Shown here piece after piece: positions 1-59,038 of a DNA stretch of 59,038 nucleotides. The position numbers and the translations under genes were made by a program. Source of the stretch: a virus; IMG/VR virus record IMGVR_UViG_3300025659_000001, positions 1 through 59,038 of that record; one strand, given 5' to 3'. Under the pieces are notes generated by a model that was given only the letters and a program-made list of their open reading frames with translations, did not search any database and was not told where the DNA came from. Positions within the stretch are counted from its first letter, which is position 1. Each line of letters opens with the position of its first letter.

Positions 1-127
1 ATGCTAAAGCAACATTATCCCAACTAGAAGCCTTGACACCCATCATCTCTAATGTTTTCATGGTGTGAACAAATTCCTGAGAGTTAGCTCTAGTCTTTGT
101 TGCAGCATACCATTGAGGCATTGGGTC
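1..127. repeat. Terminal direct repeat, left copy (assembly overlap of a circular genome)
   Basis: Bases 1-127 are identical to 58912-59038. The large minus-strand frame reads through the joint without interruption, so the overlap is genuine and the unit genome is 58,911 bp. The exact length of 127 matches a common maximum assembly k-mer, so I read it as an assembly overlap of a circular or circularly permuted molecule rather than a biological terminal repeat. Confidence 0.95.
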
Positions 128-1702
128 TTTACCTGCGAATCTATGCCCTCTCTTAGCCCAGAGCATCCCTATCCATTGGTCATAGATGAGTTTATCAATA
201 GGATAGTCCTCAGTGCCAAGTATACCCTGCTTGTAAGCTTCATAGTATCCAGAGCCATTCATAATGGTAGCCCCAACCATTGCCCTAGTAAAAGACTTCA
301 TACCATCTTCAGCAATCTCTTTCATCATTACTGGTACTAGCTTTGGTAACTCAGCACGCATACCCTTCCATATCTGCCTAAATGCCTTGGTTGCTATGGC
401 TTGGTCTGCCTTACTCATTGTAACCCAAGCATTTGTTAGCATGTCATCAGTCAACTCTGGAGCTGAAGACCTCAAGGTAGCCATAACTGACGCATCAATC
501 TTGCTACCACTAGAAAACATTGTCCTTAATGCTGTTTGCATATTCTTAGGGTTCAGAGATGCAGCAGGTTTCATTCTGTAATATAGTGCTGATAGAATAG
601 CTTTCCCATCTGCGACCATACCTGACTTGCCAAACTGTACTGCCTTGCCTCCGGGTAAGAACCTTGCTGGGCCTAAAAGCCCACCGACAACTACTCCATG
701 CAATGCATTAGAATACCAATCTTTAAATTCATAATCTTCTTCACCTAGGTCGAGATAATCTGCTGTAAGGTTTCGTACTTCCCCACCTATTGTGTCATAC
801 ATACCTAGGAGTGTAGCTTCGTATAGTGCTGCTCCCGCAACCTGCGCTGCTTTACCGTTGCCCATTTTAACAGCTAGTGTCTTTGAAAGGTTGCCTAATT
901 GGTTGGTAGTAACAGCTTTCATGGTTTCTTTTAGGATGTCTTCGACGTTATCTCCCGCTAAATCACCAAGTTCGTCTGTAATTCTTTTTCTAAAATGATG
1001 TTCTACTGCTTCCTGACCTGCTTTATTACCATAAGGGCTAACCTTTGCAGCTCTACGAGCAGGAGTAAAGACAGATGTCTCCGCTTTGGCAGCCTTTTTA
1101 GCTGCATCAATACTTTTCCAGCCAGATTTAATGAAGTCATCGTTCACAAACTTGCTGACAGCATTTGTAATATCATCAGCCTGTCCAAAATGCTTTGCAA
1201 CATTCTCGATAATTTCTCCAGTAGCAGTCTTTGTCATAGCCTTAGAGCCAATTTGCAGTCCTTTTGCTGTTCCCTGAAAGCCCTTACCGAATAGTCCTAG
1301 CCCAACTAACATTGAAGCACCTGAACCGATTGAATAGCCAACCTTGCCAGCCCATGACTCTTCTCCCCAAGGGTCTGAGCCCATGCTTCTCGCAAAAGAC
1401 CCAGAATCACCTGTCATATCAGCTACACTTAAAGTTCCCATTGATAAGCCTTCAGCAGCTCCCCAAGCAAGATTACCAATGAAGTCATATAAAGCATTGT
1501 CATTGAATCCTGTATCATTAGAGTAGGGTGTTGAAACCATTTCTGGTTGTGCGGGTGCTTGAGTTTGCGTGGTGATATCTTCAGTATCTAGAAATGAGAT
1601 AATCCCTGTATTGTTCTTAGTGCTTCGTTGGCGTGGGGTAGCTTCAAATTCTTTCATATCAGCTTGTAGTTGTGCAAAGATTTGTTCTGGTGTCTTGGGC
1701 AT
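1..1702 (-). CDS. Giant virion protein, N-terminal 567 residues (continues at 59038; candidate virion RNA polymerase)
   Basis: This is the 5' part of a gene cut by the window ends. The start is ATG at 1702-1700, preceded by AAGGAG five bases upstream. The frame is open to base 1, and through the 127-bp overlap it joins the frame that enters at 59038, giving 2,982 codons in all. This part has a polar N-terminus (MPKTPEQIFAQLQAD), then several glycine-rich hydrophobic stretches such as GASMLVGLGLFGKG and VVVGGLLGP. Such amphipathic segments are common in internal virion or ejection proteins. The gene lies 49 bases after a lytic-transglycosylase ejection protein. The polymerase-like signatures are in the C-terminal half (see 51665-59038). 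The N-terminal part alone matches nothing I recognise. Confidence 0.85.
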   Translation of the reverse strand, partial: MPKTPEQIFAQLQADMKEFEATPRQRSTKNNTGIISFLDTEDITTQTQAPAQPEMVSTPYSNDTGFNDNALYDFIGNLAWGAAEGLSMGTLSVADMTGDSGSFARSMGSDPWGEESWAGKVGYSIGSGASMLVGLGLFGKGFQGTAKGLQIGSKAMTKTATGEIIENVAKHFGQADDITNAVSKFVNDDFIKSGWKSIDAAKKAAKAETSVFTPARRAAKVSPYGNKAGQEAVEHHFRKRITDELGDLAGDNVEDILKETMKAVTTNQLGNLSKTLAVKMGNGKAAQVAGAALYEATLLGMYDTIGGEVRNLTADYLDLGEEDYEFKDWYSNALHGVVVGGLLGPARFLPGGKAVQFGKSGMVADGKAILSALYYRMKPAASLNPKNMQTALRTMFSSGSKIDASVMATLRSSAPELTDDMLTNAWVTMSKADQAIATKAFRQIWKGMRAELPKLVPVMMKEIAEDGMKSFTRAMVGATIMNGSGYYEAYKQGILGTEDYPIDKLIYDQWIGMLWAKRGHRFAGKDPMPQWYAATKTRANSQEFVHTMKTLEMMGVKASSWDNVALA

Positions 1703-1751
1703 GTTGACTCCTTGTGCTACGCGCACACCACTCAGTCAAGTGGCTTTAGGG

Positions 1752-3968
1752 TTATCGTGATAAAAATGGCGTTTTCTTGGGCTCGGATTCTGGGTCTAAT
1801 GCCCGTAAAGTTTGTATTGCTTTCATTATCTCTTGACCAGACTTTTGAAACGATCTAGCCATTATCTCGTTACTAGTATTTCCCTCAATAAGAGGAGCAT
1901 ATTCATAGTCTGGGTCATAACCTATCAATTTTGATGGTTCAGATTCCATTTGTTGATTAAAGTTTATTGGAGAGACACGATTCCCGTCACCCCAAGTGGA
2001 AGGCATCCAGTCTGGAACTGTATTATAAGTGTCGTTAGTCTGCAACTGAGCCTCTTCATTAGGGTCTAGGTCTGGTAGTAATGGCTCATTCACCGCAGTT
2101 GAATCGCCAGAATTATATGCAGGTATACCACCTTCATACATCTCTATAATATTTTCTGGTACATCATACGAAACACCATTCATTAGGTCGTCAAATATAC
2201 GTCTTGCTGTACCTATCTTAGAGGTGTCGTCTGCCCCCCAATCAAATAATGGATGCTTACCTCTTCTAACAGCATCCTTCATTAGATATCTTGCTGCTTT
2301 TTCACTGACTTCTGGATGCTCTAAGAGTCTCTGCATGCCTTCAGTATCGTCTGGAGACACTCCATAAGATTCAAATACAGCAGCATGGAATTTATTCATA
2401 GCTTCTAATGCCTGTTGACCTCCAGCCTCACCTCTATGTGCTATGATTGCTGGTAACAGTCCTCTGTCATAATGCTGTGAGTTAATCTGAGCAAGTCCAA
2501 TATCTACTGACTTAAATGCGTTGTCATGCCATACACCATCTTTATCTGTCCAACCTTTATTAACAGCCTTATTATCAAACCTTGATTCCTGTGCGAATAT
2601 GTATGGTAGGTATTCATCCATATCGAGACCTCTAGCTTCTTCAAGAGTCATCGAATCGCCACCAGTAAGTGTATCAACTGGAGCTGTCAACGAACCGTCA
2701 AAAACTGTTGGTGCGTATGCCATCTTAACATCATTGGATTTCTGCATGGCTTGTAATGCTTCTTCAGAGTATAAACCCCTGCTTGCATAGGCTTCATAAA
2801 GGTTTTGTAACCCAGTTGTATCAGTAGCAGATATTTCAGCTTGTGTCTTACTAAAACTTTTCAGCGCGTTTAGACTTCTTGCAGCCAATGAACCTTCTCT
2901 AGCTTCAGTTTCAAGAGTCCTAATCTCGCCTACATTGTTTACCATGCTGTTATAACTAACTTCAGCAGCATCACTTTGTGATATAATATCGAGGATACTG
3001 ACTCTGATACCCTTATCAACAAGTTGCCCTGTTAACATATTAGCACCTTCAATAAAATCTTCAGCAGTACTAATATTTTTTAACTTGAGTAGTTGATGTT
3101 CTAGTTCTTTTTTGTATTGCTTTTGTACAGATGGTTGCAGGCCAGTATATCCCGGCATGCCCTTCGCCATCACCTCATCAGTCACTAGGTCATCTAACCC
3201 ACCAGCAGCTTCAACTGCAAGCAACATATCACCATAAGCTGACTGAGCTCCTATCTTGTAAGGCTTAGTTGCTGCATTGGTTGCAGTTCTAATACTTGCT
3301 GCGGTAGGTGTCTTATATCCAGCTTCATAACCAGCCATTAACCATTCTTTAGTCCCTGAATCACGCAACATCTGCATGGCTTCTTCAAACTCTACTCTTT
3401 GTAGTATATTGTTTTCTCCACCATATGCATCAAAGGCTCCTGCTTCTGTTGCAGCTTTTGCAGCCTTGAGCTTGCCTAATTTACTAACTAGCTCAGCTTG
3501 ATATTTTCTTAGTGGGTTTAATAGTTCGACATTATATGCTTCGATGTCACGGTCAAATAATTGTTTTGTCATGTCAACGAGGTCAGGGTAGGCATTAGTC
3601 ATATTAATATCATTCTCAGATAGACTAAATGCCTTCAGCTCTTCAAGAGCATTAATACGAGATGTCTCTAATCGAGTACGCTCACCAAGTAACTCACTCA
3701 TTACTAGCTGAGTCTTCCTATCTTCTCTATTCAGTTCGCGCTCTTTTGCTCTTATCTTAGCAGCATCAATTCTAACCTCTTCACGGTATAGACGCGCTTC
3801 TCTCTTATCCTCAGAACGTGCTTCTTGAGCTTCTTTCTTGGCTTGTAGATTATCTTTACGTGCTCTAGCTTGTGAGGCTATCTGGACTAGATGTTGTAAG
3901 GGTCTGGCACTAGATATTTGCTGTTGCTGTTGAGTAACTTGTGCGATGATACCTGTATTGACTGCCAT
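1752..3968 (-). CDS. Internal virion (ejection) protein with lytic transglycosylase domain
   Basis: This 738-aa protein starts with a Gln-rich segment and a charged coiled coil (residues 30-110, rich in Lys, Arg and Glu), then a long helical middle. At about 450-600 it has an SLT-type lytic transglycosylase domain: the catalytic Glu is E461 in AQESRFD, followed by the family's DIGLAQIN motif about 37 residues later. Such domains cut peptidoglycan so that the ejected proteins and DNA can cross the periplasm. In T7 the corresponding domain sits in gp16. Here it is in the protein at the gp15 position, between the gp14-like protein and the giant protein, which suggests an ejectosome of three or four parts. 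The product lacks a signal peptide, as expected for a virion-packaged enzyme. Confidence 0.8.
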   Translation of the reverse strand: MAVNTGIIAQVTQQQQQISSARPLQHLVQIASQARARKDNLQAKKEAQEARSEDKREARLYREEVRIDAAKIRAKERELNREDRKTQLVMSELLGERTRLETSRINALEELKAFSLSENDINMTNAYPDLVDMTKQLFDRDIEAYNVELLNPLRKYQAELVSKLGKLKAAKAATEAGAFDAYGGENNILQRVEFEEAMQMLRDSGTKEWLMAGYEAGYKTPTAASIRTATNAATKPYKIGAQSAYGDMLLAVEAAGGLDDLVTDEVMAKGMPGYTGLQPSVQKQYKKELEHQLLKLKNISTAEDFIEGANMLTGQLVDKGIRVSILDIISQSDAAEVSYNSMVNNVGEIRTLETEAREGSLAARSLNALKSFSKTQAEISATDTTGLQNLYEAYASRGLYSEEALQAMQKSNDVKMAYAPTVFDGSLTAPVDTLTGGDSMTLEEARGLDMDEYLPYIFAQESRFDNKAVNKGWTDKDGVWHDNAFKSVDIGLAQINSQHYDRGLLPAIIAHRGEAGGQQALEAMNKFHAAVFESYGVSPDDTEGMQRLLEHPEVSEKAARYLMKDAVRRGKHPLFDWGADDTSKIGTARRIFDDLMNGVSYDVPENIIEMYEGGIPAYNSGDSTAVNEPLLPDLDPNEEAQLQTNDTYNTVPDWMPSTWGDGNRVSPINFNQQMESEPSKLIGYDPDYEYAPLIEGNTSNEIMARSFQKSGQEIMKAIQTLRALDPESEPKKTPFLSR

Positions 3969-3976
3969 ATTGTCTC

Positions 3977-4669
3977 CTAAGTGAATGGTGGGGGTTCATA
4001 GGCTGTGCCACCACCGCCATTAGGTTTGTATTCTTTACCACCACCCTTTTTCAGAAAGTTTGCCATAGCAGTAGTCTGTCCACCACCGCCACCACCAAAC
4101 ATACCATCAAGTAGGTCTGGATTAGCAGCGATTGCGCCTAAACCAAAGTCCATAGCACTGCCACCAAGAGATGAAAACATGTTACCCCAAGGTGAGATAG
4201 AGTCTGCTCCAGCCTGTGCTTCTATACTAGAGGTACGCATCTGTGAACCAGCCATATCATATTGTGACTTGGCATTGAGTCCCATGCCTTCATATTGCAT
4301 GGCAGTCTGCTCTAGTTGAGCCTGTAATGCTGGCAAGCCTTCTTGAACCTGTGCTGTTGCGCTCTTAGAACCTGATTTCTGATTCTGTAAATATTGTGAT
4401 GCGCTCATACCCCCAACTGCCCTCATATTAGAGGTGGAGTCAGCAGCGAAATTTAATTGCATCTCTGCAAGTGGGTCGAATTGGCCTCTCACATCATCAG
4501 CAAGACCTGCAAACTGTTGCTGTTGTTGAGTCCCAAGGTTACCCATCTTGACAGCCTCTTCTTGCAGCCTCCGACTCATACCGCTATATGCACCTTGTTG
4601 TCGCTTACCTTGATTATACGCAGAAAGGGCAGATATTCCAGCCCCGACACCCATCAATAAACCTACCAT
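3977..4669 (-). CDS. Small internal virion protein, T7 gp14-like
   Basis: The protein has 230 aa. It opens with a glycine-rich hydrophobic segment (VGLLMGVGAGISALSAYNQG), continues with a Gln-rich helical region and ends in glycine-rich low-complexity sequence (residues 190-230). A hydrophobic N-terminus followed by Gln/Ala-rich helices is typical of the smallest podovirus ejection protein, which forms an outer-membrane pore. Its position just upstream of the transglycosylase protein and the giant protein supports that role. There is no diagnostic catalytic motif, so the call rests on composition and synteny. Confidence 0.6.
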   Translation of the reverse strand: MVGLLMGVGAGISALSAYNQGKRQQGAYSGMSRRLQEEAVKMGNLGTQQQQQFAGLADDVRGQFDPLAEMQLNFAADSTSNMRAVGGMSASQYLQNQKSGSKSATAQVQEGLPALQAQLEQTAMQYEGMGLNAKSQYDMAGSQMRTSSIEAQAGADSISPWGNMFSSLGGSAMDFGLGAIAANPDLLDGMFGGGGGGQTTAMANFLKKGGGKEYKPNGGGGTAYEPPPFT

Positions 4670-4674
4670 CCTAG

Positions 4675-4944
4675 TTACTCCTTTTCAACTAATGTCAAAG
4701 CTGCCGTTTCAGCCCATCCATCCTTAGTTCTCCCTTGAATATAATATACACCTTCACGAGATGCAAGACGTATATTACCTTCAGAACCGTCTGATTCTTT
4801 TTGTTCCAATACTGTTTGTTTGAGGTTAACAGCCTCTATTAGTCTATTGATTTCATCCACTATATGCTGAATAGCACGCTCAGTGATTTTATCTTCAATA
4901 CCCCTAGTAGCAGGAGCTTTAACTTGTGAAATTTCTCTAGCCAT
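4675..4944 (-). CDS. Small virion-region protein of unknown function
   Basis: This is an 89-aa protein of unrecognised family. Residues 10-50 predict as amphipathic helix (ERAIQHIVDEINRLIEAVN), followed by a short beta-rich tail. The gene lies between the large nozzle-like tail protein and the gp14-like protein. Its start codon overlaps the nozzle gene's stop, so the two are probably translationally coupled. Possibly a small tail or head-completion component, but nothing in the sequence proves this. Confidence 0.6.
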   Translation of the reverse strand: MAREISQVKAPATRGIEDKITERAIQHIVDEINRLIEAVNLKQTVLEQKESDGSEGNIRLASREGVYYIQGRTKDGWAETAALTLVEKE

Positions 4945-7900
4945 TATTTAACATACCTTCTTCTAAATACGATTCCAATGCTGTCTAATTCAGCAGCAGT
5001 ATCATCACCCGCCATGTCTATGTCTATTGTGACAGCCTTGCCCTTGCGTACACCACCAGAGTCAAGCTTGAGTAGCCCAACCTCTGTATCATCTGTGGTT
5101 ACACTAGTTCCATCGACAGAAATGGTCACTGTATCATTATCAAATGGAGTAATAGAATCACCAGTAAATCGTATACGTTGCCATATCTTATCCTGAGAGT
5201 CCTGCCCTGCTGTGATATTCCCACTTGTCCATGCGAAGTCACGCTTAGTAGAACCTTGAGCATAGCCACCTACCACAGCTCCGTTCATAAATAGAACCTC
5301 TCTATCCTTGCCATAGAAGAGGCAGTCCCAAGAAGCAGGCTGTTCCCATCTATCCCAACGGATTGACTGACCCATTTGAGTGCCAGCCCATACGTTATTA
5401 GTAGCAAAACATATCACCTGTTTTTTATGTGGGTGATAGAATATGCGGTCATTAGCATCTATGTTATAATACTGCCAAGGGTAAGCATTACCATCATTCC
5501 CTATTGCGATATTATCATTGATTCTGACGGCTTCTCTACCATTGTGAAAGTAGACTCCGTTATTATCCATGAAATAAAAGCCTTTATCTGTAACAGTAAC
5601 AGTATGTTGACCTGCTGTACCGCATCCAGTATCTACATCTTCAAGAGCCATATTCTGAGTATTAATTCTCATGATATGTCCACGACTGATGGCGTACACA
5701 CGACTTCCAAAAGCTACTAGAGCATTGGGTTTGTGTGGGAGTTTTACAAAGTCTGTACTCCAGTCAAACACATCATACTGGAATGGCTTAGACTTGAATA
5801 GGTACGTTGGTACTGCTCCTAGTTCTGAGTGCCATGCATCAGCAACGATATGCTCGCTAAATAACTCACAGTTAAGCTTGTAGTGTAGGCTTGTATCGGT
5901 TATCAGTTCTGATATGCCGTTACGTGCCTCGTAGCTAGCCCCAGTTGTAAGAGTGTCTACGAAGTCGAAATCTTTTCCAGTACCATTAGTAACCCAGTTA
6001 CCATCATTCAGAGACACGGCCTTAACAAGCCTGTAATATGTATCTGATACTGATGTGCTGTCGCTTGATGCTCTATACACTAGAATATGTGAAATGCGCT
6101 TATCCAACAGGGATATATCTGCTATATCAACACTAATGTCCTTGTGCTCAACAGATTGGGCTGGTACTACTGATGAGGTCGTCAGAGGGGTTTCCTGCTG
6201 ATATTCATATAGAATTGAATACTTATAGTGGTAATACTTAGCAGCGTCAAAGTCTGAGCCTGTACCTGCATTTGCCACACCGATGCTAATATTGCTACCA
6301 GAAATCTTATCTGTCCAAGTAGTCGTTAATGTGCTATCATCATGCTCTGCTACCCCGTAAGGCCCTGACGCTTGCATCCTATAAATCTTAGTAGTAGAAG
6401 ATGTGGGAATCTTGACAGCACTATCATGGGCTACCTCTGTTAAGGTTCCAAGAGAATAGTTTGTACCGCCAGTAGTAATTAAGCTACAATCATAACTTAG
6501 GTGAGCGTTCATCGCTGAACCCTTGTTATCAGTATAGTATAAGAGTCCCGGCCCAGTAGCTACATGCATTGAGCTAAGACCATCCTTTACAAAATCATTT
6601 TGCAGTTCCTGACCACTAGTTACAGTAGCTGGGTCAAAGTATGAACTCTCAGGGTTTCTGAGTTTAGCTTGAGGACAAATGCTAGACGGAGTATAGGTTG
6701 TGCCTACTATATACAGTATCTGTGAGCGATACTCCCAATTAGTCCCATCTATATTGTATTGATAGCTTTCAAATAGTTCTCTAGCAGCACCATAATCATC
6801 GAACTTAACCTTTTGGTTTTGATGCCTTGCTATAAAAGCTACCTTCGTACTGGCTGATTTAACCTTTGATAATGCTAGCCTTGTTACATATTGGATAGGG
6901 TTAGATGCTGATGTCATCTCTGTACCCGTTGTCGGTACCCTGTATGCATCAAAATAAGTATTAGCCTTTACCCATCCACCATTAGAGGTGGAGCCACTTT
7001 GTCTGGGAGTCCTGTCTGTCAAAACCACCACTCCAGAGGCATAGGTTCCCGTATCAAAGGTTTGTAGCCATTTATATGTTGTGCTGCCTGTAAATTCTTC
7101 ACTTGTATACCCTGACACCCATACAGTTGTTCCTGTATACATAATATCAGCATACTCTATACCATCAGGCCCAGTGTAATCTGGGAGAGTCCATGTGGTA
7201 ACGATTGTTTCTAGGTCTGCAATAGCTATCTTCTTTAAGAAATATGAGCCATCAGCCTCCACTAACACAAGGATGTGTGATGCATCGTACTGACAAATAG
7301 CCCTAGTATTCGCAAGGATACTCACCCCTTCATTCGTAGTGTCTCCAGTAGATAGGTTCATCTTATAGACCCCATTACCGCTTAATGCTATCCCATACAT
7401 GAATGTTGCACCAATCTTCACAGCATCATGGATATAGGGAACGCTGTCTGGGAATGTTAATTTAGCGTCTGCTATAAAAGTTGTCTCGTATGATTCCCCG
7501 AATTGTTTAACGTCTGTCTTGCCAACCCATCGTGGCACTGTATCTTCTGTGTTCCCCATAGCAATGCGTAATGCTCTATTCTCAAATACACTAGAGAAGT
7601 TTGAGCTTGTCCATGCTGCCTCATTAGATACCCCAAGAATACGTGGCTCCCCCTCATCATTGTAGATGTTAGGGTGTAATAGAAATCGGTTAATAGCTGA
7701 TGAGTACATCAAAGACGCATCACCATTATCAAGATTTAATCGTCTAACCCAATTAGCAGTATGGGTAGTTCTGAGTTTGGCAGTATCCCCTGCGTCCATG
7801 TAGTTCGCACCTACGTTAACCCCGCTTAGTCGCTTGAGTATGTCACTCTTGCTTGAGTAGGTGTAGAGTCGAAACACTCCTTCAGTTTTAACTGAGAATG

Positions 7901-8171
7901 TACCAGAAGAAGGCCATCCAGTAATAGAGTTCGTCATAAAGACTACTGTATCACTTGGAGCAACTGCTTGGTCTACAACATTTGACTCACCAACGACAAT
8001 ACTAGAATGTCCCTCTGATGAATCTTGAGCTATGCCACGCAACCGTCCAAACTCAGCTAAAGGGTCTACGTTGAGCGAGTTGGTCGCTGCTTCCAAAGGG
8101 ACATCGGTGAGTGAGGCGTTTGTAATCGTCCCTATGTTAAACTTCTTTAGTTCTATCAAGTCACGTGGCAT
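4944..8171 (-). CDS. Tail nozzle/stabilisation protein, large beta-rich
   Basis: This 1,075-aa protein is almost entirely beta-rich, with repeated short strands and many Gly, Thr, Tyr and Trp residues. That fits the beta-propeller and beta-sandwich architecture of podovirus tail nozzle proteins (T7 gp12 and the stabilisation proteins of marine podoviruses). The N-terminus (PRDLIELKKFNIGTITNAS) and a late segment resembling KGFYFMDNNGVYFHNG recur in such proteins. It sits directly before the ejection-protein genes, the expected place for a nozzle. No enzyme motif or signal peptide is visible. A receptor-binding role is possible, but the separate fibre genes make that less likely. Confidence 0.6.
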   Translation of the reverse strand: MPRDLIELKKFNIGTITNASLTDVPLEAATNSLNVDPLAEFGRLRGIAQDSSEGHSSIVVGESNVVDQAVAPSDTVVFMTNSITGWPSSGTFSVKTEGVFRLYTYSSKSDILKRLSGVNVGANYMDAGDTAKLRTTHTANWVRRLNLDNGDASLMYSSAINRFLLHPNIYNDEGEPRILGVSNEAAWTSSNFSSVFENRALRIAMGNTEDTVPRWVGKTDVKQFGESYETTFIADAKLTFPDSVPYIHDAVKIGATFMYGIALSGNGVYKMNLSTGDTTNEGVSILANTRAICQYDASHILVLVEADGSYFLKKIAIADLETIVTTWTLPDYTGPDGIEYADIMYTGTTVWVSGYTSEEFTGSTTYKWLQTFDTGTYASGVVVLTDRTPRQSGSTSNGGWVKANTYFDAYRVPTTGTEMTSASNPIQYVTRLALSKVKSASTKVAFIARHQNQKVKFDDYGAARELFESYQYNIDGTNWEYRSQILYIVGTTYTPSSICPQAKLRNPESSYFDPATVTSGQELQNDFVKDGLSSMHVATGPGLLYYTDNKGSAMNAHLSYDCSLITTGGTNYSLGTLTEVAHDSAVKIPTSSTTKIYRMQASGPYGVAEHDDSTLTTTWTDKISGSNISIGVANAGTGSDFDAAKYYHYKYSILYEYQQETPLTTSSVVPAQSVEHKDISVDIADISLLDKRISHILVYRASSDSTSVSDTYYRLVKAVSLNDGNWVTNGTGKDFDFVDTLTTGASYEARNGISELITDTSLHYKLNCELFSEHIVADAWHSELGAVPTYLFKSKPFQYDVFDWSTDFVKLPHKPNALVAFGSRVYAISRGHIMRINTQNMALEDVDTGCGTAGQHTVTVTDKGFYFMDNNGVYFHNGREAVRINDNIAIGNDGNAYPWQYYNIDANDRIFYHPHKKQVICFATNNVWAGTQMGQSIRWDRWEQPASWDCLFYGKDREVLFMNGAVVGGYAQGSTKRDFAWTSGNITAGQDSQDKIWQRIRFTGDSITPFDNDTVTISVDGTSVTTDDTEVGLLKLDSGGVRKGKAVTIDIDMAGDDTAAELDSIGIVFRRRYVK

Positions 8172-8182
8172 AATTTATCTCC

Positions 8183-9121
8183 TTATCGTGGTACTGGCGA
8201 GAGAAGCATCTTCTTTTCTACTTTTGTGAGTGCCGAAGTTCTCTTCCGTCCATGTGCTCCACAATGTTGACACTGGCAAGCATCATACTTAGCAGCGTTA
8301 GTGTAATAGTAACCTTTCCATAATAATGTATCCTTTTCACAGCATACAGTACAGGCGTTACCAGTAATATCCATATACAAGGCCATGTTGGGGTGTGGAT
8401 TTTCCCATCCACGTAACATGACATATACCTCTTCAAGTACGCGTACATCATATTCGTTATAGTTGAGCATAGTAGCAAATGCGTCCATGTCTCCCTCATA
8501 ACATCTATCCCATAATGGTCTGCCTGCATCGAGCTTGCGTGTTAGGCCAAGTTCTCTTGATATGTTATCCATAGCATTAGATGCAAATGCAAAGTGCTTT
8601 TTAGCTATAAGCAGAGTATCAATGACACGATACAACGAGGGCTGTTTCCCGCCATTGGTCTTGTTCTTCAAGAAGCGTGTATTCATTCTCTTAACATCAA
8701 AGCCACGAGCATTATGAGCTATAACAAAGTCAGCTTGGTCTACAAGCCAGTATAGTGACTCAGTGATACGTTTATCATCATGAGCTACTGCTTCATCGTG
8801 GGTCTGTGCATCTGAAATCATTTCACTATCAAATAACCACTTAGCTGCCCATGTGTGAAGATGCCAATCAGTTACTACTTCATTGTGGCGAAGGAACTGT
8901 GGGCGTTTACTATCAAATGTTCGGTATGTCGTTAACGACGTTTCTAGGTCAAGGATTAATACCTTTGGCATTTTCTTTCCCCAATTACCTTGAGCTGACC
9001 CTGCGATACGCAGATAACGTTCAACGGAGTCTATGGAGACTCCTAATTCTTCTGATGTTGCTTCAACACCTTTTTCATCAGCTATACTCTTTACGAAATA
9101 GGCTCTTTCAAGACTAATCAT
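8183..9121 (-). CDS. DnaQ-like 3'-5' exonuclease with N-terminal HTH and C-terminal zinc ribbon
   Basis: I place the start at ATG 9121, inside the end of the endolysin gene (312 aa). A longer in-frame start at 9256 would run 143 bases into that gene and lacks a clear ribosome site. Residues 1-45 look like a helix-turn-helix (ATSEELGVSIDSVERYL). An RNase H-fold exonuclease follows: LILDLETS carries the DxE pair at D58/E60, IAHNARGFDVKRM is the second motif and NEYDVRVLEEVY supplies the last acidic cluster. The C-terminus has CTVCC and CQCQHC, a probable zinc ribbon. The domain order suggests a sequence-guided or structure-guided nuclease. It is odd to find it among lysis and tail genes rather than in the replication block. 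Confidence 0.75.
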   Translation of the reverse strand: MISLERAYFVKSIADEKGVEATSEELGVSIDSVERYLRIAGSAQGNWGKKMPKVLILDLETSLTTYRTFDSKRPQFLRHNEVVTDWHLHTWAAKWLFDSEMISDAQTHDEAVAHDDKRITESLYWLVDQADFVIAHNARGFDVKRMNTRFLKNKTNGGKQPSLYRVIDTLLIAKKHFAFASNAMDNISRELGLTRKLDAGRPLWDRCYEGDMDAFATMLNYNEYDVRVLEEVYVMLRGWENPHPNMALYMDITGNACTVCCEKDTLLWKGYYYTNAAKYDACQCQHCGAHGRKRTSALTKVEKKMLLSPVPR

Positions 9122-9557
9122 TCTGTTCTCCTTGTTCAATCTTTTGGATTTCTGTTTTAGACAGTTCAAAATGCACAAAGTCATATGTGCCATTCCGGAA
9201 GCGTTTTGTATGATTCTTGTCTTTAACAAACCACTCCCTACGCCAGTCACGACCACAGGTTATCTCTACACCAAGCGCAAGGCCAATGCCTTGTACTAGG
9301 CCCATAAACCATGTCCATCGTTCTTCGTTCTTCCAATTAATCGGTAGGAGATACAGGTCTACTGCATATCCCTTTAAGTGTTTAGAGTGCATTGTTTTTG
9401 ATGCTCCACTTTCTACTAAGTGAGCTTGTCGGTCTTTAGAGCGCAGTCCCTCAAATACTTTGAAGTCAACGTGTTTAATCAACTCATTTACCACAAGTTG
9501 AAGTTTAGGGTGTATCGAATCTAATTCTCTTTGCGAACTTTTGCTAAAGTACGGCAT
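9114..9557 (-). CDS. Endolysin, M15 (VanY-like) peptidase
   Basis: This 147-aa single-domain enzyme has the zinc-binding signature of M15 peptidases: SKHLKGYAVDLY supplies H60 and D67, and FVHFEL supplies H129. FEGLRSKDRQAHL is the usual upstream segment. These enzymes cleave the L-Ala-D-Glu or D-Ala-D-Ala peptide links of peptidoglycan at the end of infection. The length is that of a compact globular endolysin without a wall-binding domain, as in phages of Gram-negative hosts. There is no signal peptide, so a holin is needed; hydrophobic candidates are encoded at 11391-11952. Confidence 0.88.
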   Translation of the reverse strand: MPYFSKSSQRELDSIHPKLQLVVNELIKHVDFKVFEGLRSKDRQAHLVESGASKTMHSKHLKGYAVDLYLLPINWKNEERWTWFMGLVQGIGLALGVEITCGRDWRREWFVKDKNHTKRFRNGTYDFVHFELSKTEIQKIEQGEQND

Positions 9558-9569
9558 TATTTTCCTTTC

Positions 9570-10208
9570 TTATCCATCTTTCATTAAGCCAAATCTGTTT
9601 AGAAAATCATAGTACTTGTCTCTAAAATTCATTGCAGTATTGGCATCCATTCTGTCTCCGAACTCAAAGATACGCTCTTCGTGTTCGTCTTCTAAAACAT
9701 CATACTTCTTCTCTAGGTTACGTAGCCTGCCAAATGATTCTGCTAAGCGAGCCTTGTTTCCTATAATCGAGTCATTAACACTCTCAAGGTCATACTTCTC
9801 ATTTAGTACATTAGTATATTGGTGACGTAGCCCTGCTTGTTCTTGGGTGTCGTGGTAACGATTCGTTGAGTTGTTGGGATAGTATTCAAAAAATTGTTCG
9901 GCTTCCGCATACTGTTCATCAGTATATTGCCTTTGCCCAAACATCTCTAGGTATTCCTCGTCCTCTGCGATGTAAGACTTCAAGACACCAATATTAGAAA
10001 GGTCAGTAAATGCCATGTCAGCATCAGCTCTACCTTCCTTTGTAAAAATGCCTTTAAACGCTGCTGATGCAACACTGCCACCTTTAACAGCATCCCATAA
10101 ACTCTCCAAGCCAGTTTCTTTCTGAATCTGTCTAATTTCATCGGGATAGTTAAATGCTAGGTCAGTTTTGACACTATCAACGTCTGGGATGTCTAGTCCA
10201 AAAGGCAT
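9570..10208 (-). CDS. Helical protein of unknown function in the lysis/tail region
   Basis: The protein has 212 aa and is not recognised. It is strongly charged, rich in Glu, Asp, Tyr and Arg, and predicted helical. The central part (AEQFFEYYPNNSTNRYHD) separates two helical arms, and residues 140-200 look like a coiled coil. There is no signal peptide or membrane segment. It lies between the HExxH peptidase gene and the endolysin gene. It may be a minor virion protein or a partner of the peptidase; neither is shown by the sequence. Confidence 0.6.
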   Translation of the reverse strand: MPFGLDIPDVDSVKTDLAFNYPDEIRQIQKETGLESLWDAVKGGSVASAAFKGIFTKEGRADADMAFTDLSNIGVLKSYIAEDEEYLEMFGQRQYTDEQYAEAEQFFEYYPNNSTNRYHDTQEQAGLRHQYTNVLNEKYDLESVNDSIIGNKARLAESFGRLRNLEKKYDVLEDEHEERIFEFGDRMDANTAMNFRDKYYDFLNRFGLMKDG

Positions 10209-10241
10209 ATCTGTGTTTTTTCTCTGGTGGTTTTAGCCATG

Positions 10242-10928
10242 TTACTTCTCTCCGAATAAACTTGAGAATATGGTTTTCATATGATTTAAGTGCAGGTCAA
10301 GATAGGCATCCTTCACATCTTCATCCTCTAGCATTTCCTTAGAGCGTCTTGCTACTAGCCCGTGTTTAGCTAGATCATTTGATGCTGTGGCACTATCTAT
10401 GATTCCAGCTTCCCTGTCGTATACAGTGCTAGCTATCCTCGCTTGTATCTCTTCTGGATTATAGTAATATGAATCCCATGCATCATTCTTAGAGCGCAAT
10501 GCATCTGTCACATATCCTCCGAAGATTCTACGCAAATCTCTGTTGTTTTCATTCACTAAGTGCGATACTTCATGGGTATATGTGCTAACATCTGGGTTAT
10601 TGAAAGTGCTTGTAGTGTTAAACTTGATATCTGAATCCTGCTGGGAGCCAGCAGAATTTCTTCTTTCCGGCCCAAAGTCCTCGGCAGTAAGGTTGTCAGG
10701 AATCATTTCGCTATCAAACGTATGTCTAATATCCAAATACCTATCCCACAGGCTGGCCCCATGACCAGCAGCTAAAAGAGAGTCATTAGCCTCTTCTATA
10801 CTTAATCTCATCCTGTCAAGGTGAGCTGGGCTTTCAATTGGGGAGAAGTCTATTGGCCCAACAAAAGCAGAGTCTTTTAATTGATGCAACATAGTCCTTA
10901 ACTCTTGGATATCTGGTTCTTCAGCCAT
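10242..10928 (-). CDS. Zincin-type metallopeptidase (HExxH)
   Basis: This 228-aa protein has a clear zincin core. THEVSH gives the zinc ligands H119 and H123 with the catalytic E120, and 36-37 residues on, YYYNPEEIQARIAS gives a probable third ligand (E159 or E160). HExxH followed by a Y-x-N-P-x-E-I-x-A-R segment is seen in metallopeptidase domains of phage polyvalent and MuF-type proteins. The substrate is unknown. Options are maturation of the capsid or the giant virion protein, processing of host proteins, or cell-wall peptide cleavage. There is no signal peptide. Its place between putative lysis genes and tail genes does not decide between these. Confidence 0.65.
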   Translation of the reverse strand: MAEEPDIQELRTMLHQLKDSAFVGPIDFSPIESPAHLDRMRLSIEEANDSLLAAGHGASLWDRYLDIRHTFDSEMIPDNLTAEDFGPERRNSAGSQQDSDIKFNTTSTFNNPDVSTYTHEVSHLVNENNRDLRRIFGGYVTDALRSKNDAWDSYYYNPEEIQARIASTVYDREAGIIDSATASNDLAKHGLVARRSKEMLEDEDVKDAYLDLHLNHMKTIFSSLFGEK

Positions 10929-10929
10929 A

Positions 10930-11388
10930 TTAATCTCCTATCTTATATCCTATGATAGCACTAAGACCTAATGCTGTATACGCCATCCAAGGCTGTACAA
11001 CTAAGCCATCAGGAAGGATATAAACTGACTCTTTAATCTTAATAGTATCGGGAGCTTTGCCTTGGTAATCAAACTTGAACCCTCTAGGCTCAAAGATGCG
11101 TTCCGCAAAGAATTGTGCTGAGACAAAGGTTCCATCAGTTACTTCAACAGTATCGCTTTGTACGACTTGAGATGCTAATGAGTCACCAGAGCTATCTACA
11201 TATACAGTATCCCTCAACCATCTGACAGGGCCGGGTACTATTACCCTAACTATCTCACCTTCCATAGTGTCTGTGTGTGTTACAACTTCACTTGAATCTA
11301 AGATGGGTGCTTTATAAGGACTGAACACTGACGGTAACATCAATGCTAGTAAAGCTCCTGCTAACAACCACCCAGCAATTTCTTTCAT
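10930..11388 (-). CDS. Membrane protein with N- and C-terminal hydrophobic segments (spanin candidate)
   Basis: The protein has 152 aa, an N-terminal hydrophobic segment (residues 5-22, IAGWLLAGALLALMLPSVF), a beta-rich periplasmic-like middle with a Pro-rich part, and a C-terminal hydrophobic segment (about 135-150). Anchors at both ends with an extracytoplasmic domain between them could suit a membrane-bridging lysis protein such as a unimolecular spanin. However, a lipobox cysteine is missing, so that role is only a guess. The gene follows two small membrane-protein genes and precedes the peptidase and endolysin genes. Confidence 0.5.
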   Translation of the reverse strand: MKEIAGWLLAGALLALMLPSVFSPYKAPILDSSEVVTHTDTMEGEIVRVIVPGPVRWLRDTVYVDSSGDSLASQVVQSDTVEVTDGTFVSAQFFAERIFEPRGFKFDYQGKAPDTIKIKESVYILPDGLVVQPWMAYTALGLSAIIGYKIGD

Positions 11389-11390
11389 AG

Positions 11391-11588
11391 CTACACTTTC
11401 GGTTTTGTTTGCTGATTATATAAACCAAGAAGCAATCCTGCGGTTCCCCATACGGCGAGAAATACGGTTGTGTCCATCGGTTCCTTTAAAAAGGGACTAA
11501 CAAACATTTGAACGGAACCAGTAACTGCTCCGTAGGCTACCAGCACTTTTGTAAATGTCAATGTAATTTCATTTTTCATACTCACCAC
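11391..11588 (-). CDS. Small two-helix membrane protein, holin candidate
   Basis: This 65-aa protein has two hydrophobic segments (about residues 12-30 and 41-56, the second VFLAVWGTAGLLLGLY) joined by a short polar turn, and a Lys-containing C-terminal tail. Size, two-helix topology and location upstream of the endolysin gene fit a class II holin, which opens the cytoplasmic membrane to release endolysin. There is no family-defining motif, so this is an inference from topology and context. Confidence 0.5.
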   Translation of the reverse strand: MVSMKNEITLTFTKVLVAYGAVTGSVQMFVSPFLKEPMDTTVFLAVWGTAGLLLGLYNQQTKPKV

Positions 11589-11595
11589 TCCTAAT

Positions 11596-11952
11596 TTAAC
11601 CTGATACTACCATATCTGCAAGTGCATTCGATAACCTGAACGCTGTGAGCAAAAACCCTATTAAAGCTACGGTTCCTGACGCTAATGATGCTAGCAATAC
11701 TGTTTTAATCTTCCTTGTCTTGTTCACACCCTCTAGGGTAGTCACCCTACCGTTTGTAGTCTTTTGATGTGTAATCATTTCTTTTTGGAGAAGAACAATT
11801 CCCTCAAACTGTCCCTTTTGGTATTCCCATACGTCTACTTGTTTTTGGTGATGTTTCGCACCCTCTACTATATGTGCGAGGAGTTCTTTCTCAAGTTTAT
11901 CCTGCTTGTCATAGAATCTCTGCACTTCCCTTTCCGTTAATGGTGATGCCAT
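11596..11952 (-). CDS. Coiled-coil protein with C-terminal membrane anchor (XhlA-like topology)
   Basis: This 118-aa protein has a charged helical N-terminal two thirds, probably coiled coil (residues 5-75), followed by a basic KTRKIK patch and one hydrophobic segment at about 83-103 (LLASLASGTVALIGFLL). This is the topology of haemolysin XhlA-type proteins that assist holins. It directly precedes the two-helix membrane protein, with seven bases between the genes. A structural tail role cannot be excluded. Confidence 0.5.
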   Translation of the reverse strand: MASPLTEREVQRFYDKQDKLEKELLAHIVEGAKHHQKQVDVWEYQKGQFEGIVLLQKEMITHQKTTNGRVTTLEGVNKTRKIKTVLLASLASGTVALIGFLLTAFRLSNALADMVVSG

Positions 11953-11953
11953 T

Positions 11954-12235
11954 CTAACCTCCTTTTGTCAACTCTGCTTCCGCTTCTGCTTCGCGTACTG
12001 CTCTGTTTTTGTAGTCTTTTCTCAATAAGACTAACGCAATTAAATCAGCTTCATTTGCTGGTATGGTGTCAATAGTGGTATCTGCGAATAACTTAGGTTG
12101 CCATTCTTTCAAAAAACGTTTTGTACATTGATTGATCTTGCCAACGACTGCTTCATTAAGCCATTGCTCAATATCTAAAATATCATTTTGTAATATCTTA
12201 GCCTCTGTATCTGAAAGTGTAATTACTATATCCAT
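11954..12235 (-). CDS. Small helical protein of unknown function
   Basis: The protein has 93 aa and is not recognised. Its N-terminus (MDIVITLSDTEAKILQNDI) and acidic, helical character resemble small tail-fibre-associated or chaperone-like proteins often encoded just after a fibre gene. There are no cysteines, membrane segments or enzyme motifs. The gene lies between the long tail fibre gene and the lysis-like genes, with only nine bases to the fibre stop. Confidence 0.55.
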   Translation of the reverse strand: MDIVITLSDTEAKILQNDILDIEQWLNEAVVGKINQCTKRFLKEWQPKLFADTTIDTIPANEADLIALVLLRKDYKNRAVREAEAEAELTKGG

Positions 12236-12244
12236 ATATGCTCC

Positions 12245-15200
12245 TTAATCCTCGATTGCGAGAAACCCGCTAAATCTTGTCCATAGGTTAGTTTGTCCAT
12301 CAACATCACTCTGATTAGCACCGCTGACTTGGTAAACAGCAACATAAGCTGTGTCTGAGGCATCCATATCTACCAATTCAGCAATCTGAAAACTATTATA
12401 GCTTAAATCTGCTGTAAAGTTTGGGTCATATAGCCAGTAGTATGTACGATTGGAAGTAACGAATCTAATCTGGTAATTACTTGCTCCAGTATCAATATTG
12501 TCTAGCCTTAATGTGCAATTCAGTTGATATTTACCTGCTGATGGAGCTGTAAAGGTGTCTGCTGAAAAGTTACTGTTCGTATCAAAAATCTCTAGATTAA
12601 AATCAACCTTAGTTTGTATGCCGACACCAAATGTATCAGCAACCTCATTAGTAACTAAGAATGCTGGGCGGTCTTTCAGTCCATACACTGAATGGGGGTC
12701 TGATGCAGACACATGGTCATAAGCCCAGTTACTTGAGACTGGTACTGTGGTTGCACCATTCACGGGTGTATCATCTACATCTTCAGTTCCAAGGATAGAC
12801 CCTGTAACTCCGTGAGTTGATGTGTCTGAATAGTGACTTGAAACTGCTATGTTTAGCGCAGAGACATCTACACCATCAACAGTAGCTCCGCCTGCCACAA
12901 CAATGTTACCAGTCGCAAGTGTAAGGTCACTGGCTGATATCGAGAGGCCTGAACCTACTATAAGGTTTTTAGCTGTTGTTACCTGTTGACTAAATGTCGT
13001 CTGTTGTGAAGTATTGACTGATATTGCAGAACCACCACCAGTATAGACTCCCCATGTATTTGTTCCAAATGTCATGTAGGTATCTGTGTCACCATAATGA
13101 CCAATCTTATCAGCCACTTCCACTAATGCATTACTGAAGTTCCATGAGGCAGAAATGGTTTCTGCTTCATCAGACTTAACAATAGCTGAGTCTGCGGGTT
13201 CATATGTACCACTATGGTTATGGCTTGTGCCTGATACACTAGCTTCTGCTAATGTAGCATTTTGCCATGTCCCACCATTATAATACATAATCTCGCCTGC
13301 ACCAACTGCCGATATTGAAACGTCACCGTGGTCAGTTAAGTTATGTGAACCAACAGCATGTGTATGTGTCGTAATCGCTCCAGTAAGGACTGCTTCAACA
13401 CCAGCCTTGGTAAGCGTGTATTCATTAGCGTTATCTTCGATGCCATCAAGTTTTGTACCATCAGCAGCTATGTCCCTACCATCTACATTACCAACAGTAG
13501 TAACAGTGCCAAGTGTTGTGATGTTTGCAGACCCTGCCCAAGTGCTTAATGCTGTGTTCTCGACAGAGCCTAATCCTACATCGCCTGCGGTTGTTGCCCC
13601 GGCTCGTAGTGACATATAAGTTCCAGATTGTGAGAATGCAGCGACATCGCTAATGTTAGCAGATGTAATAGCTACTGTACCGCCAAGTGTTAGAGTCCCA
13701 GAAGTTGTGACTGTACCTGTAAGGGTTATACCGCTTACTGTGCCAGTTGTACCAACCGAAGTTACTGTGCCTGTATTGCTTGTATAGCCAGCCGAAGCAT
13801 GGTTGCCCCAACCGTATGCGGTGTCCCAGTTAGTATTATTGTATCCAGAGGTGAGTCCTGTTCCTCCTCGTGCAACAGCAAGAGTCCCAGATGTGATGTC
13901 AGCAGCAGACCAGTTAGTATTAACTGTTGCTATTGCTACACCAGATGACGTAGGCCCTACTTTAAAATCTACAATGCCATCATTATATCCGTAATCAAAC
14001 ACTACTGTCTTGGTTGATGATGCATTTCTGTAAAAGGTAATGTGGTCAGTAGATTCTCCAGTCGCAAAGGATGGAGTCCCATCGCCATTATAGTACATAC
14101 CACCACCATGAGTAGTGGATTGTCCAACATACATATACCCAGTACCTTGTGAAAGACCATAGGCTTCAAAACCAGTATTGTAACCATTCCCGGCGAGAGC
14201 TTTAACTGTCGTGTTTGCTGTGCGTGATGTGCTCCCAAAAGTACCGTTACCTGTGATAGTTAACGCTGCGAAAGTGGGGCTATCAGACGTTCCAATTCCA
14301 AGGTCAGCAGTATTCCCACCAGAGATTGTCAGTATCCCAGTTGAAGATGCGTAAGATAGGGTTTGGCTATCAGTTTCAGATGTGAGGTATCCAGCTGATG
14401 CATGGTTACCCCAGCCGTATGCCGTATCCCAGTTACTACTTGAAGTGTGAGTCCACGCATGAGTATGGCTAGACCCTGTGACAGCATTTGAAGTAGCCTG
14501 AGTTGTTGTAGATGGAGTCCCGAGAGTGAACGTAATCTCGTTTGTCCACGATACAGATGAGTATGCAGATGTTAATCCATTGCCATCTTTTATCTGGAAG
14601 TTTTCTCCAGATGAAATTGCATGAACTCCATCGTCAGAATCAATCATATTCCAGGATACATAATTGTCATGAGTCGGTTCGCCAGTGATTAGGCTCCATG
14701 GAATTGCTCCAGATGAAAGTGTACCAACAGTGGTGATACTGGAGGTGCCAGCCCAAGTTGAGAGTGCAGTATTCTCTACAGAACCGAGCCCGACATCACC
14801 CTTCGTTGTTGCTCCAGCTCTCAGGGACATATAAGTTCCTGATTGGCTGAAAGGTGCTACATCAGTTATATTGGATGCAGAAATAGATATTGTTCCACCA
14901 AGAGTGACTGTACCTGATGTAGTGATTGGGCCACCAGTCAATGTTAAACCACTAACAGAACCAGATGTCGCTACTGAAGTTACTGTTCCAGTATTTGCTG
15001 TGGCTCCAGATGCAACGTTAATAAATGTGCGAATAGCCCCTGCTGAACCGTGACGGATAAACCCATCATTGCCAGTTTCTACGCATACCTGCGTAACACC
15101 ACTAGTTACGGTATTTGGAGTCGTGTTAAAATAGTTAGCGTAAATATATCCACTTGAATGTCTCTGAACAACAGTGCTATTGCCTGCTGATGCACTTACA

Positions 15201-16081
15201 GTGTATGGAAATGTATAATTATTTGCACTTGTAGCTATGGTATCTAGCTTAGTGCCATCAACCGATACATCACGACCATCTACTGTCCCTGAGACTGTAA
15301 TATTATTAAAAGTCCAAGTGCTGCTTATTGTGGCTGCTTCCGCTTTACGTGGGAATGCTGTGCTATCGTAGCCGTCTAATTGGTCTGAGTCATTTGCTTG
15401 TGCGGTGAGTCCTAAATAGTCTGAGTCGTGGTTATGTGCTAGGACTGAATAAAGCCCTGCGTGGTCACCCCATCCATAGGCTGTATTGGCATTGGCAGAA
15501 GTACCACCACTCCATGCCATACCGCCAAGAACTGTTAGTGCGCCTGCACTTGTCAAGGTCATTTCTGCTGTTGTAGAGTTTACATAAAAACGAAGTGCGT
15601 CAGATGATGCCGTATTAAACTCAAGCCTTGCCATCTGAGTAGTATCAGCTTCATTATCACAAAGGCGTAATACTGCGATATCCTCATCCAAAGCCCTAAT
15701 ATCAATCATAGGATTGGCTTTGAGCATTGTCAGGTTGCCAGTCATAGTATCACCAGCTACGGCAACAGTTCTAGCATCTATTGGATGCCCTGTTGAACTC
15801 GCTGCGTGGTCATAAGCCCAGTTGGAACTGATAGATTCGGTTGTTACACCATTAACAGGAGTATCATCTACATTTCTCCACGTATTAAGGTCGGGTGGTG
15901 TAGCCCATGTACCATTGTATTGTAAGAATTGTCCCACTGACCCCGCTGCTGGCACATGTTTACTATTGCCTGTACCTGCATTATGGTCATAAGCCCAATT
16001 AGAACTTACTGGAACCGTAGAAGCCCCATTTACGGGGCTATCATCTACGTCAGTTGTCGTTAATATCTTAGTCCATGCCAC
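12245..16081 (-). CDS. Long modular tail fibre with internal repeats and a C1q-like head
   Basis: This 1,278-aa fibre is rich in Gly, Ser, Thr and Asn. The segment VDDTPVNG...SSNWAYDH occurs three times (about residues 10, 66 and 1110), AYGWGNHASAGY-type segments recur several times, and a block of about 50 residues beginning AFSQSGTYMSLRAGATT occurs twice. The last 130 or so residues have the alternating pattern of a C1q/TNF-like jelly roll, a common trimeric receptor-binding tip. The N-terminus, MAWTKIL, is shared with the 291-aa protein encoded at 16586-17461, which suggests a common attachment module. The repeats probably allow exchange by recombination. Confidence 0.8.
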   Translation of the reverse strand: MAWTKILTTTDVDDSPVNGASTVPVSSNWAYDHNAGTGNSKHVPAAGSVGQFLQYNGTWATPPDLNTWRNVDDTPVNGVTTESISSNWAYDHAASSTGHPIDARTVAVAGDTMTGNLTMLKANPMIDIRALDEDIAVLRLCDNEADTTQMARLEFNTASSDALRFYVNSTTAEMTLTSAGALTVLGGMAWSGGTSANANTAYGWGDHAGLYSVLAHNHDSDYLGLTAQANDSDQLDGYDSTAFPRKAEAATISSTWTFNNITVSGTVDGRDVSVDGTKLDTIATSANNYTFPYTVSASAGNSTVVQRHSSGYIYANYFNTTPNTVTSGVTQVCVETGNDGFIRHGSAGAIRTFINVASGATANTGTVTSVATSGSVSGLTLTGGPITTSGTVTLGGTISISASNITDVAPFSQSGTYMSLRAGATTKGDVGLGSVENTALSTWAGTSSITTVGTLSSGAIPWSLITGEPTHDNYVSWNMIDSDDGVHAISSGENFQIKDGNGLTSAYSSVSWTNEITFTLGTPSTTTQATSNAVTGSSHTHAWTHTSSSNWDTAYGWGNHASAGYLTSETDSQTLSYASSTGILTISGGNTADLGIGTSDSPTFAALTITGNGTFGSTSRTANTTVKALAGNGYNTGFEAYGLSQGTGYMYVGQSTTHGGGMYYNGDGTPSFATGESTDHITFYRNASSTKTVVFDYGYNDGIVDFKVGPTSSGVAIATVNTNWSAADITSGTLAVARGGTGLTSGYNNTNWDTAYGWGNHASAGYTSNTGTVTSVGTTGTVSGITLTGTVTTSGTLTLGGTVAITSANISDVAAFSQSGTYMSLRAGATTAGDVGLGSVENTALSTWAGSANITTLGTVTTVGNVDGRDIAADGTKLDGIEDNANEYTLTKAGVEAVLTGAITTHTHAVGSHNLTDHGDVSISAVGAGEIMYYNGGTWQNATLAEASVSGTSHNHSGTYEPADSAIVKSDEAETISASWNFSNALVEVADKIGHYGDTDTYMTFGTNTWGVYTGGGSAISVNTSQQTTFSQQVTTAKNLIVGSGLSISASDLTLATGNIVVAGGATVDGVDVSALNIAVSSHYSDTSTHGVTGSILGTEDVDDTPVNGATTVPVSSNWAYDHVSASDPHSVYGLKDRPAFLVTNEVADTFGVGIQTKVDFNLEIFDTNSNFSADTFTAPSAGKYQLNCTLRLDNIDTGASNYQIRFVTSNRTYYWLYDPNFTADLSYNSFQIAELVDMDASDTAYVAVYQVSGANQSDVDGQTNLWTRFSGFLAIED

Positions 16082-16114
16082 CGTCGTTACCTCCTAAAGT
16101 GAAGAAGTGGGTTC

Positions 16115-16336
16115 CTATGCTTGAGGAGCTTGTACTAGTGACTCATAATACGCCTTAACTGCCTCAAGTTTCTTTTGCAACGCTGTAACGGCGGGTGCAA
16201 TATTGATAGGAACGTTGATTTTATCAGAAGTTACCAATGACCACAATATTGTATAATCTCCCTCAGTAAACTCTATCTCTGGGAACTCTGGGACTGTTAC
16301 TTCTTGTTCTACTTCTTTTACTTTTGCTTTAGCCAT
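16115..16336 (-). CDS. Small protein of unknown function between fibre genes
   Basis: The protein has 73 aa and is not recognised. Its N-terminus is Lys/Val/Glu-rich (MAKAKVKEVEQEVTVPEF), followed by a helical C-terminus ending in Pro-Gln-Ala. It has no cysteines or membrane segment. It is encoded between two tail-fibre genes with its own ribosome site and is probably a small tail component or chaperone. Confidence 0.5.
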   Translation of the reverse strand: MAKAKVKEVEQEVTVPEFPEIEFTEGDYTILWSLVTSDKINVPINIAPAVTALQKKLEAVKAYYESLVQAPQA

Positions 16337-16348
16337 GTTTTATATCCT

Positions 16349-16573
16349 TTAAAGTGCGTAAACCCTATTCATTAGTTCATCATGAATAAGTTTTACTTTG
16401 GTTAGTGTATTGGAGCCTTGCTCTAGTTCCTGTCCAGCAAAGGTTTGAATCTTGCCAAACATCTTGAGTAGGAACTCCGTGTCTTTGATTGTGAAGTTAA
16501 TACCAGTCGTTGTAGGCTTTGGAGCTGCCTTATCCGACTGTACTATCCTTCCGTTTGTTGGTTGCTCTACCAT
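16349..16573 (-). CDS. Small helical protein of unknown function between fibre genes
   Basis: The protein has 74 aa. A polar N-terminus with Lys, Pro and Thr leads to a helix of about 45 residues (FTIKDTEFLLKMFGKIQTFA). The family is unknown. The helix pattern resembles the small proteins of marine podovirus tail modules. Placement between the 291-aa and 1,278-aa fibre genes suggests an assembly or connector role. Confidence 0.5.
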   Translation of the reverse strand: MVEQPTNGRIVQSDKAAPKPTTTGINFTIKDTEFLLKMFGKIQTFAGQELEQGSNTLTKVKLIHDELMNRVYAL

Positions 16574-16585
16574 GATTTACTCCTT

Positions 16586-17461
16586 TTAAGTGTAAATATA
16601 CCACGATGAATCGGATGTGTTATAATGCATCATACCCAAAGCTGCGGTATGTGATGCTGCTCCGGCTGAAGTTGTTGCGCCCATCAGTTTGAGGGCGGGG
16701 TTACCTGTTACGGCATCTTCACCATGTTTAAAATTCCAACCAGTACCATCAACAAAATATAATGATGTGCGGTCAGCATCGGTTGCATCATTGTCAATGA
16801 TCACTCCAGCACCATCTGTAGCTGATGTGTTATGGGCTCCATTACCCAGTGTGATCTTTATATCTTCAACGAGCAGTTCTGTAATACTTGCTTGCTGTAA
16901 CTCGCCTGTTATCAACAGGTTACCAGCTACAGTTAAATCATTTGTTGCGAAGTTCTGTCCACTAGCACCACCAATAAGAGCATAAGTTCCTGTATGGTTG
17001 TGACTTGCTGTTGCAACACCAGCCTCTGCTGGAGTCGCGGGTTGCCATGTACCACCATTATAGTACACGATGTCCCCACTAACCTTACCCGTAGCCATGT
17101 CACTATGACTGTCAAGAGTGTGTGCAACTGGCGCATATACCCCTGAGTGAGTGTGGTCACCTTCAGATACAGTCCCAGCACCAGTACCAAGAGCAAGGTT
17201 AAAACCACTTGCAGCCTGAAGACCAACCATCTCAGTTCCAGCACCATTAATAATCAATATGTCGTCAGCCTCTAATCCACCAGTTCCAATAGTCGGAATA
17301 AGACCGACTGTTAGTCCAGTATTTACCAGAGCTGCTGTTCCTGTTCCGTGTCCAGTGATACTTGTGATTTCCCCACTAAGTTTTGATGTGGCGATAGCTG
17401 CACTTGCGTTAATATCCGCATTAACAACCGCCCCACTAAGTAATATTTTTGTCCATGCCAT
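16586..17461 (-). CDS. Tail fibre/appendage protein sharing the MAWTKIL N-terminus
   Basis: This 291-aa protein is rich in Gly, Thr and Ala. It has the N-terminal MAWTKIL seen in the long fibre and a YYNGGTWQPATPAEAGVATASHNH-like module cut into shorter strands; the long fibre has a close relative, MYYNGGTWQNATLAEASV. The pattern suggests a shorter fibre or spike anchored at the same site. The C-terminal 100 residues (VEDIKITLGNG onward) are beta-rich without an enzyme motif. Duplication between the two fibres is a reasonable explanation for the shared segments. Confidence 0.65.
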   Translation of the reverse strand: MAWTKILLSGAVVNADINASAAIATSKLSGEITSITGHGTGTAALVNTGLTVGLIPTIGTGGLEADDILIINGAGTEMVGLQAASGFNLALGTGAGTVSEGDHTHSGVYAPVAHTLDSHSDMATGKVSGDIVYYNGGTWQPATPAEAGVATASHNHTGTYALIGGASGQNFATNDLTVAGNLLITGELQQASITELLVEDIKITLGNGAHNTSATDGAGVIIDNDATDADRTSLYFVDGTGWNFKHGEDAVTGNPALKLMGATTSAGAASHTAALGMMHYNTSDSSWYIYT

Positions 17462-17472
17462 TTTAAGCCTCC

Positions 17473-17802
17473 TTAACTCTGCCCTAAATATAAGTTATTA
17501 TCATAGAAAAGCAAGCCTCCAGTTAAAGAATTTGGCAAAGCTGATTGTTCCTTAAACTGTAAGATGCCATCAAACGTGAGTCCCAACAGGAAATCACTAT
17601 CATTGTACCATTGAAACACATTCCCACTTATTAGAGCAGGTATAGATGTAAATTTAAAATATGTAGCGTTTATATTGTCCCACTCTACCTCACCATTACC
17701 CGCACCGAGCCTACTAGCACTAATTGTCGTAGAGCTAGCACTAACCGATTGGATAGTATGAGATGGAGTTGATTCTTCCCGAATTATTTGTGATTCAGCC
17801 AT
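17473..17802 (-). CDS. Small beta-rich tail-region protein
   Basis: The protein has 109 aa with a Ser/Thr-rich N-terminal third followed by a beta-rich core (SNVFQWYNDSDFLLGLTFDG type). Its stop is 12 bases from the start of the 291-aa fibre gene, and its start overlaps the end of the upstream gene. The family is unrecognised. It may be a small fibre or a fibre-tip protein. Confidence 0.5.
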   Translation of the reverse strand: MAESQIIREESTPSHTIQSVSASSTTISASRLGAGNGEVEWDNINATYFKFTSIPALISGNVFQWYNDSDFLLGLTFDGILQFKEQSALPNSLTGGLLFYDNNLYLGQS

Positions 17803-18143
17803 TATGACCCGTTGGAAATCCCAACCCCAACCTCAACTCGCCCGACCATCAACTGAGTGTAAGTTGTGCCATTTATCTGTAAAAGGTCATAGTAGTACCT
17901 CACCCCAGCATCCATTAAGGCTGATAGAGTAGTTTTATTGAGAGATAGTATTAGTATCCCATTTGCTGCTTGAGCTGTATTAACCACAAAACTACCTATG
18001 GCTGGGTCAGCTAAAACATCCTTAAAGTCACAGTCAAAAGTATAACTTGACAAATCTTTAGGGTCACCGTTGCTATCATTGAATGTAAAACTCTCTGAAT
18101 AGTCATACCCTTCTGTTACTCGTATATCATATACTGCTGCCAT
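17802..18143 (-). CDS. Small beta-sandwich tail-region protein
   Basis: This is a 113-aa all-beta protein. The pattern (YDYSESFTFNDSNGDPKDLS, then regularly spaced strands and VGRVEVGVG near the end) resembles small phage baseplate-upper-protein N-terminal or fibre-adaptor domains that describe a linear material with a DLSSYTF turn. No catalytic residues are visible. Its ends overlap both neighbouring genes by a base or so, so it is translated as part of a tight operon. Confidence 0.5.
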   Translation of the reverse strand: MAAVYDIRVTEGYDYSESFTFNDSNGDPKDLSSYTFDCDFKDVLADPAIGSFVVNTAQAANGILILSLNKTTLSALMDAGVRYYYDLLQINGTTYTQLMVGRVEVGVGISNGS

Positions 18144-18619
18144 TATGTCACCCTCATATATTCTACTGCTATTGTGCTTGTGCTTGCTTTAATAAAAATA
18201 GCCCCAGTCTCAACATATCCTAAAAAGGGCATAATATCTCCGGGTTGTAACCTTGCTATTGTCACGTAATCTGCTTCTCCCTGACTATACACCTGTATAT
18301 CAAGTGTAGCAGAAGTAGCCACACCCAAAACGGATGAACTGACGTATTTATACCCAGTATGTCGTATATAAACAAAATCGTATGAACCTCCCCCACCACC
18401 TTCTTGAGCTACTCTCGATGTTGTAGCACTTTGGTACGCAGGAACTCCTGAAGCCCAGCCTTGAGCACTGTCCAACGACCCAAGGGCAATTTCACTTTGG
18501 GATGCGATTGGTTTATTGGTGACTGGCGAGAGTATATCTCTGGTCTTTGTCGCATCTTCCGAGCTTGCAAGCGTTTCGACAGGCGTAATAGAGATTGCCG
18601 TTCTGATTCTATCACTCAT
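18143..18619 (-). CDS. Virion protein of unknown function
   Basis: The protein has 158 aa. The N-terminal half is extended and polar; the C-terminal half (from GGGGSYDFVYIRHTGYKYV) is beta-rich. It lies between the connector-type gene and the tail-fibre module. Gly-rich linkers and beta structure without an enzyme motif suggest a small structural component. It is not recognised. Confidence 0.5.
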   Translation of the reverse strand: MSDRIRTAISITPVETLASSEDATKTRDILSPVTNKPIASQSEIALGSLDSAQGWASGVPAYQSATTSRVAQEGGGGGSYDFVYIRHTGYKYVSSSVLGVATSATLDIQVYSQGEADYVTIARLQPGDIMPFLGYVETGAIFIKASTSTIAVEYMRVT

Positions 18620-18627
18620 ATAATCTC

Positions 18628-19632
18628 CTATTGTTTCCTAGAGGCTACTGCAACTGAGCCAGATAGTATCTGAAATTCCTGCTGGAATTGCTGGTTAAGA
18701 GCTTGATACTCTGTCATGCCTAGTTGTATTTTCTGCATAGTAGTTTGTACTGATGCCTGATACTCTTGAACCTCTATCTGAACATCTTGAGCCCAAACCT
18801 GCACAGCAGCCTGATAGCGTCCCATTTCTAATTGATGTTCCTGTGATTCAGCTTGGATAGCAGCCGATGCCTCTTGAAACTCAGCAGTAGCTTTACCCAT
18901 TTGTGCTTGAAACTCTCCAATTTTACGGTCTATGACCTGCATCTTAGCAGCACCAAGCTCTACATCTTCCTCTGTATCTATATAAGTAGCAATAGCGGTG
19001 TGTTCTGCGCTTACATCTAGTGTAGGAGCCACGAATATCGGAGCACCACTATTAAAGGTAGTTGGCAAGGACTCACCAAGAGTAACACTAACGGTTAAGT
19101 CAGCTAATGTATCCCTTAATGCACTTACTTGTCTCAGCTTTGCTCTGACAGCCCCTCCGAGTACAACTAACTGTTCGTATTCCAAAGGAAAATTACGGAT
19201 AGATGCATCATCAAACGCCACTGTTGGGATAGGTATGTAGTACAACGCAGCAGGTTCTTCGGCTGTGGGAGCAGGAAATATCCTTACCAACCCACCTGAA
19301 ATATAATACCAAGGCTTAAAATCTGTCGCAAAGTAGATAGACCCGTCGTCTTGTATATCTTGTATACGTCTAGACTGCGCTAAAAGGCATTCATAGCCAG
19401 TTCGTGTAACAGCAATAATCTTCTTGTCATCAGCAGGTACACCATCGTCATCTACTGTTGCAATAGGTAATGGAGCTACACTTCTTAATCTTTCTTCTGG
19501 TAGAGCCTCAAATACAACTCTAGCAACCGAAGTCATCCAGTCACTAATAGCAATCTGCCAATCAAGCAATTCCATGCCTACTGGTCGAGCCCCTACGTAA
19601 TCTTCAATTCTTGTTTGAAATCTAGTAGCCAT
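18628..19632 (-). CDS. Head-tail connector/tail tubular A-like protein with C-terminal coiled coil
   Basis: The protein has 334 aa. Residues 1-200 show the mixed alpha/beta pattern of podovirus adaptor proteins (FATDFKPWYYISGGLVRIFP, then FPLEYEQLVVLGGAVRAKL), the second resembling the conserved helix in gp11-like tail tubular proteins. Residues 225-320 are a long Gln/Glu/Ala-rich coiled coil. Its position two genes after the capsid fits the adaptor that docks on the portal. The extended coiled coil is unusual and might reach along the tail. Confidence 0.55.
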   Translation of the reverse strand: MATRFQTRIEDYVGARPVGMELLDWQIAISDWMTSVARVVFEALPEERLRSVAPLPIATVDDDGVPADDKKIIAVTRTGYECLLAQSRRIQDIQDDGSIYFATDFKPWYYISGGLVRIFPAPTAEEPAALYYIPIPTVAFDDASIRNFPLEYEQLVVLGGAVRAKLRQVSALRDTLADLTVSVTLGESLPTTFNSGAPIFVAPTLDVSAEHTAIATYIDTEEDVELGAAKMQVIDRKIGEFQAQMGKATAEFQEASAAIQAESQEHQLEMGRYQAAVQVWAQDVQIEVQEYQASVQTTMQKIQLGMTEYQALNQQFQQEFQILSGSVAVASRKQ

Positions 19633-19635
19633 ATA

Positions 19636-20049
19636 TTACCTCGCTGGCCCAAAAGGGTATGGAGCACGTATAAAACGTATGCGTTCTGTCTTATCTTTGT
19701 TTTTAAGCTCCTGTGCGCGTCGTAGAGCCTCGTTGAACATAGTTAGGTGTATCTGGGCCTGCCTAGCGTTATGTTGAGCTTCTGAGGGGCTTGTAGCCTT
19801 CTTTATCAGATACCCACGATAGATAGCATAGAAAGACAATGCTTCCTGTACTTCTGCTGGTAGGTCAGGTTCAACAGTCAGAGCGTCAATAGCTAGTTCT
19901 GCTGGTTTGTATTCATAGGAAACTGTAATAGTTACAACTTCTTCAACACCTTCGATGATAGGCTCATACTCAGCGTCAAGGTCAAATTGCACAATCCCTA
20001 ACTCTGAATCGTCTTTAATATACCAATACTTGCCATCTGAAGTAGACAT
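19636..20049 (-). CDS. Head completion/connector protein candidate
   Basis: This is a 137-aa protein with an N-terminal beta part (TSDGKYWYIKDDSELGIVQF) and a C-terminal helical part (EALSFYAIYRGYLIKKATS). Small proteins of this build lie between the capsid and tail genes in many podoviruses and complete the head-tail joint. It overlaps the upstream gene by one base. The call rests on position; the family is not recognised. Confidence 0.5.
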   Translation of the reverse strand: MSTSDGKYWYIKDDSELGIVQFDLDAEYEPIIEGVEEVVTITVSYEYKPAELAIDALTVEPDLPAEVQEALSFYAIYRGYLIKKATSPSEAQHNARQAQIHLTMFNEALRRAQELKNKDKTERIRFIRAPYPFGPAR

Positions 20050-20357
20050 TAGTAGCCCTCCACATCTTCTGGGTTAATAAGTTCGCCTATATTCTCACCA
20101 CCATAACGTACTTGTGATATATGAATCAGTTGGTCGTCACGAGTGATACTTGATAGGACTCCAGATAGGCTATCTGTCAAATCATAATATTGCTGGTCTA
20201 CCACAGTGCTGAATGTGTCATGTGCAGTCTTAGTTTGAGCACCATCATCTGCGAATCTTTCCATTGCTTGGTTAAACCACAAAATCATCTGAGTCTCACC
20301 GAGTTCAGGATGATGTTGAGATGTGAGTTCAAGCAGTTGTCTTGTAGTTAAAGCCAT
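20049..20357 (-). CDS. Small head-tail joining protein candidate
   Basis: The protein has 102 aa, helical at the N-terminus (LTTRQLLELTSQHHPEL) with a beta hairpin in the middle (FSTVVDQQYYDLTDS). This pattern of a short helix pair and one YDLT-type strand recurs in gp6/adaptor-like connector proteins of tailed phages. It is the first gene after the capsid and is separated from it by a strong hairpin. Confidence 0.5.
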   Translation of the reverse strand: MALTTRQLLELTSQHHPELGETQMILWFNQAMERFADDGAQTKTAHDTFSTVVDQQYYDLTDSLSGVLSSITRDDQLIHISQVRYGGENIGELINPEDVEGY

Positions 20358-20375
20358 GTCTTACCCCTTATGGAA

Positions 20376-20399
20376 GGGAAGGGGCCGAAGCCCCTCCCC
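20376..20399 (-). terminator. Strong UUCG hairpin after the capsid gene
   Basis: On the minus strand GGGGAGGGGC, TTCG, GCCCCTTCCC form a roughly 10-bp stem with one mismatch and a UUCG tetraloop, 13 bases after the capsid stop. No clear T-run follows, so it may act as a partial terminator or as an RNA-stability element that sets high capsid output relative to the genes below. Confidence 0.6.
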
Positions 20400-20411
20400 A
20401 TTTGGTTTATC

Positions 20412-21956
20412 TTACGACCACATTGCGTGGGACTCAGGACATGACCATTCATATCCAGCTTCCGTGAGGATAAGGTCAACACGCTTGTCAATACCAGTGT
20501 TCTCTAGAGTCTGAACACCGACATAGATGGAAGTATCACGGTTTAACCCGTTACCCTTGAGAGGACGATATTTCACGTTCTTCAAGTTGATACCTAGCAT
20601 CTTGACAGAGCTTCCGTCAAGGTGGATATTACGCATGACATTCATATCACCATAAGGTGTGAATATCTTGGTAGTAGCCAGACCTAAGAGCTTACCACGA
20701 CCTTGAACGGTCAGGTCAGCACGGAACTGGGTGTTGATGTCCACGTTGTTACCGAAGTAACCACCAATTTTATGCAGCCAGTTATATGTGTCAGTATCAC
20801 ACATGAAGACTGTTGCACCAGCTTGGTTGTAACGTGGGTCGAAGTAACTCGACATATCTATAAGGAAATCATCAGAATCCTTGGTAGCAGTATTCAATGA
20901 GAATACGTTACCATGATTAACGATGAAGTCAACAGCACCCTGAGTAGTTCGGTATGTTCCAGACTGTGCTGAGAACAGACCCATTTCCTCTAAGTCCCAT
21001 TTATGCTCAATGAGCTTTTCTTTCCAGATACGTTCCCATTCATTCGGAGCAAGCTTCAGCACAGTTGCCCGGTCAGTATTGGTCATTGCCAGAGCAGTTT
21101 TCACTATCTGGGTCTGTCCATAACTGGTCAGGAAGGGCTGGTCGTTCCATGTCTGGGGTACGCCAGTACCTTTGCCCCACACGTTACTAATAACGTATGA
21201 ACGCATAGGCTCTAGAGATGTTGAGATTACTTTGCTATATACTGTAAAATCAGCAGCAGCACCGATTGGTACGTTGCTTGTATATGATGTGTATTCACCA
21301 CTTGCAGCTTTAACAACAGTACCAGTCAACAGCACGACAGAGCGTGTTACTGCTTGGATAGTTTTGTCGCCAGCATCTCCAACAGTATCTACACGGAAAA
21401 CCATATAGTCACTAATTGCAGTGCCACCATCAGCAGTAGCCGACAAATTCACCTTCACCAGTTGATTAGGAAGGAAGAATATTGGGGCTGTACCAGCGTC
21501 ACCGACATCAATCTTGTTGTTAGAGTTGCCATAGACGTTCTGCAAGTTACCTTCAGACTTATAATCAGTCGCAAAGTATATCTTTACAGTGTCGCCAGCA
21601 GCGATTGTTTCATTACTGCCATCATCTAAACCATTATAGTTCTGGAGTGTAGCATCATCAAAAGAATCATCATCTGTTGTAACTACGTGGCCCATTGGAT
21701 ACGCATAGCGTTTATGCCAACTGGGACGTTTTTCAATATACTTGAAAGTTGGGTCGTCAGTTGGGTCACGCCTTACCTTACTTACTAAACGAAAGAAAGG
21801 GTCTTGGGGAATATTTAGTTCTGAGATACGTTTCCCAAAGTTATATCGCCTCCGAAGGTCACCAGTATTATACGCCGAGGCATCACCACTGTCTCGGTCA
21901 TAATCGGTAAAAGTACCGATATCATTACCACTTGAATATAGTATTTCAGCAGCCAT
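20412..21956 (-). CDS. Major capsid protein
   Basis: The protein has 514 aa and is encoded directly after the scaffold gene and before the connectors, the standard capsid position. It has an N-terminal arm with RISELNIPQDPFFRLVSKV, which resembles the N-terminal segment of SU10-type HK97-fold capsids. A beta-rich insertion (residues 100-220) and an alpha/beta core follow (TQIVKTALAMTNTDRATVLK). There are no transmembrane segments. The assignment is from synteny, length and fold pattern. The flanking UUCG hairpin is typical of highly expressed capsid genes. Confidence 0.75.
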   Translation of the reverse strand: MAAEILYSSGNDIGTFTDYDRDSGDASAYNTGDLRRRYNFGKRISELNIPQDPFFRLVSKVRRDPTDDPTFKYIEKRPSWHKRYAYPMGHVVTTDDDSFDDATLQNYNGLDDGSNETIAAGDTVKIYFATDYKSEGNLQNVYGNSNNKIDVGDAGTAPIFFLPNQLVKVNLSATADGGTAISDYMVFRVDTVGDAGDKTIQAVTRSVVLLTGTVVKAASGEYTSYTSNVPIGAAADFTVYSKVISTSLEPMRSYVISNVWGKGTGVPQTWNDQPFLTSYGQTQIVKTALAMTNTDRATVLKLAPNEWERIWKEKLIEHKWDLEEMGLFSAQSGTYRTTQGAVDFIVNHGNVFSLNTATKDSDDFLIDMSSYFDPRYNQAGATVFMCDTDTYNWLHKIGGYFGNNVDINTQFRADLTVQGRGKLLGLATTKIFTPYGDMNVMRNIHLDGSSVKMLGINLKNVKYRPLKGNGLNRDTSIYVGVQTLENTGIDKRVDLILTEAGYEWSCPESHAMWS

Positions 21957-21982
21957 TTTTTTACTCTCCTATTATTCTCCGA

Positions 21983-22957
21983 TTAAGATATTTCAAAATC
22001 GAATATGTTGTCCAAGTTATCTTCTGTACTAAGCATTCTATCGAAGAGAACGTCGTCTTGCGAGCGACTGTCTCCTCCATCATCAGAACTTATAGCAGCA
22101 CCTTGGCTTGTTGGCAGCTTTCTAACACCCTGCATCTGCTCAAGCATTTCCTTCTTCTGAGCATTTGCGATGTTTTTAGTGGCATTTTCACGGTTTAGAA
22201 TTAAGTCAAGGTCTGGAAGCGTCATGATATGAGATTTGGCGCGTGCCATCATATCACCGAACTGTTCTTCCGTCATTCCACGCTCTTTCATAAACACCTT
22301 CGCTTCCTGCTGTTGTTTTATCTGCAACTGTGTCTGATGAGCACGAACCTTTTCCTGATTAATTAAGTCAGAAGCACGTTTTTGTACCATCTTATCCACG
22401 TATGTCGCAAGCACCTTACCAGAATCTGTATCTTGGTCGAGTGCCTCATCAGCATTAAAATGAAAATCCTCACCTAGCCCAAGCTGTTCTTGGATACTTT
22501 TCGCTGGTTTACCACCAGACGTTAAGTAATCCTCGACATAATCAACTAAGCCGGAGTCTTGTTTCATTGCCTGAAGAATAGGGGCAAAAGTTTTTAGTTC
22601 TTGCAATTCCTTATTCTCAGCAGCTAGCCGTTGAGCTTCACGGCTTGAATCAGAGTATCGGCCTTCTAAGTTAGCAAGACGTTCTTCTAATTCTGTTTGT
22701 CCACTTGAACTGGAGCCTTCCCGCCGTTTAGGTGATTTTTTGGCTGTTACACCGTCACCTCTACGACCTTCGGGGTTACCTTGGGGGACTGGCGCAGGGA
22801 ATCCTTCATTATCATCTTCTCCTGATAAATCGAACTGTGAACCATTAACTTTGAGATCGAGGGCCTCAAAGAAATCAGCGTTACCGTCGGAGCCGTCATC
22901 AACCATTGATAAGTCAATATTGGGGTTACCTACGATTCCTGTGCTTTCTTTACCCAT
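21983..22957 (-). CDS. Capsid scaffolding protein
   Basis: The protein has 324 aa, is acidic and predicted almost wholly helical or disordered. There is an N-terminal disordered region (GNPEGRRGDGVTAKKSPKRR), a coiled coil at 85-125 (ELEERLANLEGRYSDSSREA), and helical Gln/Lys-rich segments to the end. This composition is typical of podovirus scaffolding proteins that direct head assembly and leave before packaging. It sits between portal and capsid genes, the normal order. Confidence 0.75.
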   Translation of the reverse strand: MGKESTGIVGNPNIDLSMVDDGSDGNADFFEALDLKVNGSQFDLSGEDDNEGFPAPVPQGNPEGRRGDGVTAKKSPKRREGSSSSGQTELEERLANLEGRYSDSSREAQRLAAENKELQELKTFAPILQAMKQDSGLVDYVEDYLTSGGKPAKSIQEQLGLGEDFHFNADEALDQDTDSGKVLATYVDKMVQKRASDLINQEKVRAHQTQLQIKQQQEAKVFMKERGMTEEQFGDMMARAKSHIMTLPDLDLILNRENATKNIANAQKKEMLEQMQGVRKLPTSQGAAISSDDGGDSRSQDDVLFDRMLSTEDNLDNIFDFEIS

Positions 22958-22977
22958 TTTTACCTCCTGCGAATAAT

Positions 22978-25254
22978 CTAACTATTATTCTTGTTTTTGT
23001 CAACAGATTTCTCTTGACTTTGTTGCATTTGTGCTTTTGCACTTGTAACTTCGTTCAAGACCTTTTGTTTTGCAGCCGTGTCAGTTAGGATTTTATCGAG
23101 AGCAACTTCATAGTCTTTCTCCATTCCACCTACCTTTAGGGCAGCCTGTGTAACCTTTTCCTTGATTCCAGCCTGTACCAACTGACGCTCCAGAGTTTCG
23201 ACGGTTCCCTCTGAATCGCTCAGAGCTTCTTCCATCTGTTCTATCTTGCCTGCCATCTGTGCATACTGAGATTTTCTCTGAGCAATGCGTTCTTTATCCT
23301 TGATGTCAGTCTCTGCGAGCACAGCCAAGTCATCAACGACACCAAGCTGTAACAGTTCTTTGAGTTCAGCAAGATAAGCCCAGCGATTAACAGGCATTGT
23401 GGAACCAGATACAATTCTGACATCCATCTTACATGCTTGATAATCCATGCTCTTACCGATTGCTTCGCCCATATCACTATATAGCGGTATGTTGAACTCG
23501 ACTTCACGCTCCTCAAGTATATGAGAAGGCTGTACGATACGGAATCGCTTATTGGCGGTATAGGTTGCTTGGGTGAACTGAAGTATAATCTTCCCTAGTT
23601 GACGTAAAGAAGGTTCTATCGACTGTTTCATCCATTGCTTGATTCGTCGAGTGCCATACTCATCAAGGGCAAGCATCCCTCTAAACGTTTCATGCTGTGA
23701 ACTTGTGTCACCTTGCATACTAGCGTAAATTCCCGCTAGATACTCCATGTCATTCTTATCATTCTGTATCAGAGTGAAGAATGCGTTGGGTAACTGTGCT
23801 GGCAATACAGGTTGTGGGGCCTTTTCAGCTCCGGGCTTAACTGGTAAAAGTGCGCCGGGACTAGCTGAATATTTCTCCCAAACTCTAGCATCAATCGTTC
23901 CTTCTTCATATATCCATCGCAAGGAAGAACCCAGCGTAGCGTTATGGATAAGCAACTGGTGCATCTTATTGATTTCCATCTGTTTACCTACCAGTGGGCT
24001 TACAGCCGACATTGGGAAAGGCGTACCAGTCCATTTGTAATGGAAGGGAACAATAGGATATTCAGTCACTCTTTCATGAAGAACTTTTTCCCATAGCACA
24101 ATATCACCGACCATGACAGTCTGTCTGATTCGTGTGCCGTTGAACTTGATAGCGTCGACAATTTGCTTCGCAAATTTCGCCACGCTAGCCAATTTATCAT
24201 ACTCTTTTTGAGACACTATCTTATTCTCAATCTTAGATAGTTCAGCCTGAACCTTACTCATGTGTTCCTGCACTGCAACTTGAATCTGTTGTTCAGCCAT
24301 CTTCTGAGCCTTCTGCATTTCCAAGTCCATACGGGCTTGAAGCATTTTGCCTTCCTGCACGGCTTGCATCATCTGTTGCTGTTGTTCCATTAACTGAACT
24401 TGCATTTCCTGAGTAATCTCTTGCTGGTAAACCTTCGCAGCCTGTTGAGCCTGCTTGAGTTGTGCCTTAGTAAGAGGTTTGCGGTAAAAGACGTTCACAT
24501 AAGGAACTCTAATCTTCTCATACATTTCAAAGTATTCGATAAGTTGTTCATGTGTACCATCGGGGTTGATAACATCTGACATCCCATAATCATCATGTGG
24601 ATTGAACAGATGCTGGTCACCACCAATCTCTTTTTCGCTTGTGTCATAATAATTAGAGTCATTCCCAGTAGCCTTTTTAATCTTGGCTTGATAATTTGGG
24701 AACATTCTAATGAGATACGATTTAGGTAAAAGCTTTCTAATAAAAATATAGCCAGCATCACGAAATAACATATCTCGACTTTTGGGGTCTGGAAAGACAT
24801 CCCAAGGATGTACTGTGTCTAATACTACTTCGCCTGCTCCGTCGTCCATATCTGTGTCAACTGAACATATCATATAACCAAGACTCTTTGTTATTGAGTC
24901 ATTGATTACATTGCCATATTTGGTTTGACCATCTGACAAATGCCAGACATATTCAGAGAGACTACTGAAAACCGCAGCAACCGCAGAATCAGACCCTTCC
25001 ACACCCACAGCCCGCCAGCGAGGATTGTTCGCTGTCGCATAGAAATTGAGCATTTCCACAACTGGCAAGATGCGATTAACGGTGTGATAAGGCATTCCTT
25101 GTGCTTTTAAGTCATCAATCTGACTCTCTGTAAGTTGGACATCGTGAGCGAAGTCATTGCCACGCACATTAATCTTGCGCCACTGATGGCGGTTTTGACC
25201 ATTCGATATATTGAACAGTTGCCTAATTTGCGTAGATTTCTTCTCTCGTGCCAT
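22978..25254 (-). CDS. Portal protein with internal Gln/Met-rich coiled coil
   Basis: The protein has 758 aa, the length range of P22-like and marine podovirus portals. N-terminal GQNRHQWRKINVRGNDF and a middle part with YKWTGTPFPMSAVSPL followed by NKMHQLLIHNATLGSS match the conserved portal pattern in which the protein names its own fall-back to the plus ring. Later, GDTSSQHETFRGMLALDEYG is typical. Residues 270-360 form a Gln/Met/Glu-rich coiled coil inserted in the middle. The dodecameric portal is the DNA gate and terminase docking site. It lies between the 262-aa head protein and the scaffold. Confidence 0.8.
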   Translation of the reverse strand: MAREKKSTQIRQLFNISNGQNRHQWRKINVRGNDFAHDVQLTESQIDDLKAQGMPYHTVNRILPVVEMLNFYATANNPRWRAVGVEGSDSAVAAVFSSLSEYVWHLSDGQTKYGNVINDSITKSLGYMICSVDTDMDDGAGEVVLDTVHPWDVFPDPKSRDMLFRDAGYIFIRKLLPKSYLIRMFPNYQAKIKKATGNDSNYYDTSEKEIGGDQHLFNPHDDYGMSDVINPDGTHEQLIEYFEMYEKIRVPYVNVFYRKPLTKAQLKQAQQAAKVYQQEITQEMQVQLMEQQQQMMQAVQEGKMLQARMDLEMQKAQKMAEQQIQVAVQEHMSKVQAELSKIENKIVSQKEYDKLASVAKFAKQIVDAIKFNGTRIRQTVMVGDIVLWEKVLHERVTEYPIVPFHYKWTGTPFPMSAVSPLVGKQMEINKMHQLLIHNATLGSSLRWIYEEGTIDARVWEKYSASPGALLPVKPGAEKAPQPVLPAQLPNAFFTLIQNDKNDMEYLAGIYASMQGDTSSQHETFRGMLALDEYGTRRIKQWMKQSIEPSLRQLGKIILQFTQATYTANKRFRIVQPSHILEEREVEFNIPLYSDMGEAIGKSMDYQACKMDVRIVSGSTMPVNRWAYLAELKELLQLGVVDDLAVLAETDIKDKERIAQRKSQYAQMAGKIEQMEEALSDSEGTVETLERQLVQAGIKEKVTQAALKVGGMEKDYEVALDKILTDTAAKQKVLNEVTSAKAQMQQSQEKSVDKNKNNS

Positions 25255-25263
25255 AATTTACTC

Positions 25264-26052
25264 CTAGTTTCTTACTCTACTGTCTTTAATAACTACCATT
25301 GAAAATCCACCAGCCACATGAGCACCAGAGGCAGAAGCCTTTGCATCCAAATGAATGTCTGCACGACCATCTATTCTTTTAGGTGGGTCAAATGTGTAAG
25401 GCACACTAGAGCCAGCATAGCCAGCTAATTCGTGTTTCACATTCTCAACTTCACCATAAGCATGTGCATGGATACGAGCAATTAAACCCTTTGTATCATT
25501 TGTGGTAGCATGAACAGACATGATATATGCTTTATGCCCAAAAGGTACGTGAGCATGTGTTCCCATTGACTGACCATAACCGATTGGGATACTGTAATAT
25601 ACAGTCGCTGGTACACCAGTGGTGACTGTTCCAGTTCCCGCATAGATGATTCCTGCATTTGTTCCACCACTACCAGCAGCAATAACTCTTAGCCTATAAA
25701 TACGGTAAAATAATGCTGTTGTTAATACGGTAGTCCGACCATCCATAGCTACTGTTTCCTGCACTTTGTCTCCTGCAAAGTTAAAGCCATACACAATTAC
25801 CGATGTGGCTCCTGTACTGCCGACATCATCTGCTGTTGAGGCTGACGTAATCTTCACGACTGAATCAGCAGTCCACGCAGACCAATCTACTGGTACAGCA
25901 TCTATATCCAAAAAGGAAGTCCCTACGGCAGTGTTATGACCAAACTTATGGCTCACTTCCCAACCGGGGATAAGGTTTGCAGCAATCAACATCCCTTTGG
26001 ATGCGATGACATTAAGCGCATGTTGAAAATTAAAGCGACTAATTCCTAGCAT
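25264..26052 (-). CDS. Head-associated beta-rich protein between terminase and portal
   Basis: The protein has 262 aa and is rich in Gly, Ala, Thr and Val, predicted beta with little helix (residues 75-175 especially). It has a His-rich stretch (GTHAHVPFGHKAYIMSVHA). No enzyme motif is clear. Proteins of this size and make-up between the terminase and portal genes in marine podoviruses are virion structural proteins, possibly decoration proteins or head fibres. The exact role is unknown. Confidence 0.5.
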   Translation of the reverse strand: MLGISRFNFQHALNVIASKGMLIAANLIPGWEVSHKFGHNTAVGTSFLDIDAVPVDWSAWTADSVVKITSASTADDVGSTGATSVIVYGFNFAGDKVQETVAMDGRTTVLTTALFYRIYRLRVIAAGSGGTNAGIIYAGTGTVTTGVPATVYYSIPIGYGQSMGTHAHVPFGHKAYIMSVHATTNDTKGLIARIHAHAYGEVENVKHELAGYAGSSVPYTFDPPKRIDGRADIHLDAKASASGAHVAGGFSMVVIKDSRVRN

Positions 26053-26061
26053 AGTTATCTC

Positions 26062-27645
26062 CTAACTTGTAACCCAATCTCTGGGTTTTGGTTTAAATGA
26101 TACATATTCACCGCTATCTGCATCCTTCTTCGCATTCGGTGGATGTGCGAACTTGATGGCATACGCCAAGGCATCAATAGTATCATCATGTGCCATACGT
26201 GGGCCGAAGGTTAAAATTTCTCGCTGAAGGTCATAATGGTTCTTCTTGATATGAAGTTGCCCAACAGGTAGTCGGGGTTCCAGTATGCCTTGTATTCTAT
26301 CTCTCTTAGACATGTGATTACCGGGTTTCTCCGGCCTGAATGGTAGTGACCAGTTGTTACGTCTCATCATCTCTGAACGTACTGCTTGGATAACTGGTTT
26401 TGACATGCTGGTGTCCTCAATCACAAACAAATTAGGGTGGTATGTGCTTGACATATTGAACATATAGTCAACAATACCGGGTTTATCAGAGCCGGGAATA
26501 CCCAGTACTGGTAAAGACCTTTTGCGAATTGGGTCTAGCGTATATATCATATTATCTGAGTCTACTGCCACTGGTTGCATTACAGAGAAATCAGCGTCTC
26601 GTCTTATAGAATCTGTGGCAGGGTCAACGCCAACAAAGACATTAACTGGTCGCCAGTCTTCCTCAACTGCGATTCCATTACGGTCTGTGACCTTTAATAG
26701 ATTAAGCCCGGAATCGTCATCGTGCTTAAATATACCATCCCAATAACGTATATGGTCTCTTCTAAAGATTGAATCTTCTTCACTCTGAACCTCCATCATA
26801 TATTCTTGATAAAACTTTTGTGGTGTGCCTGAGTCAGCATAGAATTTCTTCTTACGCTCAAGCTCTTTATGTCCAAACCAACTGGGCCATAATGCTGTAC
26901 CATCTTCTTGAACTGCTTTATGTGTTACAACATCCCATGAATAATCTTTACCTTCTTTCATGGCTTGTTCATAACCTACAAGTATTCTCTGAATAAAAGA
27001 GTCAAAGTGAACAGGAGTACCATTTATACGTAGTCTACCTGTCTTTGGCTCCAATGCTGGGAATACAACTGCTGTTACAAGGTTGGCAATCTTAGACCTA
27101 GAGTCTGGTGTTAATGTATTGGTTTCGTCCTCAAAATCATCAAGCACTACAAGTTCGTAACGCTTATGGAGCTTGGCAGCTCCACGTATACCAGAAAGGT
27201 TTGATTTTGATACGAGTTTACAACCATTAGCTAATTCAATATCATCTTCAGTCCATTTACGACCTTTCATTGTACCAAAATAGTATTTGATACGGTCGTT
27301 ATACTCTAAGTGATATTTAACATAGTCAAGGTTGGGTATGGAGATACGACTTGAAGCAGCAACCCAGCCATAGAATAATGGGTCTTTGGGGTCTGCGAAA
27401 CAGAAGTCATGTAAAATATTTGCTTTAGTTAGTACGGTTTTGCCATGTCCACGAGGTAGAATGATAGCTTGCTGCCGAATATTCCAATCCAGCAGCTTAT
27501 CAGCTATCGTATAATGAAAAAAAGGTGTTTCTGAACGTCTAAAATCATCAGGTAAAAATAATTTACCGTAAGCAATCAGGTCATTCTTTGCTAACTGGAG
27601 TGCCTGTTCCTTCTGACTTACGTTCCCTATGTGTACTGCTGTCAT
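26062..27645 (-). CDS. terL: Terminase large subunit
   Basis: This 527-aa DNA-packaging motor has both expected domains. The ATPase domain has Walker A LPRGHGKT (residues 63-70) and Walker B LVVLDDFED. The RNase H-like nuclease has VGVDPATD as its first acidic motif and DDTIDALAYAIKF as the last. Together they translocate DNA through the portal and cut it into genome lengths. The start overlaps the end of the preceding small gene. The variant is the short-arm type of podoviruses. Which packaging strategy it uses cannot be told by eye; the circular assembly would suit headful packaging. Confidence 0.92.
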   Translation of the reverse strand: MTAVHIGNVSQKEQALQLAKNDLIAYGKLFLPDDFRRSETPFFHYTIADKLLDWNIRQQAIILPRGHGKTVLTKANILHDFCFADPKDPLFYGWVAASSRISIPNLDYVKYHLEYNDRIKYYFGTMKGRKWTEDDIELANGCKLVSKSNLSGIRGAAKLHKRYELVVLDDFEDETNTLTPDSRSKIANLVTAVVFPALEPKTGRLRINGTPVHFDSFIQRILVGYEQAMKEGKDYSWDVVTHKAVQEDGTALWPSWFGHKELERKKKFYADSGTPQKFYQEYMMEVQSEEDSIFRRDHIRYWDGIFKHDDDSGLNLLKVTDRNGIAVEEDWRPVNVFVGVDPATDSIRRDADFSVMQPVAVDSDNMIYTLDPIRKRSLPVLGIPGSDKPGIVDYMFNMSSTYHPNLFVIEDTSMSKPVIQAVRSEMMRRNNWSLPFRPEKPGNHMSKRDRIQGILEPRLPVGQLHIKKNHYDLQREILTFGPRMAHDDTIDALAYAIKFAHPPNAKKDADSGEYVSFKPKPRDWVTS

Positions 27646-27877
27646 CTACCGTCTGCTCCTGTGCCTTGAGTTTTGCTTGCGCTTCAACTTCGGTCTTTTT
27701 CTTATCTAAAAATGCCAATACTTCATCCTCGTGTGTCTCATAATAATGCTCCACTATGATTTCTACGTCAGCTAATCGGCTGTGCAATATCTGAATTGCC
27801 TGATTAAGCTGTAAAATAGCCGATTGTACGTAACCCTTGGGCATTTGTCGTTTTCCTTTTCTAGTACTCATTCTCAT
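27581..27877 (-). CDS. Small coiled-coil protein upstream of terminase
   Basis: The protein has 98 aa (96 if ATG 27871 is used), with a basic N-terminus (STRKGKRQMPKGYVQSA), a coiled coil (residues 20-75) and a polar tail. It overlaps the start of terL by 65 bases and the end of the gene before it by 17. It is not recognised. A DNA-binding or packaging-accessory role is possible from the basic end and its position. Confidence 0.55.
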   Translation of the reverse strand: MRMSTRKGKRQMPKGYVQSAILQLNQAIQILHSRLADVEIIVEHYYETHEDEVLAFLDKKKTEVEAQAKLKAQEQTVDDSSTHRERKSEGTGTPVSKE

Positions 27878-28055
27878 ATGCCTTTCGTTGCTTCATTGAT
27901 TCTTCTAATTCAAATTGGTCAAATATTGGGTCATTTGATTCAAATTCTTTGTCAAGTTTAGCGAAAAACTGACCATCAGGCAGGCGAACCATTCCGTTTG
28001 ATTGAATTGTAATGCCTTCCTTGAATACTCTTGTTGATATGTCTATGTCACTCAT
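27861..28055 (-). CDS. Small acidic protein of unknown function
   Basis: The protein has 64 aa and is acidic, with a short beta part (GITIQSNGMVRLPDGQFF) and a helical C-terminus. Its ATG overlaps the stop of a tiny basic frame upstream (ATGA). It is not recognised and lies between the small and large terminase genes. Confidence 0.5.
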   Translation of the reverse strand: MSDIDISTRVFKEGITIQSNGMVRLPDGQFFAKLDKEFESNDPIFDQFELEESMKQRKAYENEY

Positions 28056-28117
28056 CTTCTGGTTCCTTGACGTTTTCGTGGTTTATTGGCTGCTTTTTGT
28101 TCCATATCGCTCTCCAT
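28052..28117 (-). CDS. Possible micro-gene, 17-21 aa, strongly basic
   Basis: The frame ATG 28117 (or 28105) to TGA 28052 encodes a 21- or 17-residue peptide, KPRKRQGTRR at its end. Its stop overlaps the next start in an ATGA arrangement, which suggests translational coupling; GGAGAG lies just before the second ATG. It could be a leader for the next gene or a small basic protein. Evidence is thin. Confidence 0.3.
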   Translation of the reverse strand: MESDMEQKAANKPRKRQGTRR

Positions 28118-28155
28118 GTGTATAAATTAACTGGGTTTGTGTACTAAAACAAGCT

Positions 28156-28905
28156 TTATTCTTCAATTACTGCCTCTTGTATTTCATTTGGTGATGCTGC
28201 CGTATCAATTTCACTGTCTAGAAACCCAGAAAACTGTGCTGCTCCCACCTGTAATGTCTGAACTTGTGCAGTATCATCCATTGTTCGTAGCTTTTTAAAG
28301 GTATCGAGAACTTTCAGCCTATCTGCTGGTTTCGCATCTAATGCTGATAGTTCCTCTAAGTACTTCTGAAGTATAAACTCATCAGTGATACCTAGTTTTT
28401 CCATTAATGGTGCTAATTCTTTCTTCATTTCTTCTCCAACTCTGTTTGTGGCGACTAAACGAGCTCCTGCTACTTGTGCATAGCCGGGATTAGTGGTGGG
28501 AAATGACTCAAGGTACGCTTTTGAAATAGGTGTACCCGCCATAATCTTCTTGACAAAGACTATTTCATTCGGGGTACAGTTCTCACGTATCTTTAATCGC
28601 TCTTCTGGTAAGATGTTACCACCAAATGCCCATATATTTACTCGTCTTGACGTATCCATCTTGGCATTTTCACGTATTTCAAAGGTTCCCGTACAGGTTC
28701 CTATGTAATTGCGGGTTCTTACCTTCCCCTTACTCCGTTTCATCGAGCCATATCTCAAAACTTGGATGACACAACCATCATCAGCAGTAACCCAATCATG
28801 CTTCTTGCATTCACGCCAGTCAGCTATCGGGTGTATGTGTTCTGGTATCTCATCGTCTAGTTCGTAGACATGGTGTGTTGTTTTACCTATCTTATAGCTT
28901 CTCAT
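28156..28905 (-). CDS. Terminase small subunit candidate
   Basis: I prefer ATG 28905 (249 aa), which overlaps the previous gene by 14 bases; in-frame starts at 28923 and 28995 overlap it more. The N-terminal half is beta-rich (HIHPIADWRECKKHDWVT). The C-terminal half (from IVFVKKIMAGTPISKAYLES) has the pattern of small terminase DNA-recognition domains: a helix with KAY, a GYAQVAGARL segment and a long oligomerising helix. Small terminases bind pac or cos and hand DNA to TerL. Distance to TerL (three small genes) is unusual but acceptable. Confidence 0.6.
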   Translation of the reverse strand: MRSYKIGKTTHHVYELDDEIPEHIHPIADWRECKKHDWVTADDGCVIQVLRYGSMKRSKGKVRTRNYIGTCTGTFEIRENAKMDTSRRVNIWAFGGNILPEERLKIRENCTPNEIVFVKKIMAGTPISKAYLESFPTTNPGYAQVAGARLVATNRVGEEMKKELAPLMEKLGITDEFILQKYLEELSALDAKPADRLKVLDTFKKLRTMDDTAQVQTLQVGAAQFSGFLDSEIDTAASPNEIQEAVIEE

Positions 28906-29212
28906 CGCTTGCAGGTACTCCATATACGAATTGCTCTGCTTGGTCTTTATGTCTGGATGAATGCCAACGATTTGCTCCAATCCATTTAACAGCACGAGCT
29001 TTGGTTAGGTGGTTAGGCATTACATAGAAATTAGTCTTCTCGCCCTTCTGGATATAACCAACATCTATCTGCCTTTGTTTACGAGTAGGTTTACCGATGC
29101 TCCCAAACAGGCTTGATTGGCCTGCAAGGGGGTTAGCAACCGTCTTTTCATATTCATAATCGGGATACCCAGTAGGGGTCTTGCCCAATAATACCATTGA
29201 ATAGATGTCCAT
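28892..29212 (-). CDS. Hypothetical protein
   Basis: The protein has 106 aa and is basic, with a Tyr-rich N-terminus (GYPDYEYEKTVANPLAGQ) and a C-terminal stretch around HLTKARAVKWIGANRWH. There is no recognised fold, membrane segment or cysteine. The gene is in a tight run of early minus-strand genes, each overlapping the next by a few bases. Confidence 0.55.
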   Translation of the reverse strand: MDIYSMVLLGKTPTGYPDYEYEKTVANPLAGQSSLFGSIGKPTRKQRQIDVGYIQKGEKTNFYVMPNHLTKARAVKWIGANRWHSSRHKDQAEQFVYGVPASDEKL

Positions 29213-29598
29213 TATTTTATGAAACTCTGTGGTGGTGGGTTGTCAAGTTTCAAGTCTGTACCTATTGTACTGACAATTTTTGTTTTGACGCTTGGTTTTT
29301 CATCTTCAATACTACCCCATAGTAACATGAGGTACATAATGGCATCTTTAATTCGCCCCCTGACATCTTCCCGTTGAGATGTACGGCCTCGCAGAAAGTT
29401 GGAGATTCCATCAAGATGCTTCTTAAAGAATATCCAAAGAACTTTGCGAGGAGCGATATCAACATCGTTAGACATGCGGTTAAAATTATCAAAATGGTCA
29501 TCAGACATAGTATACTCATTTTGCCCATCTTTCCTAACAGCTCTAAGCTGCGGGAAAATGACATCTTCCATGAACTTCTCAAACTTAGCTTGCTCCAT
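29212..29598 (-). CDS. Nmad1/DUF1599-like all-alpha protein
   Basis: The start is placed at ATG 29598, inside the end of the previous gene (128 aa). The core resembles the Nmad1 (DUF1599) family: SDDHFDNFNR, then APRKVLWIFFKKHLDGI, then RIKDAIMYLMLLWGSI, the aspartate of the last segment being the family's conserved one. The family is all-helical and has been linked by others to phage nucleotide modification through gene context. No thymidylate-synthase or base-modifying enzyme is visible here, so its substrate is open. Early, minus-strand position. Confidence 0.5.
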   Translation of the reverse strand: MEQAKFEKFMEDVIFPQLRAVRKDGQNEYTMSDDHFDNFNRMSNDVDIAPRKVLWIFFKKHLDGISNFLRGRTSQREDVRGRIKDAIMYLMLLWGSIEDEKPSVKTKIVSTIGTDLKLDNPPPQSFIK

Positions 29599-29845
29599 AT
29601 AGCACCCCGTTGTCCAACTTGAACTTAATATCAAGCATAACGGGTTGGAGTGAATGAATTAATGCTGAGAATTTGAAGTATATAAACCCTTCAAAGCTTA
29701 GTTCAGGATAGTTATCTTGCCACATCTTCTGATACTTAGGTCTACTTTCAGTGTACCTAATAACTTCGTGTATCATATCATTCATATCTTCATCACTAAC
29801 AATCATTCTACTGGTGAGTATCTTACTTAAATTATCCATCGACAA
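29585..29845 (-). CDS. Small helical protein of unknown function
   Basis: The protein has 86 aa, mostly helical, with an acidic N-terminal part (IVSDEDMNDMIHEVIRYTE) and an aromatic centre (PELSFEGFIYFKFSALIHS). It overlaps the genes on both sides by about 14 bases. The family is not recognised. Confidence 0.5.
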   Translation of the reverse strand: MSMDNLSKILTSRMIVSDEDMNDMIHEVIRYTESRPKYQKMWQDNYPELSFEGFIYFKFSALIHSLQPVMLDIKFKLDNGVLYGAS

Positions 29846-30167
29846 TTACCTCTTCCTCTACTGGTTTACGTTTTGGTGTTGATGTGTCTGCTATATTACG
29901 CTCATCTTCTTTAGCTGGAGCGTCGTCGTCATAATGCACCTCCATAAGTGCGAGAGGGGAAATAGGTATATATACATCCTTTGGAGCTGTACGAGCATCA
30001 CTTACTAGGCACTTTACAATAATGAATTTCTCCATTATATCGCCTACCACTGCGTTACGGTATTCGTAGACTTTTTCTGCTGGGAGTACCTGCTGACCCA
30101 TAGCGGTGTCTACTTCTTTGGTGGTTGCTAACTTTACTACTACTCTACTCATCAATATCTCCTTCAT
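29832..30167 (-). CDS. Small protein of unknown function
   Basis: The protein has 111 aa. A beta-rich N-terminal part (SRVVVKLATTKEVDTAMGQQ) is followed by an acidic and Lys-rich C-terminal tail (from APAKEDERNIADTST). It overlaps the HAD-like gene by 23 bases. It is not recognised; the first 85 residues could be a small beta barrel. Confidence 0.5.
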   Translation of the reverse strand: MKEILMSRVVVKLATTKEVDTAMGQQVLPAEKVYEYRNAVVGDIMEKFIIVKCLVSDARTAPKDVYIPISPLALMEVHYDDDAPAKEDERNIADTSTPKRKPVEEEVIVDG

Positions 30168-30486
30168 TGATTTCTATGGTTAGTTCTTTCTGTTTGGCTG
30201 CTGGCATTTCTGGTGCGTCGTTGTTAACGCCAAATGGGAAGTCGTCTATCCAAATATCTGGCATTATCTTGTAGTGTTCTAATAAATATGGAGCTTTAGC
30301 CTGTCGACCCGTGTAGATAACCCTATTGCACCATGATGCGAGAGCAGTATTTACAGGTTCTCTATGCTTATAACGCATTGTTACCAGTATAACATCATGA
30401 CCTCTACCTTGTGCCAATGTGCAGAATTGTCTCCACATGGCTGGGTCTTTGGTCATCGTCTCATCGTAATCCAGTGCAATTATCAT
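30145..30486 (-). CDS. HAD-superfamily phosphatase, nucleotidase-like
   Basis: This 113-aa minimal HAD fold has motif I IALDYDET (D6, D8), motif II LVTMR, a lysine in the KAPYLL segment and the final acidic motif WIDDFPFG. The size and lack of a large cap resemble phage 5'(3')-deoxyribonucleotidase and polynucleotide-kinase phosphatase domains. It probably dephosphorylates nucleotides or DNA ends. It lies near the Nmad1-like gene, so both may act on the nucleotide pool or modified bases. It overlaps the next gene by 23 bases. Confidence 0.75.
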   Translation of the reverse strand: MIIALDYDETMTKDPAMWRQFCTLAQGRGHDVILVTMRYKHREPVNTALASWCNRVIYTGRQAKAPYLLEHYKIMPDIWIDDFPFGVNNDAPEMPAAKQKELTIEINEGDIDE

Positions 30487-30494
30487 ATCAACTC

Positions 30495-30836
30495 CTATTT
30501 GATGTCAGTTTCATCTACGTGTATTTCTTTGATTGCTGTTGATGGGTAATACCATCTATTGGTTACTCTCCCACGCCACTGTGGAAGCTCAAACTCAGAC
30601 TCCGGAAGGAAGAACTCATACTGCTGTATCTGTATCATCTCTCCATGCACTGTGACTGTACCCTCGGTATTCAGGTCTTTCTTTTGACCCACGAACTGAA
30701 TACGCAGTTTAGGCATCTGAGGTTTCTCTGGTATCTCTTCATTATATGCTGTTACTGGTTCAGGGAGCTTTGGCTCACCACCTATGATTTGTAGTTCTGG
30801 CTTGACTCCTGATAGTATTTCTTCTTTGGTTGCCAT
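30495..30836 (-). CDS. Hypothetical protein
   Basis: The protein has 113 aa, with a Pro/Glu-rich first half (IIGGEPKLPEPVTAYNEEI) and a beta-rich second half (EGTVTVHGEMIQIQQYEFF) resembling a small beta barrel. No function is recognised. It is in the early minus-strand run with a spacing of about 10 bases to both neighbours. Confidence 0.5.
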   Translation of the reverse strand: MATKEEILSGVKPELQIIGGEPKLPEPVTAYNEEIPEKPQMPKLRIQFVGQKKDLNTEGTVTVHGEMIQIQQYEFFLPESEFELPQWRGRVTNRWYYPSTAIKEIHVDETDIK

Positions 30837-30846
30837 ATCATTCTCC

Positions 30847-31110
30847 TTAGAACTGTACGGGTTCGTTTGTGCCTGATTCCCAGACTAAAGCAGTGCGACC
30901 TGCATATTCTGGAGCTTCATAACAATAGACTTTGCCTGATTTTGTTACAACACGATGGGTTGCGCCACCTTTACGTATAATCAAAGTCTTGGGTTCTTCT
31001 ATTGTGAACATCTCTCCACCAGACAATATCACCTGACGATACTTCTCGTCACTGATGTCAGCCTTGATATATTCACTGTTAGGTAGTTTTTGTGCTGATG
31101 CTTCGCTCAT
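30847..31110 (-). CDS. Hypothetical protein, beta-rich
   Basis: The protein has 87 aa and is beta-rich (SGGEMFTIEEPKTLIIRKGG, then THRVVTKSGKVYCYEAPE). It may be a small SH3- or OB-like fold. It is not recognised. It follows the next gene upstream with no gap. Confidence 0.5.
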   Translation of the reverse strand: MSEASAQKLPNSEYIKADISDEKYRQVILSGGEMFTIEEPKTLIIRKGGATHRVVTKSGKVYCYEAPEYAGRTALVWESGTNEPVQF

Positions 31111-31320
31111 TTAAAATTCCTCTTCTATTCTGTATTTCTCTGAAGGTAGGTATATCTTCTTCAAGAGCTTTGGTTTGTATTCAGCGTCGTCCTTCTTTTC
31201 CTTTGGTATGGGCAGGAAAGACTCAATGATGTAACGTCGCTCAGTCGTAGTGAGAACAGCATTCTGGTATATCTCTGCTGCTTCATCGGTGTTGACTGGC
31301 ATTACTAGTATTTTATTCAT
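31111..31320 (-). CDS. Hypothetical protein
   Basis: The start is placed at ATG 31320 (69 aa), which overlaps the TGA of the first minus-strand gene and lies nine bases after AAGGA. The protein is MNKILVMPVNTDEAAEIY onward and basic/acidic mixed. It is not recognised. An upstream in-frame ATG at 31350 is less likely because it lies inside the previous gene without a ribosome site. Confidence 0.5.
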   Translation of the reverse strand: MNKILVMPVNTDEAAEIYQNAVLTTTERRYIIESFLPIPKEKKDDAEYKPKLLKKIYLPSEKYRIEEEF

Positions 31321-31541
31321 TCCATTGCTTCCTTTATTGCATCTACCCAATTAAGGTAGCTCGCATGGTTCCTACGAATGTGTTCGTTGGTATTCCAGCG
31401 TATGCTATTGGGTTTCCTGTTATTGTATGAGTAGTCTGATAAGACTGAGCCAAAGTTGATGTACTCCGAGTGTTGAAGAGCGTTTGTCTCATCTCTCCAC
31501 TCCAAACATGCATCGAAATCTATTCCACCATCGTTATTCAT
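31317..31541 (-). CDS. First gene of the minus-strand block, unknown function
   Basis: The protein has 74 aa, polar, with IDFDACLEWRDETN at the N-terminus and an Asn/Arg-rich middle. It is the first coding sequence behind the minus-strand promoter at 31840-31868, after a structured leader of about 290 bases, so it is a candidate for the earliest-expressed gene of this block. No family is recognised. Confidence 0.5.
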   Translation of the reverse strand: MNNDGGIDFDACLEWRDETNALQHSEYINFGSVLSDYSYNNRKPNSIRWNTNEHIRRNHASYLNWVDAIKEAME

Positions 31542-31832
31542 TGGTTGCCTTTCTTACTTAGCCACCGACAAGGTGGCGTTTAATCATTTGGTTAGTGTTT
31601 AACCTCAAGGCATAGCTTCGCCCTGAGAGTCGTGAACTCCTTTGAGTTTTTGTTTCCCGCCTTCCTTTCCACAGTGCCAGTACGCTATGACCCATACACT
31701 TGCTTTATAGAAAGCCGTTTCGTTGATACCGGGGACAACACTGGTAACCTATGGCGGTTACTTTATAACCCGATGTCTAAGCCTCGCAGTAGAACCATCG
31801 CAGGGGAACAGAAAGGCTGAATCTAATTGTCA
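31542..31832 (-). promoter_or_regulatory. Structured leader of the minus-strand block (no gene)
   Basis: This stretch of about 290 bases contains no convincing gene. On the minus strand it forms three clear hairpins: GTAACC/GGTTAC (31744-31761), CTCAGGGC/GCCTTGAG with an 8-base loop (31604-31627) and GCCACC/GGTGGC (31561-31577). The last is near the ribosome site of the first gene. The set suggests a regulated or stabilised 5' UTR. No known riboswitch class is recognised. Confidence 0.45.
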
Positions 31833-31839
31833 ACGCTCT

Positions 31840-31868
31840 AATATAACCTTTGCTACCCCCTATGTCAA
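31840..31868 (-). promoter_or_regulatory. Sigma70-like promoter for the minus-strand block
   Basis: On the minus strand TTGACA (31868-31863), a 17-base spacer and TATATT (31845-31840) give a near-perfect housekeeping promoter. Transcription would start near 31833 and run into the structured leader. A host-type promoter here means at least part of the minus block can be read by host RNA polymerase. Confidence 0.7.
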
Positions 31869-32039
31869 GGGTGTAAGTGGAACAACATCTCATTTTTTAT
31901 AGAATTTCTATATACGGTCTTATATATAAAGATACCCCCTTTATATTGGGGGTTTGCTATTGCTTTTTGGTTAATTGATTATTGATTACTTTTTGATAGT
32001 TTATTGTTTATTTAATTACTTATTGTACTAGGAGGTACT
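31869..32039. other. AT-rich divergent intergenic region with hairpin
   Basis: No gene is seen here. The segment is very AT-rich. It has a near-palindrome around TATAGAATTTCTATA (about 31898) and a CCCCC/GGGGG hairpin at 31935-31952 followed by TTT. The plus-strand block starts after it behind a perfect AGGAGGT site. I see no unambiguous plus-strand -35/-10 pair. An origin or a promoter for a phage polymerase could lie here, but this is speculation. Confidence 0.4.
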
Positions 32040-32300
32040 ATGGGTGGATTTAGTAGTCGTGACAACCGTTATGCTGCTAGCAATGCATCAAGAGGTGCTC
32101 GTCGATTTCAGGGTGAGCCAGTTGAGATGCCACCGGAAGAGCGTGAAAGACTATGGAAGTTGCATACTGCCATGATCGCTGCTGGTGAAGTTGCTGTTGC
32201 AGAGTATATCTGGGCAAAGCTTCAGAGCTCAATTAATGATGATACCGAGATACGTCTTGCACGTGTTGAGACATTATTAGCACAAAATAGCCCCTCTTAA
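32040..32300 (+). CDS. First gene of the plus-strand block, unknown function
   Basis: This is an 86-aa protein preceded by AGGAGGT. Its N-terminus is Arg/Ser/Gly-rich (GGFSSRDNRYAASNASRG) and its C-terminal 55 residues are helical (PPEERERLWKLHTAMIAAGE). It is not recognised. Its stop is inside a CCCCTC/GAGGGG hairpin (32291-32308) that may act as a weak terminator or attenuator. Confidence 0.65.
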   Translation: MGGFSSRDNRYAASNASRGARRFQGEPVEMPPEERERLWKLHTAMIAAGEVAVAEYIWAKLQSSINDDTEIRLARVETLLAQNSPS

Positions 32301-32491
32301 TTGAGGGGTTAAACCATTAAGTCATGATGTTACTCATTTGTTGGGTATCATCTCTTTCAATGGGATGACCTAACAAGTGGGTAGTAGTATCTGGACTCAT
32401 TCAATCTTATCCTTATGTATATGTACACGTGGGGGAATAATATAGTACAGTAACTTCTACCACACAGGTATCACTGAGAATCGAGGTAACC
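32301..32491. other. Intergenic region without a recognised gene
   Basis: About 190 bases follow the hairpin at 32291-32308. There is no coding signal. An AATAATATAGTACAG segment near 32438 resembles a -10 region, but I see no matching -35. The next gene starts behind a weak site (GAGGT). Confidence 0.3.
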
Positions 32492-32698
32492 ATGACCATT
32501 AAAGTTAATTCACTGGTACGAAAAGCTCATGTTATGGATGGTAGTCATAGAGCTGGTCAACCTACTGGTGATATCCTTAGAGTTATAAAGATTAAAGACC
32601 ACAAGCCTATTGATGGTAGTGTTCAAACTAAGTGTATTGCTATCTTGGCTGATGATAGCTGGTCATTCACTTGGAACCTAATATTGATACAAGAATAA
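32492..32698 (+). CDS. Hypothetical small protein
   Basis: The protein has 68 aa, basic and beta-rich (IKVNSLVRKAHVMDGSHRAG, then CIAILADDSWSFTW), like a small KOW- or SH3-type barrel. It is not recognised. Confidence 0.5.
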   Translation: MTIKVNSLVRKAHVMDGSHRAGQPTGDILRVIKIKDHKPIDGSVQTKCIAILADDSWSFTWNLILIQE

Positions 32699-32873
32699 AG
32701 ATACGATAACCTATCTTACCAATCTAGGGGTATTATAGGTGTAACATGGACTAGATGTAGACAACGCTCAAAGAGTGAAATTGGGGCTCGTTGAAACATG
32801 GAACTCTTCAAGGGATGATACAGAACAGTAGTCATCCCACAAATTTTAACTCATAAGTCTAGAAGGAGACATT
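32699..32873 (+). promoter_or_regulatory. Structured leader upstream of 32874
   Basis: The intergenic region of 175 bases contains GGGATGA/TCATCCC, a perfect 7-bp stem with a 13-base loop (about 32813-32839), and AAGAGT/ACTCTT, a 6-bp long-range pair just before it. They lie directly upstream of the AAGGAG site of the next gene. This looks like a 5' UTR with RNA structure; no known class is recognised. Confidence 0.35.
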
Positions 32874-33185
32874 ATGAACAAAAGAACAACAGCTGGTCAA
32901 ATTGTTAAATGTATCAAACCTATCATCTTTGAACGTGGAGAACTATTAGTCCACAGCATCACTGGAGCCATTATTATGGTTTGCACTGAAAACCAAAGTG
33001 GTGATACACATGTAAGAGCTGTCTGTCTCAAGAAAGGGATTGGAACTTACACTCAAGGTATGATATCAAAATACCCAATCAGGCCCTTTGCATCATTTGA
33101 GGGTCTGTTAGTGATAGAACAAAACATCACTGATTCTGAGTCTACTGAGCTACTTATCGGTATGACAATGAAAGGTATTGAATAA
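32874..33185 (+). CDS. Hypothetical small protein
   Basis: The protein has 103 aa and is beta-rich with one helix (TAGQIVKCIKPIIFERGELL). It starts behind AGAAGGAG. It is not recognised. The repeated small barrel-like proteins in this stretch (32492, 32874, 41796) may be related in fold, but their sequences are not alike by eye. Confidence 0.5.
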   Translation: MNKRTTAGQIVKCIKPIIFERGELLVHSITGAIIMVCTENQSGDTHVRAVCLKKGIGTYTQGMISKYPIRPFASFEGLLVIEQNITDSESTELLIGMTMKGIE

Positions 33186-33302
33186 GATTACTTAACAAGG
33201 AGGGTTGATTATGGGTTGAATCAATCATATACATTGGGGGTGAGAAACCAAATCTCACTCCCTTTTTGCCTTAATAACCCAGAAACGTGGAAGGAACACA
33301 TT

Positions 33303-33953
33303 ATGCTTTGGAAACAACATTTCAAAGACGCTTGGCTTGGATTATGGGTCGGTACATTAGGCCTACTGCTTGGTTATATATTTATTAGTCATCTTCACTT
33401 CTTATCGGGGTTACCAATTGACTATGAATACACTTGGGTAGACCAATTTACTCAGTTTGGTATTATTCTTATACTCTTTGTGGCATCTATCATTAGTGGT
33501 GCTGTTGGTGTCTTTGGGACACTTACATTCTTAGGAGTATGGTTTTGGGATATACCATCAAGGCTTTGGCATGAATATAAGCAACGTAAAGAAGTGATGA
33601 ACTTTTGGGCTGATTGGCTTGAAGTTCGTTATGCTTGCCCTAAAGCTATTAAATGGATTAAGACACAACGTACCCCACAAGAAGCGTGGGACAACTGTAC
33701 TGACCCTACTTGGTTGTATTGGTTGTTACAGATTCAATCTATCCAAAACCCTACAAGGTATCGTGTTGATAGAGATACATTAGCAAGACAGCTTGCAGTG
33801 TGGAGTGATAGTTGTGGTTATTTGAATTTACGTGGAGACATGGTTCCGGAGATGAATTTCTGGTCTAGAGATTTTCGTAATGTTGCAAAGGAAGAGACTG
33901 TTCGCGCAATACGTAAACAGTATCCTAAAGTACCATATCGTTCAATTATTTAA
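33303..33953 (+). CDS. Two-helix membrane protein of unknown function
   Basis: I place the start at ATG 33303 behind GGAAGGAACAC; an in-frame TTG/ATG region at 33216 is less likely. The 216-aa protein has two strong transmembrane segments (about residues 12-32, LGLWVGTLGLLLGYIFI, and 50-75, FGIILILFVASIISGAVGV), then an amphipathic region and a Trp-rich cytoplasmic C-terminal domain (WYW, WDNCTDPTW). It is not recognised. It may alter the host membrane early in infection. Its leader GAAACGTGGAAGGAACAC is nearly repeated before the next gene. Confidence 0.6.
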   Translation: MLWKQHFKDAWLGLWVGTLGLLLGYIFISHLHFLSGLPIDYEYTWVDQFTQFGIILILFVASIISGAVGVFGTLTFLGVWFWDIPSRLWHEYKQRKEVMNFWADWLEVRYACPKAIKWIKTQRTPQEAWDNCTDPTWLYWLLQIQSIQNPTRYRVDRDTLARQLAVWSDSCGYLNLRGDMVPEMNFWSRDFRNVAKEETVRAIRKQYPKVPYRSII

Positions 33954-33978
33954 TTCCCTGAAAACGTGGAGGTAACAC

Positions 33979-34347
33979 ATGGGACTAAGACAGCGTATAT
34001 CTAATACGTTTACAAATTTGTTTGGCAGGACTCAATATCCTGCAAAGGACGCTGATTCAGTGCCAGCCAAGCAGGTAACAAAGAAACCCGCCAAGAAGCG
34101 TGGCTACAAAGGCCGTATTCAACCGAATATTCCTTTTGACAACCATACTCAAGGCCCACCATTAACACCTAACAAGCGGAAACGCAAAGATGGTAAGGCT
34201 AACTGCCAAGTGTGTAAGAATAATAGATTCGCAACCGTGAAGAAATCATTCAAACATGACCATTGGAACGATGCCAAGCTTGTTAAGTGCAGGTTTTGTA
34301 ATACCCTTTACATTACTGTTGATGGTAAAATTGTGGGTATGCCCTAG
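33979..34347 (+). CDS. Basic zinc-ribbon protein
   Basis: The protein has 122 aa. The first 70 residues are disordered and very basic, rich in Lys, Arg and Pro (KKPAKKRGYKGRIQPN). The C-terminal 50 carry CQVC and CRFC, a probable four-cysteine zinc ribbon (spacing about 26 residues between pairs). Such small basic zinc ribbons often bind nucleic acid or RNA polymerase. Function is unknown. The ribosome site sits in a leader repeated from the previous gene. Confidence 0.6.
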   Translation: MGLRQRISNTFTNLFGRTQYPAKDADSVPAKQVTKKPAKKRGYKGRIQPNIPFDNHTQGPPLTPNKRKRKDGKANCQVCKNNRFATVKKSFKHDHWNDAKLVKCRFCNTLYITVDGKIVGMP

Positions 34348-34412
34348 GTATTGGGGGAGCAATTGATAACCGTTCCCCTATTCTTTAACATATCAATGGA
34401 AGGAAGGTGTTC

Positions 34413-34655
34413 ATGACTGTTATGAAGCCTGAAGCTTTTCATGCTTTACCTATTACTGCTAAATTGAGTATATTACCCTCTGGTGTAGCTATTCAAAAGC
34501 AGGATACGGTTTGGGAGGTAGCTCACCCAAGATTTCGTGCAATATCAGCTACTGCCAAGACTCTAAACCAATGCTTAACGATATGGTGGTCTATCTATCA
34601 TAATCGTCAAGATAAGTTCAAGGGTTGTAAGCAGAGTAAGGCAAGGTTATCATGA
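34413..34655 (+). CDS. Hypothetical small protein
   Basis: The protein has 80 aa, starting at ATG 34413 behind GGAAGGAAGG. There is a GTG six bases upstream in frame that would add two residues. It is Trp- and Lys-rich at the end (TIWWSIYHNRQDKFKGC). It is preceded by a GGGGA/TCCCC hairpin (about 34353-34376) with T-rich sequence after it, probably a terminator for the zinc-ribbon gene. It is not recognised. Confidence 0.5.
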   Translation: MTVMKPEAFHALPITAKLSILPSGVAIQKQDTVWEVAHPRFRAISATAKTLNQCLTIWWSIYHNRQDKFKGCKQSKARLS

Positions 34656-34918
34656 CAGAACCTAGCCTGTTCTTTAAAGATATTAATGATATTAAAGCCT
34701 TGAAGAATACAGCAAGACAGCTTATTGAGTCTAGCAATCTGTTAGAGAGTGCAATCAAGAATAATTTTGAGACTCTTGAGCAAGATTGGGGAGACTTCTT
34801 AGCTGATGCAACACAAATTCATGCAATGATAACACCTACTGCCATTATGGTGAAACATAAGGTGTTCTTATCACCACCTACTAAGGATGAACTTGTTCCT
34901 TTGGGGAGGCAGACATGA
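34652..34918 (+). CDS. Hypothetical helical protein
   Basis: The protein has 88 aa, mainly helical (SLFFKDINDIKALKNTARQL). Its start overlaps the previous stop as ATGA, and its stop overlaps the next start in the same way, so three genes (34413-35514) are translationally coupled. It is not recognised. Confidence 0.5.
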   Translation: MTEPSLFFKDINDIKALKNTARQLIESSNLLESAIKNNFETLEQDWGDFLADATQIHAMITPTAIMVKHKVFLSPPTKDELVPLGRQT

Positions 34919-35514
34919 GTACGCCCATGACACAGCGTAAGGCTGTGCTTGTAGACCATGTTCCTTTAGCTGGTGCTCTTGTGATTTATGCAATGATGAA
35001 AAGCTGGATGCAAACTGGTCTAGGCAGTAAACAGCAATTCTTATATCGTGCTCTTGGTGCGAATAATAATGACCAATTTCGTAGTATCTTTCACGATGAT
35101 GTGCTCAAGACCTTGATTGGTACTGATGCTGTCATTGGTGAGATAGCTACTGAGTTCTTTGATAGTATATATAAGAACTATAATGTTGGTAAAGCTGAAA
35201 AAGACATAGTTGAAGACCCATTTCAACTCATGTTAGGGATTCTTTCAGAGTTCTTCCCTGCTTCTGCTAAGAAATTAGCTAGTAAGACACAAGACCCTGC
35301 TGTCCCCGTATCATACAATTTGGATTTATATACTGATAATCCAGCGAGTAATGAGGAAAGAAAGAAATTTCAAGAGCTTGTATCAGAATTATTTAAAGAG
35401 CATATACTTGGTGATGAATTACCTAGTAATGCTTTCTTGAATTGTTCAGTACACCAGATACAAAAGCCTTTGAATCCTTTTGAACTCACTGTACCTGTTG
35501 AAGATTTATCATAA
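34915..35514 (+). CDS. Hypothetical protein upstream of the ubiquitin-like gene
   Basis: The protein has 199 aa, largely helical, with VLVDHVPLAGALVIYAMMKS near the N-terminus and a helical C-terminal domain. It lies 101 bases before the ubiquitin-like gene, a gap with two small hairpins (TGTGG/CCACA and GAGGA/TCCTC). It could belong to the conjugation cassette as a substrate or regulator, but no motif supports that. Confidence 0.5.
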   Translation: MSTPMTQRKAVLVDHVPLAGALVIYAMMKSWMQTGLGSKQQFLYRALGANNNDQFRSIFHDDVLKTLIGTDAVIGEIATEFFDSIYKNYNVGKAEKDIVEDPFQLMLGILSEFFPASAKKLASKTQDPAVPVSYNLDLYTDNPASNEERKKFQELVSELFKEHILGDELPSNAFLNCSVHQIQKPLNPFELTVPVEDLS

Positions 35515-35615
35515 TAGTCGGGTGATTATTGTGTCAATGTGCCAGTGTATCTGTGGTTAGGTACGCCACATATCCACAAACGAGGAATTATCCTCAAACT
35601 ACAAGGAGGGCTAAT

Positions 35616-35846
35616 ATGCCTGCCAAGAAACCTGCTGCTGAGATTACTATCTATCTCATGAACCTCAAACCTACGTTTTCCGAAACGACTGTTACCTCTG
35701 GTACAGTAGCTGAACTTCGCAAGGAGCTCGATTTAGGTTCTGACCAGTCTGTTAGCGTCAACTCAATCGTTGCTGCTGACGATGCATGTATCCGTGAAGG
35801 TGATCGTGTATCGGTGGTTAAGAAAAACAAGACTGGTGGTCAGTAG
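35616..35846 (+). CDS. Ubiquitin-like beta-grasp protein with C-terminal GGQ
   Basis: The start at ATG 35616 (76 aa) follows AAGGAGGG; an upstream frame start at 35529 lacks a site. Residues 9-70 have the MoaD/ThiS/ubiquitin-like pattern: strand-turn-strand, the helix TVAELRKELDL, then VSVNSIVAADDACIREGDRV, closely resembling the VNG...L..GD segment of MoaD. The protein ends TGGQ. A diglycine followed by one residue is typical of a ubiquitin-like modifier that must be trimmed to expose GG. Here the JAMM peptidase encoded at 38508 would do the trimming and the E1 (39443) would activate it. There are no cysteines, so it is not a simple sulfur carrier by that criterion; the GG is the key feature. 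Strong case for the modifier. Confidence 0.8.
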   Translation: MPAKKPAAEITIYLMNLKPTFSETTVTSGTVAELRKELDLGSDQSVSVNSIVAADDACIREGDRVSVVKKNKTGGQ

Positions 35847-35866
35847 ACCTTGACTTGTTGAACATT

Positions 35867-35898
35867 ATAAGGGAGCCTTCGGGTTCCCTTATTTTTTT
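35867..35898 (+). terminator. Rho-independent terminator after the ubiquitin-like gene
   Basis: AAGGGAGCC, a TTCG tetraloop and GGTTCCCTT form a 9-bp stem with one G-U pair, followed directly by seven T. It separates the modifier gene from the E2/JAMM/E1 genes and would set the modifier in excess over the enzymes. Confidence 0.85.
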
Positions 35899-35975
35899 GG
35901 CGTGTTCCTCTAGCATTCTCTAAGACCTAGCTGATATTGAGCTGGAAACGTGGGTACGAAATCCCACACACGCCA
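35899..35975 (+). ncRNA. tRNA-like cloverleaf (77 nt), non-canonical
   Basis: The ends form a perfect 7-bp acceptor-like stem, GGCGTGT (35899-35905) with ACACGCC (35968-35974), plus an unpaired A. A perfect 5-bp T-arm-like hairpin GTGGG/CCCAC (35950-35967) stacks on it with loop TACGAAAT. A 6-bp anticodon-like arm has the 7-base loop GATATTG (35927-35945), and the D region has a 3-bp stem. Total length is that of a tRNA. But the T-loop has eight bases and U55 is replaced. The anticodon loop lacks U33. If read literally the anticodon is UAU. A degenerate tRNA or a tRNA mimic is more likely than a working tRNA. Directly followed by TTTTTTT. Confidence 0.45.
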
Positions 35976-36018
35976 TTTTTTTGAATGATAATATTAACTA
36001 TCTTGGAAGGGAGGTCAG

Positions 36019-38484
36019 ATGCTTAACAAATCTGATTTTAAAGGAGCAATTACTTCATATATGAATGGAGGAACGCTCAACAAGGTACGTAAGTACTTTT
36101 ATGATATCACACACTATTTGAATTACTTTACAAATTGGTTGTATGATACCAATGTGCTGTATGAGGATGAATACGGTGATGCACAAGATAAACCACACCC
36201 TAATCCTCATATTGAATGGTTTCGTATAAGGGCAGAAGAATTGAATAGGATTCCACAAAAGGAATTTCCTGTCTTTAATTACCTAACACCTAAGTTCCGA
36301 TTCAATGCAAAATTTAAAGAGCTAAGTAATCATTTGATGGGTGCATTTATGTATCTAACGCATGATGGCTTGTCAAGGTTCAAACCCGGCATTAAGGCCA
36401 GAAGAATCAGTATTAGCACTCATAACCATGATGCTAGAGAGGCTATCGCAAGCTTCTATTCACTTAGCTTTAATATAGCGAGGGAATTACAAGGTGCTAT
36501 GTCGCGTGGAGAGATATTAGCAGAGCCTAGTGTCAAAGAATTTAAACAACGCACTGGTATGGCTGCCAAGGTGTTTAATAGCTATATTGGCTATCAAGCA
36601 TCTATACTCAACAAGAAGGTAAAAGTTATTCGTTCTAGTCAGATTATTAAGACTCATGGAATGCAATTCTTTAATCAACTGGTTAGACCTTCTGCTTTAA
36701 GACCCATTGATTACGTACTGTCTGTTGAAGGCAGTGTAAATGTCATTGCAAGTCAAAAGTATGAACGGTTTAGTGATGTTGAGGCTATTCTAGACTTTGA
36801 TGCTAATCTCTATGTTTTGATTGTTGAACAGCAAGATTTAGGGGGATTTGCTAATCAAAACCCTGAACATCAAGCAACTATGATACCTACTATTCAAATC
36901 ATAGCTAAGATAAGTGACCCTGAGTTATTTGAGGTTACTATGTCTGGTAATGGCCCCGGTAGACATGGTGGTGCTCATGGTGAGCATGGAACTGGAGAAC
37001 ATTTACTCCAGAATATGCCATTAGATGCGTCAATGACATTGTGGTACTATAACCTCACAGATATTTACAGGCTCTCTGAACATTATATTCCGTATCGTAA
37101 GATTATTGCTGCTAAAGGTAAGTCAATAGATAAATTTAATAAGTTGACAGACCTTTTGTACAAATCTGACACATATATACAGGGATACATGAAAGCATAC
37201 TATTACGGTGAGGAAATAGGAAGAGTACATCCTTATATCTCACCTAATACATCAGGTAGATGTACTGGTGGCTTTAATGAGATTGATGCTGCTAGTGGTA
37301 AGCTGAACCTAGTATCAGGTTTGGTATTTGTGAAACAATGGTTGTCCAAGTATATTCAAGGACATACTAACCCTCAAAACAATATTGACCACTTCATTGT
37401 TGGTATACCACCTTGGTTAACCGACAGATATACTGAAGTCAATGGTCGTATTGGGGATTGGGAAAAGTGTAAACAACGTTTCTTTGGTGATAGAGTCCAG
37501 AATTTGAATTATTCTTGGAATACACTACCATATCCAGCGTTAAGCACCCTTGAGACTTCACGGATTGACCAATACAACAAACGTCAAGTTGTAGGTTGTG
37601 ATGTAGAAGAAACTTACAAGAATCTGGACAATACGTTTTATAAATCTAGCATAGATTATACTGCTCGATTAGAAGCGTACCATTGTACTGATTGTGCGCT
37701 TGCAGAGAGTTGTCCTAAGTTTAGTCAGTTTAGACTTTCAGACAGCAATCCAGCATGGAGAAGGATGCAAGCCAGAAGAGCAGTACGTAATAAGACAGCT
37801 CTTGAGCATTTCTTAGATGATGCATTGATTGAAACAATACGTACTTATATTAATGAGTATGTATTGCCACAAAGAACTATCACTGACAATGATTTTAGAA
37901 TGCAATTAGAGCGTTTTAGAATATTACTTGATAATAGTTGGCCTCATTTGTCATTGAACGGTGCACATACACCTCATATCACTACTGTTCAGTTTCTTAC
38001 AATCTTGTATGATGCTGTGCTACCTGAAGAACATAAGCATTTTGCTAAGACTTTTGCAAGTGTTACTGAGACATTTAGACATGAATATCGTCTTTCAGGA
38101 CTCAGGCAACGTATGGGTGAGCGTATAACGTATTACAATGAGAAAAGTGATGATGGTAAAAAAGAATACCGAGAGAAAGCAGCAAAACGCCTTGCTAGAT
38201 TTTCTCAATCATTTGAACAAGCTAATAAAATACACTGGAAATTTGGTGTAGGTTATTGGTTGGGTACTATTCCACCTTTAGTTACAAATGAAGCACTATG
38301 GGAAGACCAGCAACAAGCAATGAAAGAGTTGAATGTTGTATCAATAGAAGAACCAGTTGATACTTTTCAATCTGCTTCTGAACGCATGATTGATGCTGTT
38401 CTGAATAACCCGCCTGTATTTAATGTGCAGGCCACAGATACAACATCTGTGCGTGGAGCAATTTCATTTGATAATGAATTTTAA
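36019..38484 (+). CDS. E2-like (UBC-fold) conjugating protein, large form
   Basis: This 821-aa protein contains an E2-like active-site segment. IGRVHPYISPNTSGRCTGG has the pattern HP-x-I-x(n)-G-x-C of ubiquitin-conjugating enzymes, giving H404-P405 and Cys415 as the candidate catalytic cysteine, followed by a W-containing helix (GLVFVKQWLSKYI) as in E2 folds. Strands that would form the UBC sheet lie at about 290-335. Residues 550-565 have HCTDCALAESC, a possible zinc site. The N-terminal 280 and C-terminal 250 residues are helical and unknown; they may choose targets or act in an E3-like way. Neighbours supply the modifier, JAMM and E1. The size is far above a plain E2 (about 150 aa). The C415 assignment is from pattern only. 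Confidence 0.6.
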   Translation: MLNKSDFKGAITSYMNGGTLNKVRKYFYDITHYLNYFTNWLYDTNVLYEDEYGDAQDKPHPNPHIEWFRIRAEELNRIPQKEFPVFNYLTPKFRFNAKFKELSNHLMGAFMYLTHDGLSRFKPGIKARRISISTHNHDAREAIASFYSLSFNIARELQGAMSRGEILAEPSVKEFKQRTGMAAKVFNSYIGYQASILNKKVKVIRSSQIIKTHGMQFFNQLVRPSALRPIDYVLSVEGSVNVIASQKYERFSDVEAILDFDANLYVLIVEQQDLGGFANQNPEHQATMIPTIQIIAKISDPELFEVTMSGNGPGRHGGAHGEHGTGEHLLQNMPLDASMTLWYYNLTDIYRLSEHYIPYRKIIAAKGKSIDKFNKLTDLLYKSDTYIQGYMKAYYYGEEIGRVHPYISPNTSGRCTGGFNEIDAASGKLNLVSGLVFVKQWLSKYIQGHTNPQNNIDHFIVGIPPWLTDRYTEVNGRIGDWEKCKQRFFGDRVQNLNYSWNTLPYPALSTLETSRIDQYNKRQVVGCDVEETYKNLDNTFYKSSIDYTARLEAYHCTDCALAESCPKFSQFRLSDSNPAWRRMQARRAVRNKTALEHFLDDALIETIRTYINEYVLPQRTITDNDFRMQLERFRILLDNSWPHLSLNGAHTPHITTVQFLTILYDAVLPEEHKHFAKTFASVTETFRHEYRLSGLRQRMGERITYYNEKSDDGKKEYREKAAKRLARFSQSFEQANKIHWKFGVGYWLGTIPPLVTNEALWEDQQQAMKELNVVSIEEPVDTFQSASERMIDAVLNNPPVFNVQATDTTSVRGAISFDNEF

Positions 38485-38507
38485 TTAACCTAAAAGGGAG
38501 GTGAAAT

Positions 38508-39443
38508 TTGTTTTTCATCGAGCGTAAAGATATGCGTCGTGTATTTGATTATGCACAAGAGACGTATAAGAAGTTCAAAACTGAAGTAGGCGGTATGATG
38601 GTCATCATGGAAGATAAGGATGGTGACTGGGTAGCTAGTGACCCTGTGATACTGAAACAGGAAGTAACTGGCGGTACTACTACTTTAGATGCTGATGCAC
38701 TTGCTGTGTATTATGGCAAGATGGCTGAGAAATATGGCAATAATGTCAGGTTTCTTTGGTGGCATTCGCATGGTGGTGGTAGTGTATTTTGGTCTAGTAC
38801 AGACGAGATAGCCATTAAAGAGTTCTCTGGTGGTGATTGGTCAGCTAGTTTAGTGGTCAACATTAAAGAAGAGTTCATCTTTAGGGTAGATTATTGGAGT
38901 CCATTCTATAAACGTATGGATAAGATGAAGTTATCCTATTTTGAACATGACGTTCCAAAGAAAGTCTTAACTGACATTGATAAGTTGGTGGCAGTAAAAA
39001 AGTACGAACAGAGCAATATAGCAGACAACCGCAACACGAATACTCGGAATACGGCTTCCACTCCAACGGTGAGCGAAGCGGACTTGGGGAATCGTGGCAA
39101 CGAGAGTTTGGGCCTTCTGCCCAACGAAATCTCTTCTGAGTCTGACCATACATTAGACCAAGATGCTGTTTGGCAATGGATGGATGAATTCATTGACCTG
39201 TATATTGCTGATGAGATGAGCTACAACAACTTGGAAGAGTGTGTGGGTCATATCAATACAATGTGTGATTCTCATGATACCATTCATCAGATTACACTTC
39301 CATCGAAAGACCGTATGAAGATTTACGTAGAGAAATCTGAAGTACCAAGTCGATGGGATTTCTTCACTTATCGTAAAGGTAAGGGAACAGAGGAGCAGAT
39401 GCAACTTGATGCTGATGCTGCTCAAAAGGAACTGACTACCTAG
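38508..39443 (+). CDS. JAMM/MPN+ isopeptidase (deubiquitinase-like)
   Basis: The start is TTG 38508, directly after GGGAGGTG at ideal spacing. The 311-aa protein has a textbook JAMM zinc site: E26 (TEVGG), then H86-S87-H88, seven residues, S96, two residues, D99, exactly E...HxHx7SxxD. Such metallopeptidases cut after the GG of ubiquitin-like proteins, either to mature the precursor or to remove the modifier from targets. Both fit a modifier ending GGQ. Residues 150-205 are a disordered linker (Asn/Thr/Ser-rich). Residues 205-311 are an acidic, partly helical domain of unknown role. The stop TAG overlaps the GTG of the E1 gene, so the two are made together. Confidence 0.88.
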   Translation: MFFIERKDMRRVFDYAQETYKKFKTEVGGMMVIMEDKDGDWVASDPVILKQEVTGGTTTLDADALAVYYGKMAEKYGNNVRFLWWHSHGGGSVFWSSTDEIAIKEFSGGDWSASLVVNIKEEFIFRVDYWSPFYKRMDKMKLSYFEHDVPKKVLTDIDKLVAVKKYEQSNIADNRNTNTRNTASTPTVSEADLGNRGNESLGLLPNEISSESDHTLDQDAVWQWMDEFIDLYIADEMSYNNLEECVGHINTMCDSHDTIHQITLPSKDRMKIYVEKSEVPSRWDFFTYRKGKGTEEQMQLDADAAQKELTT

Positions 39444-40129
39444 TGAGTGATTTCCGAGAAAGATACAAGGATTTAGTAGACAACTTGGGGAGCTATACTA
39501 TTCACATTTTAGGATGTGGTGCTATTGGTTCTTCAAGTGGTCTACAACTTGTACGTATGGGTGCTGATAACCTACGACTCTACGATGATGATACAGTTGG
39601 CATTGAAAATGTTGGTGTATCTCAGTATGGTAATTCGCACATTGATTCTTATAAGGTTCACGCTTTACGAGAACTGATGCTTAACATTAATCCTGATGCT
39701 GAAATTGAGGCATTTGACAGACTTTTCACCCGCCGAGTGTATGAACCACAAGGCAATGACATTATAGTAATTGGATTTGATTCGATGTCTTCACGAGCTG
39801 AAGCTATTGATACAATAGACCGCTATAAGGATAAGCCCGTCTTATTACTTGATGGACGTATGGGAGCTGAACAATATCAGCAGTATGCTTTTACACCATT
39901 CAATGCTGAAGAATACTTAAAGACTTGGTATTCTGATGCTGATGGTGACCCTGAACCATGTACGGCAAAGGCTACTTCATACTGCTCAAATATGGCTGGT
40001 TCATTTATGACTAATGCTGTGAAAAAATTCGCTATTGGTCAACCACTTGAGACTGGCATAATGTTTCACTTCCCTTCCATGACGCTAGAGCTAGAGGGTT
40101 TTAATCCTCCTAATGCTTGTCAGCGTTAA
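39443..40129 (+). CDS. E1-like/ThiF-family activating enzyme
   Basis: This 228-aa minimal E1-like fold starts with GTG overlapping the JAMM stop. The nucleotide-binding loop is G24-C-G26-A-I-G29. The second strand ends in acidic D48-D50, followed by N56, Q61 and K71, the positions that bind ATP in ThiF/MoeB/E1 enzymes; the usual Arg near Q61 is not obvious. The segment PEPCTAKATSYC carries C173 and C181, the best candidates for the thioester cysteine. E1 enzymes adenylate the GG end of the modifier and pass it to an E2 cysteine. The paired JAMM and E2-like genes indicate conjugation rather than sulfur transfer. Confidence 0.85.
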   Translation: MSDFRERYKDLVDNLGSYTIHILGCGAIGSSSGLQLVRMGADNLRLYDDDTVGIENVGVSQYGNSHIDSYKVHALRELMLNINPDAEIEAFDRLFTRRVYEPQGNDIIVIGFDSMSSRAEAIDTIDRYKDKPVLLLDGRMGAEQYQQYAFTPFNAEEYLKTWYSDADGDPEPCTAKATSYCSNMAGSFMTNAVKKFAIGQPLETGIMFHFPSMTLELEGFNPPNACQR

Positions 40130-40139
40130 TGAGTGAACT

Positions 40140-40206
40140 ATGGAGCTGGATTGCGGTAATAAGAACGTTTCTCCGTTGAAGCTGTCTTGCGTATTGAAGG
40201 CTCCAT
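40140..40206 (+). ncRNA. Candidate structured RNA closed by a 7-bp stem
   Basis: ATGGAGC (40140-40146) pairs perfectly with GCTCCAT (40200-40206). Inside, CGG...CCG and AGAA/TTCT can form a bulged hairpin. It lies in the noncoding gap after the E1 gene and is followed by a T-rich stretch. It lacks a T-arm and is not a tRNA. Confidence 0.3.
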
Positions 40207-40237
40207 TTGATTTTAACCTTATCACAGGAAGGTGATT

Positions 40238-40525
40238 ATGGACAATCGTACAAAATTACAACATCGTGCTTTACAGCTCAGTAAGTTTCATGCTATGCGC
40301 CTTGACCTTATCAATATGGCTAACAACCCATTGATGAGTAAGAAAGAACAAAACAAGGTGAAATACATGAAACGTGCTTTGAATGGTATTATCAATGACC
40401 ACCAAGATACTACTAATGAGCTTGTGCAACATATCGTGGTCATGAGTGAGATACCTATGGAAGATAAGCAAAGGCCAGTAGCTCTAGCAATCATCCCTAG
40501 TAGTATTGAGATAGCGCAGGCTTAA
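40238..40525 (+). CDS. Hypothetical helical protein
   Basis: The start is ATG 40238 behind AGGAAGG (95 aa). The protein is basic and helical (LSKFHAMRLDLINMANNPL). It lies between the E1 gene and the radical-SAM-like gene. It is not recognised. Confidence 0.5.
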   Translation: MDNRTKLQHRALQLSKFHAMRLDLINMANNPLMSKKEQNKVKYMKRALNGIINDHQDTTNELVQHIVVMSEIPMEDKQRPVALAIIPSSIEIAQA

Positions 40526-40527
40526 CT

Positions 40528-41103
40528 ATGCCTATGCATCAAGATATATCTGACTTATTAGCACTTGATACTATGCGTCTGCTTTTAACAGAAGATAGTA
40601 ATCTCGACCAATCTTGGTGTGTAAAGCCGGGGTCGCAAGAGATAATACATAAAATTGGGCTTGCCGATTTACCTTGGAAAGAGTTCAATAAAATATGTAT
40701 TGATGGTGGAGAGCCATTTATCTATTGGGAAGCTATGTGGGACTTATTGGAAACCATGCCTGCCGATAAAGATATTTGGATATATACCAATGGATTATTG
40801 ATTGAACCTTTTATGTTAGAGATGTTAAATTCTATCCCTGAAGTAAAAGGTTTAAATATCCAAGTCTATTTCCCAGAACAAATTCGTGGCATTACTCCAC
40901 TTGTGGACAAATACATGGATGTACGTTGGGATATTAAACAGATAGACTACAAACATTACTTGCAAAAATATCATCAAAGACTTGGTACATTATTACCGGG
41001 CTCTAAGAATTTCAAGATATGGGCTGCTGGTGATGATGAACGTGAGAATGAATTAGTCGTTTCTATTGAAGACTATGTTTTCGCTCAAGGTCTTTGTTTT
41101 TAA
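40528..41103 (+). CDS. Radical-SAM-like protein lacking the cluster cysteines
   Basis: The protein has 191 aa. ICIDGGEPFIYW (G60-G61-E62-P63) and DIWIYTNGLLI (T87-N88-G89) match two hallmark motifs of radical-SAM enzymes: GGEP binds the SAM amino group and the TNG strand follows in the barrel. But the CxxxCxxC motif that holds the iron-sulfur cluster is missing from the N-terminal part; only C31 and C57 are nearby. It is shorter than a full barrel. So it is either a non-catalytic binding protein derived from the family or an enzyme with a different chemistry. It follows the conjugation cassette. Confidence 0.55.
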   Translation: MPMHQDISDLLALDTMRLLLTEDSNLDQSWCVKPGSQEIIHKIGLADLPWKEFNKICIDGGEPFIYWEAMWDLLETMPADKDIWIYTNGLLIEPFMLEMLNSIPEVKGLNIQVYFPEQIRGITPLVDKYMDVRWDIKQIDYKHYLQKYHQRLGTLLPGSKNFKIWAAGDDERENELVVSIEDYVFAQGLCF

Positions 41104-41106
41104 TCT

Positions 41107-41140
41107 GAGGGGGGAGCAATCCCCCTTCTTAACTTTGTGA
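41107..41140 (+). terminator. Rho-independent terminator
   Basis: GGGGG, a short loop and CCCCC (about 41109-41125) are followed by TTCTTAACTTT. It ends the transcript behind the conjugation cassette and the radical-SAM-like gene. Confidence 0.65.
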
Positions 41141-41146
41141 GGTACT

Positions 41147-41761
41147 ATGAATAAAGGTACATTCAGATTTGGATTTCGTCAAGGACAAATTGTTGAATTT
41201 GAAGATGATGCCAGCAAAAGCTTGCATAGCCTAAAAGAAAGAGCCAGAGGCATTTTTGCAACACGCCATAATTTAGGTTTTGGAGCCAATCTTCCAATTT
41301 TAGCTATGTATGCTAAGTTCTTCAACCAGAATACATTTAGTCGTGTAGTTCATTCTGCTAGCATAGCAAAAGAACATGGATGTCAAGGATGGCTTGAAAA
41401 GAACCCAGTGATGCTATTATCTTGGTATAAGCCTCGTATTCCTACGCGCTCTTATGATTCTCGATTTACAATTACTGGCCCTATGGCTCCTAAAGAGCTT
41501 TACATGTCTACTCTTGTCTTGAAAGATACTACTGAAGTTCGTTTTCATGGTGTTGAAAAGAATAGTTGTAGATACATTAAGCTTGAATTTGCGAGTACAA
41601 CAGCTCCTGTCTATTATTTGATTTCCAATTTCACATCAATGATAAGAGCAATGAACAAGATTCTCAAGGTACTATCTGTACCATTAGCCTTTGGTTGCGT
41701 TAAACTGAGTCATTCTGAGTTAGAAGAACTGCACGAATGGGCTACAAAACAATCCAGTTGA
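41147..41761 (+). CDS. Hypothetical protein
   Basis: The protein has 204 aa of mixed alpha/beta, with an N-terminal beta part (FRFGFRQGQIVEFEDDASKS) and a C-terminal helical part. Its start follows GTGAGGTAC. It lies between the terminator of the cassette and the replication genes. It is not recognised. Confidence 0.55.
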   Translation: MNKGTFRFGFRQGQIVEFEDDASKSLHSLKERARGIFATRHNLGFGANLPILAMYAKFFNQNTFSRVVHSASIAKEHGCQGWLEKNPVMLLSWYKPRIPTRSYDSRFTITGPMAPKELYMSTLVLKDTTEVRFHGVEKNSCRYIKLEFASTTAPVYYLISNFTSMIRAMNKILKVLSVPLAFGCVKLSHSELEELHEWATKQSS

Positions 41762-41795
41762 GGTAAGGCTCAACAATGTTCCATCGAGGTACAGC

Positions 41796-42011
41796 TTGAA
41801 TATTTTCAAAACTGGAGATAGAGTAAAATTTGCTCCTCACATCTCACCCGTAACGAGGTGTGGGGGCAAAAAAGCTCCTATTTCCATGTCAACATACTGG
41901 GGTAGTCATGCTATGCCAGTCAAAAAAACAGATGGCATTGCTGTTATTATCCAAATTAGTGGAGAGGAATGTGATTATGCTCAAGAAGAGCTTGTATTGG
42001 CTGACACATAA
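41796..42011 (+). CDS. Small KOW-like protein
   Basis: TTG start at 41796 behind GAGGT (71 aa). NIFKTGDRVKFAPHI and IAVIIQISGEECDYAQEELV resemble small SH3/KOW-type barrels. The TTG start and the overlapping frame at 41977 make the boundaries uncertain. Confidence 0.4.
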   Translation: MNIFKTGDRVKFAPHISPVTRCGGKKAPISMSTYWGSHAMPVKKTDGIAVIIQISGEECDYAQEELVLADT

Positions 42012-42120
42012 TAGTTTCTACTGTTTTGTGGTACATGGTTGGTATCCATCTCGGTTACGCATCCATCATCTTCATTGTCCTGAATGTGACCGTGATTGGT
42101 GGTTTCCGTTTGATAAGTAA
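41977..42120 (+). CDS. Possible 47-aa zinc-finger protein
   Basis: ATG 41977 follows GGAGAGG by about eight bases. The peptide has a HLHCPEC segment with two His and two Cys, a possible small zinc site, and ends in an aromatic cluster (DWWFPFDK). It overlaps the end of the previous gene by 35 bases. It is short and could be a chance frame; the codon pattern at the end looks real. Confidence 0.4.
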   Translation: MLKKSLYWLTHNSFYCFVVHGWYPSRLRIHHLHCPECDRDWWFPFDK

Positions 42121-42135
42121 TCTGGTATAAGTTAC

Positions 42136-42163
42136 TTGAATTGTCCCTTAAAATTGTTATATT
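42136..42163 (+). promoter_or_regulatory. Candidate promoter for the replication module
   Basis: TTGAAT (42136-42141), a 16-base spacer and TATATT (42158-42163) lie in a 49-base gap. The predicted start would coincide with the ATG at 42170, so the message would be almost leaderless unless the TTG at 42206 behind ATAAGGA is used. Confidence 0.35.
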
Positions 42164-42169
42164 AAAGGG

Positions 42170-42994
42170 ATGATTAACCCCGTTATACCCATAAGGAAAA
42201 CTGATTTGTCAAAACTTTTAAACAAAGTTCTGTTCTTCGATTTTGAGAAAGGTTCCAAAACATTAGGTAACAATACTCTTATTGAAGACTTGTTTGGCTA
42301 CCCAGTATTAAGACCCGATTCATGGGCTGCTTTTGAGGCTACCATAGCTCAACTCTTTGATATCAAGATAATGAATATCAAGAAGAAACTGGCTAATATT
42401 GATGTAGTTGAACCAACACGTGTACTTCTTCCCAAAGAGGGAGTACCCCTAGATGCACTTGTATTAGATACATTTTCTGAGTTAGCCAAGAAGTACCAAC
42501 GTACACTTGTTGGAAAAGATGGTAAATTAAAGATTGATGGTTGGGGTAAACTCAAAAACGCCATTGATATGAAAATGGAAGATATTACACGTATTCCTTG
42601 TCATCTCATTGTAAATGTCCATGCTAAAAAGGACAATCTTGATGATGGCTCAACCCCACTCATTCCATATATTGATGGTTCTTCTAAAGAAGACCTTGCT
42701 AAATGGTTTGACTTCGTAGTTTATACGAAAACAGTACCTGCACCCGGCAACAAATTGAAGTTCATGTGGCACATTAACAAGACTTCTACATTTGCTCATG
42801 CCAAAGATAGAACTCAGACTTTACCTGCTGAGATACCTCAAGACTATCGTGTTCTATTAGATGCAGCGAAAAAAGCTGGATGGCCTAATGCTAAAATATT
42901 AGTAATTGGTACACCCGGTTCAGGTAAAACAAAATCGTTAGAAACTCTAGTTCAAGAAATCCCCGATACAAAAGCTAAAGAGGAGAAATCTTAA
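42170..42994 (+). CDS. RecA-fold P-loop ATPase (Sak4/AAA_24-like), apparently circularly permuted
   Basis: The protein has 274 aa. Its N-terminus, KVLFFDFEKGSKTL, corresponds to the strand that follows the P-loop helix in Sak4/AAA_24 ATPases. Walker B is ALVLDTFSEL (D100), and LIVNVHAKKDN is the sensor-like strand. The Walker A loop GTPGSGKT is at 247-254, only 20 residues from the C-terminus, on the last strand. In the usual family order it comes first. So the core looks circularly permuted. It is coupled to the next gene (TAATG). A role in single-strand annealing or recombination is inferred from the family and from neighbouring replication genes. If the start is TTG 42206, the protein is 262 aa. 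Confidence 0.65.
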   Translation: MINPVIPIRKTDLSKLLNKVLFFDFEKGSKTLGNNTLIEDLFGYPVLRPDSWAAFEATIAQLFDIKIMNIKKKLANIDVVEPTRVLLPKEGVPLDALVLDTFSELAKKYQRTLVGKDGKLKIDGWGKLKNAIDMKMEDITRIPCHLIVNVHAKKDNLDDGSTPLIPYIDGSSKEDLAKWFDFVVYTKTVPAPGNKLKFMWHINKTSTFAHAKDRTQTLPAEIPQDYRVLLDAAKKAGWPNAKILVIGTPGSGKTKSLETLVQEIPDTKAKEEKS

Positions 42995-51600: not shown

Positions 51601-51665
51601 CTTGCGGTTTCGTCTGAGGGAACCCTAGAATTACCTGCTGCTCCTCTACATCCTGCTACTGGCAT
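48651..51665 (-). CDS. Large virion-associated protein, partner of the giant protein
   Basis: The protein has 1,004 aa, mainly helical and charged. It is the last gene of the minus block. Its ATG overlaps the stop of the 2,982-aa gene (TAATG), so the two are made together. One hydrophobic segment is near the C-terminus (about 830-855: IQTIGTGLFAMISGFSVGGL). The rest has no catalytic motif that I recognise. Terminal position after the ejection-protein genes and coupling to the candidate polymerase suggest a further ejected internal virion protein, perhaps a membrane-passage or loading factor. Arg, Lys and Asp/Glu are evenly spread, as in large internal virion proteins. Confidence 0.55.
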   Translation of the reverse strand: MPVAGCRGAAGNSRVPSDETARQLKRVVEEGASVLSNHAASKLYGYDKDLETHKWLWKKYTGNPFDPDNIPIDKRDADRYIRGVNEFVNNLGKKESWFGHWFKLPKAIASKFPGGARMISEFEKSNSYNQRTLRDATGHINGMLEGMQKMMSDMNFDKSQYKNFQELERALLDAKPGEDAGKVLRDITKLIGDPSLEGGKKNGAEMLTRFRDLLEFTKQPDPNKPWEEKIVGHWNTLRTDMARNLHNALFTTRRTLQRMRFDSSDRAGIESSMKMLDEAMSSMLFQTSVDANQRIPDMGTGTHMVKDMRIYDPESRTTKPIMVTKRRMVDGREVVTEEIAVGIKKYSPHYVIELTNAVRQLSDYAQNPQSAMKKHGAKFEGQKPSEIAERIQSMITDQILPGFAKPRGNTDKYIALDPVYYLNKYVQDVANYNFKSRVNYAFMDATHDALKHIRKVNTSQGAKDNGDLANFSEYTLDVLNEIRGSTLNQTRGEMNSMDYMVQIINGFEYISKLGLSVKGGLKNRGQGLFNWVWFGGKGYKNRDNFLAGHNSRETTATENRDAYRNNKEMLDRQLKRYALTGDIEKASRTVEAGQSAATAGSIDYYMVPKGFAINERGELIIDRSSNALREVSRKMGEAANASAITMRWAENKNRQNTFEIAFASQWDIESGRQAHYEKVLMKRYGKVPTRKQLFDHIEDISGNYAIEMVKTLHFDYDNWAKSRINRGDQRYMGKMAGASKIVTQFQHFKFAYFDLMFNLMKDGLGDIKGGNWTAIDPLDASKTIVSPSIARMMRSVAIQTIGTGLFAMISGFSVGGLAEMFGDDKKSDGLVENPIASEASKLYEWITADESTKEGLEKKWNTYYGKHPALANLGPFVSDVLTAGELFDFINLTPESIESRMGLEKDTNDPDWWYRVARIFNIQAARSAWHTIPALTNGQWEKAFRIETGMYKPPKYINDLHEKLMGGIQKGYNKVKGLPEIKPRGGTSLSVKRREAALKSLKNL

Positions 51666-54600
51666 TATTCACATCCTTTTTCATATAAGTGACTATACTC
51701 TTTGGTTAGTTTGTCTTTCAGTGATACCTCTGTACCCTCACCGTATCCACCAGCATGTTTACCAGCATCTCTTACTGCTGGAGTATCTTCATGTATGGCT
51801 CTAGCAGCACTAATAGTTCTCTGCTCTTTTGAACCCCATATGGATGCTACTGATTCGGCTATCTGAGAATCACTTGGTCTTAGGTTTCTACCTCCGACAA
51901 CGTTTTCAGTCAGATGATACAGCTCTATTGGGTCGAGATGGTAAGTCCCGTTCATATAGGCTGCCATTAAGTCTGCTGCCAACTCATCTTTGATATTTTC
52001 ATGAGTCATCCAAATAGGTATTTCTTCTTTTGTTAGCTGGAATATCTTTAATGGTCTCCTCACATCCTCTAGCCTGCGTTGTGCCATTACATCACCCATT
52101 ATAGTAGGGTTATTCTGCCTTAATAACTCAACAGTCATTCTCTGTATAATATCGGAATGTAAATCACGGGCTAGGTCTGGGTGTATTAAATCAGAACCCT
52201 TGCCTGCCATCATCTTATCAAGAGTAGCAAGTACAAGTTTCTCATTATGTCTATTACTTCTATATGCTTCATGAGTAATATACTGTCCATTAGCGGGGTC
52301 ATAACCAGTAACTGCCATTTTCTTATTGTCAATCACTGGTGTTAAGAGCCTAAATAACAACTGTTTAACTCCATCTGCTCCTGCTATTTCATGTGCTCTA
52401 CCCATATGGCGAGCAAGTACATGTTGCTGTAATTCACTTACAGTTCCCCATTTATCAGAACTCATTGGAGCAAACCTATCATTAAGTAGGCTAACCTCAA
52501 ACAGTTCCTCTGGCATACGTTCTGCAATATCATTAATCCTGTCACGAGTTCCACTATATTCTAGGGATGGTAAATCACGAGCAAAGGCTTTAGCAAATGC
52601 TCTTCTTGATTTCAGTACTACATCATGTTCAACTTGTAGCTCCCTTGGGTTATAGATGACAACATCGCCCTTGTTTAACCATTCTCTTTTACCCTTGCTT
52701 ACACGCCTAAAGTTGACAACTTCATTATTCTTGATAGTGTAAATATGAGCAACCTTGTGGAATAAACGATTTTCTGACTCTGGGTTAGTAATCATAGTCC
52801 CTCTAGCCTCAACACGACCATTCAACTTTTCATTGATAATGCCAATAGCCTCTGTATGAGCTTTCATGACCTTCAGTAACCTATCATATTTAGAGGTGTT
52901 AGTCTGCTTGAAGTGACGCATCTCTTCTAATCTGTCATTGATTCTCTGTGCTTCATAGCTTATCCAGCCCATTTGAGCCCAATCTGATTCAGTACGAATG
53001 TATGTGTTCAATGCTGATGTCATTGTCTGCCTGTCATAATTGAACTCACCACTAAGCATGTTCGTAATAGTAGCATCAGTAGCAGGTTTTTTTCCATTAA
53101 TCTCTCTATTGAAATATCCAGCCAGCTCTTTCATTCCTTGAGCTAGTGGGTGATTACTGGTAGACTGTTTACCTGTTGATGTAGCTCCTAGCCACTCCAG
53201 TAGATTCTCAGCTATTCCTGCTGTGTGATTAAGCTTGGCTCCAGTATTCCTATCTGTGAAGTTAGCATGGTTCTGAACCTTACGTATCACATCATTATAA
53301 GATGATACTAGTTCTGTAACGCCCATCTTGCGTTGAGTACCATTTGCCATAGTCTCTGTCATGTTCTGAAGGTTGAAGAACTGACCTAATGGTATCATTA
53401 GCTCTGTCATTTCCTTCTGTAAAGTACGTCCAGTAGATTCTTCCCTTGCATCAATCCAACCGAGTTCTTGGTCACGCCTTTCAATCTTTAGGAAGCCATT
53501 ATCTCCAAACCATATAGCCTTACTTGCGCTAAATTCACTTGGAACTTCTGGTGTAGCCTTGTAAACATCAATAGTCGTTTTAATCAAGTTCTTCAAGTAG
53601 GCTAGTGAATTGATATACTCACCACCATCTTTAAAGGTGACCCTAAACCTATCTTTAGACCTGTTCACATGGTCATTAAACATTTCTATGCCGTCATTGA
53701 CAACAGCATGGCTTACTCCACCTTTTTCATTGACTTCATAGCTACGTGCTAGGCCGGGCTCAATACCATCTAAGCCAGCTCTAGATACTAACATATTGTA
53801 TATCATGGTAGCTGCTGAGTGTTGTCTCACAATTCCACCACGCATACCTTCAAGGTGAGCTATGTAGGCATTTTTGGTAGTCATATCACTAGAGTTGTCA
53901 GCTAAGACAGACTTCATAGCAGTATCAAATAACTTACCTGTGGCAACATCTTGATACCCAGATAGATTGTAGATGTCCCTTACAACCGCACCCGGTAAAG
54001 CGAAGAAACTCGCACTCTTATCAAGGTCAAAGTCAGCATCCTGTGGGTCTACAACGTCTAGGTAGTTCATTTCACTAACTGGGCCTCGTTTAGCACTTAA
54101 TAGTTTCTCTACCTTAGTGATAACGCGGTCTGACATTCCAGCCATAGGTGTACGCAGGTCAACATTAGCAACGTGGATTGCTTTGAATCCAGTCTTTTTA
54201 GCTGCCATTCGACCGCCGTTAGATTTATAGTCTTGTCCTTGTAGTTCTGTACCTTCCCAATATTCACCATCTAAGTGAGCTACTAGGTCAGCTATATTCA
54301 TACCTTCAAACCCCTCTAGGGCATCAGCATAAGCCTTCTTAAAAGCACCATTAATGCGAGCATCTAGCTCTCTGCCAACTGCCTGACGTTTTGCACTACC
54401 AAAGATTTTATCTCCAGCCTTTTGTCTCATAGCAGTCAAGTGAGGCCCCATTACAAAGCCATCATGAGTTACTACAATGTCGTCACCAGATTTTAATGGT
54501 TCAAAGCTCATATCTTTCTTGCTTCCGTATTCACCAAGTATAGCATTCATCTCGGCAGCCTTCTCTGGTGTAAGCGTCAGGATGAGCGATACACCCTGTT

Positions 54601-57600
54601 TGTCACCCATACCCTTGATACCACCTACAAAAGTCTCTTGATGCTCTCTGTATGCCTTTCCGGAGCCTCCAAACATGCGTTGGTATCCTTGACCTGAACC
54701 ACCTTCGATAATTCTTAGGGGCATTGACAGGTCTGTTGCTGCTGTCATGACATTGTAGCCACCATAAGGCGTTCTACTGGTCGTGAAGTTTCTATTGCCT
54801 AGATACTCAGATACAAGCATTTTATCAGCTTGAGGAATCATATATTCAAATACTGGAACACCACCAGCCTCTAGTACGCCTTCAATACCCATAGACCTAG
54901 CGAATAAATCACCTCTATTGAGTGCTGAGTTGCGTAAGGTAGCCATTGATGACCTAAAGCTCAACGGATTAGAGTGCATGTCCTTATAAGACCTTAGTAA
55001 ATCAGATACAGCTCCCAAGCTACCCGTCATATCATTCAAGGCTTTCTGCCCTTCATTAGATAAGTGATTACCGAACGCTGCTGTGAGTGTTCCATCATGG
55101 TCTGTTGAGATACTCTTGAGAAGAATAGCCTCATTAGGAATCATGGTGATTAAATCTTTACCTGCACGTGCCATAGGGTCAACCAAGTCCATCAAACCCT
55201 CTCCGGGGTTCTTAAAACTGTTGTCTGTCTCTGCTGGTGTAATCCTCAGTCTCTTGTCTAAGAACTGTTGGCCTTTTCCTGCCTTAGTTTTGTTGATCTT
55301 CATAGCAGAGCTAAACGTAATAGAATCAGTCTTATAGGTCTTTCCATCAGGATTCTTCATCATGGCATCCATCATTGGATTAAACTTAAAGGCTGTCTTA
55401 CCAACCTGTACTGATACCGAACCATCTTCTCCAAACTCAGAGTTCATCACTGTTGGTTTAATAACAGCTTGAAAGCCTGTAACCTCACCCTTTTCATTAA
55501 AGGTAAACCAATCCTTACTGCCACCTCTGGTCAACAAGAGTGCTGCCATGTGGGGTAGTGAAAGATACCATTCACCATTAACTACTGAAGCATCTGCTGT
55601 TTGGTAGTTCTGCATTTGTATTTCAAGCATAGCATCTGCATTTTCAATAGAATACCCATTGTCAATAAGCTGTTGCTTGAGCTGTGCTTTACCACGTTGA
55701 TATATGCTAAAGAACTTTTCACCTTGACCATCTTCATCTTCGATTTCAATAGTACGCATATGTTTATTCTTCACCATCTGTGACTTGAAGTGCTTTAAAA
55801 TATTCAGCATTTCCTTATCTTCACCAGCATACTTGTCCCAATATCTCTCAGTGACCTCGACTGTTGTTTTATCAAGAGCAAGACCATTACGAGCATTATC
55901 TAACTTAGCGTATTTCAATAGCTTAGCTATCTTCTCTGGTGTCGCAGTTCTCTCTATAAACATTGCCTGTACTTCATGTGGTACAGCATCAATAGCTCTA
56001 GTTAGGTACACTAGCTTTTCCAGTACCTCTAGACCATTCTTGCCATTCTTATCAAAGCCAATATTCTCAAAATATCTGTCAACTAATTCTGGACTATCTA
56101 CTAGCGCAGAAAGCTGTTTCCGTATACGTGATTCTGGGTTCTTCCAGACCTCACCAGCAGTACGTAGGCCACGAGCCGACATCACAATAGTCGTTCTGTC
56201 ATCGAGTTCTAATACTCTAAACTGTGGTTTATTGCCTTTACCATCCCCAACTAAGGTACTTTGGAGTCTCTCAAGTATTTGGGAACTCTCCACATCCATA
56301 AATTGATCTAATGGAATGTCAATACCCATACCCTTCGCGGCATTGATAGCAATCGCATCTCGTAGCCCTTTGTCTAATCCTCTTAGCTGTCTCTCACCAA
56401 TAACAGCCTGTTGTCCTAGCATCATGATAGACCCATCAAAGTCAGTTAGACCTAATTGATGTTGAAGTCTATTGATACCCCTATGCCAACGTGATGTGAC
56501 TGTCATCCCAGCATTAAAAGTACCGTTTTGACCAGTCCTATCGGGAGCGTTATAGCTCAAAGTAAGCATTTGTTTTCTATTGATTTGGTTCATAATAATC
56601 TGCATAACATCTGAATGAAAGTCAGGTCTACTATTTCCACCCATACGCCCAGCCATATCCTCAACAAATGGGAAAATAATAGATTCAACAATATCAGCAG
56701 CTTCGACATATTCTTTAGTCTTTTCGTTAAAGAACAACTGATTAGCAGCATTATCTCTATCATAAGCTACCCTGCCTTTACCGATTGCATACTGAACCTT
56801 TTCAGTTAATGATGCAAACCCTTCTGGAGTCACACCGTAATCAGAATACTTTGCTATAAAAGCACTCTCGCTGATGGTACTAGAATGTGATGACCAAGGA
56901 CGCGTGTGTATTGGTCGCCCATTAGCTCCGTAGTGGTCATCTATCCACTCAGGAACTTCATAATATTCATCTAGCCTTGTCTCTTCCATGTATTTCTCAA
57001 GTGACCCATTCATTATGAGTTCAGCTTCCATCAAAGCTTCCTTCAAAGGCTCTGCTTTTATACCTTCATAGCGACTCAATTTAGACTTTAATGCCTCTAA
57101 CTGTCCAAGCCTTGTCTCAAGGGTACGCAAACCAATAGCATCACCAGTCGCAACCATCCACTCAATAGTGTGTTGGATACGTCCAGTAACCTCTGCTAAC
57201 TCTACTAAATGATTACGCATAGTTGAAGTCGAGGCATCTTCTTTCCATTGCTTTGAAGATAGTGTAATTCTTTCAACTTCAGTACCCAAGCCACTAATGG
57301 CTTCAGCTACCTGCCCAATTCTCCGGAGCCTATTAGCATCAGTTGATTGGTTCAAACCTATAATAGTATTCATTAATTCCATTGGTTCAAGGAAGTTTGG
57401 TATCTCTCCACGAAACTCAATCATTTGAGCTCCATTACGTTGACCTTCTCTCAATGGTATTTCAATGTTGTCTCTATAAGAGTCTATTTCTTTTCTTGTC
57501 TTAGCATCAAGTGGGCCATCACGACTCACTAACTGCTCTATGGCACTAGAATCTAACATTAAGATTTTGCCATTAGAGTGAGTGACTAAGCCTCGCATCT

Positions 57601-59038
57601 CTATCATGTTCTCAGAATTGAGGATAGTAGCAAAGATATTACGCAAACCCGGTGTTGCTTTAGCAAGAGTCTCTCTCGCATACTGGTCTAAACCTGATGC
57701 CATAAACTCTTGGAAGTATCGTTCGCTACTAAAGATGTCACCAAACTCTCCCTCTAGGGATTTTTTAATGCTCTCTACGTGCTCAATACCACCTTTATCA
57801 AGAGCAACTGCTCCTCTATCTCCTTTGACATGGAAAAGCTGATAGGCTTTATTCATGCGGGCTATAAAGTCCATTGTGTCTTGGTCAACTACCTCATCAG
57901 CAGCAATCTTTAGCTTGGAAGAGTTATTGTATAGCTTCCGCAACTGTCCCAGTAGTTCAGCTTCGTTACCCTCACCCTTGCCACTCATCATTCTATAAGC
58001 ATTGCGATTTCTCACATGGAGCTTATGTGTCTGAATGGCATGCCAAATTGGTGTAGATTTCAGGATATTAAAATCATAGAACTCAGTATCTTTTTCACGG
58101 TAGCCTACAATGTTATCACGCCAGCTACTATCTTTAGTACCGAATACACGCTGATGCAATGCTTCGGTATGCTGATTGAATACGTTCTTAAAGGCTTTGT
58201 TGAACTCTGGGTCTGTAAGTATCTGACCCTCAGTCTGTGAGTCATACGCTCTACCAGTACCTCGCTTTAGAAGACCACTCTTCTCAGCAATCTTCATAGC
58301 TTCACGTAAGACCGTGGCCTCTCTGTGTGTTTCTCTACGGGCAATCATATCAGTCAGCATGCGGTACATGCTCTCTGGCATTACTAGATTCCCGCTATCG
58401 TCAACATCTACTTCCCTTCCTAGGGCTTTCAGACTGTCTTTGATATAGTTACGCATAACATCATTGATGTCTCTTGTAACCTTGCTTACCGCGTCGAACC
58501 GCGCTTCTTCGATTAAGTCTGTTACGTTTTGAGCATTAAGTTTATGGTCTTTAATACGGCTAGTGGTCAGCTCTGCTACATACTGCATAGCTTCTTCTTT
58601 TGTCATTGGCTTAATTAGCTCATGTGTAACTTGTCCTCGTGTAACAGCTCTCTCAAGTTCTGATGCCACTAAAATTTGTTCTTCAATGATGCGATTAGCT
58701 TCAGCATCAAGTGGGTGTACGCCTTGTTCATCACGCATCCATTCCATCCATGTGCGTTTTTCACCTTGGTCTGCGACACCTAATGACTTAACATATTCCT
58801 CTTTAGAGGTTAGCTTGGAGTTCACAATGTCAGATGCAGTTTTAAGCTCAGCCTGTACTGCCTCTGAGTTAATCTTCCGTCTAACCTGCTGGAATGTATC
58901 GTGTTCAGCGAATGCTAAAGCAACATTATCCCAACTAGAAGCCTTGACACCCATCATCTCTAATGTTTTCATGGTGTGAACAAATTCCTGAGAGTTAGCT
59001 CTAGTCTTTGTTGCAGCATACCATTGAGGCATTGGGTC
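51665..59038 (-). CDS. Giant virion protein, C-terminal 2,400 residues: candidate two-barrel virion RNA polymerase
   Basis: This is the main part of the 2,982-aa protein (numbering from ATG 1702, across the circular joint). DPQDADFDLDKSAS contains DFDLD at 2194-2198 (codons at 54020-54034), the DxDxD metal site of multisubunit-type RNA polymerases. A conserved Arg in DLRTPMAG, R2154, is 40 residues before it; in bacterial beta' the Arg of NRAPTLH is 35 residues before the aspartates. Upstream, KAGDKIFGSAKRQAVG (K2069, K2075) resembles the GDK...K lysine segment of the beta-type barrel. Spacing and wording also resemble crAss-like phage (phi14:2-type) and YonO polymerases (SDFDIDK). The rest is helical, with no other known domain. 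It follows ejection-protein genes, so I infer a polymerase packaged and injected, as N4 does with an unrelated enzyme. Confidence 0.65.
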   Translation of the reverse strand, partial: DPMPQWYAATKTRANSQEFVHTMKTLEMMGVKASSWDNVALAFAEHDTFQQVRRKINSEAVQAELKTASDIVNSKLTSKEEYVKSLGVADQGEKRTWMEWMRDEQGVHPLDAEANRIIEEQILVASELERAVTRGQVTHELIKPMTKEEAMQYVAELTTSRIKDHKLNAQNVTDLIEEARFDAVSKVTRDINDVMRNYIKDSLKALGREVDVDDSGNLVMPESMYRMLTDMIARRETHREATVLREAMKIAEKSGLLKRGTGRAYDSQTEGQILTDPEFNKAFKNVFNQHTEALHQRVFGTKDSSWRDNIVGYREKDTEFYDFNILKSTPIWHAIQTHKLHVRNRNAYRMMSGKGEGNEAELLGQLRKLYNNSSKLKIAADEVVDQDTMDFIARMNKAYQLFHVKGDRGAVALDKGGIEHVESIKKSLEGEFGDIFSSERYFQEFMASGLDQYARETLAKATPGLRNIFATILNSENMIEMRGLVTHSNGKILMLDSSAIEQLVSRDGPLDAKTRKEIDSYRDNIEIPLREGQRNGAQMIEFRGEIPNFLEPMELMNTIIGLNQSTDANRLRRIGQVAEAISGLGTEVERITLSSKQWKEDASTSTMRNHLVELAEVTGRIQHTIEWMVATGDAIGLRTLETRLGQLEALKSKLSRYEGIKAEPLKEALMEAELIMNGSLEKYMEETRLDEYYEVPEWIDDHYGANGRPIHTRPWSSHSSTISESAFIAKYSDYGVTPEGFASLTEKVQYAIGKGRVAYDRDNAANQLFFNEKTKEYVEAADIVESIIFPFVEDMAGRMGGNSRPDFHSDVMQIIMNQINRKQMLTLSYNAPDRTGQNGTFNAGMTVTSRWHRGINRLQHQLGLTDFDGSIMMLGQQAVIGERQLRGLDKGLRDAIAINAAKGMGIDIPLDQFMDVESSQILERLQSTLVGDGKGNKPQFRVLELDDRTTIVMSARGLRTAGEVWKNPESRIRKQLSALVDSPELVDRYFENIGFDKNGKNGLEVLEKLVYLTRAIDAVPHEVQAMFIERTATPEKIAKLLKYAKLDNARNGLALDKTTVEVTERYWDKYAGEDKEMLNILKHFKSQMVKNKHMRTIEIEDEDGQGEKFFSIYQRGKAQLKQQLIDNGYSIENADAMLEIQMQNYQTADASVVNGEWYLSLPHMAALLLTRGGSKDWFTFNEKGEVTGFQAVIKPTVMNSEFGEDGSVSVQVGKTAFKFNPMMDAMMKNPDGKTYKTDSITFSSAMKINKTKAGKGQQFLDKRLRITPAETDNSFKNPGEGLMDLVDPMARAGKDLITMIPNEAILLKSISTDHDGTLTAAFGNHLSNEGQKALNDMTGSLGAVSDLLRSYKDMHSNPLSFRSSMATLRNSALNRGDLFARSMGIEGVLEAGGVPVFEYMIPQADKMLVSEYLGNRNFTTSRTPYGGYNVMTAATDLSMPLRIIEGGSGQGYQRMFGGSGKAYREHQETFVGGIKGMGDKQGVSLILTLTPEKAAEMNAILGEYGSKKDMSFEPLKSGDDIVVTHDGFVMGPHLTAMRQKAGDKIFGSAKRQAVGRELDARINGAFKKAYADALEGFEGMNIADLVAHLDGEYWEGTELQGQDYKSNGGRMAAKKTGFKAIHVANVDLRTPMAGMSDRVITKVEKLLSAKRGPVSEMNYLDVVDPQDADFDLDKSASFFALPGAVVRDIYNLSGYQDVATGKLFDTAMKSVLADNSSDMTTKNAYIAHLEGMRGGIVRQHSAATMIYNMLVSRAGLDGIEPGLARSYEVNEKGGVSHAVVNDGIEMFNDHVNRSKDRFRVTFKDGGEYINSLAYLKNLIKTTIDVYKATPEVPSEFSASKAIWFGDNGFLKIERRDQELGWIDAREESTGRTLQKEMTELMIPLGQFFNLQNMTETMANGTQRKMGVTELVSSYNDVIRKVQNHANFTDRNTGAKLNHTAGIAENLLEWLGATSTGKQSTSNHPLAQGMKELAGYFNREINGKKPATDATITNMLSGEFNYDRQTMTSALNTYIRTESDWAQMGWISYEAQRINDRLEEMRHFKQTNTSKYDRLLKVMKAHTEAIGIINEKLNGRVEARGTMITNPESENRLFHKVAHIYTIKNNEVVNFRRVSKGKREWLNKGDVVIYNPRELQVEHDVVLKSRRAFAKAFARDLPSLEYSGTRDRINDIAERMPEELFEVSLLNDRFAPMSSDKWGTVSELQQHVLARHMGRAHEIAGADGVKQLLFRLLTPVIDNKKMAVTGYDPANGQYITHEAYRSNRHNEKLVLATLDKMMAGKGSDLIHPDLARDLHSDIIQRMTVELLRQNNPTIMGDVMAQRRLEDVRRPLKIFQLTKEEIPIWMTHENIKDELAADLMAAYMNGTYHLDPIELYHLTENVVGGRNLRPSDSQIAESVASIWGSKEQRTISAARAIHEDTPAVRDAGKHAGGYGEGTEVSLKDKLTKEYSHLYEKGCE
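58912..59038. repeat. Terminal direct repeat, right copy
   Basis: Identical to bases 1-127. The giant minus-strand gene enters here from the other end of the window. Confidence 0.95.

Follow-up and report, generated by a model that had tools for sequence, protein, structure and literature searches.

Can a phage own a complete ubiquitin-like conjugation system and, if it does, what would it use it for? The question is raised by IMGVR_UViG_3300025659_000001, a 59-kb contig of an ocean-type tailed phage, 59,038 nucleotides long (hereafter the window). Genes for terminase, portal, Sak4, primase-helicase and a Gam-like protein were recognised on it, and its terminase shares only about 25% identity with the terminases of known phages. 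Between positions 35616 and 40129, four genes follow one another on the same strand, for a 76-aa modifier, an 821-aa E2-like protein, a JAMM peptidase and a ThiF/E1 enzyme (Table 1). We argue, with a probability of about 0.7, that this cassette is a phage-encoded module for reversible ubiquitin-like conjugation.

The cassette had been predicted from the letters of the window. The four plus-strand reading frames lie at the coordinates and on the strand then given, and the one-base overlap between the JAMM stop (TAG, 39441-39443) and the E1 start (GTG, 39443-39445) is as described. In single-sequence family scans, only the E1 passes a curated cut-off (Pfam ThiF, 3.2e-16). Hence, the claim is weak from the window alone and the relatives decide. 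Together, fold or profile comparisons support three of the four predicted proteins, and conservation and synteny support all four.

Table 1. Coordinates of the cassette and of neighbouring replication and recombination genes in the window.
Feature	Position	Strand	Description
Ubiquitin-like modifier	35616..35846	+	76 aa; beta-grasp (AF2 model, Foldseek); tail KNK-T-G-G-Q
Intrinsic terminator	35867..35899	+	stem of 11 pairs with a T run; lies after the modifier gene and before the E2-like gene
E2-like protein (putative)	36019..38484	+	821 aa; core about residues 254-480; large helical flanks
JAMM/JAB metallopeptidase	38508..39443	+	311 aa; TTG start; E26, H86, H88, S96, D99
E1-like ThiF enzyme	39443..40129	+	228 aa; GTG start; GCGAIGS, D113, R139, C173, C181
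Sak4-type RecA-like ATPase (neighbour, outside cassette)	42170..42994	+	phrog_124 1.7e-23; Pfam AAA_24
Conserved protein of about 200 aa (neighbour)	42994..43599	+	between Sak4 and primase
Primase-helicase (neighbour)	43940..45694	+	phrog_16345 primase 1.6e-17; phrog_243 DnaB-like

The cassette is widespread among phages

Single-sequence scans with the E2-like protein and the JAMM peptidase of the window found only the window copies and were rejected as a family search. The family was revealed by an alignment of the E1. A scan of IMG/VR with this alignment gave 53 loci, and one with the window-clade E1s gave 254, of which 80 were kept. Among annotated phages the E1 matched, within an E-value limit of 0.01, 76 records. 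Most of them are crAss-like and Flavobacterium phages, in which its label is thiamine biosynthesis protein or E1 enzyme family protein. On the 5' side of these annotated E1s the order of the window recurs: a gene starting with a beta-grasp-like domain, one that encodes HSH...PC.G.GPI, and a JAMM gene whose motif reads HSHNN..FFSGTD.

Iterated profiles recovered the four genes in about 90 loci in total; their order is kept in 51 loci of the window type and 40 of the crAss type, and changed in one. Incomplete loci mostly reflect contig ends, and a few of the full loci are near-copies of each other. The cassette is gp79-gp76 in crAss001 and gp55-gp52 in the cultured Flavobacterium phage Fpv3. The original prediction had treated the locus as a single case, and this view has to be abandoned given its recurrence, crAss-like phages included. 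A four-gene order that recurs in about 90 loci with invariant catalytic residues is far beyond chance. The cassette is a widespread accessory module, and its presence in crAss-like phages and in Fpv3 was previously unrecognised.

Modifier, E1 and JAMM peptidase

The modifier gene has a good ribosome-binding site. Its product ends KNKTGGQ*, the diGly codons being at 35835-35840 and a single extra residue, Q, preceding the stop. The tail is as originally read, and the beta-grasp fold proposed for the protein is borne out by the AF2 model (beta-beta-alpha-beta-beta with a loose tail, mean pLDDT 79), which Foldseek matches with probability 1.00 to ThiS, MoaD, TtuB, Caldiarchaeum (archaeal) ubiquitin and SUMO, at a best E-value of 1.7e-3. 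The single-sequence match is ThiS-like and sub-threshold (0.007). K72, G74 and G75 (K-x-G-G) are invariant in 48/48 window-clade relatives. The C-terminus is exactly GG in 25 of these, and the remainder carry tails of 1-126 aa, one such extension (in L107) being a DUF7303-like domain. In crAss-type modifiers a Ser-Gly pair is invariant (33/33), and nearly every one of them continues into a helical extension. Matches that seemed to indicate crAss genomes with the modifier alone were rejected: they correspond to this helical extension as a stand-alone protein. With its modelled beta-grasp fold and a (Gly-)Gly C-terminus that is either free or would be exposed by trimming, the protein is predicted to be a ubiquitin-like modifier.

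The call of an E1-like ThiF enzyme holds: the protein has a Rossmann adenylation domain with GxGxxG and the conserved Asp and Arg, and its matches in the PDB are UBA5, ThiF, MccB, MoeB, Cap2 and BubCD. It also matches E1-E2 and BilD models, the PADLOC matches covering only the generic E1 part. It scores 74.6 bits against the thiamine ThiF equivalog, whose cut-off is 159, and all scores to the NCBIfam ThiF, MoeB and sulfur-carrier models are far below cut-offs. C173 and C181, singled out earlier as a pair, are both invariant in the window clade (52/52), but only C173 is common to this clade and the aligned crAss-type E1s; C181 is invariant in the window clade only. C173 is the candidate acceptor of the modifier, judged by its conservation.

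In the JAMM peptidase the predicted signature is exact (E26 and H86-S-H88-x7-S96-xx-D99), and E26, H86, S87, H88, S96 and D99 are invariant in 53/53 relatives. The single-sequence match to Prok-JAB is sub-threshold (0.003), and the profile matches archaeal and eukaryotic Rpn11 (4.8e-6). The peptidase is intact in all 28 loci where the modifier already ends in GG. Hence, trimming cannot be its sole job, and the obvious further task would be the removal of the tag from targets.

The E2-like protein

The 821-aa protein carries V-HPYISPNTSGRCTGG, with H404 and with C415, the candidate catalytic cysteine (codon 37261-37263). Its relatives range from 390 to 820 aa. The E2-like HP...GxC segment that had been proposed is partly upheld. 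P405 and C415 are invariant in 55/55 relatives, as are P452 and C559, but position 404 varies (38 H, 12 F and 5 Y), so that around this site only P405 and C415 never change; the cysteine context reads [HFY]PY[IV]...C[LTFM]G/D. Neither H404 nor H449 (20/55) can stand as an invariant histidine.

The UBC fold that the segment would imply was not confirmed by fold search. The AF2 model is good for the core (pLDDT about 80-92) and reaches only 63 for the whole protein. The core runs helix, beta-meander, HP...C, two helices, a topology compatible with UBC. Yet, the full model had zero Foldseek matches in the PDB, and among viral predicted structures it matched only six proteins, relatives of the family, at E-values of 2e-8 or better. 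Pfam UBC and Prok-E2 domains are absent from all 51 members scanned, the 821-aa protein having no match of any kind, and a Prok-E2_D family scan of three MAG genomes gave no match anywhere, controls included, and is uninformative. The profile comparisons used UBC sequences entered by hand. Compared directly with UBC, the window-clade profile reached only P=0.026, over 15 columns around the cysteine, and the crAss-type profile gave no match. A further link joins the window-clade profile to the protein of L057 (P=6e-5); that protein in turn aligns weakly with yeast Ubc4 (P=0.02, 58 columns), with HP over HP and cysteine over cysteine. The invariant cysteine was placed on the catalytic cysteine of UBC4 in 28 of 58 members and in 5 of 123 other phage ORFs, a difference whose Fisher value is overstated by the kinship of the members. 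The E2-like identity is thus well supported by context and motif and not proven by fold, and it is the weak link of the cassette.

A terminator behind the modifier gene

In the window, a strong intrinsic terminator stands between the modifier gene and the three remaining genes of the cassette. Analogous terminators occupy 22 of 33 crAss-type gaps between modifier and E2, against 2.4 expected. A conserved terminator at this place in the window clade was rejected, with only 2/44. Such a terminator may provide an excess of modifier over its enzymes, or may reflect a modifier read from an upstream transcript.

An accessory module in the replication region

The neighbours of the cassette are replication and recombination genes. 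Among the 80 E1-anchored loci, Sak4 falls into two ORF clusters (49 and 13 loci), the protein of about 200 aa into two others (56 and 20), and the primase-helicase is present in 73. The protein of about 200 aa has no Pfam match, and a role in single-strand binding would be a guess. CrAss-type cassettes neighbour an SSB-like gene, a primase and UDG.

This constancy might suggest that the cassette belongs to the replication core, a reading we rejected as an artefact of anchoring on the E1: in a primase-anchored scan half of the loci lack the cassette. Anchored on the primase-helicase, the 16 window relatives with enough upstream sequence divide into eight with all four genes and eight with none, and no locus is partial. 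Being whole or absent, the cassette is accessory. A link to recombinase type was also rejected (9 Sak4 and 5 ERF with the cassette, 4 and 13 without).

In primase-anchored crAss-type loci, 21 carry the cassette and 17 carry, in the same slot, a T4-like rIIA with rIIB; none carries both. The 19 near-genome-length crAss-type contigs comprise 11 with the cassette, 6 with rIIA, 2 with neither and again none with both. On the primase tree these states change about 10 times; four pairs lie on supported branches, and rIIA differs in about one of them. With so few independent contrasts, and with kinship weakening the statistic, the mutual exclusion is an observation rather than a significant association. 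None of 12 window-type records yielded an rIIA, whether the cassette was present or absent, so that the slot argument does not transfer to the window clade. In T4, rII protects against RexAB exclusion.

Comparison with known systems

The original prediction likened the cassette to the bacterial Bil, Bub-type, CBASS and PRTRC gene sets. These likenesses are real, yet the cassette fits none of the systems. BilABCD also joins modifier, E2, JAB and E1 in one operon, with conjugation during phage infection. However, it is a bacterial defence, and its E1, BilD, has an inactive and an active adenylation domain. BilA is an ISG15 homologue with two Ubl domains. The cassette, instead, is phage-borne, with a single beta-grasp domain and a single-domain E1 of 228 aa, which sets it outside Bil. 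Multi-ubiquitin or 6e-type (Bub-like) operons, such as L140 on a Methylocystis plasmid, share the Ubl, E2-like, JAB and E1 components and their location on mobile DNA. Unlike the cassette, L140 has a JAB-E1 fusion, an E2/UBC protein of 129 aa, a DUF6527 partner and a modifier of the multiubiquitin family; the separate JAMM and E1 and the E2-like proteins of 390-820 aa place the cassette outside this type too.

The 6d-type operons combine a small standalone Ubl with a C-terminal glycine with separate E2-like, JAB and E1 proteins (Iyer et al. 2006, PMC1779556). In this composition, they and the PRTRC cassettes resemble the phage cassette, but they reside in bacterial chromosomes and plasmids. 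The similarity to PRTRC is sub-threshold (PRTRC_ThiF E 0.002, or 7e-8 for the crAss-type; PRTRC_A 0.075). In a comparison with TIGR03735-03742, no ParB-related or other PRTRC family was matched and scores were far below cut-off, so the cassette is no PRTRC member. CBASS Cap2 and Cap3 pair E1 chemistry with JAB removal, and the cassette E1 resembles the E1 half of Cap2. Yet, Cap2 is an E2-E1 fusion that conjugates the cGAS-like enzyme itself, whereas the cassette has a dedicated modifier; no CD-NTase was recognised among the cassette neighbours examined, and we do not assign it to CBASS.

An association of Ubl and JAB in phages was reported earlier for TAPI-TAPK of lambda and T1 tail assembly (PMC1779556). 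Those are tail-assembly genes without E1 or E2, whereas the cassette lies in the replication region and falls outside that group. The Caldiarchaeum ubiquitin and Rpn11 are matched by the modifier fold and the JAMM, and form part of a comparable E1-E2-Ub-JAMM set. However, that system is cellular and archaeal and has a RING E3, whereas the cassette is viral, with no E3 found.

What the cassette may do

If the module works as its parts suggest, the E1 would adenylate the C-terminal glycine of the modifier and take the modifier onto a cysteine, probably C173, from which it would be handed to C415 of the E2-like protein. Inside the infected cell, the latter would then link it to an amine of the target. 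No separate E3 was seen with the cassette, and target choice would probably fall to the large helical flanks of the E2-like protein. The JAMM peptidase would trim the residue that follows the diGly (Q in the window) and, above all, strip the tag from targets. We infer the E2 activity, each transfer step and the target alike.

The original prediction proposed that the phage modifies a host or a virion protein. The part that concerns a phage-borne set is supported. For counter-defence there is a single piece of indirect support, the rIIAB slot. For a tagging of the phage's own virions there is none, since the genes adjoin replication genes, not virion genes. An early or middle device for counter-defence or takeover is the purpose we favour tentatively, at somewhat less than even odds, because the module is accessory and all-or-none, lies in the replication region and shares the rIIA/rIIB slot in crAss-like phages. 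It is possible, though we would hesitate to bet on it, that several distant phage groups, crAss-like phages included, share a true E1-E2 system, with a maturation and deconjugation enzyme of its own, that modifies proteins of host or phage in the course of infection and serves as an exchangeable counter-defence module replacing rIIA/rIIB.

The main rival keeps the chemistry and changes the target to the replication or recombination machinery of the phage (Sak4, the 200-aa protein, the primase-helicase), the cassette being a replisome switch. The cassette always adjoins replication genes, in two phage groups that are very distant from each other, and in eukaryotes PCNA or RPA are tagged. Yet, a core switch should be less dispensable than a module lacking in 8 of 16 primase-helicase-bearing relatives, and cassette presence is independent of recombinase type, which makes this rather unlikely. 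We consider improbable a weapon against competitors, i.e. a Bil-like tagging of virion proteins of superinfecting phages, or defence genes carried as cargo. The systems nearest to the cassette in function (Bil, Bub, CBASS Cap2/Cap3) are indeed antiphage, and an accessory, all-or-none module would suit it. But the constant neighbours keep the genes in the early replication block, not in a region of cargo or lysogeny type, and the window ORFs scanned, a subset of the total, included no recognisable integrase or lysogeny gene.

One might also see in the four genes a sulfur-carrier or cofactor system, with a ThiS/MoaD-like thiocarboxylate donor, a ThiF, a processing JAMM and a sulfurtransferase or other cysteine enzyme. 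The E1 has its best score to ThiF, the modifier matches ThiS, MoaD and TtuB structures, gp76 of crAss001 bears a thiamine biosynthesis annotation, and the fold of the E2-like protein is unproven. This is at odds with the low scores to the NCBIfam models given above, and with the neighbourhood: the commonest neighbour clusters contained no recognisable rhodanese, ThiG, MoaE or tRNA-thiolation gene; these clusters were judged by sequence inspection, family scans covering the window's own genes only. It is also at odds with the cysteine protein, which every full cassette retains and whose HPY[IV]...GxxC motifs align with UBC. We regard such a system as quite improbable. Finally, that the genes are unrelated neighbours with chance motifs, or decayed relics, could be argued from the several single-sequence family matches below curated cut-offs, but it is already contradicted by order and catalytic residues kept in about 90 loci over deep divergence and by gain or loss as a unit (0 partial in 16 anchored loci), and can be dismissed.

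Implications

No report of a phage-encoded E1-E2-Ubl-JAMM set was found in the literature searched, subscription papers and preprints lying outside the search. In prokaryotes, ubiquitin-like conjugation was previously known in cofactor pathways and in the antiphage operons of bacteria. Here a virus would own the whole kit, and some of the phages with the cassette rank among the commonest of the human gut and of ocean-type samples. Since crAss001 and Fpv3 are cultured, protein tagging by phages can be tested at once, in part from existing proteomes. If the reading as a conjugation module is true, it would assign a role to crAss genes that at present carry the label hypothetical or, misleadingly, thiamine biosynthesis.

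The primase-UDG slot and the parts of the modifier

In the crAss-type loci, those of crAss-like phages, the interval between primase and UDG holds T4-like rIIA and rIIB in L257 and 16 other loci, and the same slot in cassette-bearing relatives is filled by the E2-like, JAMM and E1 genes. We never found rIIA/rIIB together with the cassette in crAss-type loci, an exclusion whose statistic is weakened by kinship among them. In cassette-less crAss-type phages the modifier's helical C-terminal extension is encoded on its own, by a gene of about 80-160 aa, and because it persists there it has an existence apart from the modifier. The fusion in contig L107 is a putative natural pro-modifier or pre-made conjugate. 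Terminators follow the modifier gene in the window and in 22 of 33 crAss-type loci.

The E2-like protein carries C-x2-C-x5-C at residues 556-565, possibly a metal site or a second reactive cysteine; C559 is invariant (55/55). As to the other window genes, the 191-aa gene was found only in the window's close copies, and three very large ORFs have no confident match in PHROG or Pfam.

Coordinates of the features discussed
Feature	Locus	Position	Remark
1278-aa ORF	window	12245-16081	minus strand
Strong intrinsic terminator	window	35867-35899	3' of modifier gene
E2-like protein	window	36019-38484
191-aa gene	window	40528-41103	weak radical-SAM similarity (phrog_1802, 7.5e-4)
1004-aa ORF	window	48651-51665	minus strand
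2455-aa ORF	window	51665-59032	minus strand
Cassette E1	L006 (crAss001)	8001-8564	gp76
T4-like rIIA and rIIB	L257	11479-14869	between primase and UDG
Stand-alone helical extension	L246, L248, L252, L255, L257, L259-L261, L264		after primase gene
Modifier fusion	L107	5077-5700	126-aa DUF7303-like domain, joined after modifier's GG
MAG gene set	L133	7287-10669
MAG gene set	L134	6393-10145
MAG gene set	L136	2108-5462

The cassette in annotated phages and a related gene set in gut bacterial contigs

The cassette E1 is labelled a thiamine biosynthesis protein in most annotated crAss-like and Flavobacterium phages, and crAss001 gp79 to gp77 are named hypothetical or metalloprotease-domain proteins. 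In three gut bacterial MAG contigs a JAMM and an E1 accompany a related Ubl and a protein of 485-487 aa that contains NxH...C[IL]G; the set adjoins vWA-like or DUF6273-like genes. These sets are a bacterial or prophage version of the cassette, one that looks undescribed so far.
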